The translations under genes were made by a program, and so were the position numbers. From the NCBI GenBank assembly GCA_026874595.1, contig CM049311.1, forward strand, positions 20,830,176 to 20,894,175: a stretch of 64,000 bases of DNA, in the 5' to 3' direction. The notes below the pieces were generated by a model. The model ran no database searches, was not told the DNA's origin, and saw only the letters and a list, made by a program, of their open reading frames with translations. Positions 1 through 64,000 of this stretch are shown here, piece by piece (the stretch's first letter is position 1; every line of letters begins with the position of its first letter). The stretch is from Sipunculus nudus. Taxonomy: Eukaryota; Annelida; Sipuncula; Golfingiida; Sipunculidae.

Positions 1-389
1 ATTTATGGTTTAGAATTTTCATAATCTTCCCTATTTTCCCCAGGTGTAACTTGTAAGGAGTTTTCCCGTTTCCTGCAGCATTTCCAACACTTTCAATAGT
101 TTCTTCACTTTTTAAGTACCTTTATTACTAGTTTTATTACCCAGTATTTTCCCCTCCTGAGAAAACACTAGCAACTCTGTTAATAATTTCAATCAATTTT
201 ATCAGTAGGTTTTGTGCCATCCAGGCTTAGACACTGCCAAAGACAGAGATACTAGAGGACTTAACCATAAGAACAGTACTTGTTTTTATATCTTTAAAAT
301 AATCTGTGTTTATACTTTGATATGTAGCCAAAGACAGATAAAATGACTAAAGAAACCAACCATGTCTGCAATGTATGTTTTCGTTTCAG

Positions 390-452
390 AGAGCAATAGC
401 TTACCTGCTTCCATCTGGTTTATTTGACAAGAAAGCTCGACCGTTCATGAGG
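390..452 (+). CDS. MRPS9: MRPS9 exon encoding [10 protein letters not shown]...RPFMR
   Basis: The acceptor is tttcgtttcag and the donor AGG|gtaagt. All 21 codons are whole (phase 0 at both ends). The peptide aligns with the human MRPS9 YLLPS-LF-K-ARP segment. This is the first exon seen in the window; preceding exons must lie upstream of position 1, since 1-389 shows intron-like sequence only. Confidence 0.92.
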
Positions 453-3400
453 GTAAGTAATGATTGCATGATGTACATGATCCAAGTACAGTCACTCAAT
501 CTGACTAATGGGAACACGGTAAAGAGCAGATTCTCTCTACCAAGGCCTAGTTTTCAAACCAGGGTTTGCAACTTTCACCCAGCAACTGTTTAATAACCTG
601 GGTAAAACCTTGGCTTGGTAAAACAGGTTTAGCTCAGGTATTACCAAAGATTCTTGGGTTTACCACTAATTCCTATTGATTAGAGTTATGTACTTGTGTA
701 AGGTGCAAAGCCAAATAGGAGTTTAAGTGTGAGTTGTAAATGGCATCTTTTAGACAGGGGTGATGTAGTCAGAGCCACTTGGCGTATCACCAATATTCAC
801 AAAATATGTGTATAACTTTGACAAACCAACGAGAAACTAAGAAACTGAGAAACTAAGCTTTTATACTGCAAATAAACATGGGAAATAGCTTTGGCAATAA
901 ACAGGGCAAACCCCTGGAATAAACAATAAAATATTTATTATCTACATTTAAAGCCAGGTTTTACCCACAGGGTTGGGTAAGATAGGTTTTACCCAAGTCA
1001 GATGGGAAATCTAATGCCAACCTGTGCAAAGAATATTGGAATGTCTTTTTATGCCCCCGCCACAAAGTGGCAGGGGCATATAGTTTAACCCATGTCCGTC
1101 ATTCCGTCCTTCCGTCCTTCCGTCATTCCGAAATGAAACAGTTGTACGGACTTTTTTTCGCAATGCCTGCAGATATTGGCCTGATTTTTGGTGTGTGGGC
1201 AGATATAGACCAGTTACAGATCAAGTTCGCGTTTCGTCCCGGTTGACCTACTTTTGACCATTTTACGGCTCCTAAACTTAGAAAATTTCATGAAAAATAG
1301 AAATATTCATGACAGATACACATGTACGGACTTTTTTTCGCAATGCCTGCAGATATTGGCCTGATTTTTGGTGTGTGAGCAGATATAGACCAGTTACAGA
1401 TCGAGTTCGCGTTTCATCCTGGTTGACCTACTTTTGACCGTTTTACGGCTCCTAAACTTAGAAAATTTCATGAAAAATAGAAATATTCATGACAGATACA
1501 CATGTACAGACTTTTTTTCGCAATGCCTGCAGATATTGGCCTGATTTTTGGTGTGTGGGCAGATATAGACCAGTTACAGATCGAGTTCGCGTTTTGTCCT
1601 GGTTGACCTATTTTGACCGTTTTACGGCTCCTAAACTTAGAAAATTTCATGAAAAATAGAAATATTCATGACAGATACACATGTACAGACTTTTTTTTCG
1701 CAATGACTGCAGATATTGGCCTGATTTTTGGTGTGTAAGCAGATATAGACCAGTTACAGATCGAGTTCGCGTTTCGTCCTGGTTGACCTACTTTTGACCG
1801 TTTTACGGCTCCTAAACTTAGAAAATTTCATGAAAAATAGAAATATTCATGACAGATACACATGTACAGATTTTTTTTCGCAATGCCTGCAGATATTGGC
1901 CTGATTTTTGGTGTGTGAGCAGATATAGACCAGTTACAGATCGAGTTCCCATTTCGTCCTGGTTGACCTACTTTTGACCGTTTTACAGCTCCTGAACATA
2001 GAAAATTTCATGAAAAATATGAAATTTCATGACAAATACACATGAACGGTTTTTTTTCTCAGTGCCTGCAGATATTGGCCTGATTTTTGGTGTGTGGACA
2101 GATATAGACCAGTTACAGATCGTGTTCGCTTTTTGTTCTGGTTGACCTACTTTTGACCTTTTTACGGCTCCTAAACTTAGAAATTTTCATGAAAAATAGA
2201 AATATTCATGACAGATACACATGTACAGACTTTTTTCGCAATGCCTGCAGATATTGGCCTAATGTTTGGTGTGTGGGCAGATATAGACCAGTTACAGATC
2301 GAGTTCTTGTTTCGTCCAGGTTGACTTACTTTTGACCGTTTTACAGCTCCTGAACATAGAAAATTTCATGAAAAATGTGAAATTTCATGACAAATACACA
2401 TGTACAGACGTTTTTTTCGCAATGCCTGCAGATATTGGCCTGATTTTTGGTGTCGGCAGATATTGACCAGTTACAGATGGAGTTCACTTTTGTCCCAGTT
2501 GACCTATTTTTGACCGGTTGACGGTGCTCTAACATAGAAAATTTCATAAAAAAGGTGCACATGTATGGACTTTTTTTCGCAGTGCCTGCAGATATGGGCC
2601 TGATTTTTCGTGTGTAGGCAGATAATGACCAGTTACAGATCGAGTTCTTGTTTTGTCTCAGTTGACCTACTTTTGTCCATTTGACTGCTCCTGAACATAG
2701 AAAGTTTCATGAAAAATAAAAATTTTCATAACAAATGCATATGTACTGACTTTTTTTCCTCAATGCCTGCAGATACCACCCTGATTTTTTTTGTGTGGGC
2801 AGATAATGACAGTTACAGATCGAGTTTGCATTTCATCCCGGTTGACCTACTTTTGATTGTTTTACGGATCCTAAACAGAGAAAATTTCATGAAAGACAGA
2901 AATTTTTATGGAAAATGCACATGTATGGACTTTTTTTCACAATGCCTGCATATACTGGCATGATTTTTGGTGTGTTGCTTGATAATGACCCGTTACAGAT
3001 CAAGTTTGCATTTTGCCCTTGTTGACCTACTTTTGACCATACGACACCTCCTGAACTTAAAAATTTTTCAAATTTTACAAATGTTTCTAATTTGCCCAAG
3101 GCGGGGGCATTCATGTCGTTCTGACACATCTAGTTTATATTCACAGTTTCAGCCTTTGCTACCAGTTTGTCTAATAATATGAGGCAAAATTTCTTCTTAT
3201 TCTTTCCAGTCAGTTGTAAATTTTTTCTTGATACAGTTTCCTGTGGAAACACATTATCAAGATGCCTTTACACCTAAATTTTGTATTAGGGTGATTTTAA
3301 CTGACCAGGTAACTCTTTTTCTAAGCTTAACATTAGTACTTGTATTTATGGATAATGATATATGATCTGTGTGATGGTACTCTTTGAATGTACTCAAGAG

Positions 3401-6400
3401 TGAACACAAATTGTTTTTGTAGCACCCTCAAGATGTGATACCAAAAAGGAAAGGTGAGAATTTGATATATATTGAGGGAAAGTGATACATTACATGGATA
3501 CTTTACAATAAGGGATGCATTAATTTTAAATTTAAAATGAATTAAAACTAAGATTGATCTGAGGTGCCTGAGGGCGGGTGGTGCTGAAGTTTCTTTATTT
3601 TATACCTGTAGCCAAAAGTAAAAAATAGTGTCAGTAAATTCATTTATCCAAATTCAGACCATCAATTAAATTTTGTATCACCAGATTATCATTTTATAGA
3701 AACATTAGTTACCTTACCACATAGGCCGTACTGTAAACTGTAGGCCATACTCTTTAACTGTTTGCATATTGTGAAGTATACAAAAATGTATTCCAAATCA
3801 ATTTTATTTTATTTGTTCAATATTTTGATTCACTTGTAGCCGCCCAGTTTGGTGCTGATGGTCGACCATTCCATGCTATGTTCTACACTGGTCAACCAAA
3901 CTATTATCAGCTCATGCATGTAAGTCAACTCACATTTAATGTAACATGTTCATGGACTAGGGATTGATGTTTGCTCGTACATTGTTGAACAAGAATATTA
4001 AATTGAGTACCATATCATAATATGTTTTTTTAACATCAAATGGAAAGCAGTTATTTAATATGCCATTTATGAATTGTTATATATATTATAATGCTTGTAA
4101 GAGTACATAGGAAATTTATTTTCAAATAATCATTCACTGATATTTTGAGAATTTATAAATTAGTTTTAGTCCAGGTATTGCTACACCTGCTGTTTGATCC
4201 ATTATTCATGAGTGGAGAATTACACCTGAATTTGTTTTCTGTCTAAGTTTGATGGGTGTAAATTTCATGGCTTTAACAGGACATAAAACATTTGCATTTA
4301 TTAGATTGCAAGATTTCCCTACTTCTCATTTATTCATGTATTGATTGACAGTCAGCATATTCCTGAACTTTCAGAAATACAGGGGTATGCGTTTGTGATG
4401 CTCCAAATCTCTTGTGGATGCTCAATTCTGGTTGTCCCAACGTATGTCAAGGATCAGGCTGTAGAACTGAGAGGATCAAATCTTGCTGTTTTAGCAACCA
4501 GTGACTATTGCCAACTACGGCCAACAAACCTACTATTTGTTGAAAACCGTCTTGATAACCTTTACATTTCAGTGATATTAGATAACCATCCACACATGAA
4601 TAAAGTACAGTCCTTAAAATTATTTAATTTTACATAAACCATGCTTCCAAATCTGATGGGACTTTCCAAAAGCTTGGCCTTAGCATTCAGGACTCTTTGA
4701 AATTTTAGCTTAGCTGACTATAAGTCATCTGACCTATAGTCATGGTCCTTTGTCGGTCGTCCAGCCATCAGTGAATTAGTGATTTTCTTTCATGCCTATA
4801 TCTCACAAGAACATGCTTGAGCTTTCTCAAATTCAAAGGGATGATTGATACCTATGAATAAAAATTTAATATGTCATTATCACCAGTAAGCAGGGCCATT
4901 TCATCTTATCTTTTCAAATACTAATATATTTATAAGAAAATAAGCATTTTGCATTTGCTAAAAAAATTCAGCTGACTTGACCCATGGGTCCCTTGTTCTA
5001 TCTGTTTAAAGCCCTTATATTCTGAAGTGTTACACTTAACCCTGACTTTTCCATAATGGGGAGGTGGTTGTATTAGAGAGGTTGTAAATCTTTACATGAC
5101 CAAATCAAGAGAACTGACTCTATTAAGAGTTTACAATGTATCTGACTACTGACATATAATCAGTCCATAAATTTGCAATGTCTCTGACTACTTACATATA
5201 ATCAGTCCATAAATTTGCAATGTCTTTCATAATATTTTCACTCTACAGGACATTGTTGCAAAAGTAGATGCTCTCAAACTTTATGAAGACCGAATGCAGG
5301 AAAGAGGAGAAGAACCAGCTCCAGGGACCAGGATGTAAGTCTTTTAGATATCTTGACAAAAAGATTAAGTATTGTCAAACTTACTATCACATAATTTTGT
5401 TTCCCTTAATTTATGCATAAAAATTTAGTTTAAAAATGATACACTAGTCCCTTGTTTGACTTTTAATTAAAATTACCCCAAAAAATTTAAATAAAAAATT
5501 AGATTCTGTCACATCGCCAAAGGAATGGACTCCAGGTTCTTTTAAACCAGCTGAGCCTCACACATACATACTCAAAAAGATGAAAAAGACAGGAGTAAAC
5601 AAAACAATTAAAATAATATTAATGGTAAACTTTGACCTTTCTCTGGAGAGATGTGCCACACAAATTGACCGCTGAGTCCATAAAAATCACACAGAAACAC
5701 TTAAGTCCTGTTTACTCCTCTATGTACACTGCACCCCAGAGTTCACTTATTTACACAGCTCCTGATCACATGACTGATGCACACACGTGACATTGGAATT
5801 TCAGCTACTAGTTCAGTCAACTCACAGTGTGTACATACACAGGGATTTGCCAGCACCTCTAATCAACACAGTTCTCCACTGAAGTATGCACTCTTCAAGG
5901 CAAAGTCCAGAAAGCACTGACAGATAGGCTCACAGACTACTCTGTAGAAAGACTGATCTGCTGGAAGACTGAAGAAATGTCTTTCACAGCAGATGTCTCC
6001 TGGATTCATCCAGCACTAAGTACCTGAATATGTCCTTGCATGAAAATATTCAGTACCACTCTCGTTTTGCTTATAAATTGTCCTTGCCTGTTGCTGGACG
6101 CCCCACCAAGGTAGCAACACATAGACAGATTACCAGTCCTTCGGTTATTACAATATACACTCCCAAGTCCATGAGAGAGGTACCAATGTGGCTGTCCACA
6201 GATAATGACATATTGTGCCCAGGAATATCCTCAATCTGATTCAATGCTGACGTCACACCTCCTGACTGTCCCTGGCCCCACACCCCACAATATTACTTGT
6301 CGTTCAATTGCACAAATAAAAAAAAGAACAAGCCTCCAGAGACAAAAGTATGGGAAGAATCAAGCATGCAGGTGAGGTTCTCCTGAAGTCTACAGTAACA

Positions 6401-9400
6401 ATTTTGCCACAAGAACCAGTCTAGATTTCAGCTGATGAGTCTGACATGAAACAATTCTCACTGAATTAAGACTGCACCGAAACCAAGCCCAAACTCAACA
6501 CCTGAGTTCCCTAAATCACAGTTAACATCAATATCTGATAAAGCATATTAATAAAATACAAAAGTCACAGCTCTCTGGTGACAGATTCACAGGAGACTAA
6601 ACAATGTTCGCAAGTAAATGATAGTAAATAAACCAGATTATATTGTTTAGTGTTCTTTTGACTTTTCTGTGCTGTAGATTCTTAGCTGGAAGTATCTGGC
6701 GGGAGAAGTCATCTTTGGAGGAATCATTACAAGAGGCACTCAGTGATGATAATGTAAGGATGATCTCAAACTCCTACATTAAAGTATGGTGGCTCGTATA
6801 GGACATACACAAAATTATTTTTTATCTCGTTCCCACGCGATAATATCTTGTGGCCACGTGATAATTATCTCATTCCCAAGCATTAGTATCTCTTGGCCAT
6901 GCGATAATTATCTTGTTCCAAGGCGTTCGCCACAAGATACTAACACGTGGGAACGAGATAATTATCGCATTGCCACGAGATACTAACGCCTGGGATCGAG
7001 ATAATTATCGCATGGCCATGAGATACTATCATGAGGGAATGAGATAATTATCATGTGGCCACGAGATACTAACGTGTGGGAACATAATACTATCTCGTGG
7101 GAACTAGATAAAAATAATTTTGTGCATGTCCTATACGAGCCACCGTATTAAAGGGACCCAATCACAAAAAAAAGCATGTTGAATTGACACAAAATAAAAC
7201 TTTTTCCCTTTGAAATAAGTTTGTACCTGCCAAAATATTGCCCTGAAATGGTTAGCTTACTCCTGTAAACAAGTGTTTAAAACAGTTGATCAGGCGCAAT
7301 CACTGGGGTCAACATAACTACAGTGCATGTATCATCTGGGCCACAACGTGTCAATCAGGAGATGCCCTGACTGATTTGGCCCAAATAATGTAAAATATGT
7401 TCTACTGGCTGAAACATGCCATGTTGTGGCTCACAGTCGGACCTCTGGTCACATGGCCTTGTTATGGTAAACAGACACATTCATACTGTGTTTACCAACA
7501 TACAGAACAGTAACAAGCTGTTAAACAGCTGTATATGAGGTACTGAGACTGTGTGCTGGGATGATTTTCCTAGGGAACTTTTGTATAAAGCAAAACTGAA
7601 TTGATATTATGAAATAAAAGGCATAAAATTTTTCCTGATTATGCCCCTTTAAGTCTCTATGTTCCAGTTGATACTCACTTATGATAATATAAAGATGACC
7701 TCAGACTCTCACATTTAAAGGGGCCCAATCACCTATCTGACCTTATAAACTAGAGGTAATTCCTTGGAGCTTTTATAAAATAGGCCAGAAAATTAGGATA
7801 TTACCGCACACAGGCTGCTTGTTTTGTATATATCAACTAGTTTATAATATGTGGGGGCCCGATAAAATAAAACAAATTCAACAAGGGCATCTGGTAGCAG
7901 GTCAGATAAGCCAGAGCTTTGCAAATGGCGTTTTGCAACAAGTGACCTTTCTACCTACCTTTTCAACATTGCTGTGATTATAAACATGTTGTTGATAAAC
8001 AAGTTAATACATCCTTGAAGAAGGCCTTATCAGAACTTTTCACAACCAAAATTTCCTTACGATCATTAAAATATACACAGAGGAAGACAGAAATCATATA
8101 AATTCTTTTCAAAAGGTAGGTGAATGGGCCCCTTTAAGCCCATGTTGTCATTCTGGTACTGTTTCAAGGTCTTATCATATGGACATTATACATGATTGGC
8201 CATTTGAGAGGGATGTTCAAGGGATTAGATTTTACTTCACAAAGGAAAAGGCACCAAGGTTGTTACTTTTATGGCTTAAAATAATATCATTCTTTAAACC
8301 TTAAGGAAATTTAAAGAATAAAACATGGATGGTTGGTTAGTATTTCAAATTAGCACTTTATATTTCTATATTTTAATCAATAAAATACTATTATTATGAT
8401 AAAAGATTATAAAATAATATGTTCACAGCTAAAAAATGACTATTTTTATAGAAATAGTGTCATATCTAATCTTATCTTTATTTTGGAGAAATATCTTAAG
8501 ATGAAATTGAATAAATGAATAATAAGTTAGAATAAATTAATACATAAAATTGCATTTATAGCTTACAAGTATTATTGTAGACTTATCCATGACCTGTTAA
8601 AGTCTGTATATTTTGTTTTAGTACAAGGCCTTTGTGTTACTGATGGAGAGACTGTGTGAGCAGCCGTACTCAGCTCGTGAGAAGGAGTTTATCAGCAGCT
8701 TCCGACAGGACATTCAGTCCCAGAGTCTGCTGCAAGATATCCCTCCAGTAAGTATATATTCAGACTGTGATGACATTGCTTAAAAATACAAAAACAGTCT
8801 TGGGAAACTGCATACTTCCTAATAGGGACACACAAAACTGTTCAGTGAAACTGTGAAATCATATCTATAGTCTGTTCCAGCACCCCTGTCCACCTGTTTT
8901 TTGCGATTATTTTTTTGCGAATCAAAGAAAGCCAACACTTTTTTACCTTAGGGCAGAAAGTTATAAAAGCATAATTAACTATTATGGAAATAATAGACTT
9001 CCTTATGTTATTTTCCTGTAAACAATTTAAAACCATATTATGAGTAACTAGTCTATTCTGTAGCAACTTTCCATTAATGATTCTGTTTATGTCAGTGAAA
9101 ATTAAGATAATAACTGTCATAAGGCAGTTACTTTAATTTTGATATTTCTTACAATAGCCTTGTAGATTGACAGACTAATTCTATCTCTCCCTGTCATTGA
9201 ATACATAGTCTAAACATTGTAGGATATAGAGAAATAGTCTAATGTCATTACATTGATTGCAATATACTCATTCTGTTAAAATACCTGAATGCTCTCACCT
9301 GGTCTTAGGGTCCCCATACATGGATCCCTTTAATTAACATTTTCATAACAATCTGATATCTTAGGAATGGCTGTAGATATCAGCAACAAATTTAACAGGA

Positions 9401-12400
9401 ATATTGATCATGTGATCTATGTAAATTAAAGTTAAAGGTGGTACCACCTTGAAGACTCTCTATGTGAGCTGATATGACTTACTTCACCTTTTTCTGTAGT
9501 TAAGTCAAAAAGAGTAACCACATTTTTTCCCATTCTGTTAATTCCCTAATATGATTCTTTTATATGTTAAAATGAAAATAAAAGACAAAGACAGAACACA
9601 TAACTGAGATGTACAAGCAAGTTTTATTCAAAATACAGATATGAAGAAATGATAAATATATATACAGTATGGTCTGTGAATAAAAAAAATCACAAATATT
9701 ATATCACAACACATTAGCCTGAACATTTACATAACAATATCACAGCAATACATAGCATCACATCCTAGTACCGACTGCTATCCATCAGGTGAGGATGTTT
9801 GCGCCTCCTTGCAATCTCCTTGATGTTCTTGGTGTTTCCAGTTCTCATTCGACGGTTAGCGAACCATTTCTTGACTTGTTCAGGAGTGACACCTCCAGAC
9901 CTGGCAAACATTGCGATGGTCTCCATGTTCGGATATGGATGTTCTTTGTGCAGGATGAACCAGTTCTCCATGATGCGAGTGGCCACAGTGTTGAGTTTGC
10001 TTGTCTTGGATGGGGTAACACTGGCAGGGCGAGGAACGAGTGGCTTAGTAGCACCAACTTGATCTTTCTCCGCGTTCTGACACCACTGTTGAACATAGCT
10101 GATCAGGTTGTTATGACAGTTGTCATAGTACCTGTTGATGCTTGGATGTTGCCATGGTGACAGGATAGATGCACACAGAGCTTGGTGACGATCTTCTTCA
10201 ATCTTAGCAGCTTTAAAAGCGTAGTGATTGCGTATGTCCAGTGACTGTGCCTTGTGATTGGTTCCATAAGCGAGAAGTTGCAGGTTCAGCAAGGGAATGC
10301 GAAGAGAAAGTGGTTGTGCTGCCCCCTGGTAAGACAATTTGAAGTTATGATGGTGTGGATCAACATTTTCTTGTTCCGCATTGAGCTGAGTCATCATTGG
10401 CACACAGCTGGGCAGACCTACTGCAGCAAATGGTACTTTTCTGACCAAAGTATCATTCAGTGACTGGTAATGTTGCTTGACTGGCTTAGACGGGGTCACA
10501 TGTTGAGCCATCATCACTTGATGTACTGTTTGGTTTGCTGGATGGTCTGTGATTGGATCAGCAGGTATCACATGTTGAGCTGTCAGGTTTGTTACTGGTT
10601 CTGTGATTGGTTCAACAGGTGTCACATGATGAGCTGTCAGGTTTGTTACTGGTTCTGTGATTGGTTCAGAAGGTGTCACATGATGAGCTGGCAGGTTTGC
10701 TACTGGTTCTGTGATTTGTTCTGTAGGTGTCACATGATTGACTGGCAGGCTTGCTGCTTGGGCTTGCTCTTGCTTTGAAGCAGTATGTGCAGTCAGGAAA
10801 TCCAGTTCCTGGAGAGCAGACATATCCAGACAAGACAGGTCCATCCTGATCTAGCAGAGATAAGCAGTCTTGGCAGTAAACACTTGTACTGGTGTATGAT
10901 CAGATGTTTACTCAAAATGAGTACTTCTGTTATATCAGTTGAGTTGAGTCAAAGGTGAGCAGTGAGTAGCTATCAGTTGTCTTATCTCATGGAGTATCAC
11001 AAAGTGAATGATGGTGCTCATGATATTATTTGTCTTTAAATATAAACCACCAGCTAGATCAAAGTCAGGGTAAGGCTTTCATCTAATACTTTATACTTGG
11101 CAAACTCTAAACAAGTCCACCTATTTTCTTTGATACAAGGGTGGATAGTTTGTTGTTGCACTGTACTTCATAAGAGTATCATGCTCAGATCTTTTATGTA
11201 TCAAAGGATAAGCGTGAACCAAACTGTACACTGTTGATTTTTACTGCTTTGCTGTCCAAAGATGAAAGGGATTAAAGGACCATTACCTGTGTTCAGTTGT
11301 GTGTGACCACAGTACTCATTTGTGATTAAGTCACAAGAGGTCCCTGATCATTAACTGTTTACCTATGTCCATCCAGGTGTGAAAAAGGTGCTCAGCTAAT
11401 TAAACAGTTCAGGTTGGTCAAAGAGGTTGTTTGTTTACTGGTAGTTGCTCAAAGTTCCTCAGTTATCTGCTCAGGTGAAGTCCACCAGAGATCAGATAGA
11501 TTGTTTATTGTTTACAGTTAATTAATCAGAAAGGTGTTATTATCTGGCAGTCAGCCAGTTCAGGACATCAGGTGAAATCCTGGGAGAATCAGAGGGATAT
11601 ACAACACAACACAACACAACACAACACAACACAACATTTAAAGTCAGTTTTATGAAAAGTACAACATTAGCCAAAGGCTATTATGACTGACTAGCTACAC
11701 ACAAAGTGATAAAACAAATAATTATGACTACTTCACACATATACACACATATGATGGTTATTATAAATAATACAATGAGATGATCATATAGATAACAGTT
11801 AGAAGCATAAAGGCTTACTAGGTTAAAACAGCCTAAAGAGATTAGATTCTGGACTCTGTCCTTGAAAATAATAGAAATACTATCAAATAAGACCTATAAA
11901 ATAGAAAGTTATACAGAACGGAAATTGATTGTTTATAGAACACATGCATTTACTCAAAGCTACTCTTTCATATCCTTATCACTACCCCGTCTCCTCAAAT
12001 TTGGTCACATTATACAGAAGCGGATCCAGGGGGTCAGGACCCCCCCTTTTTCACCTGAAGCAACCTTTTTTAAGGGGTTTTAGACGTAATTTTGCGGCCT
12101 GGACCCCCCCCCCCCCCCTTTTCCAGACGTGATGACCTTTTTTTTTAAGGATTTTTATTAGTCTTCCTGGGTTGGACCCCCCTTTTCCTAAATCCTGGAT
12201 CCGCCCCTGTTATACCCCAGAAACCTCTCAACTATCCACTTTCACATTGCTGAGGGAGCTGTCTTGGCTTGGTTTTGGCTGTTTCTACAGTACAGCTCAG
12301 GTGCTGTCTTTCCTTTTTTTTAGCATTTTTAGAAATACCCCCATGGGTGGTGGTGTCAGTCAGAGTATCATGTATTTATGCATGTTGTATGTTGTAAATG

Positions 12401-12458
12401 TAGTCCAAAATTTGTTATAATTTTTTGCCCTACATTGAAGGCATTGTATCACTTAATA

Positions 12459-12489
<31 letters not shown>

Positions 12490-15400
12490 CATGTGCACAT
12501 GTGTACCTCATACAATATATAAGAATGATTAATATACTAAACTTAATTCTTTTCCAGCTTTTGGAAGATGAGTCAACTGGTAGACGTTATCAGGAAGCTA
12601 CTGGTAAGTGTATTGAAATTGATTAACTTGGATGAAAGCTGCAGAACACCTAAAAAAGTTGCTCATAGGGCATTGGAACTAAGAAATATGGAACAGGTGG
12701 ACTAATTTTATTTTATCAGTCAAGAAATATGAAAAAATTTGCCTGCTGATGGAAGGATAGAAAATATCCGACAGTTCGTGATGCTCCGTGGTGCTGATAA
12801 AAAGCATGAAATCTAATCTATTTTCAGTAATATTCCTTTGAATAATACACATTACATTTTCTTTGAAAGGATTAAAAAGCAAATTTTATATGAGGGACTT
12901 GTTATCTCACAAAAAAATGATCTTTGAAAAAAAGGAGCAAATTGAAGAATTTATTTTTTGCTGTGATCATACTGATCTTTGGCTATCAGATGAAAAATTA
13001 TATAAAAATGTACACATTATAAGCAATATATTTACAGTAATTCCTTATTCTACAAGTTTACCAGAATTGTTGATTTTTCAATCACATTTATATCTTCCAT
13101 TTTTCTATTATTTATTAAAAAAAAAATATATATATTAATCATATGTTTACTAGCCATAAATTACTTATGAAAATGTACCACAGCTGATCTTATTTTGCCA
13201 AAGGGCAAAACAGACAAATGTGGTAATTATCTGACAGCAAAGAAACACTTTTACTTGTATGAATTCCATAATATTAATTTTAGATGAACTATTACAAAAC
13301 AGATATTGGTATTCAGACATTTCTTTGATGGCCCAAAGTGATGATCTTAAACTAGATATAATTGAAAAATCACAGAGATGATGGCACATTGGTATTTGTA
13401 AGCAAAGCATGGCATCCTTAGGAGGTCAGTTTTCTATGCATTCCTTTTAATCCTGTGGAATTTGACATTACTTTGCAAAGGGTCTGTAGCTGCACCATAT
13501 GTCAGAAACTGTGTCAACTGTTTTTATCAGGAGGTGAACTTGGCACATGGTAATGGAAAACCAAGCCCCAGCCGAAGTTCCACTGACCAATCCCATTACA
13601 GGAAAGGGGAATATGCTAGTTATCATAAATTGCCACAAAAGCTCCTGTTAGAAATGTCATGACAAAATAAGGTGGACAGGGGTACTAGAACAGAGTGTAG
13701 GTTTTCTTCTGTGTTACAGGTGGCAGGAAGAATGCCAGAGCCAAGGTGCGAGTATGGGAGAATGGATCTGGTGTATTCACAGTCAACGGGCAGAGTGTGC
13801 TCCACTACTTCCCACACATTGAGGAAAGGTATGTGACAAAAATTATATTTCAATTCAAATAATTTCATTTAATTCAAGAAATTTAATAGACTTGGGAGCA
13901 CTGGGAGATCTCACATCTCTAAAAAATGACAGATCCTTGTTGTTGTCCCAACTTTCTACACATTGTATGACCTATTTGGACAATTTAAATTTGGACAAAA
14001 AATTATTTTAAATAAATTAAATCAACCACAGAACACTTCGCCCAGTTGTGGCACTGTGAAAATTCATAGAGCCAGAGACCTGGGGCCTCCATTTATCTGG
14101 CGGACTGACTAGTGCATGTATCTGCTGTGCTGTATTTGTGTGTCTTTACCAATGGATATACAGGGGTGTTGGGGTGAATGTATTACATTATTTGGACTCA
14201 CTGCCAAAAATAATTTTCTTGAAAATATTACATTTTTTATCCAAAGAAAATTTTGTCTGTTGATAAAAAATCCACAAAATACTTTTGATTTATAGGCAGA
14301 ATGTGTTCTGAAAATATATCTAGATCAAAAGAAAAATTTCCTTCATCATAATTTCCAATATATTACATCTTGTCTTATTCATTTTTGATACCAAGTAAAA
14401 TGATCTTATCAGAAAAAAAAAATGATAAAAAAATATTGTCTTTACCATCACAAGACAGGGGACTGACTATATGTGCCTCAGGGTGGTGTTCAGTAAAACA
14501 TGGAATATCCATGGAAATTCTGAGAAATCTCACAATAAAATTTAGCAAAAATTGCCCTCAGTACGTCAACAAACCAATGATTAAGGCCAGTTAAGGATAA
14601 AAATGAAAAGATTAATGGGCGTTTGATTTGATTGTTCACTTTTTAAACCTCCCAAGTAGGTTCTCAGGTGTAGGAAACATTACCAAGTGACCCTCAGGGC
14701 CCTTTTCATCATGAGGTCAGTCAGTTACAGCCCTTGATGGTGCATGTCTTTACCAACATGTAACACTGATCATTACATTTACACAGAGAACAGCTGATGT
14801 ACCCGCTACAGTTTGTTGACAAGCTGTACGAGGTGGACGTTGAAGCCACCGTGACGGAGAGCGCTGGCAAGGCTGGAGAAGCTGGGGCCATCAGGTTCGC
14901 TACATCGGTCGCCCTGAAAAGTTTTGTTGATTTAGCAACGATGGAAAGAATGAGACTAGGTGAGTACATTATAGAGCAGGAATGGAATTGGGGGGATAGG
15001 TTTAGGGGATATAAAAGTCCCCTTTTACAGGGAGAGATCACCTTTTTTATATACCCACCATCCGTCTGTCCATCTGTCTGTTAACTTATAGTGATAACTT
15101 ACTGGGGCTTTGATGAATTTTCTCGAAATTCACCATAACCACTTTCCAATAGATCATCTCACCTGAGTTTGATTATGGGCAAAATCCATGCATATCTCAT
15201 AAGGTCAGAGGTCACTAGGCTACTTTATGGTGTCGCTGGGATAACCAATGTGGAATACAATGGATTTTGATAAAACTCAGCAGATATTTTAATCAATATA
15301 ATATCTCACCCACGTTTAATTTCCAGCAAAATCCATGCATATTTGATGAGGTTAGAGGTCACCAGACTTTGGAGGCACCATGGGGACTTACCTTAAATCT

Positions 15401-16942
15401 TATGGATTTCCATGAAACTCATTATACATACTAACCAGTAGAGTTTTTTCACCTCATTTAGTTTCTCACCAAAATTCATGCATATTTAATGAGGTCAGAG
15501 GTCACGGATACCCAACATGCATTTTGTGCACCATTTGCGGTGCTCTTGTTTTGCAGTGTTTTTCCAAATTTTTATAGGTTAACCCACCCCTTTTGTGGAG
15601 CTATTGACCTTATCTTTTGGCTTTAATCCCTAGGTATAAACACTAAATCTCTACCTTTCCAAAATTCCTTGGTCCACCATTGGAAAGTTTCAATATATTC
15701 AATTTTCTGTTTTTCAGTGAAAGGTATTGGCATAGTTCTGACTTTCCGCTGGAAAATTTGCCTTTCCTTTAAAGATGGATAAATTTAACAGGCAGAAAGA
15801 CTTTTATTATAACTGGCTCATATCAGACTTGGGGGTTAAAAATTTATAAAAGTAATTTAACATGATTACATTTCCTGTAAATTCTTTGATTATATTTGCA
15901 ATTAACACTAGGTAAAATAATTTTATAGTTAAAAGGGGTAAAACATGCTATTAACATGCACAGTTATGTTTTATATGCAAAAAGGTTTTCAGTCCTTCAC
16001 ACTGAGACATGTTGTTCTATTTTTCCAACAACTGCTGGCACGCTTCCTTTCATTTAATTTTCTTATTTGTTTGCCTTTTTAAAATTTCATTTTGTACACA
16101 TCAGTCAGGATTGATACAAAGATTAGTGATGAATATTGTCAGCAGAGGGCAGCACTTTACTGTAATGAACAACTGAATAAACTGAGTAAATCTCATTCAA
16201 ATTCATGTTTCAGACCAGGCTCTGTATATTTCCAGAAATGAAGTTTAACAAAAAGATGTATCCATAAGCCTGGTATTAAACTGAAATGTTTTTACCACCT
16301 TTTTATGGCTATCCAGCCATGTGTGTAGCACCAAAACATGCACCTAATGCTCAAGCTTACTGCCAAAGGCAGGTTCATATAAAGAACTTCATTACTGGCC
16401 TCTGTGGTCTAGGGATAGAGCACAGGACTCAAAGCCCGGATATTATGATTTTGAATCTGAGCTGAGGCAATGAGAATTTTCACAGTCAGCCTCCACCCAG
16501 GGTTAGCACTCTGCAGGCTTAATTTGATTAAGGCTTGGTCCAATGGCCGTGTTTCATTCACAGACAAGTGTGCCTGTCAGGGGTTCCTCGGGGGTATGCC
16601 CCAGCAATGGGGCTGATTACATACCCAGGGCCTGCAGGTGCAGTTGTCACTGGGCCTGGTTAACACCAGGATAAAAAATGAGAGGAAGTGTGTACTGCTC
16701 TGTCATGTAGTCTGAAACCAGAACTGAATTCTGCAGAAGTACATACTTAGTTAAGTTAGCATTAACAAATTTGGAGGCAGCTACCCCAAACACCAAAATA
16801 TAAAAAAAAATGGATTTAATTGCTGATTGTATGATACAAAGAACATGTTTTCATTATTTGTAGCTGGATTGTTAACTAGGGATCCCAGGAGGAGAGAACG
16901 TAAGAAACCAGGGCAGGCAGGGGCCAGAAAGAAGTTCACTTG
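390..16942 (+). CDS. MRPS9: MRPS9, mitochondrial small-subunit ribosomal protein uS9m (5' partial, ten exons)
   Basis: Ten GT..AG exons on the plus strand join in frame: 390-452, 3423-3453, 3840-3919, 5249-5334, 6678-6753, 8622-8747, 12558-12603, 13720-13828, 14787-14959 and 16864-16942. The product matches animal MRPS9: an early [14 protein letters not shown] stretch, then [19 protein letters not shown], and the conserved S9 core ([44 protein letters not shown]). It ends [19 protein letters not shown], the basic C-terminal tail that enters the decoding region of the small subunit. Phases agree at every junction (0,1,0,2,0,0,1,2,1,2). The protein acts in mitochondrial translation; the import sequence and first part lie upstream of the window. 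The last codons after KFTW need one more exon. A divergent homeobox gene sits antisense inside the intron 8748-12557. Identity is very secure; the 3' end is not. Confidence 0.95.
454..1049. other. MRPS9 intron, no feature seen
   Basis: AT-rich intron sequence directly after the 390-452 exon. It contains a loosely repeated gggtaaaac / ggttttaccc word (near 600, 955 and 990) but no gene or clear element. Confidence 0.5.
1050..3138. repeat. Composite repeat: eleven ~180-bp tandem units between GC-rich ends
   Basis: The unit word gcaatgcctgcagat recurs near 1160, 1340, 1520, 1700, 1880, 2060, 2238, 2419, 2579, 2761 and 2940, a period of about 180 bases. Inner copies near 1150-1900 are almost identical; copies towards 3000 are more diverged. 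The left end is a palindrome (ATGCCCCCGCCAC-aaa-GTGGCAGGGGCAT, 1051-1079) followed by a ccgt-rich stretch (1097-1130); the right end carries GGCGGGGGCAT (3100-3110). The layout resembles bivalve non-autonomous elements that carry a satellite core (the pearl/Helitron-like type), but I cannot name the family. Confidence 0.85.
3139..3422. other. MRPS9 intron, no feature seen
   Basis: AT-rich intron leading to the acceptor at 3422; nothing recognisable. Confidence 0.5.
3423..3453 (+). CDS. MRPS9: MRPS9 micro-exon encoding [10 protein letters not shown]
   Basis: A 31-base exon between tttttgtag and AAAG|gtgaga. It enters in phase 0 and leaves one base (G) that pairs with CC of the next exon to give Ala. 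It corresponds to the HPEEIFP-like linker of human MRPS9, and is too short to stand out as an open frame. Confidence 0.85.
3840..3919 (+). CDS. MRPS9: MRPS9 exon encoding [20 protein letters not shown]
   Basis: Acceptor ttgtag, donor CAT|gtaagt. The peptide has the diagnostic GADGRPF and FYTG-P-YY motifs, equivalent to GEDGRPFHYLFYTGKQSYY in the human protein. Confidence 0.93.
3920..4701. other. MRPS9 intron, no recognised gene
   Basis: AT-rich. A 98-codon open frame at 4341-4637 is not recognised as any protein family and probably arises by chance. Confidence 0.5.
4702..4998 (-). mobile_element. Short internally deleted copy of the AACAAGGGACC repeat family
   Basis: The left end (ttttagcttagctgactata) is the reverse complement of the right end of the 61.1-63.7 kb repeat, and the right end (gacccatgggtcccttgtt) is the reverse complement of that repeat's left end. 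The interior is only about 0.25 kb against 2.6 kb. Confidence 0.65.
4999..6677. other. MRPS9 introns around exon 5249-5334, no further feature
   Basis: Apart from the exon, I see a short local duplication (tctgactactgacatataatcagtcc at about 5140 and again at 5183) and a moderately complex stretch 5500-6600. It contains no recognisable coding or element ends. Confidence 0.45.
5249..5334 (+). CDS. MRPS9: MRPS9 exon encoding [20 protein letters not shown]
   Basis: Acceptor ctctacag, donor GGAT|gtaagt. It carries 28 codons plus two bases; the split Ile codon is completed by the next exon. The segment is charged and probably helical, following the Y-LMH motif. Confidence 0.88.
6678..6753 (+). 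CDS. MRPS9: MRPS9 exon encoding [20 protein letters not shown]
   Basis: Acceptor gctgtag, donor AAT|gtaagg. It corresponds to the human segment [20 protein letters not shown]. A degenerate copy of its 3' border and the following intron bases occurs again at about 7672-7718. Confidence 0.88.
6785..7147. mobile_element. MITE with TIR TAYGGTGGCTCGTATAGGAC and TTAAAG target duplication
   Basis: About 37 bases at each end are inverted copies (TATGGTGGCTCGTATAGGAC on the left; the right end reads back as TACGGTGGCTCGTATAGGAC). TTAAAG stands directly outside both ends (6779-6784 and 7148-7153). The inside is made of alternating gataattatctcgttccc and gatactaacgcgtggg words in both orientations, so the whole 363 bases can fold as a hairpin. 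No coding capacity. Confidence 0.85.
7148..7652. mobile_element. TTAA-flanked TIR element, copy a
   Basis: Begins TTAAAGGGACCCAATCAC and ends TGATTATGCCCCTTTAA, inverted ends bounded by TTAA. The interior matches, in opposite orientation, the copy at 31139-31653. The TTAA target recalls piggyBac-type insertion, but no transposase is present. The MITE 6785-7147 is inserted in its left edge. Confidence 0.7.
7715..8137. mobile_element. TTAA-flanked TIR element, copy b (different interior)
   Basis: Starts TTAAAGGGGCCCAATCACCT and ends AGGTGAATGGGCCCCTTTAA. The ends match copies a and c, but the interior (aactagaggtaattcc..., cctttctacctacc...) does not, so it is a separate subfamily. Confidence 0.7.
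8138..9620. other. MRPS9 introns around exon 8622-8747, no other feature
   Basis: AT-rich DNA. A 92-codon minus-strand open frame at 8842-9120 is low complexity and not recognised. 9421-9620 is the downstream flank of the antisense homeobox gene. Confidence 0.5.
8622..8747 (+). CDS. MRPS9: MRPS9 exon encoding [20 protein letters not shown]
   Basis: Acceptor ttttgttttag, donor CCA|gtaagt. It has 42 whole codons, matching the human YMQFIRLLEKLL...EEEFVQRFR region. It is the last exon before the intron that houses the antisense homeobox gene. Confidence 0.9.
9623..9628 (-). terminator. PolyA signal AATAAA for the nested homeobox gene
   Basis: TTTATT on the plus strand reads AATAAA on the minus strand, 137 bases beyond the stop codon. 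It is the nearest canonical signal after the stop that I can see, giving a short 3' UTR wholly inside the MRPS9 intron. Confidence 0.55.
9765..10844 (-). CDS. Intronless TALE-class homeobox protein, SPILE-like (359 aa)
   Basis: An uninterrupted 359-residue frame nested antisense in an MRPS9 intron. Residues about 277-339 form a homeodomain with the three-residue loop extension of the TALE class: helix 1 [14 protein letters not shown], loop PYP (residues 303-305), and recognition helix [12 protein letters not shown] with W48, F49, N51 and R53 present. Position 50 is Ala and position 52 Arg, unlike WFINARRR of MEIS, PBX, IRX and TGIF, so it fits none of the classical TALE families. A basic tail [14 protein letters not shown] follows. 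Residues 33-104 are four 18-residue repeats; no MEIS, PBC or IRO domain is visible. Molluscs and annelids carry expanded divergent TALE genes (SPILE) acting in early cleavage-stage patterning, and this is the best guess for its family. It probably binds DNA in the nucleus. The start is the first Met of the frame, 32 codons before the repeats. A TATA-like stretch lies about 190 bases upstream and a polyA signal 137 bases after the stop. Confidence 0.88.
   Translation of the reverse strand: MDLSCLDMSALQELDFLTAHTASKQEQAQAASLPVNHVTPTEQITEPVANLPAHHVTPSEPITEPVTNLTAHHVTPVEPITEPVTNLTAQHVIPADPITDHPANQTVHQVMMAQHVTPSKPVKQHYQSLNDTLVRKVPFAAVGLPSCVPMMTQLNAEQENVDPHHHNFKLSYQGAAQPLSLRIPLLNLQLLAYGTNHKAQSLDIRNHYAFKAAKIEEDRHQALCASILSPWQHPSINRYYDNCHNNLISYVQQWCQNAEKDQVGATKPLVPRPASVTPSKTSKLNTVATRIMENWFILHKEHPYPNMETIAMFARSGGVTPEQVKKWFANRRMRTGNTKNIKEIARRRKHPHLMDSSRY
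9828..10016 (-). other. TALE homeodomain coding segment
   Basis: Codons for residues about 277-339 of the nested homeobox protein. Visible key residues are the HPYP loop, W48-F49-A50-N51-R52-R53 and R55. The invariant Asn51 and Arg53 that contact DNA are kept, so the domain looks functional. The specificity residue 50 is Ala. Confidence 0.88.
10533..10748 (-). repeat. Four in-frame 54-bp repeats encoding HVTPxEPITEPV
   Basis: Residues 33-104 of the homeobox protein are four tandem 18-residue units; one reads [18 protein letters not shown]. Units 2 and 3 are nearly identical, the fourth is decayed, and a further partial HVTPSKPV follows. The units are Thr/Pro/Glu rich and probably disordered. 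The matching DNA repeat is 54 bp. Confidence 0.9.
10845..11560 (-). promoter_or_regulatory. Upstream region of the homeobox gene with clustered forkhead-type motifs
   Basis: This 0.7 kb is unusually complex compared with other intron sequence. It holds six RTAAAYA-type forkhead matches: GTAAACA at 10876, TGTTTAC at 10905, 11356, 11432 and 11509, and TGTTTAT at 11502. A TATA-like TTTATATTTAAA on the minus strand lies near 11036-11047. Promoter function is inferred from position and motif density only. Confidence 0.35.
11602..11635. repeat. (ACAAC)n microsatellite
   Basis: About seven uninterrupted copies of a five-base ACAAC unit. Confidence 0.95.
11640..12009. other. MRPS9 intron, no feature seen
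   Basis: AT-rich sequence without recognisable genes or element ends. Confidence 0.45.
12015..12209. mobile_element. GGATCC-ended MITE, copy 1, with TTATA target duplication
   Basis: Starts CAGAAGCGGATCCAGG and ends CCTGGATCCGCCCCTG, inverted ends. TTATA lies directly outside both (12010-12014 and 12210-12214). The interior has long C and T runs. A second copy in the opposite orientation lies at 19201-19385. Confidence 0.78.
12461..12484. repeat. (AT)n microsatellite
   Basis: About twelve AT dinucleotides, 75 bases before the acceptor of the MRPS9 exon at 12558. Confidence 0.9.
12558..12603 (+). CDS. MRPS9: MRPS9 exon encoding [16 protein letters not shown]
   Basis: Acceptor cttttccag, donor ACTG|gtaagt. 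It has fifteen codons plus one base. It links the helical region to the S9 core; human MRPS9 has a similar short linker ending in EGKRKTAKAE. Confidence 0.82.
12604..13719. other. MRPS9 intron, no feature seen
   Basis: Very AT-rich up to 13450, then more complex up to the next exon. Open frames of 60-90 codons on both strands are not recognised. Confidence 0.45.
13720..13828 (+). CDS. MRPS9: MRPS9 exon starting the ribosomal S9 core ([10 protein letters not shown])
   Basis: Acceptor gtgttacag, donor AAAG|gtatgt. It encodes [18 protein letters not shown] followed by [18 protein letters not shown]. This is the signature start of the bacterial/organellar S9 fold (G-RK-A-A-V, then the I-VNG motif). 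Confidence 0.95.
13829..14786. other. MRPS9 intron, no feature seen
   Basis: AT-rich intron; no element ends or protein motifs recognised. Confidence 0.45.
14787..14959 (+). CDS. MRPS9: MRPS9 exon, S9 core ([23 protein letters not shown])
   Basis: Acceptor tttacacag, donor ACTAG|gtgagt. It has 57 whole codons with the conserved S9 AG-AGAIR-A motif, then [13 protein letters not shown]. This part is markedly GC-richer than the flanking introns. Confidence 0.95.
15048..15551 (+). repeat. 0.5-kb dispersed repeat, copy 1
   Basis: Runs from atatacccaccatccgtctg to tttgcggtgctcttgtt. The inside has three or four ~140-base sub-repeats built around gaggtcagaggtcac and caaaatccatgcatat. Copies lie at 18495-18980 (same strand) and 54732-55196 (opposite strand). 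Confidence 0.75.
16398..16720 (+). mobile_element. tRNA-headed SINE, copy 1
   Basis: The head GGCCTCTGTGGTCTAGGGAT then agagcac resembles a tRNA-like A box, and gattttgaatctga a decayed B box. A body with acccagggttagcactctgc and ggcctgcaggtgcagttgtc follows. A related copy lies at about 49700-50035. It is a retroposon, not a functional tRNA gene. Confidence 0.7.
16864..16942 (+). CDS. MRPS9: MRPS9 exon, basic C-terminal tail ([14 protein letters not shown])
   Basis: Acceptor catttgtag, with the conserved [19 protein letters not shown] tail. The family ends two or three residues later (human KFTWKKR). Here the frame runs on to a stop at 17054 with unrelated residues, so a donor at TG|gtcagt (16943) is the likely exon end. 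It would split the Trp codon and leave a tiny final exon. Confidence 0.9.
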
Positions 16943-16999
16943 GTCAGTATCAGTTCAGTCTTTACAGCATATGATACTCTGTAGTCTTGAATGTATATA

Positions 17000-17480
17000 C
17001 AGTAAAACCTCCCTATTACAGACACTGACAGGACCTGGGTTTTACCTGGAATAAAGGTGTAAATGTTAGAGCAGTTGAGGAACTGTGTTTACCTGTCATG
17101 AGATCACCGCAAGTGTTTGTAAAAGAAAGGTGTCCATATTAAAGACACTGAGGACCTATAAATATACTTATTGGAGGACAGCCTCAAGCATTGGTAAAAG
17201 TGAGGTGTCCATATTACAGAGGTTTAGGACCTATGAATCTACTTGTCAAGGGACCACATCATGTCAGGAAGAGAGAGGTGTCTGTATTAGTGGGGTTAAG
17301 GACCTGTGAACCTTTTTGTAAGGGGAGTGCCTCAAGAATCCATAATAGAGAAGTATCCATATTATAGAGGTTGAGGGCCTATGAAACAACCTATCGCGGA
17401 ACCATCTTGTGCCTGTAATAGAGCACCAATTTGTTAGAGGACCACATCAGGCATCCATAATAGAAAGGTCTGTAATTTGG
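17000..17480. repeat. Degenerate ~90-bp tandem repeat
   Basis: Words of the type gaggtgtccatattacagag and aggacctatgaa recur about five times. The left edge tacagtaaaacctcc resembles a pogo/Tigger-like terminus. It follows the last certain MRPS9 exon. Confidence 0.6.
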
Positions 17481-18494
17481 AACTGTTTGAAAAATTTTAT
17501 TTTTCTGATGGTTATTTTTATCCATTATTTGGTATTTATAAGTTGCACCCCCTGTTTACAAACTCTAACTTAGATGGGGTAATCTTTGTTTTAATATAGG
17601 TTGCTCTGGTTAGCTTTACCCATAGTGGGACCTTGTAAGGTTGACCTCCTTTTCCTATGTTCATCTGTAACCTGGTTACATTTCTTGGGGAAGGCTTTTC
17701 AAATGGCTGACTTTCACTGGTGATCTTGGAGGGTAATAATTAGGAAAAACTTGTCACCATGGTTACTGGTAATTTGATTTAAACATTCAGTATTTAACTG
17801 AATGATCCATTATAGATCTCTGAGGCAGTCCTCGGACAAATAAAATTTTATTTTTTTTTCATGGAATTCATGAGTAAAGCACTGGATGTCAAATTGGGTT
17901 CCTCTAACATTGAGCAGACAGGTGCTGACATCTAGTGTCACTTAATCAAATTAATTTGAGACTGCCATAAATTGTTAATTGGTGTTAGCTTAAAAATGCC
18001 TGTGATTTTAGGAGAAACTGATATTAACATGAATGACAGGATAAGCCTTAACACAAAACTCTTCTAAATATTTAATAATATATTTTAACATGTAAAATAA
18101 ACTTTTAATTCTTTGGAGTAATTCAGGAAAAAAATAATTGAAAATTTTATAACTCAAGAGTTTTAGTGTTTTGATCATTCAAAAGCTTAAAAGTTACTGC
18201 AGAGTTTGCTTTAATTTTGTAATTGGAAGTACATACTAATAGAAAGATATAGCACAATGGATATAACAGTTTATAATTGAATTCAATAATAATTTATTAG
18301 ACCACACAGCTTGGACCAGGTTATATTGGGTCCATGTAACAATACTAGCATTTGGCCAACCAAACCTTTAGTATTTGGCTCTGGTAGCTGGCTGGCTCGT
18401 TGGATGGCTGTGTTTTAAGTATTTTAGCCTGGCTGGGGTTCATCAGGATCTATCCTGCCTTCTTTAAGCAGGACTCATCCCTTTTGACCTAATA
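17480..18494. other. Downstream of MRPS9, no feature seen
   Basis: AT-rich; no gene or element recognised. Confidence 0.4.
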
Positions 18495-18980
18495 TATTTT
18501 TATACGCATGTCTGTCCATCTATCTGTCCTTCCATAAACTTTTAGTATCACCCATTACTATACTGGAGCTTTGAGTGATTTTCACAAAACTCACCATAGC
18601 TACTTACCAAAAGATTATCTCATCTGAGTTTGATAATGGGCAAAACGCATTCATATTTAATAAGTTCAGAGGTCACCTTGTGGTGTCACCGTGGTAACTT
18701 ACCAGGAATATAATGGATTTTGATGAAACTCAATAGAAATATTTATCGATATAATATCTCATCATAATTCGATTTCCAGCAAAATCCATTTATATTTAAT
18801 GAGGTCAGAGGTCACCAGACTTTGGGGACACCATGATGACTTACCAAAAATCGGATGGATTTTCCATAAACTCATTATGAATATTAAGCAATACAGTTTA
18901 TCACCTTACTTACATTCTCAGCAAAATTTACAAGGTAAGAGGTAACAGGATATTATGCAGTATTTGCGATGCTCTTGTTT
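18495..18980 (+). repeat. 0.5-kb dispersed repeat, copy 2
   Basis: Starts atttttatacgcatgtctgt and ends gcgatgctcttgttt, with the same sub-repeats (aatgaggtcagaggtcac, gatggattttcc) as copy 1. Confidence 0.75.
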
Positions 18981-19797
18981 ACCCAGTGTATTCTGGAGTC
19001 TGGAGCATTTTCTGAGAGGAATGGAACATAGTTTTAGTAGAGACCTATCTGTGTAAAATTTACAAATGGAAGTATGTGGTAGTTATTAAAGCTAGCTACT
19101 CATCTAGTTTTTTGGTGGAAACTATGTGATTTTTTAATGCTCTGTCAACATATTAATGAACTGTAAATAGTTCCTAATCAGAAAAGTTCTTTTAATGCCT
19201 CTGGAGGCAGATCCAGGATTTAGGAAAAAGAAGGGGTCCAACCCAAAGGGACTAATGATAAAACCTAAAAAAAAAGTCCCAAGGTCCAGGCTGCAAATAT
19301 TGGTCTGAAGCCCTTAAATAAAAGTTGTGGCAGCTGAAAAAAAGGGGGGGGGGGGTCTGGACCCCCTCCACTGGATCCACTTCTGGCCTTTGTGGTGGAT
19401 TTATGAGCTTTTCTATCTACAAGCTGTTATTAAGCACCGTACAAGCCACAAAGTTGACAAAACAAATAAAAAACATGTAACCTAAGGTGGTTGGTTGCAT
19501 ATGTGTGGAAGTTGAAAGGTCAACAGTTGCAAAACATCCATTTTGAAACTTTTAAGTTTGTCTGACTTTACGCCAGATGTCCTTATTGAATATGTTTGGA
19601 TTATTTTGGCTGGCCGTGTACATGTTATAAACACATCAATATAAACAAAACTAACAGCCTGTGTGTGGTGAGATTGGCATTTTCTGGCATGTTTTTACAA
19701 AAGGCTCAAGGGATTATGTTCAGTTAATAGATGTAAGATGTTGTCATAGACCCTTTTAAGTTACAGGTCTGCACAGACATACATTGATACAGATATA
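18981..19797. other. Intergenic, only the MITE at 19201 recognised
   Basis: Outside the MITE, 19440-19790 is moderately complex and resembles parts of the TTAA-type elements (tgtaccgtacaag, ggttggttgc) without clear ends. Confidence 0.35.
19201..19385 (-). mobile_element. GGATCC-ended MITE, copy 2
   Basis: Starts CTGGAGGCAGATCCAGG and ends CCACTGGATCCACTTCTG, the reverse complement layout of 12015-12209. GCCT occurs just outside both ends. It contains a run of about eleven G. Confidence 0.75.
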
Positions 19798-20140
19798 GTT
19801 GAGTCCACACTGAGTCCGAGTGCAACAAATTTCTCTTTATAAAAGGATTATAAAATGGAACTTTGAGATTAACACTTGCCTATTTCTTTAAAGTTTAATT
19901 TATATTAAGCTCCAGTACAGATCTAAAGACTGACCATTTATAGAGTCTTTTTTTTTTTGTATTTTGTTTATTTCACACATGTATATAAATGTCTTTATGG
20001 TATGTGACAGAGCGTTCCATTTGCTGGACTTGAGATGGACTCAGCCTGATTTTTTGAGTCCTTACCTCCGAATACATTTCCAAGTCCGAGCCAACCAAAG
20101 AGTGCACTCGAGTCCAGAATCCAGTTCAAGTATGGACTTA
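19798..20140. repeat. GACTCAAGTCC-rich repeat, copy 1
   Basis: Many direct and inverted variants of gagtccaagtccgagt (19801-19825, 20035-20135). A longer relative is at 35140-35845. Confidence 0.55.
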
Positions 20141-21262
20141 AGTCCTCCTTCACTGTTATACATTAATGCAATGGTGTCTCAAACCATTTATTACATTGCA
20201 AGGTGTTATCTTGTCACTGTAAAAAAAATCTTGTTATATAATAAACCCTCAGATGACTTATTATGCCTGTTGAACCATGAAGGTGGGCTTTGAACTTATG
20301 ACCTAATTTGCATATTCATTCTCAAGATGAAAAAGCACAAAAAATAATGATACAATAAGGTAATTGTACAGACCATTAGCCACGTTTCCTGAAGTCATTC
20401 TCATAATCAGATAAGTGTGATATCTTTCACGTATAAATAATTAACTCCCATATAACCTCAGCGTCAGCTCAAGTTCACCCAGTCACGGCGCCAGACAAAT
20501 TATCTTTATATATTAAAGATTCTGTTGATTAGACAATTATGCTACTTTTCACATTAGTGAATAGTTTGTCAGGATTTTTTGTGACCTTTGGCAAGCTTAG
20601 TATCCATCTGGCGCTGTGTCTGAGATGTTATCTTTGGTTATAAGGTATTTTATTTTATAGGTAATTGATTTGTTCCTTCCTAGGTGTCAGAAAGTCTAGT
20701 ATGGGCACAGCTTTTACCAGCCATATATTATTCAGTGTAGCAAGTTATTTAGTTAGTTGCCCTCTTTTGTATTATGAAAAGGTAACCTTATTTGAAAATC
20801 TTTATAAATTATATGATAATGCAGGGTTCTTAATTAGGCAAAAATGCACACATTAACACAGTCACACACACACACACACACATTAACACAGTTATAATAT
20901 ATATATTATTTACAAACTGTGTTAAATGAAACTCATTCTAATTAAATATAATACATCTCCATGTTGAATTATGTATATACACACATTGAATATAAACACT
21001 ATGAGATTGGAGATATAAAGTTATCTGTGACCACTTTGTTTTAAAATGTAAAGGCAGGTTACCAGAAATAAAACCAGCTTTGTTAATGGTAGTATGTATT
21101 AGACTGAATGGCAGTAGTTATAACATATCTCAATAAACATGTTTTATAGAGGGAATTTACACCTGAGCCCTCATTCAGCAGGCAGCAGAATTCTGGGTTG
21201 AACACCCATTGAACAGATATGTTAAAATCTACATAGGCATATTCCTTTATTTCATGAGTAGT
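20141..21262. other. Intergenic, no feature seen
   Basis: AT-rich apart from the CA repeat; no genes or element ends recognised. Confidence 0.4.
20862..20881. repeat. (CA)n microsatellite
   Basis: About ten CA units after cattaacacagt, which is itself repeated on both sides. Confidence 0.9.
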
Positions 21263-21553
21263 AAGGCCAAAAAGAAGGTATGGTTCTCAGGCATGGCCTA
21301 GGTCAATTTGTTCCCCCTTGCATCAAAAATTTTATTTTAATTTTCATCTTTCAAGAAGATAAAATAATACAATTTTGATATGATTTCCTTTGTTATGTGG
21401 TGCCTTTACCTGTTTAGCAAAATAATTGTTATTATAAGCTTTTCCCTGATCATATGACATTTTTATTGAAACATTAAACAAATTTTTTTTAAATTGCCCG
21501 TTTGCACTGATTTCTGAAAAAAAGTGCCTGAGAACCATACCTTTTTTTTGCCA
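21263..21553. mobile_element. TAAGGCCAAAAA MITE, copy 1
   Basis: Inverted ends: ggccaaaaagaaggtatggt then tctcaggca on the left, tgcctgagaaccataccttt then tttttgcc on the right. The interior has the words catctttcaagaagataaaa and cttttccctgatcat shared by the copies at 28105 and 36708. Confidence 0.85.
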
Positions 21554-22134
21554 AAGTTATGCAAAATAAAACAATGGCAGAAATAATACAAATAACACTG
21601 ACCTTGTGTATTTATGTAAAGCCAATTTGATCAGTTCCAAGTTTCCAATACATATATTGGCAAAATTTTGCAAAAGATTTATATATTATGTATTTAATTA
21701 AATATTAAAATAAATATTAAATACTGGAGGAAGTTACAGGAAGAAGCTGTAAAGCAAAACTAAGTCAATGGTAACAGGATATAAATCATATGGTTAAAAC
21801 AGCCTTAGACACTGAAACAAATCATTTAATAATTTACTTGTATATATAATATAAATATTCAATAATCAGCTAGTCCTGGAAATAATCTATTTATTTCTGA
21901 TGTTGAATTAGACTAATTTTGTTGGGTATTAATTTGTTTTCATACTCACATAGGTAACTGATAAATATAGTTAAATGGAAATGTCATTCATAAAATATAT
22001 ATTTAATTTAATCTTACTATTGAAAGTAGTCTTTACCACAGAAAAAATAAACTTTAAAAATGTTTCTTATGTTAGCTTTCCATTGTCACACTCAAAAACA
22101 CCTAACTTTACTCATATAAGCCTTAATAATGTGG
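21554..22134. other. Intergenic, contains only the tentative MRPS9 mini-exon
   Basis: Very AT-rich. A plus-strand AATAAA near 22045 could serve as an MRPS9 polyA signal if the exon at 21740 is real. Confidence 0.35.
21740..21752 (+). CDS. MRPS9: Candidate final MRPS9 mini-exon (KKL stop)
   Basis: After gttacag at 21733-21739 the bases G-AAG-AAG-CTG-TAA complete the split Trp codon and give KFTW-KKL-stop, close to the human ending KFTWKKR. The pyrimidine tract before it is weak, the intron would be 4.8 kb, and a 13-base match can arise by chance. This is a hypothesis only; simple read-through to the stop at 17054 is the alternative. Confidence 0.25.
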
Positions 22135-22229
<95 letters not shown>

Positions 22230-22253
22230 CATACATACATTCATACATACATA
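22135..22253. repeat. Long (AT)n followed by (CATA)n
   Basis: About 90 bases of near-pure AT dinucleotides, then acatacatacatacat units. It makes spurious open frames of IYIYIY on both strands. Confidence 0.95.
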
Positions 22254-23960
22254 AGGATGGAAAGAAATGCGCAAATATTTGCACCCTGGCAGTTGGAATG
22301 GAGTTGTCTTTCCTATCCTTATATGGCTAATTGTAATATTGTCAGTAGTATTGTTTATAATTTCATAAATGCCATGTATGTTTTTGTTTCTGTAAAATTT
22401 GCCAAACGTTAAAGATTTTTTGTTGAAATATCATACTTTACAGTGATGCTTAAGACTCATGTAAGAGGCATCCATTTGTGCACTTACACACTTGCCTGCA
22501 TCACACCTGCATAACACAGAATGCAAAAATAACACAACTTCTTCCTGCTATCTATAATAATGTAAAACTTCTTTCATGTTGAGTAAACATGTGATGATGG
22601 TGTAACCATGGTTATATCTTCTTCAGTGTCACGGGATGTGGGTAACTGATAATAGTGATCATCTTTACAATATAATTCACTGTGAATAAAAGTTTGGTGT
22701 TAAATTAGTGTGACCCTTCTGATGAGGTCAATTCTAAAGGTACATGTCATTTCTCAGTGCTGACTTTTCGTATTTGTTATAAGCGAGCTCGCATTAATTA
22801 AGCCCTGTATGTTTAATTGATATTCCTGCCACGGATAATGGGGCTGTGAAACCCTTGTGTGACTACAAGGTTAAACCCCAGGGGTTAATACAATGAGCTA
22901 ATGAATTCAGATGTTTTAGGAAATGGAACTGATGGTTTAACTGTTTATGTGTTTTGGGCCAGGCTGCTTTAAATTGTAAATGAGATTGGTTAAATGTTGA
23001 CTTTAGGTCTAAGTGATTAACACAGGGGTTGAGTTTAGTGTGATTGTTGGGGTAGATCACAATAGGGTACGAGCCAACGATGGCTTATTACAATCCTGAA
23101 ATGTACCCTTGAACCATATGGGATCAAGTCAACATGGATGTGGCGTCAGGAACGTTTGTCCATCAACCAAAATCATCGGTTGCTCAAAGGCTTCCAGTAA
23201 AAGTCAAGTGTACACACATGTGGTCGGAACATGCTGTAAACAATTACCAACTTGGCATATGTGCCGATTTCAATTTCCCTGGCACATGCTACCAGATTGA
23301 TCTTATACCATATTTGCCGGTTTCCACAACTAAACAGAGCCTCACAAGTAAACACCAGAGTCCCACCCTGTTGTGTTGACTAGGTAAACACCCCGACAAG
23401 CCTGCAAACCCCATGCCTTCAAAGTGCACGAACATCAATCGTTCAGTGTCTTTATTAGCGTGATCTATTGTTAACCATCCACTAATTCCTTATACAATGC
23501 CATTTGTGGTCTACCAGTAGTGATACTCCTGGGGACCGCTCTCCAGGTTAGGTAAACCGCTCGGTCAGAAGGAACCGTCTGATAGATTACTTTTCATAAT
23601 GTGCTTCTCATTTGCATTTTCCAGGAAAAAGAGGTGATGGCCACCACACCTGCAGGTACTGGTTTCCCATGTCTGCTGCACAGTGCCGACCCTTGCTGTC
23701 AAAATGATGATGATTGATGGATACTTCCATCTATAGAACGGACCAGTTGTGACCAGAGGATTTAAGGATTGGGGCGCAACATCAAATGACCATTTGAAGG
23801 GGATGTCACAGAAATGAAAGTGTACAGACAATAAGCTTAAGCACCTCATATGTAACAGATGTCAGGCAGAGAGCCATCCAAACTAGTTCCCCGGCAAATA
23901 AACACTGTTCCATAAGCTGGCTCGGTATAAAGGGAATGTGCTAATATGATTGGTGGATGC
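22254..23960. other. Intergenic, higher-complexity block, no gene recognised
   Basis: From about 22700 the sequence becomes more GC-rich and complex than its surroundings (for example around 23040-23560). It is free of repeats I can recognise. Open frames of 60-94 codons overlap on both strands, none with known motifs. Possibly conserved regulatory DNA; not shown. Confidence 0.35.
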
Positions 23961-26030
23961 TTAATCCGTTGGATTATTGTGCAACTTGCAGATTTAATGT
24001 ATCAATCAGATATACTGTTGAAATCATAAGAAAATACAGAGTTAATGTAGAGTAAATGAATGTTGTGTACTGCACTGGATGCTTTGTGGTATTTATTTTT
24101 CCCAGTGAGAGTAATCATTTATTGCTAGGAAATAAGGTTACTTGTAGCATCTCTTCTGGTTAAGATATATCACAAAATCCTAAGTAAAATTAAAATATTA
24201 AAGTTTAGATTTTTAAAAATCACTTATGGCATATTTCTGTAATTTATGTTTATTGTTTACAGTTTAAGAATCAAATTTTTTTTCCCATGTGGGAAACCTT
24301 TAAAACTGACAGGGAGCATTTCAGTATCATTTATTTTGCAAAACGTTCATGCTTCAAACTAGGCCTTTTTCTTTCAATATTATCCACAACAAATAACAGA
24401 GACTGTTTCATTTAGAACTAAATCATGGTATACATTATTTTGATGAACAAACTTTCTCTGTTTATAAAATGATGAAGTGGCTGATGATTTGGATATTTAC
24501 ATGATATAAAGGAGAGGTGTCGTGTATTGATGTCTACAATAGAAACTGGAGTATGCACCAGGGGTACCACAGTTAAAGCCATTAATTCAAAATTATTTCA
24601 AATTTTAAATTTATTTAATTTTTATGTGTGACATGTTTGTGTACCACTAAACCCTGTTGTGTCACTGAAAATATACTGTTGAAACAATTGATATACACAA
24701 TTCCATTACCAGGTTAACCACGTTTAAACTTGTCCAAACTGAAACTCACACAGTGGTTTATACTCTCCAAGTAACCATACAGCATTCACTTATACCAAAC
24801 TGCCTTTAACAGCTTGAATATAATACATATTAAAATTTAAAACATGACATTAAATACTTCAGAAATATTCATCGGAACACTTAACAAGCAACATGAGCAG
24901 GACCAGTATGCTGCTGCCATCTATTGGCAAAATAGGACACTAACAGCCCAAGGTTCATGCCCAGCCATTAACTGTGAGTTGAACATCTAATGATCTAAGG
25001 GGACGATGAAATTTTAATATTATGGGTAGGTCAGGCTGAGACATTTTAAATATTCATATCCTGTGACTCCCACCAACTTGGCCCTGCAACTTGCCAACTC
25101 CAAGGCTGAAACAAGTTAAAAAAAAATGACTTTAGTATTAACAGACTTGGACTTTAGTGGTTGTTACCATACTAACCTTATAAGGGGTCATATAAAATGA
25201 AAATAATTCATTAAAATTGAACATTAGTAATGTCTATCCATATGCACCTCACGGATGAGAAGTTGTAATGACAATCAAGCTGGTTATTTATGACATTTAT
25301 GACCCCCCCCCCCCATCTAAGAGTCACCTTTTAAAAAATTGCCTGATATGATAGTAATATTAATTTAAATCCAATATTAATTTACAAATTTCAGGTGACA
25401 TATTTATGATATCCTCCAGTTCATCTAAACATTATTATTATAACAAAACAAATAGAAAATGTCCCTCTGCTGTCAACATGGACAGTCGGTTTCAGTGGGA
25501 CCCATTATGAAATCATCACTGTAATATTTACATTAAGTATAATTAAGATTGTTATTAAATATTCATAGGCTGAATGTCATGTTTCTCAAAAAAAAAATTA
25601 CCCAAGATATGTGCTAATTTTTTTTCCTTTGAATTATAATACTTTCTTGGTTTAAAGTTAATTTATATTTTTTATTGAAACATACTGTAATGTTGTTTAA
25701 TATAAACCCACTAAAAGTAACTGGCTCTTGGGTGCTTACAAGTATATAGTGCAAAAATAAAAAAATATTAATATTAAATGTATGAAAATGAAAGAACAAT
25801 TCAAGTTCATACAAAATCTGTCAGAAATTAAACTATACCAGGTTTAAAATTATATATACTATACAGGGTCTAATATGAATTTAAAACAACTTTTCGATTG
25901 ATATAACAGGAAGGGGGTCTTGTATCTAGAAATGCTACCATAATGGTCAGGCTTGAGGCGACATTCTAAACATTTACATGAAACAAGTATTGGAAAATCA
26001 GAAATGCATCATAAAAACTGACACACGACA
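23961..26030. other. Intergenic, AT-rich, no feature seen
   Basis: Apart from a short C run at 25304-25313, there is nothing recognisable. Confidence 0.4.
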
Positions 26031-26680
26031 GCTTACTCCTATCTTCATCACCAAGTTGGGTCTACACTGGGTGGGGCGGGGCCGTTTTCAAAATGTGTCA
26101 ATCTTGAAGTGTGCCAAAATATTGGTCTCTTTGTATGAAACAATTAAAGGCTGCATTGTTTGCAAACAGACACTGACCACTTACAATAAATGATGGTTCA
26201 TATTGACGTTTATGAAAGCCATATGTTTGGGTTTTATGATAACTGCAGCTGGCTTTATGTCCAGTGTTCTGAATGAGGTGTTTGAGACTGTTGCATACCC
26301 TCTGGCCAGATAGAATCGCTGAAGCATACACGATCCTTGGTGACATTTTAATGGCGGTAGCACTGCCAGGCAGAGGGTGCTGTTAGCAATCCAAAAATTC
26401 CTTGTATGGGTTCATTAATGTTTACCAGTGGCTGCGGGCCTTGTTTTCGGAGGGAAATGAAAACTAACGCAAAGAAATGCCCATGTTGGATGATACACGA
26501 ATCAACACGGGGCATCTCTGGGTGATCTCATTATTGTGGAAACAAAAGATGGGGAAATATCGCTAATATTGTCATGTTCTCTCAAAGCGGTACTGAATCA
26601 ATTCTTCCATAGCGCTGAGCAAAAATACGAGAAAAAACTTTGTAGAATAAAAGGAAGAGCTCACAGTCATTGATTGAATC
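26031..26680. other. Intergenic, higher-complexity block
   Basis: Less AT-rich than both flanks, free of tandem repeats and without protein motifs in any frame. It ends near the word gattgaatcagcggcagc (26650). Confidence 0.3.
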
Positions 26681-27590
26681 AGCGGCAGCTTATTAACCCT
26701 GCATTTATATAGATTTTTATTTTATATTTTTTGTTATATTTCAAGAAGATAAAAATATTTCAGAGCATTTTTGTCAAAATATGGCCAAGTAATTGTTTAC
26801 TTGTAAAAAAATATATGCTGCTAAAACCTGAAGGAAATTTTTGTTGAAGATTTTGCAAAGCCAAACAATATTCATTTATAAAAACAGATTACTGGATTTC
26901 ATATAAGCATTTTATAAGAAAGAAAATATGGAAAACAGGATTGCATATTTCACACTAAAATTGCAAGAATATTTACAAATTAGAATATTTAAGAAACTCA
27001 TTTTTCTACTTTTAGTTAATTATTTAAAATATTTTGTATGGTTTTAATTATTATTTATTATTTTTTTTGGAGGATCAAGTTTGGCTGCTTTCAGGTTTTG
27101 TCCTAAGCATTGTAGCAAGTGTCCTTGTATGCCCTTTAGAAAATAGTGGCAAAGTGGTATGGAAGGTTAGCCATACTCCAAAGGCATATATACCTATGAT
27201 TTTGTGAATTATGGGATATTCTGTTCTGTGAATTTTGTCAAGAAAAATTTTTAATTTTTCTTTAGACATTTTGTCAAGATACATTTTTTTCTTGGGACAT
27301 TCTTTCATGGAATATTTTGTTATGGCACATTTTGTCTTGAGACATTTTGTCAAGAAAGATTTTTAACTTGTCTTTTGACATTTTGTCAAGCTACATTTTC
27401 TCCTTGGACATTCTTTCCTGGTATATTTTAATGGCACTGTTGTGTTCATTGTGACACACTTTGGGGGTATCTCCATTATGTAATGAATAATAACAGTTTT
27501 TTAATAATTAACTGTTAAGTTGAAAAAAAAATTGAAAAAAAAAATCACAAAAAAACAAGCATAAAAAATGTGATGTAATATGAGTGCAGT
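26681..27590. other. Intergenic, AT-rich with a short cattttgtcaag repeat
   Basis: Between 27230 and 27440 the word gacattttgtcaagaaaga recurs with a period of about 60-110 bases. It otherwise has no features. Confidence 0.4.
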
Positions 27591-27599
27591 AGGTAACAG

Positions 27600-28075
27600 G
27601 AGTTCTGTTGATTACTAAACACAGGTGTGTCATGTTTATAATAGACAACTAAACACAGGTGTGTAATGTTCATAATGGACAACTAAACACAGGTGTAACA
27701 TATTCATAATGGACAACTAAACATGTGTGTAATGTTCTTAATGGACAACTAAACATGTGTGTAATGTTCATAATGGACAACTAAACACAGGTGTGAAATG
27801 TTTATAATAGACAACTACACACAGGTGTGTAATGTTCATAATGGACAACTAAACACAGGTGTGTGATGTTCATAATGGACAACTAAATTCGAGTGTAATG
27901 TTCATAATGGACAACTAAAAAACAGAGGTGTGTAATGTTCATAATGGACGACTAAACACAGGTGTGTTATGTCCTTAATGGACAACTAAACAAGGGTGTA
28001 ATGTTCAGAATGGACAACACAGGTGTGTAATGTTCTTAATGGACAACAGGTGTGTAATGTCCATAATGGATTTCA
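27600..28075 (+). repeat. 34-bp minisatellite
   Basis: About thirteen copies of a unit containing cataatggacaactaaac and acaggtgtgtaatgtt, with some copies shortened. It abuts the MITE that begins at 28105. Confidence 0.93.
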
Positions 28076-28104
28076 TCAGTATTGTATGGTCACATATTCC
28101 AGGC

Positions 28105-28444
28105 TAAGGCCAAAAAAAATTAAAGGTATGGTTCTCAGGCACCGCCCGCATCAATTTCAAACCCCCGCATCAAATATTTTTATTTTGATTTTCAATAGAA
28201 ACTTACCAATTTTGTGCTGCAACCGCTCGTACATTTCTTTCAAGGAGATAAAATCATACAATTTCCTTTTATATGTAGGGTTTTACTTGTTTAGCAAAAT
28301 AAATCTGTTATTATCATGCTTTTCCCTAATCATTTGTCATTAATATCGAAACATACCAAAAAATAAAAATTATAAAACCGCCCGCCCGCATTGATTTCTG
28401 AAAAAAAGTGCCTGAGAACCATACCTTTTTTTTATTTTGGCCTA
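28105..28444. mobile_element. TAAGGCCAAAAA MITE, copy 2
   Basis: Starts taaggccaaaaaaaattaaa and ends ttttttattttggccta, with ggtatggttctcaggcac and gtgcctgagaaccatacc inside the ends. Same interior as copy 1, with an extra segment near 28200-28240. Confidence 0.88.
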
Positions 28445-29800
28445 ATAAATTCACTTTGAATATTTATACAGCTTCAAGAGCTCATTTACAACTTCCACAT
28501 TCAATACAAAATATACTTTTTCTCTCAGAAATCAAGATCTTTAGAAAGACTCACCTTTTTTCTCTGAATTACTGTGATAACAGTAGACCTTATTTATAAG
28601 CGTTAACAAGGGATAATTTCCTTCCTTTATTTCTGACATTTAACCTGCTTTCACCTGTCAGTTCTCCTCTTAGAATATTTGTTAAAAACCTCATTTGTTC
28701 AAGTATAAACTTGGCATTAATAGCTATATTTTTATCTTCCCAAGAAAAGAGAGGGGGCAAAAACGGGTGTGACACTGGAGAGGATGGCAGCCTATATGCA
28801 GAGAGAAAACCAGAGGCAGATCCCTCTGTCAACAAACAATAATTATCTAATGGCGGCTGGCATCCCTAGGCAGCCGAAGAAACTATCAAACACAGAAAAC
28901 AGGAAAGTCTTAAAGAGAGAGGGTTACACAGACCCCCGTCCAAGTGCAATCAGAAACGGCCTATTCAATCGGCAGCATGTCTTGATGGGTAGGATCATTT
29001 AACGCGCCCGGATAACACAGTGTGACAAGCTGTCTTTGTTGTGTGTCAGTGGGCACAAACGCATGGTGACAAAGTGTACAGTGGCAGCGATTCGGCCTCC
29101 TGATAGCGTTGCCCTCAGACAAAAGCCAACCTCTGGGGACCTCCGCCACACGTGTCGCCCCACTGTCCACAGTGTCAACTCAACTGATACAGTAACAATG
29201 CGGCACCACCGAGACCTAAATATGGCCACCAGAGCCCGAGCTTCACCAAAAATCAACATGTCTCACACATTTTGCCTTTAATGAGACAACTTTACTGAAT
29301 GCGGGACTTTGTTTTTTGTTTTCAACTCCACAACCTCTTAGCATAACAGACCACTCTACTGGACCCCATGGGAGACATCCCCCTTCCATAAAAAAGCTCT
29401 AGCCTTGGGTGGGCACCTGTTCTAAATCTAAACACTAAATCTGACCATTTCCAATCTTTCCTGTCTTTATAATCTGGCACTGAAATACCACAGTCTTGAG
29501 TCTTTTTTCCTAGTCCTACATATTTAATTAATTTTTTTTTTTGTATTCTGAAATGATCTGAAGGAAATTTATTAGACCAAAGAAGTAATTATGAGTACCG
29601 TTATTATGTATCACAGAATACTTTGATAACAGAATAGTAACATACTTTCCCACAAGACGAATTGCCCAAGAAGCTGGCTCATGTGGCAAAAAGACAATTA
29701 TAACGTGCTTACAAGGAAACTGCCCACCAGAGACTTGCCATCAATCTCAATCTGCAAGAATACAAATGCCCACAACTTTCAATATTAATGGTTTTACAGA
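28445..29800. other. Intergenic, with a complex block at 28740-29290
   Basis: 28740-29290 is GC-richer and non-repetitive, with open frames on both strands that match no family. The rest is AT-rich. The block could be conserved regulatory DNA. Confidence 0.35.
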
Positions 29801-30760
29801 CAATATCAAAGTCTATCAGAGTATTCTATAAAAACAGAACAGCAGGTGGCGCCACCTGTCTGGTCTACAATAAATCTATCTAAGACTGATACATATGCAA
29901 AAATTTCGGGTTGATACATCCATCCACTTCTCAGATAGAAGCAATTTTTACCCAAAGCAAATAGATGGATGCCACTAAAAACAATTGCAGATGGTGTCAC
30001 CAGCACTGAGTATGAGATGAGGTATCCAAAATCTATGGATAGGCACAATTTCAGGCCAATACAGTGAATCACTCCTGAGGAAAGGGCATTAATTTATTCC
30101 AAGAAAACGGGAAGGTAAGTGACACCACCTGTCTGGTCTATGAGAAAACTCTCTAAGATGAATGTACATGCCAAATTTCAGACCAATTCATTGAATCGCT
30201 CCTGAGATATGAGTAATTTTCACCTAAAGCAAATGTACAGATGGATGCCACAGGAAAAAATGACTGCAGACTGTGCCACATACAAGTCTTGAATACAAGA
30301 TGGAGGCATCCCAGATCTATGGACATGCACAATTTTTCAGACTAATAGGGCATATCACTCCTGAGAAAAGGGTATTAATTTATACTATGACAACGGTAAG
30401 GAAGGTGGCGCCACCTGTCTGATCCATGAGGAAACTCTCCAAGATGGATGTACAAGCCAAATTTCAGACCAATACATGGAACCACTCTTGAGATATGAGC
30501 AAATTTCACCAAAAGCAAATGTACGGAAAGACCCCACACCAAATGATTGCAGATTGCATCACCAGTGTTAAATACGAGATGGAAGTATCCAATATATATG
30601 GACATGCACAATTTCAGCCCTATACATTGAACCAATCACTAAGACGAATAGATGGCAAACACATGGATGGATGCCACATGAAAATCATTGTAGGTTGTGC
30701 CACCAGTCTCAAGATCCATGATCTATGGACATGCAAGATTTCAGCATTCAGTGGTTAATG
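29801..30760. repeat. ~280-bp tandem repeat (GCGCCACCTGTCTG family)
   Basis: The word ccacctgtctggtcta recurs near 29849, 30124 and 30412, and the words atatgagcaattttcacc and ggatgccac keep the same order in each unit. Related units occur at 59285-60000. Confidence 0.8.
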
Positions 30761-31138
30761 ACCGGTATGTTCTACACATCTAATGCAGTGGTCATGCTGC
30801 GTTTATTCTAAAACTCCTTACACTAAACCACTGCTTGCTACTGCAGGGTTTTTTCACCAGGCACAGGGCCAAGAATTTTAAGACCAATAAAACCATGATA
30901 TTGCACGGGGTTAGTAATAAATTTTGAAAGTATTTACCAGGTAGGGCAAGTGATATCTAGCTTTTACTTGCCTTACATAAATTTTCACTTTTCCTAAAAA
31001 CAATCTGTAATTGCAGGCACAAACACAATGTGTAAACTACTAAACTACCTGATTATTTTGCAATAACAACATTTTCAAATATCTTAAATTACCTGTATGA
31101 TCTTCTTTTTGGTATTAGCAAAAATTATTATAATTAAT
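30761..31138. other. Intergenic, no feature seen
   Basis: Nothing recognised before the TTAA-type element at 31139. Confidence 0.35.
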
Positions 31139-31653
31139 TTAAAGGGACACAATCCGGAGCAATACTATGCCTATTCTTTCACACTATCAGTTCAGTTTTG
31201 CTTTATATAAAAGTTTCCCAGCAAAACCATCATAGTACCGTCATAGTACCACACGCATGGCTGTTCAACACTTTGTTATGGCTCTGTGTGTTGGTAAACA
31301 CAGTCCACCTGCATCTATTAACCATAAAAAGACCATGTGACCGGAGGTCCATATATGAGCCTCAACACATGATGCTTGAGCCAGCCGGAACATATATTAC
31401 ATTTTCTGGTTAGGTCAGTCTAGGCATCTCCTGACTGACATGTGTTATGGCTCCGCGATGCATATGGCCTGAACGGGCTGTGTTTATGTTTGCACCTGTG
31501 ATCGCTCCCAATGCACTGTCTTCAAAACTTGTTTACAGGAGTAAGCAAACGGTTTCAAGGGTTTTATTTTTGCAGGTACATGTTTTTTTTAAAGGGGAGA
31601 AGCTATTTTTCATGTTAATTCAACATGCTTTATAGGTGATTGGGCCCCTTTAA
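31139..31653. mobile_element. TTAA-flanked TIR element, copy c
   Basis: Starts TTAAAGGGACACAATCC and ends GGTGATTGGGCCCCTTTAA. The interior words (cttgtttacaggagtaagc, cttgaattaacatg-like end) are the inverse of copy a. Two 62-71 codon open frames inside are not recognised. Confidence 0.72.
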
Positions 31654-32717
31654 AATAGAGGTATTACAATCTGATTTCATTTCTCCAAGGGAAAAAATGG
31701 CTTTCTGAATATAAGTTAACATTTAGGCCTTTAGATAAAGGTTTATGTTGGACCTGGCACTTGCCCAGCTAGGGAAGTGGGAAACCACTTTTGTTTGCCC
31801 TACAACCAATTTCTGAAACTTTTACTTTCCCAAAGCAAGCCGTTAGCCATTAATATTGAGCCAGGTCGCATTTTGCATCATTTTGAAACTCATGATTCCC
31901 CACAAACAGATAAATATTTGCACTTCTATCCTAAGTATACATATGACAAAATATAAGATTTAAAAAAAAATTATCTGATACCCTTTTTCAAATTGTTTTT
32001 ACTAAAAATTGAATTAAAAAAAATATTTCTGATAAAAGACTTAAATTCAAATGATGAAGGTCCCTAGTTCTAATTTGATGTTCCATTAACATATAATCAC
32101 TTAATTATGTATTGTTCCTAACCACACAGACTGACACATGAATAAAAACACCATTTGTCATACAGATTATATTTAACAGAACATTCAAACTGCACAGCCA
32201 CCATGGTGCTTTCCTGAATAATAAAACCATTTTTATTTATCAAAATTCATACTTAAATTTTTTTTCCAATAGTTGTCTGCTTTTTTTTTAACCATCAAAG
32301 ATAAAACTGTGGTGTACTGATAGTGTTTCAGTGACGGTATCTCCTGCCAGTTTGTGATGGTATGCATAATATATGTGATGTCTGTACATGCTGCAGTTCC
32401 AAAGCAAGACCTGTGCAGGACCAATTCAATGGAATACGAATATCATTCCTGTTATCACATACCATATACACAAACCACATGCATGCAGCCATATTTGAGT
32501 CCACTGTCATTTTTTAAACAAGTGTCATTTCACTGAATCAGTAACAGCAGAACTTGATAGATATCGGTAAAAATCCCTGACTTTGTCTGGAGTGAGAACT
32601 ATTCTCCAATCATGATCCTCAGACACTCCAGCCTCTGCGGTTTAAGACATCCCAGTGAGGAGTCTAGACTTGGACCTGAGTTCCCGATTTTTTTACATTT
32701 TCCAATTATGAGCCTGT
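31654..32717. other. 3' flank of UTP11, no other feature
   Basis: TTTATT at about 32233-32238 reads AATAAA on the minus strand and could end the UTP11 transcript, giving a ~480-base 3' UTR. No other gene seen. Confidence 0.35.
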
Positions 32718-32804
32718 TCACTTTTTGCGCTGCGGGACCCATCTGTACACGGCTGCTGACTCGACGGTCTCATCGGCCACCTTCTTTTTCCGTGTTTTTT
32801 TATC
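32718..32804 (-). CDS. UTP11: UTP11 terminal exon (DKKTRKKKV ... RWVPQRKK stop)
   Basis: Minus-strand acceptor gttcacag, then 28 codons and TGA. The start DKKTRKKKV and end ESAAVYRWVPQRKK match human DKTQKVKVKKE and SPAIYKFQSRRKR, and the phase fits the exon ending at 36359. It is overlapped by unrelated open frames on both strands and is easily missed. Confidence 0.88.
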   Translation of the reverse strand, partial: DKKTRKKKVADETVESAAVYRWVPQRKK

Positions 32805-35800
32805 CTGTGAACACAACAGCAGAAGTCAATTAAATCTATACACTGGTATATATATTTTATGCATATATATTTCGCCATTTTCTTCTGATATGTTATAGGT
32901 TTATTACAATAATCTGTATACATATTGCAATAGCCAAGATAGTGATTGAATTATTTAATAAGAACATTTATTTTAAAATCTTAAAATCATTAAATATAAA
33001 CTTAAATAGTTTAACAATAATATAAACTTAAGGGTCAGAGATGAATATTGTTTGTATCTATAATTTAATTTATTATTAAGAAGGTAATATAAGAGTTTAT
33101 TTAGTGTAATCTATTCTAGTTAACAAATGAGTGCATGAAAAAGCATGGTTTTCAAAATATAACTGAAAGTAGCATCCCTGAAAAAAACTCCATTAAAAAA
33201 ATTGATGAAATTCATATTACAATCTAAATATTTTTAGTGAATATTGGTTTGAATATGGTGCAGTGTTCTCTCTTATGGTATACATATTGGTTACATTATT
33301 CTTTAATTTGTTAAATTAAACTTTCAAATTTATGAATGATTTAATTTTAAATGCAATGTTTTAAAGAAATATGGTAAGTTTTCGGATATTGTCATGTTGT
33401 TTAGATAAATAACGTGAAAAAAATTTTGTAGTTGTCATAAATTTTCAAATTTATGAATGAAATTTTAGTTTTAACTGAAATGTTCAAAAGAAAGGAATAT
33501 GGTAGAAAAAGTTTCGGGATATTGTCATGGAGTTTACTATTAGCCAACTACAAGTTAATATGTTTTTACTTGGTGTTTAAATATTGCAAAAAAATGTTAA
33601 AATTATTAAAATATCATCCTAAAAACATTAATATTTAATAAATACATGAGGCAATATATGTGTCAAGAGGTGCACAGCTGGAGTTAGCCATGACAACATG
33701 ACACTCAGGCCTTCAGAAGTCAGTATATCTAAAATCGACGTTTGGGGTGACAAGCTGTCGCTAAAGCTGGAGTAATTTCAGCTTTAGTTAAATGAAAAAA
33801 AGGGGAAAAAATATCTAGAAAAACAGCAAACACCATCTGTGCTAAACTACTACTACCACTTCAAACATCTTTTATACAATATTCATTATATAATTTTTAT
33901 TTTAAAATTTTCAGTATTTCAACTTCAGTAAAACTTAAGTGTCATTAAAGCATAATTTTAAAAGCATGGTTTTCATTCAGGAGAATTATGGAAGTTGTCT
34001 GGGCAGTTTCGAGCCGACACTTTTATTCTGTTACAGTGCTATGTATCCAGCGAGCGTTCACATCCCATGGTTAGTAGTCAAGACAGGTTGGTGTCTGGGC
34101 TGAAGACATGATGCTGTCACTCGGGATCAACTCATAGTGAGCCAACATGACCAAACGCAGGCAGGTAAAATACACTTAGTTAGGGTCAGGTGATCTGGAG
34201 GTCAAAGGTCACATTAAGCAGATGATCAAGTGAAGTATCCCCTATGTCACTCAGTCATAGAATAATTGACAGTTCAAGATCGACTTATACTAAAATGTTC
34301 TGAACTTTAAAATAAATGAAGTGTGACTTCCAATATAGTAGAGAGGATTTTACACAGACGGCATCTTTTTTCTTTTTTTTTCTTTGTTGGTTTTCAAATT
34401 GTCTGTTATGGTTTGTTCCAACAGAGGTGACCTTTAACATTTTGATTGGTTTCACAAATATCATAACACGGCAAAGAATTAAGTTGGACAAACTAGTCAA
34501 GTGATGAGGAGTTACATAAAATATATATGCTTATCAAATATATATAATACACTAATACACAATTTATGGAGAAGTCTAATTTAATTGTATTTTAAAAATA
34601 AATTTAAATTTTATTAAAAATAAATTTATAGGAAAGTCTATTATTTCCATAATAGTGTTAAGGCTACTGATCACATGTACAGGCAATTATGCATGACCAG
34701 TACTGACTAAGTTTAGCTTGTAATGTTCTAAAATGAAATTATCTAAAGGTTGACCAATGTATGACTGTCAAAAGGTCTTTTGTCTCAGTCATTTCTGAAT
34801 ATTCATAAAATGATTGAAAATCAAACATTACACTACCGGTCTCACACAACAAAAATAAAGCTTTCTGTGCTGGATGAGCATAGCAACTTTAAGGGCATTT
34901 CATGTGAAAGATATTGAAAAATAAGATGATAAGTCTTGATTCTTACTAAAAATTGACATAGTTTAGTGAAATTTAACAATTGTTAGTCACATTTTTTTAA
35001 AGAGAAATTGTTTTGGTATAATTTTGTAATCACTTTCCATAATGACTAGAAAAAGGGTCTAATAGATGAACTTTAAATTAATTATATTTCAAAAAGTAAG
35101 GAATATGAGTGCAGAGATAAACGATTGAATGTCTTACAGTGGTATAGGACTTTGACTCAAGTCCACTTGAGTCTGGACTTTAGTCCACTTTTTTTCAGGA
35201 AAACTGACTCAGACTTGGACTTGAGTTACCTTGACTCGTACTTGTATTCGGACTTGGACATCACACTCAAGAAATCAGGATTAGTCCACTGAGTCCACAA
35301 AATACCTACCCTATAAAATTATATGTGCGAACTTATGATAAAATATTTACAAAAGCAAGTTTAGACTATATTCTAAACTGAATGTCTTCATTCAGAATAA
35401 TACCTGGTATGTAATTCAATATTAAAGTAAAAATCATGTGTAAATTGACATAAAAATGCATATGATGCTCTCTGATTCCTATTTTAAAGTGCTTTTAATT
35501 TAGTTGAGTTTCAAAAGACTTAAGACTCAAAGAAGGTAGACTTTAACTTGTAATGTTCTGTTTGAAGTAAAAATGAAGACTGGTCTTGGCAAACACATTG
35601 CTTTATAGTTACAGCTCCATTGTATAGGCTCAAGAATGTATAGGGCTACTTTTATGCTATGGGTACAGAAGGGTCTACTTTTTTGTTTTCATACCTATTC
35701 TGCCATCTAGTGGCTTACTAGTTCAAGTTGGGGTAATTTAAGTATGAATATTACAGGAGTCTAACCTCAAGGACTCAGACATTGACTTGGACTCGAGTGG

Positions 35801-38800
35801 CTTGAGCTCAGGCTTGCACTCAGACTCGGATAATATGGACTAAACTATACATGACTGATGTCATATGTCTGTCTCAAAATCAATGTTGAACTTTCATAAA
35901 AGACAAATGGAATATAAAGGTGGCATCAGGTAAAGCTAACAAAGATGAATAGGCACACTAAATTTCAAGGCAATCCGTGCAATAGTTATGGAGATATGGA
36001 GGCTTTATATCAAATTTTCCTGAAAATTGACAGAATATGGTAAAATATCAAATCTTTCAGTGACATCATTTATGGTATCCCCATTTTCCTCAAAGTTTGC
36101 ATGCTGACAGGTTCATATGTGTATATCAAACTACTGATATACATTATTTTCATTCTGAAAACAATTTAAAACATTTGTACAGCCCCATTGAACAAGTGTA
36201 GGACTCAAAATTGTGCCTCCTTTGTGTAGCTTGCAGAATACAGGTCACTGTAATCTAATATAAGGTTAGCATGGAGATTTCACCAAGACCTTTCACAGTG
36301 TTATGCACAAGCTTACTAGGTTATAACTTGTGTCTTGTTGATGAACAGACAGACCTACCATAAGCTGTTTTTTCGTTTCCATTTTTTGTGCGATGATTGA
36401 CAGCTGGTGCTCCCTCTCTATCCTCTTCTCCAATTCTCGGTATTTTTTCTGTCTTTCATGTGATAAAATCTGAAAGATAAAGTTTAAACAAGATACCAAT
36501 GAGAGTAATTGCATATAATCCTAGCATAATGTAATAGAGTGACTGTTTGATATTTAGTACATCCATACACAAAAATTGAGTGCCTTTGGTAAGAGTCTAC
36601 TGAAATATGGCTTAAATAATTGTTCCTTCTCTCTAAAGTCTCAGGTGACCGCTGAGGGGGAACAGGAGGAATCAATAAACTGACAGTTTTTAAGGAAAAC
36701 TTCAAAAAAGGCCAAAAAAATAAAAGGTAAGGTTCTCAGGCACTGCCCGTGTCAATTTTAACCCCTCTCCCCCCCCCCCCCTCCCCCACCCCCGGCATCA
36801 AAAATCTTAATTTTGATTATCATCTTTCAAGAAGCTAAAATAATACAATTTTGATAAGATATCCTTTGTTATGTAGTGCTCTGGCCTGTTTAACAAAACA
36901 ATTCTGTTAATTATGCTTTTCCCTGATCATTTGACATTTCTATCAAAACATGTACCAAAAATGTAAAATAAAATATCACTCGCTGTGCTAGTTTCTGAAA
37001 AAAAGTGCATGAGAACCATACCTTTTTTTTTTTTGGCCTTAAGCATTAGTATTAATGACTCAGACTTGATTCCCAGAGTTGATATGATCCAATAGGATCA
37101 TATGTATGCAGTTTTCACTATATACTACATTTGAATGACTTAATTCAAATCATTTTTACAAGAGGTATGTCTGAAGAGTTGCTTCCTATTCAGTCCATTG
37201 CTTGAAGAAATTAGGTCACAGTGTCCTAGTTTTAACTATGTAAAAAGATTCTGCCCAGAAATATACACATTTTGAGATCTGTTGCTGTAACAGTTTAGAA
37301 TTGCACCTTGTTATTGCAAAAGTTCAGCTAACTTACGAGTCAGCTTTCACATATCAGGCTAAATTTCAATTGCTCAAATCAGGTTAAAAACAGTTACAGA
37401 AGTCCTGCAAAGAGGGTCCACCCTTTCTGCCAAAGAAAAACAGTTGGTAATTGCGGGTGGTTGTTTGATCAAGGAATATTAAAACTGTTAGCATTAACAT
37501 CTGTTACAGTTTCACAAGTTGGAAATATGAACCAAGAAGGCAGTGTCTGAGTGACAATTAGTGTAACCAAATTATGAGTAAATCAATGGTGTACCTTTGA
37601 ACAAGATTATTGTTATTTACAGTATCTCCGCATTTGCTTGTGTTCATTTAGGAAGACACAGAACATTTGAGTTAGGCATTAAAACTGGCTAATTCCTTTG
37701 TATTCCTTTGTAATAAAATTTGTATTTGCTAATTCATTTGATTGAATTGCCAACAGGAATACTTAAAACTTCACTGCATTAAACTGAAATATGTTTAAAG
37801 TTAAGGTTTAATTGAAAAGATAAGATACCTTATACTTCTAAATTGTTTAAAGTTTGAATACTAGAATGCACTTATAAGCAAATGAGGGAGTTAATGTAAA
37901 TAACGATGATCTTGTTCAAAGGTACCCCGTTCTCATATTTTTTTTATGCTACATAAAATTTTGCAAATACAGATAACTGTTTCATTTAATGTTTTATTAA
38001 TCAACATTTTCCATATGAAGTGTAAGTTGACATCCATGTCAGTCAATTTTTCACTGTCCTTAGATCCTACCGCAATGACCAACATCTGCAGTGCATGGGG
38101 AGAGTACCATCTATCAGTGACTGCAATCACCACCAATACAAACCAATTGCCCTATTATCAAATATTACCTAAACTGGCTGACTGTGTAGTGGTCAGACAG
38201 TTTCAATATTGGTCTTACAAAGCAGGTGACATTGTGATATTTAACATTTCCTTTACCAGCTGTCCTAGCATTTATACAAGTACAGTGAAACCTCGTTGTG
38301 TCGAACTAGCTTAAGTCGAATACCCCGCTTATGTAGAAGTAACATACTCAATATTCCAGACAACTCTAATTAAATTATTACAAAATAAACCTGTTTGTGT
38401 CAAACCTTGGATGTATCCAAGTTTTCTGAGGGTCCCTTCTACTTCGCCACAATGAAGTTTCATTGCTTATGTTTGAAAATGAGTTTACACAAACCTGTAG
38501 GGTGTCATCGTCTACTGCTCCACTGATCGTACTGTTCTTGAGCTGTTCACGCTTTAGTCTGTTGTAGGGACGCTGTAACAAGGCCGGGTGTGTGTCAAAA
38601 TGCTTGGCCAAGTCAAGCTTCTTGGCTGAAACAGCATTCAGACATAACTTGAACATCTTTCAATAAAATAGTGAAATATTAATATTAATTTAGTAACAAT
38701 GAAAATTCAGAAATGAACAGCCTACAGTAACTGCCTTTGAACAGTGACCTGCACCTAACTGAATACCACTTGTAGATACACAAGCTAATAAATTCAACAC

Positions 38801-41800
38801 AGAGGCACTACATGTATATATGAACCTTTCTTAGCAGGAATCACCTACAATTCATTTAAATGTTCAAAAGAGTAAGCCAGAAATCATAAAAATAATACAA
38901 ATAAAACAGGTGAGGTGAAAGTCTGTCATGAGCCATGCATACTTTACCTTCTTTCTCACTGTCAACAAAGATGATGTGTTTATTCTGTGGTTTATCTGGG
39001 AAATCCAACAAATGTAGATCAGCCTTCAACTTCTCAATTTTCTGTAGAAGCAAGATAAAGCTGTCTGTAATGTGTCAATTAAAAATAAAACTTTACAATA
39101 ACATTTAAAAGATGGACATTTTGGTTTCTAAAATGATTAAGAAAAGTGTTCTTGGGCAGAATGTTATAGTCTGAAATGCTTGTGTTCAAAATTTTTGTGG
39201 CTTAACATCATTCATTCCTTAAAGGGACCTATTCACATATCACATGTTTTTTCTGTAAAATATTATGGCATCAATATTCCATTCCAAAACTGTTTACTCC
39301 TATACAAAAGTGGAAATAAGCTTGCACCAGGCATGACCACTGGCACAAATCATTGATCATGCCATCTGGTGGCCATACAATGCAACTTCACAAATCAAAA
39401 TTTTTAAGCTTCCAGCCAGTGTTTCTTTTGTGTTTCTTCTTTCATGTTTTGTCTCCTAAGCAGACACAAACAGAACCATAACAATGTATTTAACAGGTAA
39501 TTGGAGGCAGTAAGTCCATGTGTTGGGATGGCTTTGCTTGGAAACTTTTGTATTAGGCCAAAATGAACTGACAGCACAGGGTGAGTCACATATTATTGAA
39601 AATGTTTATATTCCTTCAATTGAAGACAAACCTTTAGGTCTGCACTCCTCTTGTAGTTGATATACTTAAGGTCTTGGGTCTGCATCATTTTCAGCTGTTC
39701 CTCTGTGTACTCCGGAGTTTCATCCTCTGTTTGATGTACACCATCCTTAAAGAAATATAATACAACAGGTCTCAAACAAGTGACCCATGGGCCATGAAAC
39801 TCAGCTGAATTCAACACAGTACATAGTGTAAACTGTGAATTAAACAGTTTCTTCCCCTGATAGAGAACTAAAGAGGAGGTAACAGGGACTCAATGGGAAT
39901 TATTTATTCTCATAGTATATCTTAAAAATAATCATGTATAATTACCTATACAATTTATACATAATAATTAAATTTAAGATTGATAAAATGACATAATAAA
40001 AAGTGTTATAGCATATTTCCCTACCATGCACTTTTGAATTTATTAATAGGTTTGTGTTCCTGTATTGAATTTGACAAAGTAAACTTAGGTACTGGAGCAC
40101 AAAAACTGAATGCTCTTTCACCATATTTGGACAATTCACTCCTATGGGCTGAACCCAGAAACAAAAAGATGCGGTAAGTTTATTGTATAAATGTAGGTGT
40201 AACCCTCTAATTAATACTATCAAAATACATGACACTTATCACCTAATGTTGTAATGTCTGAAAATCTTGATGATGAAACAAAATATTTGTTTCATTTTCA
40301 ACACTATCTCACAGACAAAAATATGTTGTCAGTTAAATTAACAACAGCCATCAGTTGTGAGAAAGATTCAGTTAACAATATAACTCATCATATTGGAAAA
40401 TTACCAAGCATGTTTGTTGAATTTCTGGTCACATTAAATCATGTCTCCCATGGGTTATGTGACTGGCAGGAAAATTTATACATATTCCTTACTGATAATT
40501 CCTCAGTTATAGCACAATTTTAAATAGCCAATTTTATTCAGCAATATTACTGAAATAGGACAGATGACCAAGGCAGTGCAGTTTTCTGCATGACTAGCAC
40601 CACAACTCGAAGTAGGCCATATTATTCCATGTTACAATAAATGAATACTGAGTGTATTCACGGCATGATCAAAGCATCTATTTAAAGGATCATATGTATA
40701 ATAAATTAATTTGCTTTGCTTTTAATTTATTTTACCTGAGATAAAGCTGACATTCTCTTTTTAAATGATTATGTCAGCCAATAGTTATACATAAACTCAG
40801 TAGAGCACAAGCCTTTGCCAAGAGATAGACAGTCCTGCTGGATTCACTTGATCCTTTATCCGGCTCTGTATCAAAATGTAATGTTCTATCGACCAGCTTA
40901 CTAATTTAGTGTATATGGTGGTGCTAACAAAAGTGACAGACAAGAGTGGAAACATAACCTCCTTGACAAAGGATATCGCAAAATTCATGTGAAAACGTAC
41001 AGTATCCAGAAAGGCTATAAAGGATCTCTAAAAATAAACTTAACATGGGGGTGAGACTCACCCAGTGATTAATTACTGCATAGAAAAAACTGCTCTAGGT
41101 ATTTACAAGACAGTGTGATTTAAGATATCAGATTTTACATTGCTACCTGGACATACAAGTTATATGCAGATAAACAATCATATTACTCACTTATCTTTCA
41201 TGCAATTAGAATAAATCTTCAATTACATTTGCAAATCAAGATATATTGAATTCATTTGTTGCCTGATAGTGATAAAATAGTGATAAAAGAGAAGCATAAA
41301 ATATATGTATAATGCATTCTGTAGTCTTGATGAGGAAGTGTGAACAAGCCATACGTATTAAAACATAAGTGTCAAGATGACACCTGTAGTGACACCTATA
41401 GCCATCACTGCCACTTTATCTCCCATCAACCACACAACAACATGGTTCCTTGACCACCTGTCTGTGAGGCACAATAGCAGTTAGAGCAAGTCTAATGCCT
41501 TGTAGACTGTGGATGTGCTCCTAAAACCACATTAAGACAACACAAGCTGTGGTTATTGAATAGTAGACAAACCTTTCTTCTCTATTCATTGCTAGCTCTG
41601 CTATATTAACCCAACTAGAAAGGGAGCATGTCTCAGAACATTACATATATATTACTTTTGGATAAGTATCATTAATCAAGTTCAGCTATTTTACTCATGT
41701 GTACGAATTGATTTGTCACCACCAAATTTGAGGGAGACAGTGGACAAGTGAAGCAGTATCTTCAGTTTATCTACAAACCTAAATACAATGTACTGTTTTG

Positions 41801-44800
41801 ATATTTGTTTAACTTTATATCAATTAATATTATTTTATTGATATTTATTGTTATTACAGTATACATTATTATGTTTGTTAAGTATGAATTATAAATAATA
41901 TAATAGATATTAACTAATATATTACTGACCAGTTAACTCAAACAGGTGCAGAATATGTGGTCATTTCAGTTTTATAAATCAACTGAATAACTTGGCAAAG
42001 TGAGAAAAAAAAATGTTTAACCCTATAAAGATACAAACTAGGTCATGGAATTCCGATCCAAAAAGAAGTCTAAAAAGTAATCAAAAATAAAAATAATTTG
42101 TGAATTTTGATTTTTTTCTGATTATATACAAATATGTCAGCTATTTAATATTTTTCTTTACCTTATTAATACAGGCAGACCAGAAATATAAAAGAAAAAA
42201 TATCACTCAAAAACTTCAACATGAAGGGCAATGGGAACAAAAATGACTGTACAATCAGAAACGGGGTTTTCTTTAGTTTATATAAAGAGAATAGGTTGTT
42301 AAAAAATGGACCATATTAGAAAAGTAAGAAATGTATTTATTTTGAGGAACTGATATGGAGAATATTGGTTATATATTAATAGATACTACACCTAGAGGGA
42401 ACCATGAATTTCAGAAAATGTGTGGATCAAATATAAAATAAAAACTTCAAATGTGAGAGAAAATAAGTGATAATGACATGAACAGAAAATCAGAAACAGA
42501 ACCCCCTTCCCCTCCCCTCCCTCATACACACGTTTTTTGTCATTACTTTAAACTGGATAAAGATTCCACACTTTCAGAAAAGGAAATGAAGTTTTATACC
42601 AGAATATAGTTCTGATGTTGTCAATAATGGCTCAATATAGGAATATTTTAAAGATCATATTTCAAAAGTTATAAGTTACACTGTTTTTTTACTTCAGGAA
42701 ATTAAAGTCCTGATGGCATTTTATGGTTCTCTCTGGGGATTCCAAGCTCATGAGCAAGCTGTTTCCAGGAAATCTCCATTAACTTCAATTTTCCAGAGAT
42801 TTCCTGGATTTTATCACTAAAAATTCATGTTTTCAGCAAATTTCTCAAATTTCTTCCTTAAAAATCAAACTTTGTTCCCAGGATATCTCAAGTAATATCT
42901 AAAAGGAAAATTAAGTTTTGTTAGTGGACTCAATGTTCCATGTCTTGGGTGAAAACTTAGAACTTCCAGTGCTACCTGAATCCCTGGCTGGTTTACACAA
43001 CATCTTGTGTTCACAGTCTGCCAAACAATGACTACACCTGTTGAGTCAATTCATGTTTTTAATCAATTTTAAACCAACAGAAAGACTTTCGAGGAATTTC
43101 ATGGATACTCCATAAAGATATCAAATTTTTATGACTTTCAAAGAAATTCAAGAAGACACACAGGATCATTTTCACAGAGATAAATTGATTATTTCATGAT
43201 TCAAAGTCGAAGTATACAAGATGAAATACTGTTTAAAGGACCTAAAAACCTGATCAACTAACAACTGCTGGAAAATTGAAACCCACACTCTGGATACAGG
43301 GGACGTTCCTTACTAGGAACTGTGTAATAATTGATGAACTTAGACAATTCAGTGGTCTCGTTCATCCAGATACTATCACTGACAGAAATTCCATTTGACA
43401 TGTTTCATGAGCTACACATGCCAAAAGCAACTGGGTGCAGCCTCCGAAGCTCATTTCTTCATCCCCATCTTGCCACCAGCCTGACACCCAGATGACCATT
43501 TAGTCCAACCCAAATCCGCTAGGGACCAGTCATTTAATCCTTTGTGCCTAATGAGCCAACAAGAAGTTCGCTCACTGGAGGATCCCTGGGGTGGAACACA
43601 GTTCCCTGTGTTAATTGCAGTGTGAGGGCATGTAATCCTGTCTGGTCAATCACCCAACCATCTGGCCGACATTTCTAGGAATGGCTAATTTGCCTCTGGC
43701 CAAGTCCACATCTGAAGTGTTATGGCTAGAAAGTAGCTGAATTGATGGTAAGCGTTCACAACAATGTAAGCTGAGACCTTGTATTGTCTATTTAAGCTAA
43801 CTGTAGAGTATTAAGTCCCCCCCTCTGTCAATAACACTGCAGAGCCTCAAGCTGACCCACCTGGTCATTTAGGTTGACAATATCTCAAAATTTTAATTTT
43901 AATTCCATCAGAGTGTTGTACTCTGAGAGCTTCAGACTATATAAAATAAATACATGCCATATAATATTAGAAATATTTATCACTATATCAGTGTATAATA
44001 AATTAATACAACATACAATTTTGTTATCTTATGAAGTAAATGTGTTGTGTCTGGAGTCCTGGCATCTTTAAACAAAGTGTGTTAATGATTGGTATGTACT
44101 CAAATACGGCAACAGGGTAATGTCTCAGCCTTTAAGAAACACCCTTAATAAAATACATGTAAAATATATAATACAATACCTCTCAAATAAAAATATAATG
44201 AGACAATACTGGTTTATTTTATTTTCCAATTTCAAGTATTAAAAATCTGTCTTGTTTTATATTATACTTTTGTATATTATTTCATTTTATTTTATTTTAT
44301 TTTATATTATATTATATTATATTATATTATATTATATTATATTATATTATATTATATTATATTATATTATATAATATTATATTATGTAAAAAAGAACTGA
44401 ATCTCCTGAAACACCCATGGGCTGCTATATTTGTAAAGCAGAGATTAAGAAAATATTTCTGAAAAATAAATGAAACATTAAATAAATAGTAAATCAAACA
44501 ATAAAAGGTGATTGAAAGATATGAACTGTTGACACAGCATATGATCAAAAATTCCTGAGATGCCCTAGTAAAATAATCTCAACAAATCATTTATTAACAT
44601 GGTCCTGTTGATTGAATAAATTTACATAACTACTGGAAATTGTTGATAGTAAGAAATTAATGTAGGAACAAAGTGAAACTTGCAGTTAATGTTCAGATAA
44701 AAGAGTTTTTATAATATCAGAGTGGGCCGAGCCTGGACAATATCGGAGCTGTGTTACAGCAGGGGACACCTGGACATGGGATGCTACCTGCAAGGAAACT

Positions 44801-47800
44801 ACGGTTCCCTGATTCATTATGTATACATACATTAGCAGTGGTATATAGATGGCTATGATATGTTAGAACAATGACGAGCCCAGCTGCGAGAACAAAGAGA
44901 CAAGGTGGCCAAGTATGGTCCTCACTGGCAGATATCATCTGGCCGTGTCATCACCAGTAAATACCGCGTTCCATATCCCTGTTCCTACAGAGCTGTCCCT
45001 GCCAACATTCAGTCCATATCTTCATATGATACTCCCTTTTGATGGGATATTTAATGCCACCTTATCAACAAGCGACCAAAACTGACTGGTTTCATGCACG
45101 GTGTACCTTCCTGGGGAAATAACACTGAGTACGAAAAACTCGGAGCCTCGATGTGGCCACCTGCGAGAGAAGCGTCAGACATACGCTCCACTGTGAATCA
45201 AACTTCCTTCAAGCCAGCCTCTCTAATTTCCTCGCAAATAAAACAGGTATAAATGAAGTGTGGGGAAAACCGACCAGCTTGCCATACACAAATGAATAAT
45301 TTAATGACTGTCAGATCCAATGCATGGAGAAAAATATCATCAATGAATGTTTGCCATCACTTTTTATTACCACAAAAAAAGGAAAGCCCAGAGCTTCTCT
45401 GGTAATGTCAAACTGCTCCAAGAAATTTTTTCCTTATGTTGTTAAAGATGGCCTGCTAAAAATATACTGCCTATTTAAATTGCAAAACTGACTCCAATGT
45501 CATCAAGTGCACAATACAAGCCCCATAAGAAGTATCTAAATTCCCTGTGACATGACAATTAGGTCTTTGTCCATGTTTATAAATCAGCCATGTAACCAGA
45601 ATATGTTACGCTACCACATCTGTCCTTGTTTAAAGTACTTTAGAAACAAAAGTTTATAAAGCAATAATAAATATGAGGACTGTCCTTATCTTGGTCTAAA
45701 ATGTTTCCACATGTCATTGAGTAAATGATTAATGTGTTCTCTGCCCAATCTGAATGACAACTATTAATCGCTTCTATACACAAGTGACATCTAAACACAA
45801 TTTTAACTAAATATGAAAAACTACTAAAATATTTTCTATAGTGCCCAACCCATTCCCAAACTTGAATTTCAGAAACATGTATTATGGTTCATGATGGCAA
45901 AATTTTGGTAAACTACTTCATACAAAATTCATGAAATCATCAAAGAATTTACCCCGACCTATTCCGGTGAGGAGACCCATAGGGTATACTTATTAAAAAG
46001 TGAACCTGAGTAAAGGTCGCATTCCATACATGTGTATGCAGTACGTTTGCATTATGTATGCATATGTAGCTAGAAATCACACCCATTATAATCCTTCAGA
46101 GTGATTCAATAATTACGTATATGTAATATACGTATGTATGGATTCACTCTGAAGGATTATAATGGGTGCGATTTCTAGCTACATATGCATACGTACTGCA
46201 TACACATGAATGCATGTAACAGATGGTCCAAACATGAATGCATGCACAGATGGTCTAAACTTGAATGCATGTAACAGATGGTCAAAACATGATGCATGTC
46301 ATAGATGGTCTAAACATATATGCAAGTCAAAGTTGGTCTAAACATGAATGCATGTCACAGATGGTCTACACATGAATGCACATGTCACAGATGGTCTAAA
46401 CAAGAATGCATGTAACAGATGGTCTGAACATGAATGCATGTCACAGATGGTCTCAATATGAATTCAAGTCACAGATGGTCTCAATATGAATGAATGCAAG
46501 TCACAGCTGGTCTAAACATGAATGTATGTCACAGATGGTCTAAACATGAATGCAAGTCACAGATTGTTTCAATATGAATGCAAGTCACAAATGGTCTAAA
46601 CATGAATGCATGTCACAGATGGTCTAAACATGAATGCATGTCACAGATGGTCTAAACATGAATGCATGTCACAGATGGTCTAAACATGAATGTATGCCAC
46701 AGATGGTCTAAACATGAATGCAAGTCACAGATGGTTTCAATATGAATGCAAGTCACAAATTTTCTAAACATGAATGCATGTCACAGATTGTCTGAACATG
46801 AATGCATGTCACAGATGGTCTAAACATGAATGCATGTCACAGATGGTCTCAATATGAATGCAAGTCACAGATGTTCCAAACATGAATGCAAGTCACAGGT
46901 GGTCTCAATATGAATGCAAGTCACAGATGGGTCTAAACATATATGTATGTCACTTGATGGTCTGAACAAAAATGCATGTCACTTGGTGGTCTATATATTA
47001 ATGCATGTCACTTGATGGTCTAAACATGCATGCATGTCACAGATGGTCTAAACATGAATGCATGTCACAGATGGTCTAAACATGAATGGTCTAAACATGT
47101 AATGTTAATTCCAGGTGGTCTAAAAACTAAATGTCAGTCCCACATGGTATAAAAACTAATGTCAGTTCCAGATGGTCTAAAATTATTGTCAGTCACAGAT
47201 GCTCAAAAACTTATGTTAGTCAAATATGGTCTAAAAACTTATGTCAGTCACAGATGGTCTAAAAATTAATGTCAGTCACAGATGGTCTAAAAACTTATGT
47301 CAGTCACAGATGGTCTAAAAACTTATGTCAGTCACAGATGGTCTAAAAATTAATGTCAGTCACAGATGGTCTAAAAAACTTATGTCAGTTCCAGATGGTC
47401 TAAAAACTTATGTCAGTCACAGATGGTCTAAAAATTAATGTCAGTCACAGATGGTCTAAAAACTTATGTCAGTCACAGATGGTCTAAAAACACATGTTAG
47501 TGCCAGATGGTCTACAAACTAAACACTGCAAGTGTCAGTCTTTCCATATAACAATTAATGACTGGGTTCATGTCCAAGTACATGTGCTTTTCATGATACA
47601 GTGAAACTCCTTCCTGCAGACAACCCAGTAAGATCAAAAACTCACTAATGCGGACACTAAATCTCAGTCCCTTCATATTTGCCTGTCTATTATGTTAAAC
47701 GTAACTAAGAAAAGCAGACAACTCACTATCCCTGACAAACTTTCCCGTCCTGCCTGCATATCCATACATTTTCGGACCCTCTAAAGCAAACAGTTGTTGT

Positions 47801-50800
47801 TCATATATGTGAAGAGAGGTGGCACTCCGAGGTCATAACCTCGTATGACTTGCTTAGTCACAGAGAACCAGCGTGATTAGCTAAACTGCTGAGATCTTTT
47901 AGGTAAATTTACAGCTTTCAAACAGATTTTCATACAACAAGACCACCATCAAGGACTATCAAGTGTCATTCGTGCTGTGTGATTGACGTCCTGCCCAAGA
48001 GCATTAATTAGTTAGCGACAGCTTGTACTATGTTCCAGTAAATGCGTAATGAGGTTCACATGGTTCAATAATTAATTAACAAACAATGTTTGTATATTAA
48101 TTCTTTGTAACCTACAAGGGTGTTTATTTTTTTCAAGTTTTAACTACCCATCCCAGCTAACGGCATTTGATACAGAAATTTGTCAAATATTTGTAAAGTT
48201 AAACTGCCAAGATTAGTGTGCGAGACCAAGTGGATTAATTTCATTTTTTATAAACTATGTTTTATAAATTATTTATGCATATTTAAGCTATTTTGAATAT
48301 GATTTAAATATTATTTATACAATTAAAAATAAGCATACAATTAATCAAAACAGAAGACACCAGTAACATTCAAAGAAGAATTAACACAATATGCCAAACT
48401 CCTCTAAACAGGACAAAATCCTCAAGTCCCTTGAGTGTCTGGCTTAGAGGAGTTTCACTGCAATTTTTTTATCAAGTTTGCCAGAAATAATTTGGGCTAA
48501 TAGTAAAACACAGTTCTTCTGCTTTCTTATACATGCCTTCTGGTTTTATTAAATGTATTAATCTCCATGAAATATGAACTATGACTTGGTCTTCGGGACC
48601 TGTTGGTTCCACTGAGCTATTGATCTCTTTGTGGGCCTGATGCTGCAGGTATAATTCAGCTACTGATGGATGCTGACCCGCACAGACCAACCCCACACAT
48701 GGGATTAACCATGAGCACCACCTAGTGGCCTAACACAGAACTACACTGACAAGATAATCTTGACTATTAATATAAGTGTCTGAACAAAAGGAACATCATC
48801 ACTGATTACATATACTGAAACAAGATTACATTTAGTATGCCAACTGTACCATAGCAGAACATATCCTAAACACTTAGTACCGTCCTTCCTTTTATTTATA
48901 TAAATATCAAGACTTCTGAAGCCGGGGTCAAGATTGCTACAGACCTTAAATGAAATTATGGTATTTAAATAAATTCATCATTAACTTTCTTAACTTTTAA
49001 CTTTCTGATTTTGTATTTTTTGTACTCAAATATGTAAACTATTAAAATATGGTTTTACAGTGGCGCCAACCTCCCCCCCTTGCAACCACCCCACAATTAT
49101 GACCCCTTCTGTTGGTCCTGCATATATATTCCAGGTAACTTAAAATTTTACAACTACTACCATCCCCAAATTAATACCACTTTGGTCAGTCCCCAAGGTG
49201 GTCGTCATTGTGGGTTCCACAGTATATTTCTGAAATTTTTAGAATTGAAAATAAACAAAATAGTGAAGTAAAATGGAACCTCACCATTATGAATGAGTGG
49301 TTTTGCCTATTAAAAAAGAGTCACTCAGACTGGAGCAATAGTGGACCTCCAACACCACATTAAGCTGAACTGGCTCATGGTCCATAGTCAATAAAGACTC
49401 CCAATTCTACATTTTGCGGGAGTGATTTTTCTTTTAGCAGAAAAGAAGAATTCAGGGAGATACCCTGGAGAGATTTCCATAAATATTCTTCCTTAAGAAG
49501 GCCTTCCTAAATGGATCCTTCTTTACACAAGAAGTAAAATATTTGATAATTTTGATTAAAGAGAGAAAAATAAATAACCTTTAACTGGAATGCATTGTAC
49601 CAAGTAAAGATACTTAGTGCCAGGTACACTAATCATATATGAAAGTACAGGTGCTTCCTATTTATGACATCCTTGTGCTAGTACAGGTACAAAACAAACC
49701 AGGTTATTTGGTCCAGGGGCACAGCACAAGATGTGACGCTGGGAGATCATGACTTCCAAGTCTCAGCTGGGGGGGCAGTGAGATTTTTCTTGGTTGGCTC
49801 CAACCCACAGTGAGTGCTCTGCAGGCTTAATGGGAAGACTGATCCCAACAGCTGATTCAACCCTAATCAAATGTGCCATATGGGGCTTCCTCAGTGGTAT
49901 CATCCAAAATGAGGACAATTACCCAGCCATTGCCTGCATGTGCGATAGTCACCAGGTCTGGTAAACAGCAGGATACAAATGAAAGGAAGCATATGATACT
50001 GTCCTGTCACATCATCTAAAAGAGGAATTTTTTTTCTAACAGTACCACTTGCTTTCGTACTCATGGTACCCTTGTATACCATGATACCAGGTGCTTTCTA
50101 CTTATGAAGCCCAGGTACAGGTACCAGGTGCTTCCTACTTATGACATCCAGGTACAGGTATTAGGTCTTCCTACTCATGATGAACAGGTACAGGTACATG
50201 GCATCCTGGTGCAAGTATAGGTACCAGTGAGTTGCCTTCTACTCATGAAACCCAGATACAGGTAATGGGTTCTTTTCACTCAGGACAACCAGATACAGGT
50301 ACCAGAATGTTTATACCAGTTATGACAACTCACCTCCATCTTGGTGCGGACCATCTTGAAGTAAAATTCATCAGGATTTTTGTCGAGGGCCTTCCTCTTC
50401 AGAGCTTTGATGGCATTCTTCTTCTTCTGGTAGTCACTATGGAAACAGAATTAGAGATCATCAGCAAAATGGAACAGCTGCATGTTAACTACTGTGACTT
50501 CTAAGTTAAAGAGCTGTGCCATTTGACCTGACTTTATAAATATCAAATGTTTCTTACAGCCAACTGTCCCCTCTCCTAGATGAAAAAAAACATTATTTTG
50601 GCTCAAAGTATAAATTATAGATTTTGAGACATTTATTTCAAGAAAACAACATGATAAAAATTTGCTGAGATTAAATTTTGTTATGATGTGCTTTTGCCTG
50701 TTAGAAAAACATTTCTATGTCCCCTCATCACATTGAAAATTATAATAAAAAACCCACCAAACAACAAAGGAAAAGAGTAGTTTTATTTTTAAAGAAGGGA

Positions 50801-53418
50801 AGGTAAAAGTAACAAATTTAAGATATCATCTCATTTTTTGATAAACTGAAATCTTGCATAATCAGTGTTTAGATATAAAACACCATAATATTATAGATGC
50901 ATTTTTTTTTGGTTTAAAAAAATCCTTGTCATAAGACAATCCCATTATATAAGCACCACTCTGTGATGACTTATGTACATTTTAGGATGGTCAACTGATG
51001 TAAATGTTTGATATGATACCCAAGTGAACTGGTGCTGAAAAAAGTTATTGAGTCTGAGTACTTAAAACAAAGGACTTGAGTCTGGACCCATGAACTGAAC
51101 ATTGATGTGAATGCTTGAATATTACAAAAAATTCAATATTTACTATAGATTTACTAAATATGTTTCTATATTTCATTCACCACTCAATCTTTCACACAAT
51201 CATTTGCTTTTTATAATAAGGGATGAAATGCTCCTTCCCATCAGCAAGTTTCCGACTTAGCTATGCTTCATAGCAAGGGACGCTGCTCTATAACACTGCT
51301 GTGCCAAGCTATTTCATGAATTGTGAACAACTTACAAGGCATCTGAACCAATCAAGTGACTCACTCTGCTCCCTGTATGCAATAAACAAAACTAATTCAT
51401 CAAATTTGAAGTGATGAACCTTTTTCATTCCTTTTTATATGACAGAATCAGAAAACAATCAATTCTATAAAGATATTCCTATTTTCAGATTATTGGCCTT
51501 AAAATAACAAAACACTGAAAATCTGACCAGTCATAAAAAGGCTTGTGAATCTATCTACTTTTTTGTGTTTGTGTTCTTGTTTATTCAGCATGAAAAAGAA
51601 TTCATAAAGCTGTATAAATAATATTTTATGACGCATGTTTTTTTCTATAGTCTGTCCCAGGACCTTGTCAACAGGTTTTTCAGGGATAATTTTTCATAAA
51701 TGTGAGACACTACAAAAATTTCTTGCCCAGTGGTTGCAGGAGCTATTCTGCCAACAGTCTGAGTGATAAATAATGTCTTACCTTGAACCAAATTTCTATG
51801 AGACAAATAATCCAAAATATGACAGAACAGTCATCAATTTTTGCGATGTGTTCATTACCAATATTGGAACTTAGAAATAAACAAGCCATTCCAGCTGGTG
51901 AAGTTAGGCAATGCAATGTCATATGCAACTGACTTTTTTTTAACATCTGTGTGACGTCACTGTTGTCTTATAAACAGTTCTCAATAATACAGACATGGAA
52001 AGTTTTTTATGGAGAAACATACTGTCCAGCAGTAACGGGAAGGGCCTAGGTCACATAACTAGAATGGCTTTGTTTTTGCAGCGAAAAAACAGATATATAT
52101 CTCCCCACTATGCGCCATCCATAACATTAGGGGTAAAATATGCACAATCTCAAAACAATGATTCTAAATTTTAGCAGATTTGACCTTGATGGTCAAGGTC
52201 AGAACTTTTAAAACTCAGTTGAGAACTTGAAAGGAACAACTGGTGTGCCAAATTTGAGGACAAAAAGTGAAATACTTCAAAAGTTATGGGGTTCACAATA
52301 ATTTTACATTTCGGCAGATTTGACCTTGAAGATGAAGGTTAAGGTCAATGGCTTTCGAACTCCTCTGAGATTCTGGTAGGAACAATGAGTGCTTAAAATT
52401 TTGGAGGAAAGTATGCAGCCCTTCAATAGTTATCGTGTTCACTAGAAAATAACTATAATTTGGCTGATTTGACCTTGAAGATCATGGTCAAGGTCACTGG
52501 GTTTCAAATCCCTCTGAGAACTTGGTAGGAACAATTGTTGTACCAAATTTGAGGACATAATGATAAATACTTCAAAAGGTATGAGGTTCACAAAAATTTC
52601 ACATTTCTGCAGATTTGACCTTGAAGATGAAGGTCAAGGTCACCAGGTTTTTCAAACTCTTCCAAGATTTTGGATAAACAATAAGTGTTTAAAATTTTGG
52701 AGGAAATTATGCAGCCCATCAAAAGTTATCACATTCACAAAATATCCTACAGGGACGACTGACGATGGCACTTAAAACAACATGTCTCCCCAGGGGGGGG
52801 GGGCATAATAAATACTTTTAATTAAACATATAATTACCTCACACAAAATTGGCAGAACATCTGCAAATATGTATTAGGACAAAAATTATTTGAAAGGAAT
52901 ATTCGTAAAACATTTATTGTGAAAAAAACATGTGGACAAGGGTTCTGGGTTCATAATAAATACTTTTAATTAAACATATAATTACCTCACACAAAATTGG
53001 CAGAACATCTGCAAATATGTATTAGGACAAAAATTATTTGAAAGGAATATTCGTAAAACATTTAAAATTGGCAGAACATCTGCAAATATGTATTAGGACA
53101 AAAATTATTTGAAAGGAATATTCGTAAAACATTTATTGTGAAAAAAAACATGTGGACAAGGGTTCTGGGTTCATAATAAATACTTTTAATTAAACATATA
53201 ATTACCTCACACAAAATTGGCAGAACATCTGCAAATATGTATTAGGACAAAAATTATTTGAAAGGAATATTCGTAAAACATTTATTGTGAAAAAAACAGG
53301 TGGACAAGGGTTCTGGGATGGACTATAGTCTTTAAAAACAAAGATCAAGTTCTTACATTGCACGTAGTTTGTAGTCCTTTTTCTTCTCTAGAAGTCCAAG
53401 ATGAGCCCTGGAGGATGG
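32718..53418 (-). CDS. UTP11: UTP11, U3 snoRNA-associated SSU processome protein (5' partial, seven exons)
   Basis: Seven minus-strand exons join in frame with matching phases: 53418-53357, 50436-50334, 39745-39632, 39041-38948, 38625-38495, 36469-36359 and 32804-32718 (stop TGA at 32720-32718). The product follows human UTP11 from HLGLLEKKKDYKLRA through NPDEFYFKMVRTKM, DGVH, EQLKMMQTQDLKYI, KIEKLKADLHLLDF and PQNKHIIFVD to IEREHQLSIIAQKMETKKQLM and a basic end ESAAVYRWVPQRKK. UTP11 is a nucleolar protein of the small-subunit processome needed for 18S rRNA maturation. Roughly the first 20-26 residues (FRKA-KS-QR-H-ER in the family) are on an exon I could not find up to 64000, so it probably lies upstream of the window. 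The 87-base last exon lies 3.5 kb after the previous one. Confidence 0.95.
32805..35139. other. UTP11 last intron, no other feature
   Basis: Mostly AT-rich. Around 33300-33500 the words tttcaaatttatgaatga and gatattgtcatg are repeated ~130 bases apart. 33960-34260 is more complex but unrecognised. Confidence 0.4.
35140..35845. repeat. GACTCAAGTCC-rich repeat, copy 2, with inverted ends
   Basis: Starts with gactcaagtccacttgagtc and ends with cttggactcgagtggcttga and actcagactcgg, so the two ends are inverted relative to each other. The middle is AT-rich and unrelated to any protein. Confidence 0.6.
36359..36469 (-). CDS. UTP11: UTP11 exon encoding RELEKRIEREHQLSIIAQKM
   Basis: Acceptor tatctttcag, donor ATG|gtaggt; 37 whole codons, ILSHERQKKY at the start and ETKKQLM at the end. 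It corresponds to KERQKQY--L-QRIEREKKL-VIAQKI-TRKDLM in human and is probably a coiled helix. Confidence 0.95.
36708..37042. mobile_element. TAAGGCCAAAAA MITE, copy 3, in a UTP11 intron
   Basis: Starts aaggccaaaaaaataaaagg and ends ttttttttggccttaa, with the same terminal and interior words as the other two copies. It contains a long C run (36767-36792). It lies 240 bases upstream of a UTP11 exon. Confidence 0.88.
37043..38277. other. UTP11 intron, no feature seen
   Basis: A 122-codon plus-strand open frame (37946-38314) overlaps a minus-strand frame and has no recognisable domain. Confidence 0.35.
38278..38335. mobile_element. Isolated pogo/Tigger-like terminus
   Basis: tacagtgaaacctcgttgtg followed by tcgaactagc resembles the terminal inverted repeats of pogo/Tigger elements. 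The partner end was not found, so this may be a remnant. Confidence 0.35.
38495..38625 (-). CDS. UTP11: UTP11 exon encoding KKLDLAKHFDTHPALLQRPY
   Basis: Acceptor ctgtttcag, donor CAG|gtttgt; 43 codons after a split Ala codon. It matches the less conserved human region FDVATHLQT-PEL--R-FNRP, including a THPALLQRPYNR stretch. Confidence 0.9.
38948..39041 (-). CDS. UTP11: UTP11 exon encoding KIEKLKADLHLLDFPDKPQN
   Basis: Acceptor cttctacag, donor AAG|gtaaag; 31 codons plus one base. LKADLHLLDF and QNKHIIFVD correspond to LKSELHLLDF and QNKHVFFFD in human. Confidence 0.94.
39219..39580. mobile_element. Truncated TTAA-type element, copy d, next to a UTP11 exon
   Basis: Begins TTAAAGGGACCTATTCAC and contains the words ttactcctatacaaaagtgg and ggaaacttttgtatta shared with copy a. 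The right terminus is not recognisable; sequence runs into the 3' flank of the UTP11 exon at 39632. Confidence 0.5.
39632..39745 (-). CDS. UTP11: UTP11 exon encoding DGVH...EEQLKMMQTQDLKYI
   Basis: Acceptor atttctttaag, donor AAG|gtttgt; 38 whole codons. It matches LQDGVH and the T-EQLKLMRTQDVKYIEMKR-AE segment of human UTP11. The intron upstream of it is 10.6 kb, the longest in the gene. Confidence 0.94.
39746..44280. other. Long UTP11 intron, first part, no gene recognised
   Basis: AT-rich DNA with scattered open frames below 100 codons, none recognised. 43270-43870 is distinctly more complex and GC-richer than its surroundings. Confidence 0.4.
44281..44385. repeat. (ATATT)n microsatellite
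   Basis: About twenty copies of the five-base unit ttata/atatt without interruption, with a ttttatt-rich start. Confidence 0.95.
44386..46018. other. UTP11 intron, complex block at 44700-45260
   Basis: 44700-45260 is GC-richer and non-repetitive, for example around gggccgagcctggacaatat. No frame matches a known protein. The remainder is AT-rich. Confidence 0.35.
46020..46212. repeat. Large imperfect palindrome
   Basis: 46020-46108 and 46141-46212 are inverted copies: tagctagaaatcacacccat and its partner atgggtgcgatttctagcta. One short insertion sits in the left arm, and a 32-base AT-rich centre (tacgtatatgtaatatacgta) is itself palindromic. It may be a hairpin MITE. Confidence 0.88.
46206..47515 (+). 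repeat. 28-bp minisatellite in two subfamilies
   Basis: 46206-47100 is made of units containing catgaatgcatgtcacagat followed by ggtctaaa. 47100-47515 is made of units containing acttatgtcagtcacagatg followed by gtctaaaa. Both are 28 bases long and share the cacagatggtctaaa core. There are about 45 units in all. No leader, spacers or cas genes. Confidence 0.95.
47599..48460. mobile_element. Non-autonomous TIR element (CAGTGAAACTCC ends)
   Basis: Begins CAGTGAAACTCCTTCC and ends GGAGTTTCACTG, inverted. The left flank is TA; the right flank is CA, so one target base may have mutated. Termini of this form are seen in pogo/Tigger-like elements. No transposase is present. Confidence 0.55.
48461..49624. 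other. UTP11 intron, no feature seen
   Basis: No recognised gene or element. Confidence 0.4.
49625..50320 (+). repeat. ~37-bp minisatellite split by a SINE
   Basis: Units of the type cttcctacttatgacatcc followed by aggtacaggtacc occur at 49625-49690 and 50060-50320. The SINE 49700-50035 lies between them. The array stops about 15 bases from the donor of the UTP11 exon at 50334. Confidence 0.8.
49700..50035 (+). mobile_element. tRNA-headed SINE, copy 2, inserted in a minisatellite
   Basis: The body words agtgctctgcaggcttaat, gggcttcctcagtggtat and gcctgcatgtgcgatagtcac match the SINE at 16.4 kb in order. The head (ggtccaggggcacagcac) is decayed. The 37-bp minisatellite is present on both sides. 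Confidence 0.7.
50334..50436 (-). CDS. UTP11: UTP11 exon encoding KALDKNPDEFYFKMVRTKME
   Basis: Acceptor tccatag, donor GAG|gtgagt on the minus strand; 34 codons after one split base. It contains the conserved K-LKRKAL-KNPDEFY-KM motif. A 37-bp minisatellite ends only about 20 bases into the following intron. Confidence 0.94.
50437..52095. other. UTP11 intron, no feature seen
   Basis: AT-rich. A short gagtctgag / ggacttgagtctgg stretch at 51050-51085 recalls the GACTCAAGTCC repeats. Confidence 0.4.
52096..52803. repeat. ~147-bp tandem array with TCAAGGTCA motifs
   Basis: Four to five units carrying tttgaccttgaagatgaagg and tcaaggtca, with caaatttgaggacaaa and ttcaaaagttat. Borders are ctccccactatgcgcc on the left and catgtctccccagggggg on the right. 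It looks like a non-autonomous bivalve element with a tandem core. Confidence 0.7.
52804..53318. repeat. Near-identical 148-bp tandem duplication
   Basis: cataataaatacttttaatt begins units at 52804, 52952 and 53172. A partial 72-base copy (aaaattggcagaacatctgc...) accounts for the extra length of the middle one. The units differ at only a few positions, so the event is recent or an assembly artefact. It ends about 40 bases downstream of the UTP11 exon 53357-53418. Confidence 0.92.
53357..53418 (-). CDS. UTP11: UTP11 exon encoding PSSRAHLGLLEKKKDYKLRA
   Basis: Minus-strand acceptor cattacag and donor GCAAT|gtaaga. The first codon follows the acceptor in phase 0; two bases are left for an Ile codon completed by the next exon. 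HLGLLEKKKDYKLRA is nearly invariant in UTP11. This is the 5'-most exon found. Confidence 0.93.
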
Positions 53419-54281
53419 CTGTAATGACAGAAAATAAAGTAATTGTCAATTCATACATTCTTTAATCAATCATCTGTAAATTATCAAGCTAATGCAAACA
53501 AAGGCTAAAGCACCCTACACCTGCAAACATTATTTTATGACATAATTGACAGAAGTTAGAACAATTTTATTTTAAATAAGCAGCTTATTATTTTGATGAT
53601 AAACAAAATAAGGGAAAGAACAAGCAAGAGACCAATGGATCATGGTGCTTAGTTACTGAATATGACCTACAAATGTGTGACCTGATTTTGACCAAGATTC
53701 TTCTTGAGAGGTAAAAAACAAAAATGGACAATGGAATACAAGACAGATGGTTAAAATGCATCTATTCTTCCAAGTGATCACAGATTTATCCGATAAAAAT
53801 AAGAATTTATAAAGAAATTCAAATGGTTTCTGTAACAGATCTGCAGGAAAGATCAAGTATTTTTTTTTACTTTGAATAGTTTCATGATAGAAATACTGAA
53901 GAGAATGATTCAATACCTGTTTGGAAGGTCAGCTTAGATCAAACATTTTGCTAAACTCCATGTATTTCAGAGTACTTCTTGAAAGTGTGTTATTCTATAC
54001 AATGGATAATACAGCAAATGATGTATCAGCATGTACTAAACTGCAAGTGGCAGGCAACAGCGATGATCTTTTGCAGTGGTCATATCAATGTTTCAGTCAA
54101 AGAGAGCAATGAACAACCTATTTCAAATCTGGCCAGATCAGATTTTTGGCCATGTGCCAGCTCCCCTGGTGGCAATAATCAGCAAACACTGCTATAGGAA
54201 GCAGAACAAATGTATCATGAACATCCAACATGGAGGACAGGTCTGATGGGAAGACACAGGCTTGATGTACTAGTTTGGACA
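53419..54281. other. Upstream of the first detected UTP11 exon, no feature seen
   Basis: Expected to be a UTP11 intron. Overlapping open frames at 53653-54197 are not recognised. Confidence 0.4.
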
Positions 54282-54283
54282 TA

Positions 54284-54709
54284 CAGTGGTTGCCTTTTTA
54301 TTTTGCAAGATTTCAAATTTGCGATGTTTGTAAAGGGGGAATTATCGCAAAAATAAAACCTACACTATTAAAATGACCAATCGCCTAAGCCAAGCGGAAA
54401 AGCAAAGATTGATTTTATAAATAATAACTGATCTTGTATGTTACCGTTAATCTTAGATAGGTATTAAAAAGAATCAGATCTTTCCCACTATCTACCAATA
54501 ATGAACATTGATGTCTACTGGTTCAATATTCACGCGGGTCCCCGTTCAAATTTTTCGCACATATAACTTTGTAAAATTAATTGATAAAATTAGGTCTGTA
54601 CTCTATGTAGGTTATTGTATGGTGAGGTAGCAAAAATTGAAATCTCATGAAAACAAATTAAATATGAAATTGTGAAATGTTAACCTTGTGAATATGAAGG
54701 CAACCCCAG
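54284..54709. mobile_element. MITE with CAGTGGTTGCC ends and TA target
   Basis: Begins CAGTGGTTGCCTTTTTATTT and ends AATATGAAGGCAACCCCAG, inverted, with TA directly outside both ends. The ends match the outer element at 57762-59269. Confidence 0.75.
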
Positions 54710-54731
54710 TATTTAATGACTATCCACTGAT

Positions 54732-55196
54732 AACAAGAGCACCACAAACGTGTATAATATGCCTGTCTTTTGTCTTGTGACCTCTAACCTCATAAAATAT
54801 GCATGAAATCTGCTGAGGAATTTAAAGGAGGTGAGAAATTTTATTGGTACAATTTATATGATTAATGAGTGCAGGGACCTCTGACCTCATTAAATATGTG
54901 TGGATTTTGATGGAAATCAAACTTAGATGAGATATTTAATTGATTAACATTTCTGATGAGTTTTATCAAAATCCTTCATATTCTTTGTAGGTTAACACGG
55001 CGACACCACAAATTTGCCAAGTGACCCGTGAGGCCGTGACCATATCAGATATATGTGGATTTTGACCATAATCGAAATAAGGCGAGATAATCTGTTGGGA
55101 AGTAGTTATGGTGAGTTTAGTGAAAATCCATCAAAGCCCCGGTAAGTTATGGTGGCAACATTTAAAGTTAATAGACCAACAGACAGTGGGTATACC
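54732..55196 (-). repeat. 0.5-kb dispersed repeat, copy 3 (inverted)
   Basis: Begins aacaagagcaccacaaacg and ends gaccaacagacagtgggtat, the reverse complement of the borders of the copies at 15 and 18.5 kb. It holds the inverted sub-repeat gtgacctctaacctcat. Confidence 0.75.
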
Positions 55197-57761
55197 ATAA
55201 TATGTCCAGTCCTATGATGGCATATAAAAAAAGGTGTTTTATTTACTCTCTGGCCCATACTGGGAAAGGGGAAACAGCAGGTTACTGCATGGGTGTTTTA
55301 TAAGCCCACAAGGTAACTCCATCCAGGGGCTTACAGTAATCATGAGGATGAATTTGCATGCCTTCCAGACAAGTTGAAAATGATTATATACCATGACAAA
55401 TTACACCGACATTCCACATAAAGTTACACCCTTGGAGACCAAAATACTTAAAATAAGTAATAAAACAAAGTTTAAATTGGTTACCCATTTGAGTAAAACT
55501 CAAAGGTCACAAACTTTTTAATTGTGTCTATAAAACCTATGTATAGCATCAAGTGGGTGTATAAATGTGTTTTTTTTTTAAACTTGTATGTAGTCATTTG
55601 TATTTCTTTCCACACCGGGGCGAAAAAAATCATGATGATGAATTACACTTGTATCATAAGTAGCCAAATTCCTACCTGCCCTATTAAAATCACCAAATGC
55701 AGGTGTGATATTTTTTTTAAAAGGTGAACTAATATGGTCACATATACCAGTATGCACCCAAACATGGATCCAATTGCATGACCCCAAAATGACACCGGAG
55801 CATTCTTCAGGGGGGTATCAACACCAATTTGATACTAATTTCATGAGGCCACACGTGAGGTTATACCTGCGGCTGAAATGTCATGCACCTGTCAATCAAA
55901 CCAGGTAATGATCACTTCTCACCTGCAGGAACAGCATGCCAGCACTGCTCGTCGATTTCACTCATCCATATGGATGAGGCAGCTTAATGAATATTCATGA
56001 ACATTCACGTTTCTAGTTTAAGGTTACAGACCTAACCGGCTGCTGGTGCTGATTCATGATGGGTTGGCAGGTTTTCAACTGTAAAATCTTTATCAGATAT
56101 TTTAGTTCCAATAAGCTATTGTCCATTCTTGCAAACTTTATCCAACTTATCCCTTAGTTTGGAAGTATCACATTTTAATCATCACTGGCTGTTTGGTTAG
56201 GTACTTGGCTGACTGGAAGGTTGTAGAGAGTTAGGGTCAGGCCAAAGGAATAATCAATAAAATTTTGGAAACAATCTGGGTCACCATGTTTATGTTAAAA
56301 TGATTAATTGATAACCATTCTAATATAATGAATATGGTTCTCCCTGCCACGAGACAGAGCCATACACAATGGTAGTATGGGCCTTTGCTCTGGCCTGCAG
56401 AGCTGACCTTTGATACAGATACAGAGCTGGTGATCCACATCACACATTCCTCTAGGCATGAGGTTATCTCTGTATTCCCTCTATACCACAATTTGACAAA
56501 ATTGGCTGAGGTAAAAGGATGGTCTCAGAATACCTTTCATATTTACATTTACATGTATGATGCATCAATCTCTATTCTGAACATCTAAATGAAAGCTTGA
56601 AGATTTGTTACCACTTTGTTTTGAATTCTTCCATACAACTTTAAGCTCCTCATTTTCAGGGTTTTACATACATTATTCAAGGTCAAATCAATACAGAAAC
56701 TTGTGAGGTTAGAGGAGTGGGGGGGGGGGGGGGGACTCAGCATCCTGGCACAGGTAAACAGGTGTGCCAGGTGTACAAGCAGACAGTATACAGAACATAG
56801 CATGTGAAGGAGAAAAACAAAAAATCTAGTGTTGATTCTTTTTATTAAGTGTATATGGTTTTATCTTTCCGATATTTAGGCTGAAAAAGTGGGGGCCCTC
56901 ATCACTCTCTTGATCTGTCCCTGCATATTTTATGACTGTTACATTTTTAAAAACATTTATTTTATGTTACTGTTAATATGAGTACAACTTCTTCAATATA
57001 CAAACTCTTAATCATTTTTACATTTTTCAAGGACCTAATTTAAATGGTTTATGTTTCTGGCTTTATTTCAATTCTTCTACATTTAAATTTTGTTTGGCAA
57101 AATGCAAATTCCAATGATAAATATGAAAGCAGATGCAGTCAGATTCTCACATTATTATGGAAGGATAACATTTAATTCAAATTTCATAATTAATAAAATT
57201 AATTTACTTGTAATAAGGGACATAAAAAGGAACAGTAGCTGTTTGCCTATACATCAGAGGGGGAATGCTATTTTAAAGGACTTTCAAACTTGTTGAGGTT
57301 TATAAGGGGAAGTTACTAATCTTAAGCTATGCAGACTAAACATGCTTTACTGGAAAATTCTGGTGAGTGTTGAGTGCTATATCCCTTTCAATGGTTTAAT
57401 CTGCAATGGTTCATTGGTTACATAGTTGTATGGTTTGTTAGCAATTTTGTTTTATTTTACTCAAAAGATTAAAGATTTTTTTTTAGTTTGATGAAATTTT
57501 GTGAAGGGTTTGCTTAATACCAATACCAAAGGAACAACCTCTTATTCCTTAAGAACTAGACATTTCTTCATAATATCCCCAGACAATTAAACTCCCCCCC
57601 CCCTAAATAATCCACCCCCATCTTCAGAAGAATATACTACCACTTGAAGTGTGATCTTCAAACTTCATGGTCAAGGTCACTAGTCTCTTTCAACAACTTA
57701 TCATTTGCCATCTTTCATTTTGATTTTCAGACAGATACATCTAATTACTTGAGAAACAATA
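55197..57761. other. No gene recognised
   Basis: Mixed AT-rich and moderately complex DNA, with a G run at 56718-56734 and a C run at 57593-57603. I looked for the missing UTP11 first exon here on the minus strand and found no convincing candidate. Confidence 0.4.
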
Positions 57762-58421
57762 CTGTGGTTGGCTTCATATTTGCGAGGCTGAAATTTTGGG
57801 ATTTTTCAATTTTTAATGTTTCGCGAGGGTTTCATTTTCGCGATCTCACCAGAACCCAAATATTTGGTAAAGCCATACTTATGTGTGTTATAAACTAAGA
57901 ATAAGTCATGAGTTTGTGATATTTTTTCTCATATAACGATGGGCCCAAACACAAAGCACAGGTAGTTTAGTTCAAATTAAGGGGAACGTTTTCCCTATAC
58001 CTGCATGGATGTAACTTATTATAACAATTCTCATTGTTCTAATCTATTCCCATACAAATACTGGCTACATTAAATAAGAAGAACTACTCCATTGGCCAAT
58101 TATTCCCGAGGGTTTCATTTTCGTGATTACCGTATTTATTCTAATTTGGCGACCACTTAAAAATGATTAATTTTCTCAGAGGTCGAGACAATAGAGGATA
58201 TTTGAAAATTATCTTCCTGCAGAATTTGCGGTGGTCGAGATTTTAGAGGCACGCGGTTTAATAACCTTCCCTAGAGCTGCAGAGCCGCTCTGACACTCGG
58301 GCGGTCATATGAATTGAGTGATAATTTGGTGGTTTATAAGTTTGTTTTGTTAGCTAAACAGTATTTCCTACAAACGTGCTTCCAACCGTCACATGAATTA
58401 CACGGTGTCCGCAAATAATTA

Positions 58422-58640
58422 ATGAAACTGAGCTCAATCACTTTACAAAATGATCACTACTTCACGTATAGGTACGATGACATAGACGGCAACTCATGCA
58501 ACTACCAGTTGTTTCAAGTTAACCCACCAGGCGGCGATATCAGCGGGCCGAAAAGGGACAAGCAGATAACCAAGTTGGAAGAAGACTTTATAAAAAATAA
58601 CTGCCAATTATCAGATAAATTTTATTTGCATAATACGTAA
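58422..58640 (+). CDS. Orphan short open frame in the nested element (72 codons)
   Basis: The frame includes YRYDDIDGNSCNYQLFQVNP and GPKRDKQITKLEEDFIKNNC, which look protein-like in composition but match no family I know. It could be a remnant exon carried by the element or chance. No promoter or splice context was established. Confidence 0.2.
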   Translation: MKLSSITLQNDHYFTYRYDDIDGNSCNYQLFQVNPPGGDISGPKRDKQITKLEEDFIKNNCQLSDKFYLHNT

Positions 58641-58726
58641 TAAATATAGGAAAGTAAAGCCGCGTTAAAATATGTACGACCGGAAATGGTCCTAGCTGGC
58701 GTGCCCTCGATCGGGCCCTGTTTTGT

Positions 58727-58792
58727 ATACGCGGTCACCCATCCAAAAACTAACCGGGGTCGTTTAAACTTAACTAAGATGACCGGTCCAAC
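58727..58792 (-). pseudogene. 5S rRNA-like fragment inside the nested element
   Basis: On the plus strand gcggtcacccatccaaaaac followed by taaccgggg is almost the complement of the 3' half of animal 5S rRNA (CCCCGGTTAGT-CTTGGATGGGTGACCGC on the minus strand). Decayed similarity (aagtttaaacttaac side) continues into the internal promoter region. It is too diverged and too short to be a working 5S gene; it may be a captured 5S gene or a 5S-derived promoter. Confidence 0.45.
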
Positions 58793-59284
58793 TGTGTCAC
58801 AGTTGTTCCACCACGCGTGCTTCCCCGTACTTGGTAAATATTATTGCTAATTATCCCACGTGAATCGCACACGAGACACGTGCGTACCAGGAATGGTACA
58901 CGAGTTTGCTTCGTCACAGACACCCATTTGGAACTTGAACGCTTTATCATGTTTATATATTTTGAAAAATGCATCTTTGTATCTTAAAAAATTTTATTGC
59001 AAACAAGTTTGATGTGGATGCTCAGTGTAATAAGAATCTAGTCAGAAACAAACTGCGGTGCCCGAGAGAGACGGAGGCATTACACCTTAACATCGTCGAC
59101 AGAAAACATCGTCGGCAGTCGCGAAATTAGAGTCATTTTAGAAATTATGCTTTCAAAATATTTTTTGGGGTCGAGAAATAAGAGGGATCGCCAAATTGGA
59201 ATAAATACGGTATTTCCCATTCGCGAATATTGCAAATTAAAACCCTCACGAACAAAAAGGCAACCACAGTATATTACTATGATT

Positions 59285-60000
59285 ATGGAAATATTCATGG
59301 TCAATGCCACTCTCATAGGAAAGGTCATGGCCCTAATTTGAATATACATCATTCCATAACCCATATCTATGTATTTGCATATGCAAATGAAATCTGTCCG
59401 TTAGTTTTTGACTTATAATGTTCACAGTACTGTCAAATGGCAACGATGGGGGTATTATAAGGTGCAAAAAACAAGAAAAGAACAAAAGGTGGCACCTCCT
59501 GTCTTCTGCAGAAGACAAAGCTATTGAAGGTCTTCTGTCAATTTGATTTTTGGACCAATCCATGCATCCCTTATTGAGATATTTAAGATTTTGTGTGATT
59601 TTCACCGAATATTGAAATATTCAATGTCAAGGCCCCCCTGATAGGAAAGGTCATGACCTCAATTTGAATATATGTCATCCAATAACCCATATCTATGTAT
59701 ATGCAAAAATGAAAGAAATCTGTACACCAGATTTTGACTTATAATGCTCACAGCACTGTCAAGTGACAACAATGGGGAATTGAAAGGCACAAAAACAAGA
59801 AAAGGACAAACAGTGGTGCCACCTGTCTTTCGCAGAAGACAAATCTATTGAAGATCTTTGGTCAATTTGATTTTTGGACCAATCTATGCATCCCTTATTG
59901 AGATATTGAAGATTTTGTGTGATTTTCACCATATATGGCAAAGTCAAGGTCAAGGCCACTCTCATAGGAAAGGTCATGACCCAATTTAAATAAACCTCAT
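59285..60000. repeat. ~325-bp tandem repeat related to the 30-kb array
   Basis: Two units and a partial third: cctctcataggaaaggtcatg-type words near 59310, 59640 and 59960, ataacccatatctatgtat twice, and cacctcctgtcttctgcaga / ccacctgtctttcgcagaag twice. The cacctgtct core links it to 29801-30760. Confidence 0.75.
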
Positions 60001-61102
60001 CCCAACCTAAAAAAAAGAGGCAGTTGCTACAGATCCCAACATTAACGTTAAGCATACAGACTAAAGTTTTGGCACTTCCTATATATAGGTATACACACTC
60101 AGCCACTGAAACTGCAGTACAAGTATTTTGAAGCTATTTCTCTGGCACTGATTGAAGGACTGACTAGCATTTAGTGTGTCAATTATAAAATTCATTTAAT
60201 TTCAATTACAGCATCCCACAAAGGACAAGCCAAATTCTTGATTTTACTATGACCCACACAAGTTCAATTATCTAAACTCAAAGATCCATGTTTAAATAAA
60301 AATATGTTCATTATTAAAGAGGTGGAGGCATTTTCCATCTAATTTTTACAGTACTCCTTGTTTAACATGATTATATAATTAATTGTCATGAGCGGACTAC
60401 AGAAGATTGGTTTGGCTAAACAAAAAAATTCTTTGTTTCCAATTACATAGAAAAAAATTACGGTAGGTTTGGCTAAATAAATTTTATTTTAAGAATTTTT
60501 TTATTGACAAAATATTGAGTATTTTAGGTTTTATCATGGGATAAACTTGTAAACATATTTATTCTATATGAGGATACAACATTTTTTTCTTCATGTTTAT
60601 TTACAATAATAATAATCTAAATCATTTTTAATATTAAATAATAAAAATAATAAAATAAATTTTAATATTTAGTACATACTTAAATAATGAATGACAACTT
60701 CTGTTGCCTATGTTACCAGTTTGTATGATAAGATGCATCAGCCTTCCATTTCAAAGCCTTCAAATTCTATAATATGTACATATGGCATTTAGGCTGAAGA
60801 AAATTGTCAAAATTATAACTTTAAGATTTCTGAATCCCCTGGAAGACAGTGACAACATGGAAGTTCTAAAACTTTGAGAATACACAAAGAGGCTAAGATT
60901 TTATGATGATTTTTATATGAGCTGTAAAACACAGCTTTTTATAAGATTTTACGTTTGAAAAAGACTACAAAATATTTTTTTCCCTACCAAATCTCTTCAT
61001 ATTTGCAGGTAAAGTTATCTAAAGTTTGTTTAATGGCCTGTCTGATCAAATGAAACACTCTGGGAATACCCAGCATCTCTAGCAATTTTCCGATTTAAAA
61101 AA
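60001..61102. other. AT-rich DNA, no feature seen
   Basis: No gene or element recognised. Confidence 0.4.
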
Positions 61103-63733
61103 AACAAGGGACCTATGGGTCACGACGCTCAGCTGTTATATATGATAAAAAAATATTTTTTAGAAATGAGGCACATGCTGGTTTTGTGTGGTAATAAATA
61201 TAAGCTGTATTATGAGTTGTGAGTGTTTAGCTTATGTATGATTTTGATAGTATCTTTGGAGACAGGGAAGAGGATTGATTTCATTTATTTTATTAACAAA
61301 TGGAGTGCTATTGTCACACAGATTTTGACTTGGCCATATAACTTATAAGCAGAACATATAATATAAGAGTTTAACTATTTATTAAAAAAATTACAAATAT
61401 TGTCCCAAATATCATTTTTATTAAAAATAATAAGAGAATCATATGATTTTTTAAAATGAAATATAACTGATATGATTATTAAAATAATATTAAAGAATAT
61501 ATTCATGAATGCATTCATGAATACATTTTGAAAGTATTTGCACGAGTATTCATATACTTTCATTTTTACCTGAATTCCCATTCTTTATGCAAGAAATTTT
61601 ATAATGGAGTACATAATCATATTTGTATTTAAATACAATTACAAAGTATTTGCACCATGTCTGGTATTTATTCAGTTTTCACCAAACAATGATTTTGAGA
61701 ATCCAGAATATACAAAATTCACACATTTAAATAATGATCATAAGTACCTGGTTTTATGGCTTTTATTTATATTAAAAAATAACTGTAAAAAATTCATTTT
61801 GGACTAATTTCACATCAATGTACACACTAGACACAGTAGGAATCTAGATTAATATTATCAACTGCATCTTTGTCTATCATTAATTTCCTTCATATAATCC
61901 CTAATGATTAGTAATGAATAATATGATTTACTTCTTTATCATTAAAAATGAACTGAAAAATGCCATAGGTGACTGCATGGTGTTATTTGGAATATGTGAC
62001 ATTCTACCCATCGATACAAGATTCTTATATCATCAGTAACTGCAAGTTAATTTCCTGTTATTATAAACTAACAAATTCCTTTTCTATTTTTCTTTAATTT
62101 GTTATTAAAAACCAAGAAAAATTTATTAATTTATTGTTTATTGTTATGTTGTTGGTTAAAACTACTAGATGAGTTGGGTTGGACACCTGGATCAACTGTG
62201 GCTGGCCATAAGCTGCCTGGATTCTCGCCTCAAGCGTGCATAATTTGATGAAAGGTCAACAAGGTCAACATACAGGTGACTCAAGAGGGGCTGGAGAGAG
62301 CCAAAGTCTGACAGGGTCTCATAAAAAACATTAATAAAAGCTACAATATTTTGCCAATTTCTTTCAGCTTTCTAAACTATAAAGCTGAAATCCTTATGTG
62401 TGCATGATATGAAAATTATATCAACAGTGCTCTCAGGAAACAAACGTGCCATGGTCACAGTTGGGCAAAATTTAAGGTACTAATTTTATATTTATACTTA
62501 TAACTTATAAAATTTGAAAAATTCAGAACTAATTTTGGGTATTCAATTGAATCTTGATTAAATAATGTTACATCCCTGACAATAAAATCTCTAGCTTCAG
62601 CAATGCCCTTGTTAAGGGAGTAAATATATTTCTTGATTTTTTAAAAAGTGCATTATGTTTGGGCCCATAACTTAAAAAAAATACACAATACTGACATCAT
62701 TTCTGGCATGTGCATAGCGAATGTATAGAAAAATATGTATGTTATATATGATCAAAGTCAGATCAGTGGTTTTGATATTAGGCAGTCTTAAAGTGTAACA
62801 ATGGGTTTTTAATGGAAAAATGAAGTTTTTCATTGATATCTCGAAGGAATTAAGTCCTAGTGACCAAATTCTTGGCATGGTAGGGGATTTTGGAGAAATC
62901 TAACTGTATGCCAAATTTAAGGAACTTAGAGCTGAAGCTCGGGAGCTGAGCTCTAGCAAACTGCATAACACTAGCAATATGTGACATGGTGCTTGAAAAC
63001 TTGAATAAAATTTACAGTTTTTGATCAACTGGTTTCAAATTTTTGGTGTTAACAGTTGAAATGCTTACAAAAACATGCTGTGAAAATTAAATCCACAGCA
63101 ATTACAGCAAAAAAACGTGCCATGGTCAAAGTTGGGCAAAATTTAAGGTATCAATTTTTTATTTTTGCTAATATTTTAAAAAATTTAAAAGATTTTGATC
63201 TAATTTTGGGTATACAATTTAATTTTGATTAATAAAAAGTAATATTACTGGAAAAAAAGTGCTAAGCTTTAACAAGTTTTGTGTTAAGTGATAAAATTTC
63301 TTTCCTGATTATTTACAAAATGCATTATGTTTGGGCCCATAACTTTTTTAAATTATATAATACAGACCTAATTTCTGGCATGTACATAGGAATTATATAG
63401 AGGATTATTTATAGGAAATATGAGGAAAAACAGATGAGTGGTTTTGATATAAGGCAGTCCTGAAGTGTGAAAATAGGTTTTTAATAAAAAATTGAGGTTT
63501 TTCCTTAATTTCTCAAAGGAATGAAGTCGCAAAGACCCAGTTTTCGGCTTGGTAGGAGATCTTGGGGACATCTAACATTATGCTGAATTTTGGATTCCTA
63601 GGTCTTACGGTTTCAAAACGTGCCACATCTACGGACGGACGGACGGACGGACGGACGGACGGACGGACAGACGGACGACGGACAATGGACCACGACTATA
63701 GCTCAGATGACTTATAGTCAGCTGAGCTAAAAA
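61103..63733 (+). mobile_element. 2.6-kb repeat with internal 665-bp duplication and (ACGG)n tail
   Basis: Left end aacaagggacctatgggtca; right end tgacttatagtcagctgagc followed by taaaa. Inside, 62450-62945 and 63113-63600 are two copies of one unit (gtgccatggtcacagttggg, gcattatgtttgggcccata, atttctggcatgt). A shortened inverted copy is at 4702-4998. No coding capacity recognised, so it is probably non-autonomous. Confidence 0.65.
63631..63680. repeat. (ACGG)n microsatellite
   Basis: About ten ACGG units at the right side of the 2.6-kb repeat. A decayed counterpart (gtcggtcgtcc) is in the copy at 4.7 kb. Confidence 0.93.
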
Positions 63734-64000
63734 ACCAGCCTTTCGTCGGGTGCAAGTAAACATCCAACTGTAAGGCCAAAAACAATCTTTTTGTTTTAAA
63801 ACAATTATAAATTATATCCCATTATAAATGGTATAAATGAAAGTATTTGTTCATATTTTGTCTCGTCCCAAGAAGCTTTATTCCAATTTGAATGCTCTGC
63901 TGCTCTCCTAGTAGTGACAACCTGACTCAGAAGGCAATTGGATAACTGGGATGGTAAGCCTACTCGAGTCGTGATACAAGTAATATCAAGGAATGTATCA
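63734..64000. other. Right edge of the window, no feature seen
   Basis: It begins with taaggccaaaaacaatcttt at 63772, which resembles one end of the TAAGGCCAAAAA MITE family, but no second end is present within the window. Confidence 0.35.

What the first reader, a model, noticed from the sequence alone, without database searches (positions are those of the whole stretch)
9765..10844. Divergent intronless TALE homeobox gene nested antisense in an MRPS9 intron
Seen: one clean 359-residue frame with a TALE homeodomain (PYP loop, W48/F49/N51/R53 kept), no introns, a polyA signal, all inside a 3.8-kb host intron on the other strand. Known: spiralians have an expanded group of fast-evolving TALE genes (SPILE) used in early embryonic patterning. 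Inferred: this is a SPILE-type gene, possibly a retroposed or tandemly born copy. Nesting in a housekeeping host could affect its regulation.
Basis: partly seen in the sequence, partly recalled or inferred. Interest (0 to 1): 0.72.

Follow-up and report, generated by a model that had tools for sequence, protein, structure and literature searches.

The report
Divergent TALE homeobox gene inside MRPS9
An uninterrupted gene for a fast-evolving TALE-type DNA-binding protein sits backwards inside an intron of a mitochondrial ribosomal protein gene; it looks like another member of the known mollusc/spiralian-specific TALE group and not a new kind of gene.

Summary
A 359-codon frame lies at 9765-10844 (-), the only frame of 150+ codons in the window. 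Pfam Homeobox_KN matches at 6.5e-11; a modest AF2 model (mean pLDDT 65) shows a homeodomain whose first 20 Foldseek PDB rows are TALE proteins; period-3 signal supports coding. It lies antisense in a 3810-bp intron (8748-12557) of MRPS9, whose six joined exons match Ribosomal_S9 at 1.9e-30. AATAAA lies at 9628. The homeodomain is at most 39% identical to 13 recalled TALE references and falls in no classical family with support; Irx and Mkx are weakly rejected, Pbx and Meis are not. It carries QVKK, reported for mollusc TALE clade VI (PMC5322547) and present in 0 of the 13 references. Best reading: an early-embryonic TALE clade VI / SPILE A/C-type transcription factor. Membership is not proven: no SPILE sequences were on hand, PADRE domain and expression were untestable, and the own-genome search did not complete (ten tries). 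Retroposition has no positive evidence beyond the intronless frame. New member of a known kind.

The parts
9765..10844 (-). TALE homeobox coding sequence, 359 aa, stop included
9822..10007 (-). TALE homeodomain (aa 280-341)
   Evidence: Pfam Homeobox_KN 6.5e-11 over aa 295-334, phmmer PBX1/MEIS in the PDB, AF2 helices and Foldseek TALE matches
9867..9878 (-). QVKK motif (aa 323-326) at the start of the recognition helix region
   Evidence: motif reported for TALE clade VI in PMC5322547; in 0 of 13 recalled references
10050..10352 (-). [quoted passage not shown] helices in a low-confidence model
   Evidence: position only and AF2 model with pLDDT under 50 there; homology to PADRE not testable; the letters PADRE do not occur in the protein
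10521..10736 (-). four in-frame 54-bp (18-aa) repeats, about HVTPxEPITEPVxNLTAH (aa 37-108)
9623..9628 (-). AATAAA polyadenylation signal, followed by T/GT-rich sequence
11034..11046 (-). TATA-like AT-rich box about 190 nt upstream of the ATG (speculative)
   Evidence: read by eye
8748..12557 (+). host MRPS9 intron that encloses the gene, 3810 bp
6678..6753 (+). MRPS9 upstream exon
8622..8747 (+). MRPS9 exon on the 5' side of the intron
12558..12603 (+). MRPS9 exon on the 3' side of the intron
   Evidence: one search had cut it one base short
13720..13828 (+). MRPS9 exon, start of the S9 domain
14787..14959 (+). MRPS9 exon, S9 domain
16864..16942 (+). MRPS9 exon near the 3' end; its end is tentative (donor GTCAGT)

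Best explanation
It is an intact, protein-coding gene for a lineage-specific TALE homeodomain transcription factor of the mollusc TALE clade VI / SPILE A/C type, living as an independent unit with its own polyadenylation signal (and presumably its own promoter) on the opposite strand of an MRPS9 intron. Shown: the frame, the homeodomain, the nesting, the polyA signal and the QVKK match. Inferred: the protein binds TALE-type sites through N51, R53 and R55 of the recognition helix, its N-terminal part (18-aa repeats, then a candidate PADRE region) serves as a fast-evolving regulatory or interaction segment, and the gene is switched on briefly in early cleavage to help specify blastomere fates, as expression patterns suggest for SPILE A/C genes of a mussel.
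For: Intact frame and coding signal; TALE homeodomain by profile, structure prediction and fold match; at most 39% identity to 13 recalled TALE references and no supported grouping with any; QVKK, named for TALE clade VI in PMC5322547 passages and in 0 of the 13 references; one homeodomain in the protein with 279 residues before it, fitting A/C and not the two-homeodomain B clade (PMC8524836); 7 or 8 A/C genes per bivalve, many of them not in tandem, so a lone copy is not odd; oyster TALE9-13, listed as clade VI by Paps et al. (TALE10 re-classed later), are among the novel TALE genes expressed from egg to blastula; blastomere-specific expression of mussel A/C genes from the 4-cell stage.
Against: No SPILE or TALE clade VI sequence could be compared, so the link rests on one four-residue motif plus architecture. 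Paps et al. mark clade VI as without monophyletic support. AU tests do not reject grouping with Pbx (p 0.22) or Meis+Pknox (p 0.39), and in the animal-only tree it sits beside Pbx/Exd at 53/89. The letters PADRE are absent and the PADRE region is unproven. Between repeat units pN is above pS in 6 of 6 (non-independent) pairs, so that part shows no constraint. Source organism and expression unknown.
Confidence: 0.7

Rival explanations
1. A lineage-specific, fast-evolving duplicate of a classical TALE gene (Pbx or Meis/Pknox), not a SPILE gene.
For: Best PDB sequence matches are PBX1, then MEIS; Pbx and Meis+Pknox grouping not rejected; highest identity MEIS1 at 39%, PBX1 38%.
Against: No PBC or MEIS/PREP N-terminal domain is listed by Pfam at E up to 1; [12 protein letters not shown] differs from QVSNWFGNKRIR and QVNNWFINARRR; human and fly members of these families differ little from each other in the recalled alignment, this one greatly.
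Confidence: 0.15
2. About origin, and compatible with the best explanation: a retrocopy. An mRNA of a TALE gene was reverse-transcribed into the MRPS9 intron and kept as an intronless gene.
For: Coding frame without introns, in an unrelated host intron.
Against: No A-tract beyond the polyA signal; the longest direct repeat shared by the flanks is 8 nt, where 20 shuffles gave 8-11; a parent gene could not be sought because the genome search did not complete. An old retrocopy would have lost these marks, so this is not excluded.
Confidence: 0.25
3. A recently dead or silent copy whose frame has not yet decayed.
For: pN above pS in 6 of 6 comparisons of repeat units; one oyster gene placed in the A/C clade, CgTALE6, has very low expression at all stages (PMC8524836).
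Against: Frame, key homeodomain residues, start context (A at -3, G at +4) and polyA signal are intact; period-3 signal remains in the unique part; the repeat period is a multiple of three.
Confidence: 0.1

Closest known systems
TALE clade VI (Paps et al. 2015) / SPILE A/C clade (Phuangphong et al. 2021)
   Same: divergent TALE homeodomain with QVKK, single homeodomain, long N-terminal part, apparently a dispersed copy
   Different: PADRE domain not demonstrated; 18-aa tandem repeats in the N-terminus; nesting in MRPS9 not met in what I read (the word intron occurs 0 times in the main text of PMC8524836, and of PMC5322547; MRPS9 0 times in PMC6118893)
PBC family (Pbx/extradenticle)
   Same: TALE homeodomain, best phmmer match, similar fold
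   Different: 37-38% identity in the homeodomain, other recognition-helix residues, no PBC domain listed
Meis/Pknox family
   Same: TALE homeodomain, 33-39% identity
   Different: no MEIS N-terminal domain listed, WFANRRMR instead of WFINARRR
Intronic nested antisense genes in general (recalled)
   Same: separate gene inside a host intron on the opposite strand
   Different: nothing beyond the particular pair of genes

Membership tests
TALE class homeobox | homeodomain with three extra residues between helices 1 and 2, usually PYP | tested here: met
   HPYP at the expected place in the alignment, Homeobox_KN 6.5e-11, TALE proteins in the first 20 Foldseek rows
TALE clade VI / SPILE A/C | QVKK within the homeodomain (conserved or semi-conserved, PMC5322547) | tested here: met
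   aa 323-326; 0 of 13 recalled references have it
TALE clade VI / SPILE A/C | PADRE domain of about 87-90 aa N-terminal to the homeodomain | not testable with these tools
   no PADRE sequence or model available; supplements capped at 0 look-ups; aa 165-265 is only a candidate by position
TALE clade VI / SPILE A/C | groups with SPILE A/C sequences in a homeodomain tree | not testable with these tools
   no SPILE sequences held; own-genome search unanswered
SPILE B clade | two homeodomains | tested here: not met
   one homeodomain stretch in the protein, no second above threshold in the window; an upstream or downstream exon with a divergent second one is not strictly excluded
SPILE (all clades) | expression in early cleavage | not testable with these tools
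   no RNA data
Irx or Mkx | groups with Irx/Mkx homeodomains | tested here: not met
   AU p 0.025 and 0.027 with 14 rows, 0.046 and 0.045 with 11 rows; weak rejection, no correction for several tests
Tgif | groups with Tgif homeodomains | tested here: inconclusive
   AU p 0.103 and 0.069; 23-25% identity
Pbx (PBC) or Meis/Pknox | groups firmly with these homeodomains | tested here: inconclusive
   AU p 0.22 (PBC), 0.39 (Meis+Pknox), 0.20 (Meis); beside PBC at 53/89, Meis+Pknox p 0.57
Pbx (PBC) or Meis/Pknox | PBC or MEIS/PREP N-terminal domain | tested here: not met
   hmmscan of the 359 aa against Pfam-A at E up to 1 lists two homeodomain models and two weak others, Het-C and LutB_C
retrogene | A-tract and target-site duplication | tested here: not met
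   old copies lose both

The most novel reading that the evidence does not exclude
The nesting is functional: maternal or housekeeping transcription through MRPS9 suppresses the antisense TALE gene, so that a drop in host transcription in particular blastomeres times its brief zygotic expression, making host-intron position part of the cell-fate switch.
Probability: 0.05. Interest if true: 0.65.

Novelty: new member of a known kind. Interest (0 to 1): 0.3.

Why it matters
Expansion of lineage-specific TALE genes is proposed to underlie changes in spiral-cleavage cell fates (PMC8524836), and their orthology is hard to settle from some 60 residues. A copy anchored inside a conserved host gene gives a fixed position by which orthologues could be traced across species independently of the poorly resolved tree, and it is a case for testing how such genes disperse.

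Tried and rejected
Relatives: the whole protein was sought in viral contigs (no pattern match) and the homeodomain in genome contigs (0 of 124 pattern matches confirmed) and viral contigs (0 of 38). These are prokaryotic and viral collections, so absence says nothing.

A second TALE domain in the window: a profile search of all 2169 six-frame pieces of 20+ aa put two above the inclusion threshold, this gene and a piece of the antisense frame over its own repeats (10464-10775 +, E 0.0077, best domain E 1, taken as chance); 16 more pieces scored E 1.6-9.8. The profile contained the window's own homeodomain, so its own score there is by construction. A pattern scan also gave FFANQRK at 8857-9018 (+), taken as chance.

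Selection within the repeats: four short units, pN above pS in 6 of 6 pairs, too few sites to say more than 'no constraint seen'. Whole-protein AF2 model: mean pLDDT 39.5, not used for a fold search. Rfam at gathering thresholds: 0 matches in the window.

Literature: seven searches. Two papers in the library hold 'SPILE gene'. Judging by the titles and abstract starts listed, none is about a TALE gene in MRPS9; the ten listed of 217 papers each had 0 occurrences of MRPS9. What I saw of the papers: PMC8524836 abstract, sections 3 and 9 in full, part 1 of 2 of sections 4 and 10, and passages; PMC6118893 abstract, part 1 of 2 of section 11, and passages; PMC5322547, PMC7566022 and PMC10225672 passages only.

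Full report
Observation. The frame at 9765-10844 on the minus strand is real: 359 codons and a stop, the only frame of 150 or more codons in the window under stop-to-stop reading. Sixty simulated windows with the same dinucleotide steps had a longest frame of at most 221 codons, mean 139, against 361 here. Outside the repeats (codons 111-359) the period-3 signal is 4.97; 0 of 2000 random, overlapping 750-nt segments elsewhere in the window reach it, maximum 3.73. GC is 47.1% in the frame against 30.8% and 37.1% in the flanking parts of the intron. The ATG has A at -3 and G at +4, and AATAAA lies at 9628 on the minus strand, followed by T/GT-rich sequence.

Homeodomain. Pfam gives Homeobox_KN at 6.5e-11 and Homeodomain at 1.5e-7. 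In the PDB the best sequence matches are PBX1 (5.7e-8), then MEIS, extradenticle and, weaker, PKNOX1 (3.2e-5). An 80-residue stretch (aa 270-349), folded without an alignment, has mean pLDDT 65.1 and pTM 0.47, with 10-residue block means of 74-79 over residues 21-60 and four helices, the first three placed as in a homeodomain. Foldseek lists 437 PDB matches at E up to 10, none at 0.001 or better; the first 20 rows are TALE chains (Exd, Meis, Pbx, TGIF1, PKNOX1; chains of mixed complexes identified through), best E 7.5e-3, TM by target up to 0.89 among them. The full-length model is poor (mean pLDDT 39.5); its helices at 179-198, 212-227 and 234-260 are only a hint of a folded region.

Host. 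The two + strand exons around the gene alone match mitochondrial ribosomal protein S9 / uS9m at 1.9e-4. Six exons with AG/GT edges join in one open frame of 202 residues (in one search one exon had been cut a base short) and match Ribosomal_S9 at 1.9e-30.

Family. Against 13 TALE homeodomains that I recalled (TGIF1, PBX1 and PKNOX1 checked against PDB text) identity runs from 23% to 39%, highest MEIS1 and PBX1. In the 14-row tree it has a long branch and no starred neighbour; its nominal sister is yeast MATalpha2 (70/80), itself the longest branch, so long-branch attraction is likely. Leaving out MATalpha2 and two plant rows puts it beside Pbx/Exd at 53/89, not starred. AU tests: Irx 0.025 and Mkx 0.027 (14 rows), 0.046 and 0.045 (11 rows); Tgif 0.10 and 0.07; PBC 0.22; Meis+Pknox 0.39 and 0.57; Meis alone 0.20. 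So it is in no classical family firmly, but descent from Pbx or Meis is not excluded.

The positive lead is QVKK. Paps et al. 2015 (PMC5322547, passages) name QVKK among short conserved or semiconserved motifs, within TALE clade VI, a group they restrict to Mollusca and mark as without monophyletic support. It is present here and in 0 of the 13 references. Phuangphong et al. 2021 (PMC8524836) give most SPILE A/C genes a PADRE domain, while each B-clade gene has two homeodomains; they also find PADRE-like regions in D-clade and most B-clade genes, so PADRE alone would not decide the clade. That clade VI falls broadly in A/C is my reading. Here one homeodomain is found with 279 residues before it, room for a PADRE domain at aa 165-265, but I could not test for it; the letters PADRE do not occur in the protein. 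The 2021 paper reports seven or eight A/C genes per bivalve, many not in tandem, and in the mussel D-, C/D- or macromere-restricted expression of several from the 4- to 16-cell stages. [quoted passage not shown]

N-terminus. Residues 37-108 are four 18-aa units from an in-frame 54-bp repeat. pN exceeds pS in 6 of 6 pairs of units (for example 0.28 against 0.26 for units 1 and 4; about 14 synonymous sites per pair). This fits a fast-changing linker; it is no evidence of constraint.

Origin. No mark of retroposition was found beyond the intronless frame: no A-tract near the polyA signal and only an 8-nt direct repeat between the flanks, where 20 shuffles gave 8-11. No second TALE domain scores above threshold elsewhere in the window. 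'Intronless' holds for the coding frame; an acceptor-like CTGCTAG just upstream of the ATG leaves a 5' exon possible.

Mechanism. The likely role is a sequence-specific transcription factor: W48, F49, N51, R53 and R55 are kept, position 50 is A as in the Irx and Mkx rows, and K46-K47 replaces S/N/C followed by N/T in the classical animal rows (residue numbering and DNA contacts recalled). Brief early-embryonic expression is inferred from the group. Host transcription could interfere with the antisense gene; nothing here tests that.

Limits. The source organism is not identified by any search; 'mollusc' follows from the family assignment alone. The own-genome search did not complete ten times.

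Noticed in passing
window 1143-3066: Tandem array of a 180-bp unit, 10.8 copies, 86% matches.
   Followed up: no
window 39596-39889 (-): Exon-like frame matching Pfam Utp11 over residues 48-97 (E 5.3e-7, above the curated cut-off), so a UTP11 gene probably lies on the minus strand there.
   Followed up: partly
window 12020-12209: Short element in the same MRPS9 intron with inverted ends sharing GCGGATCCAGG and runs of C and T inside, MITE-like.
   Followed up: partly
window 46204-47522: Large minisatellite of 28-bp units, two adjoining rows of 31.3 and 15.6 copies.
   Followed up: no
window 52845-53284: Two copies of a 220-bp unit at 99% matches, a very recent duplication or an assembly effect.
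   Followed up: no
window 6822-7083: Two stretches of 43-bp repeats rich in GGCCACG and GAGATAA-like words; I recall similar ones from bivalve genomes, unchecked.
   Followed up: no
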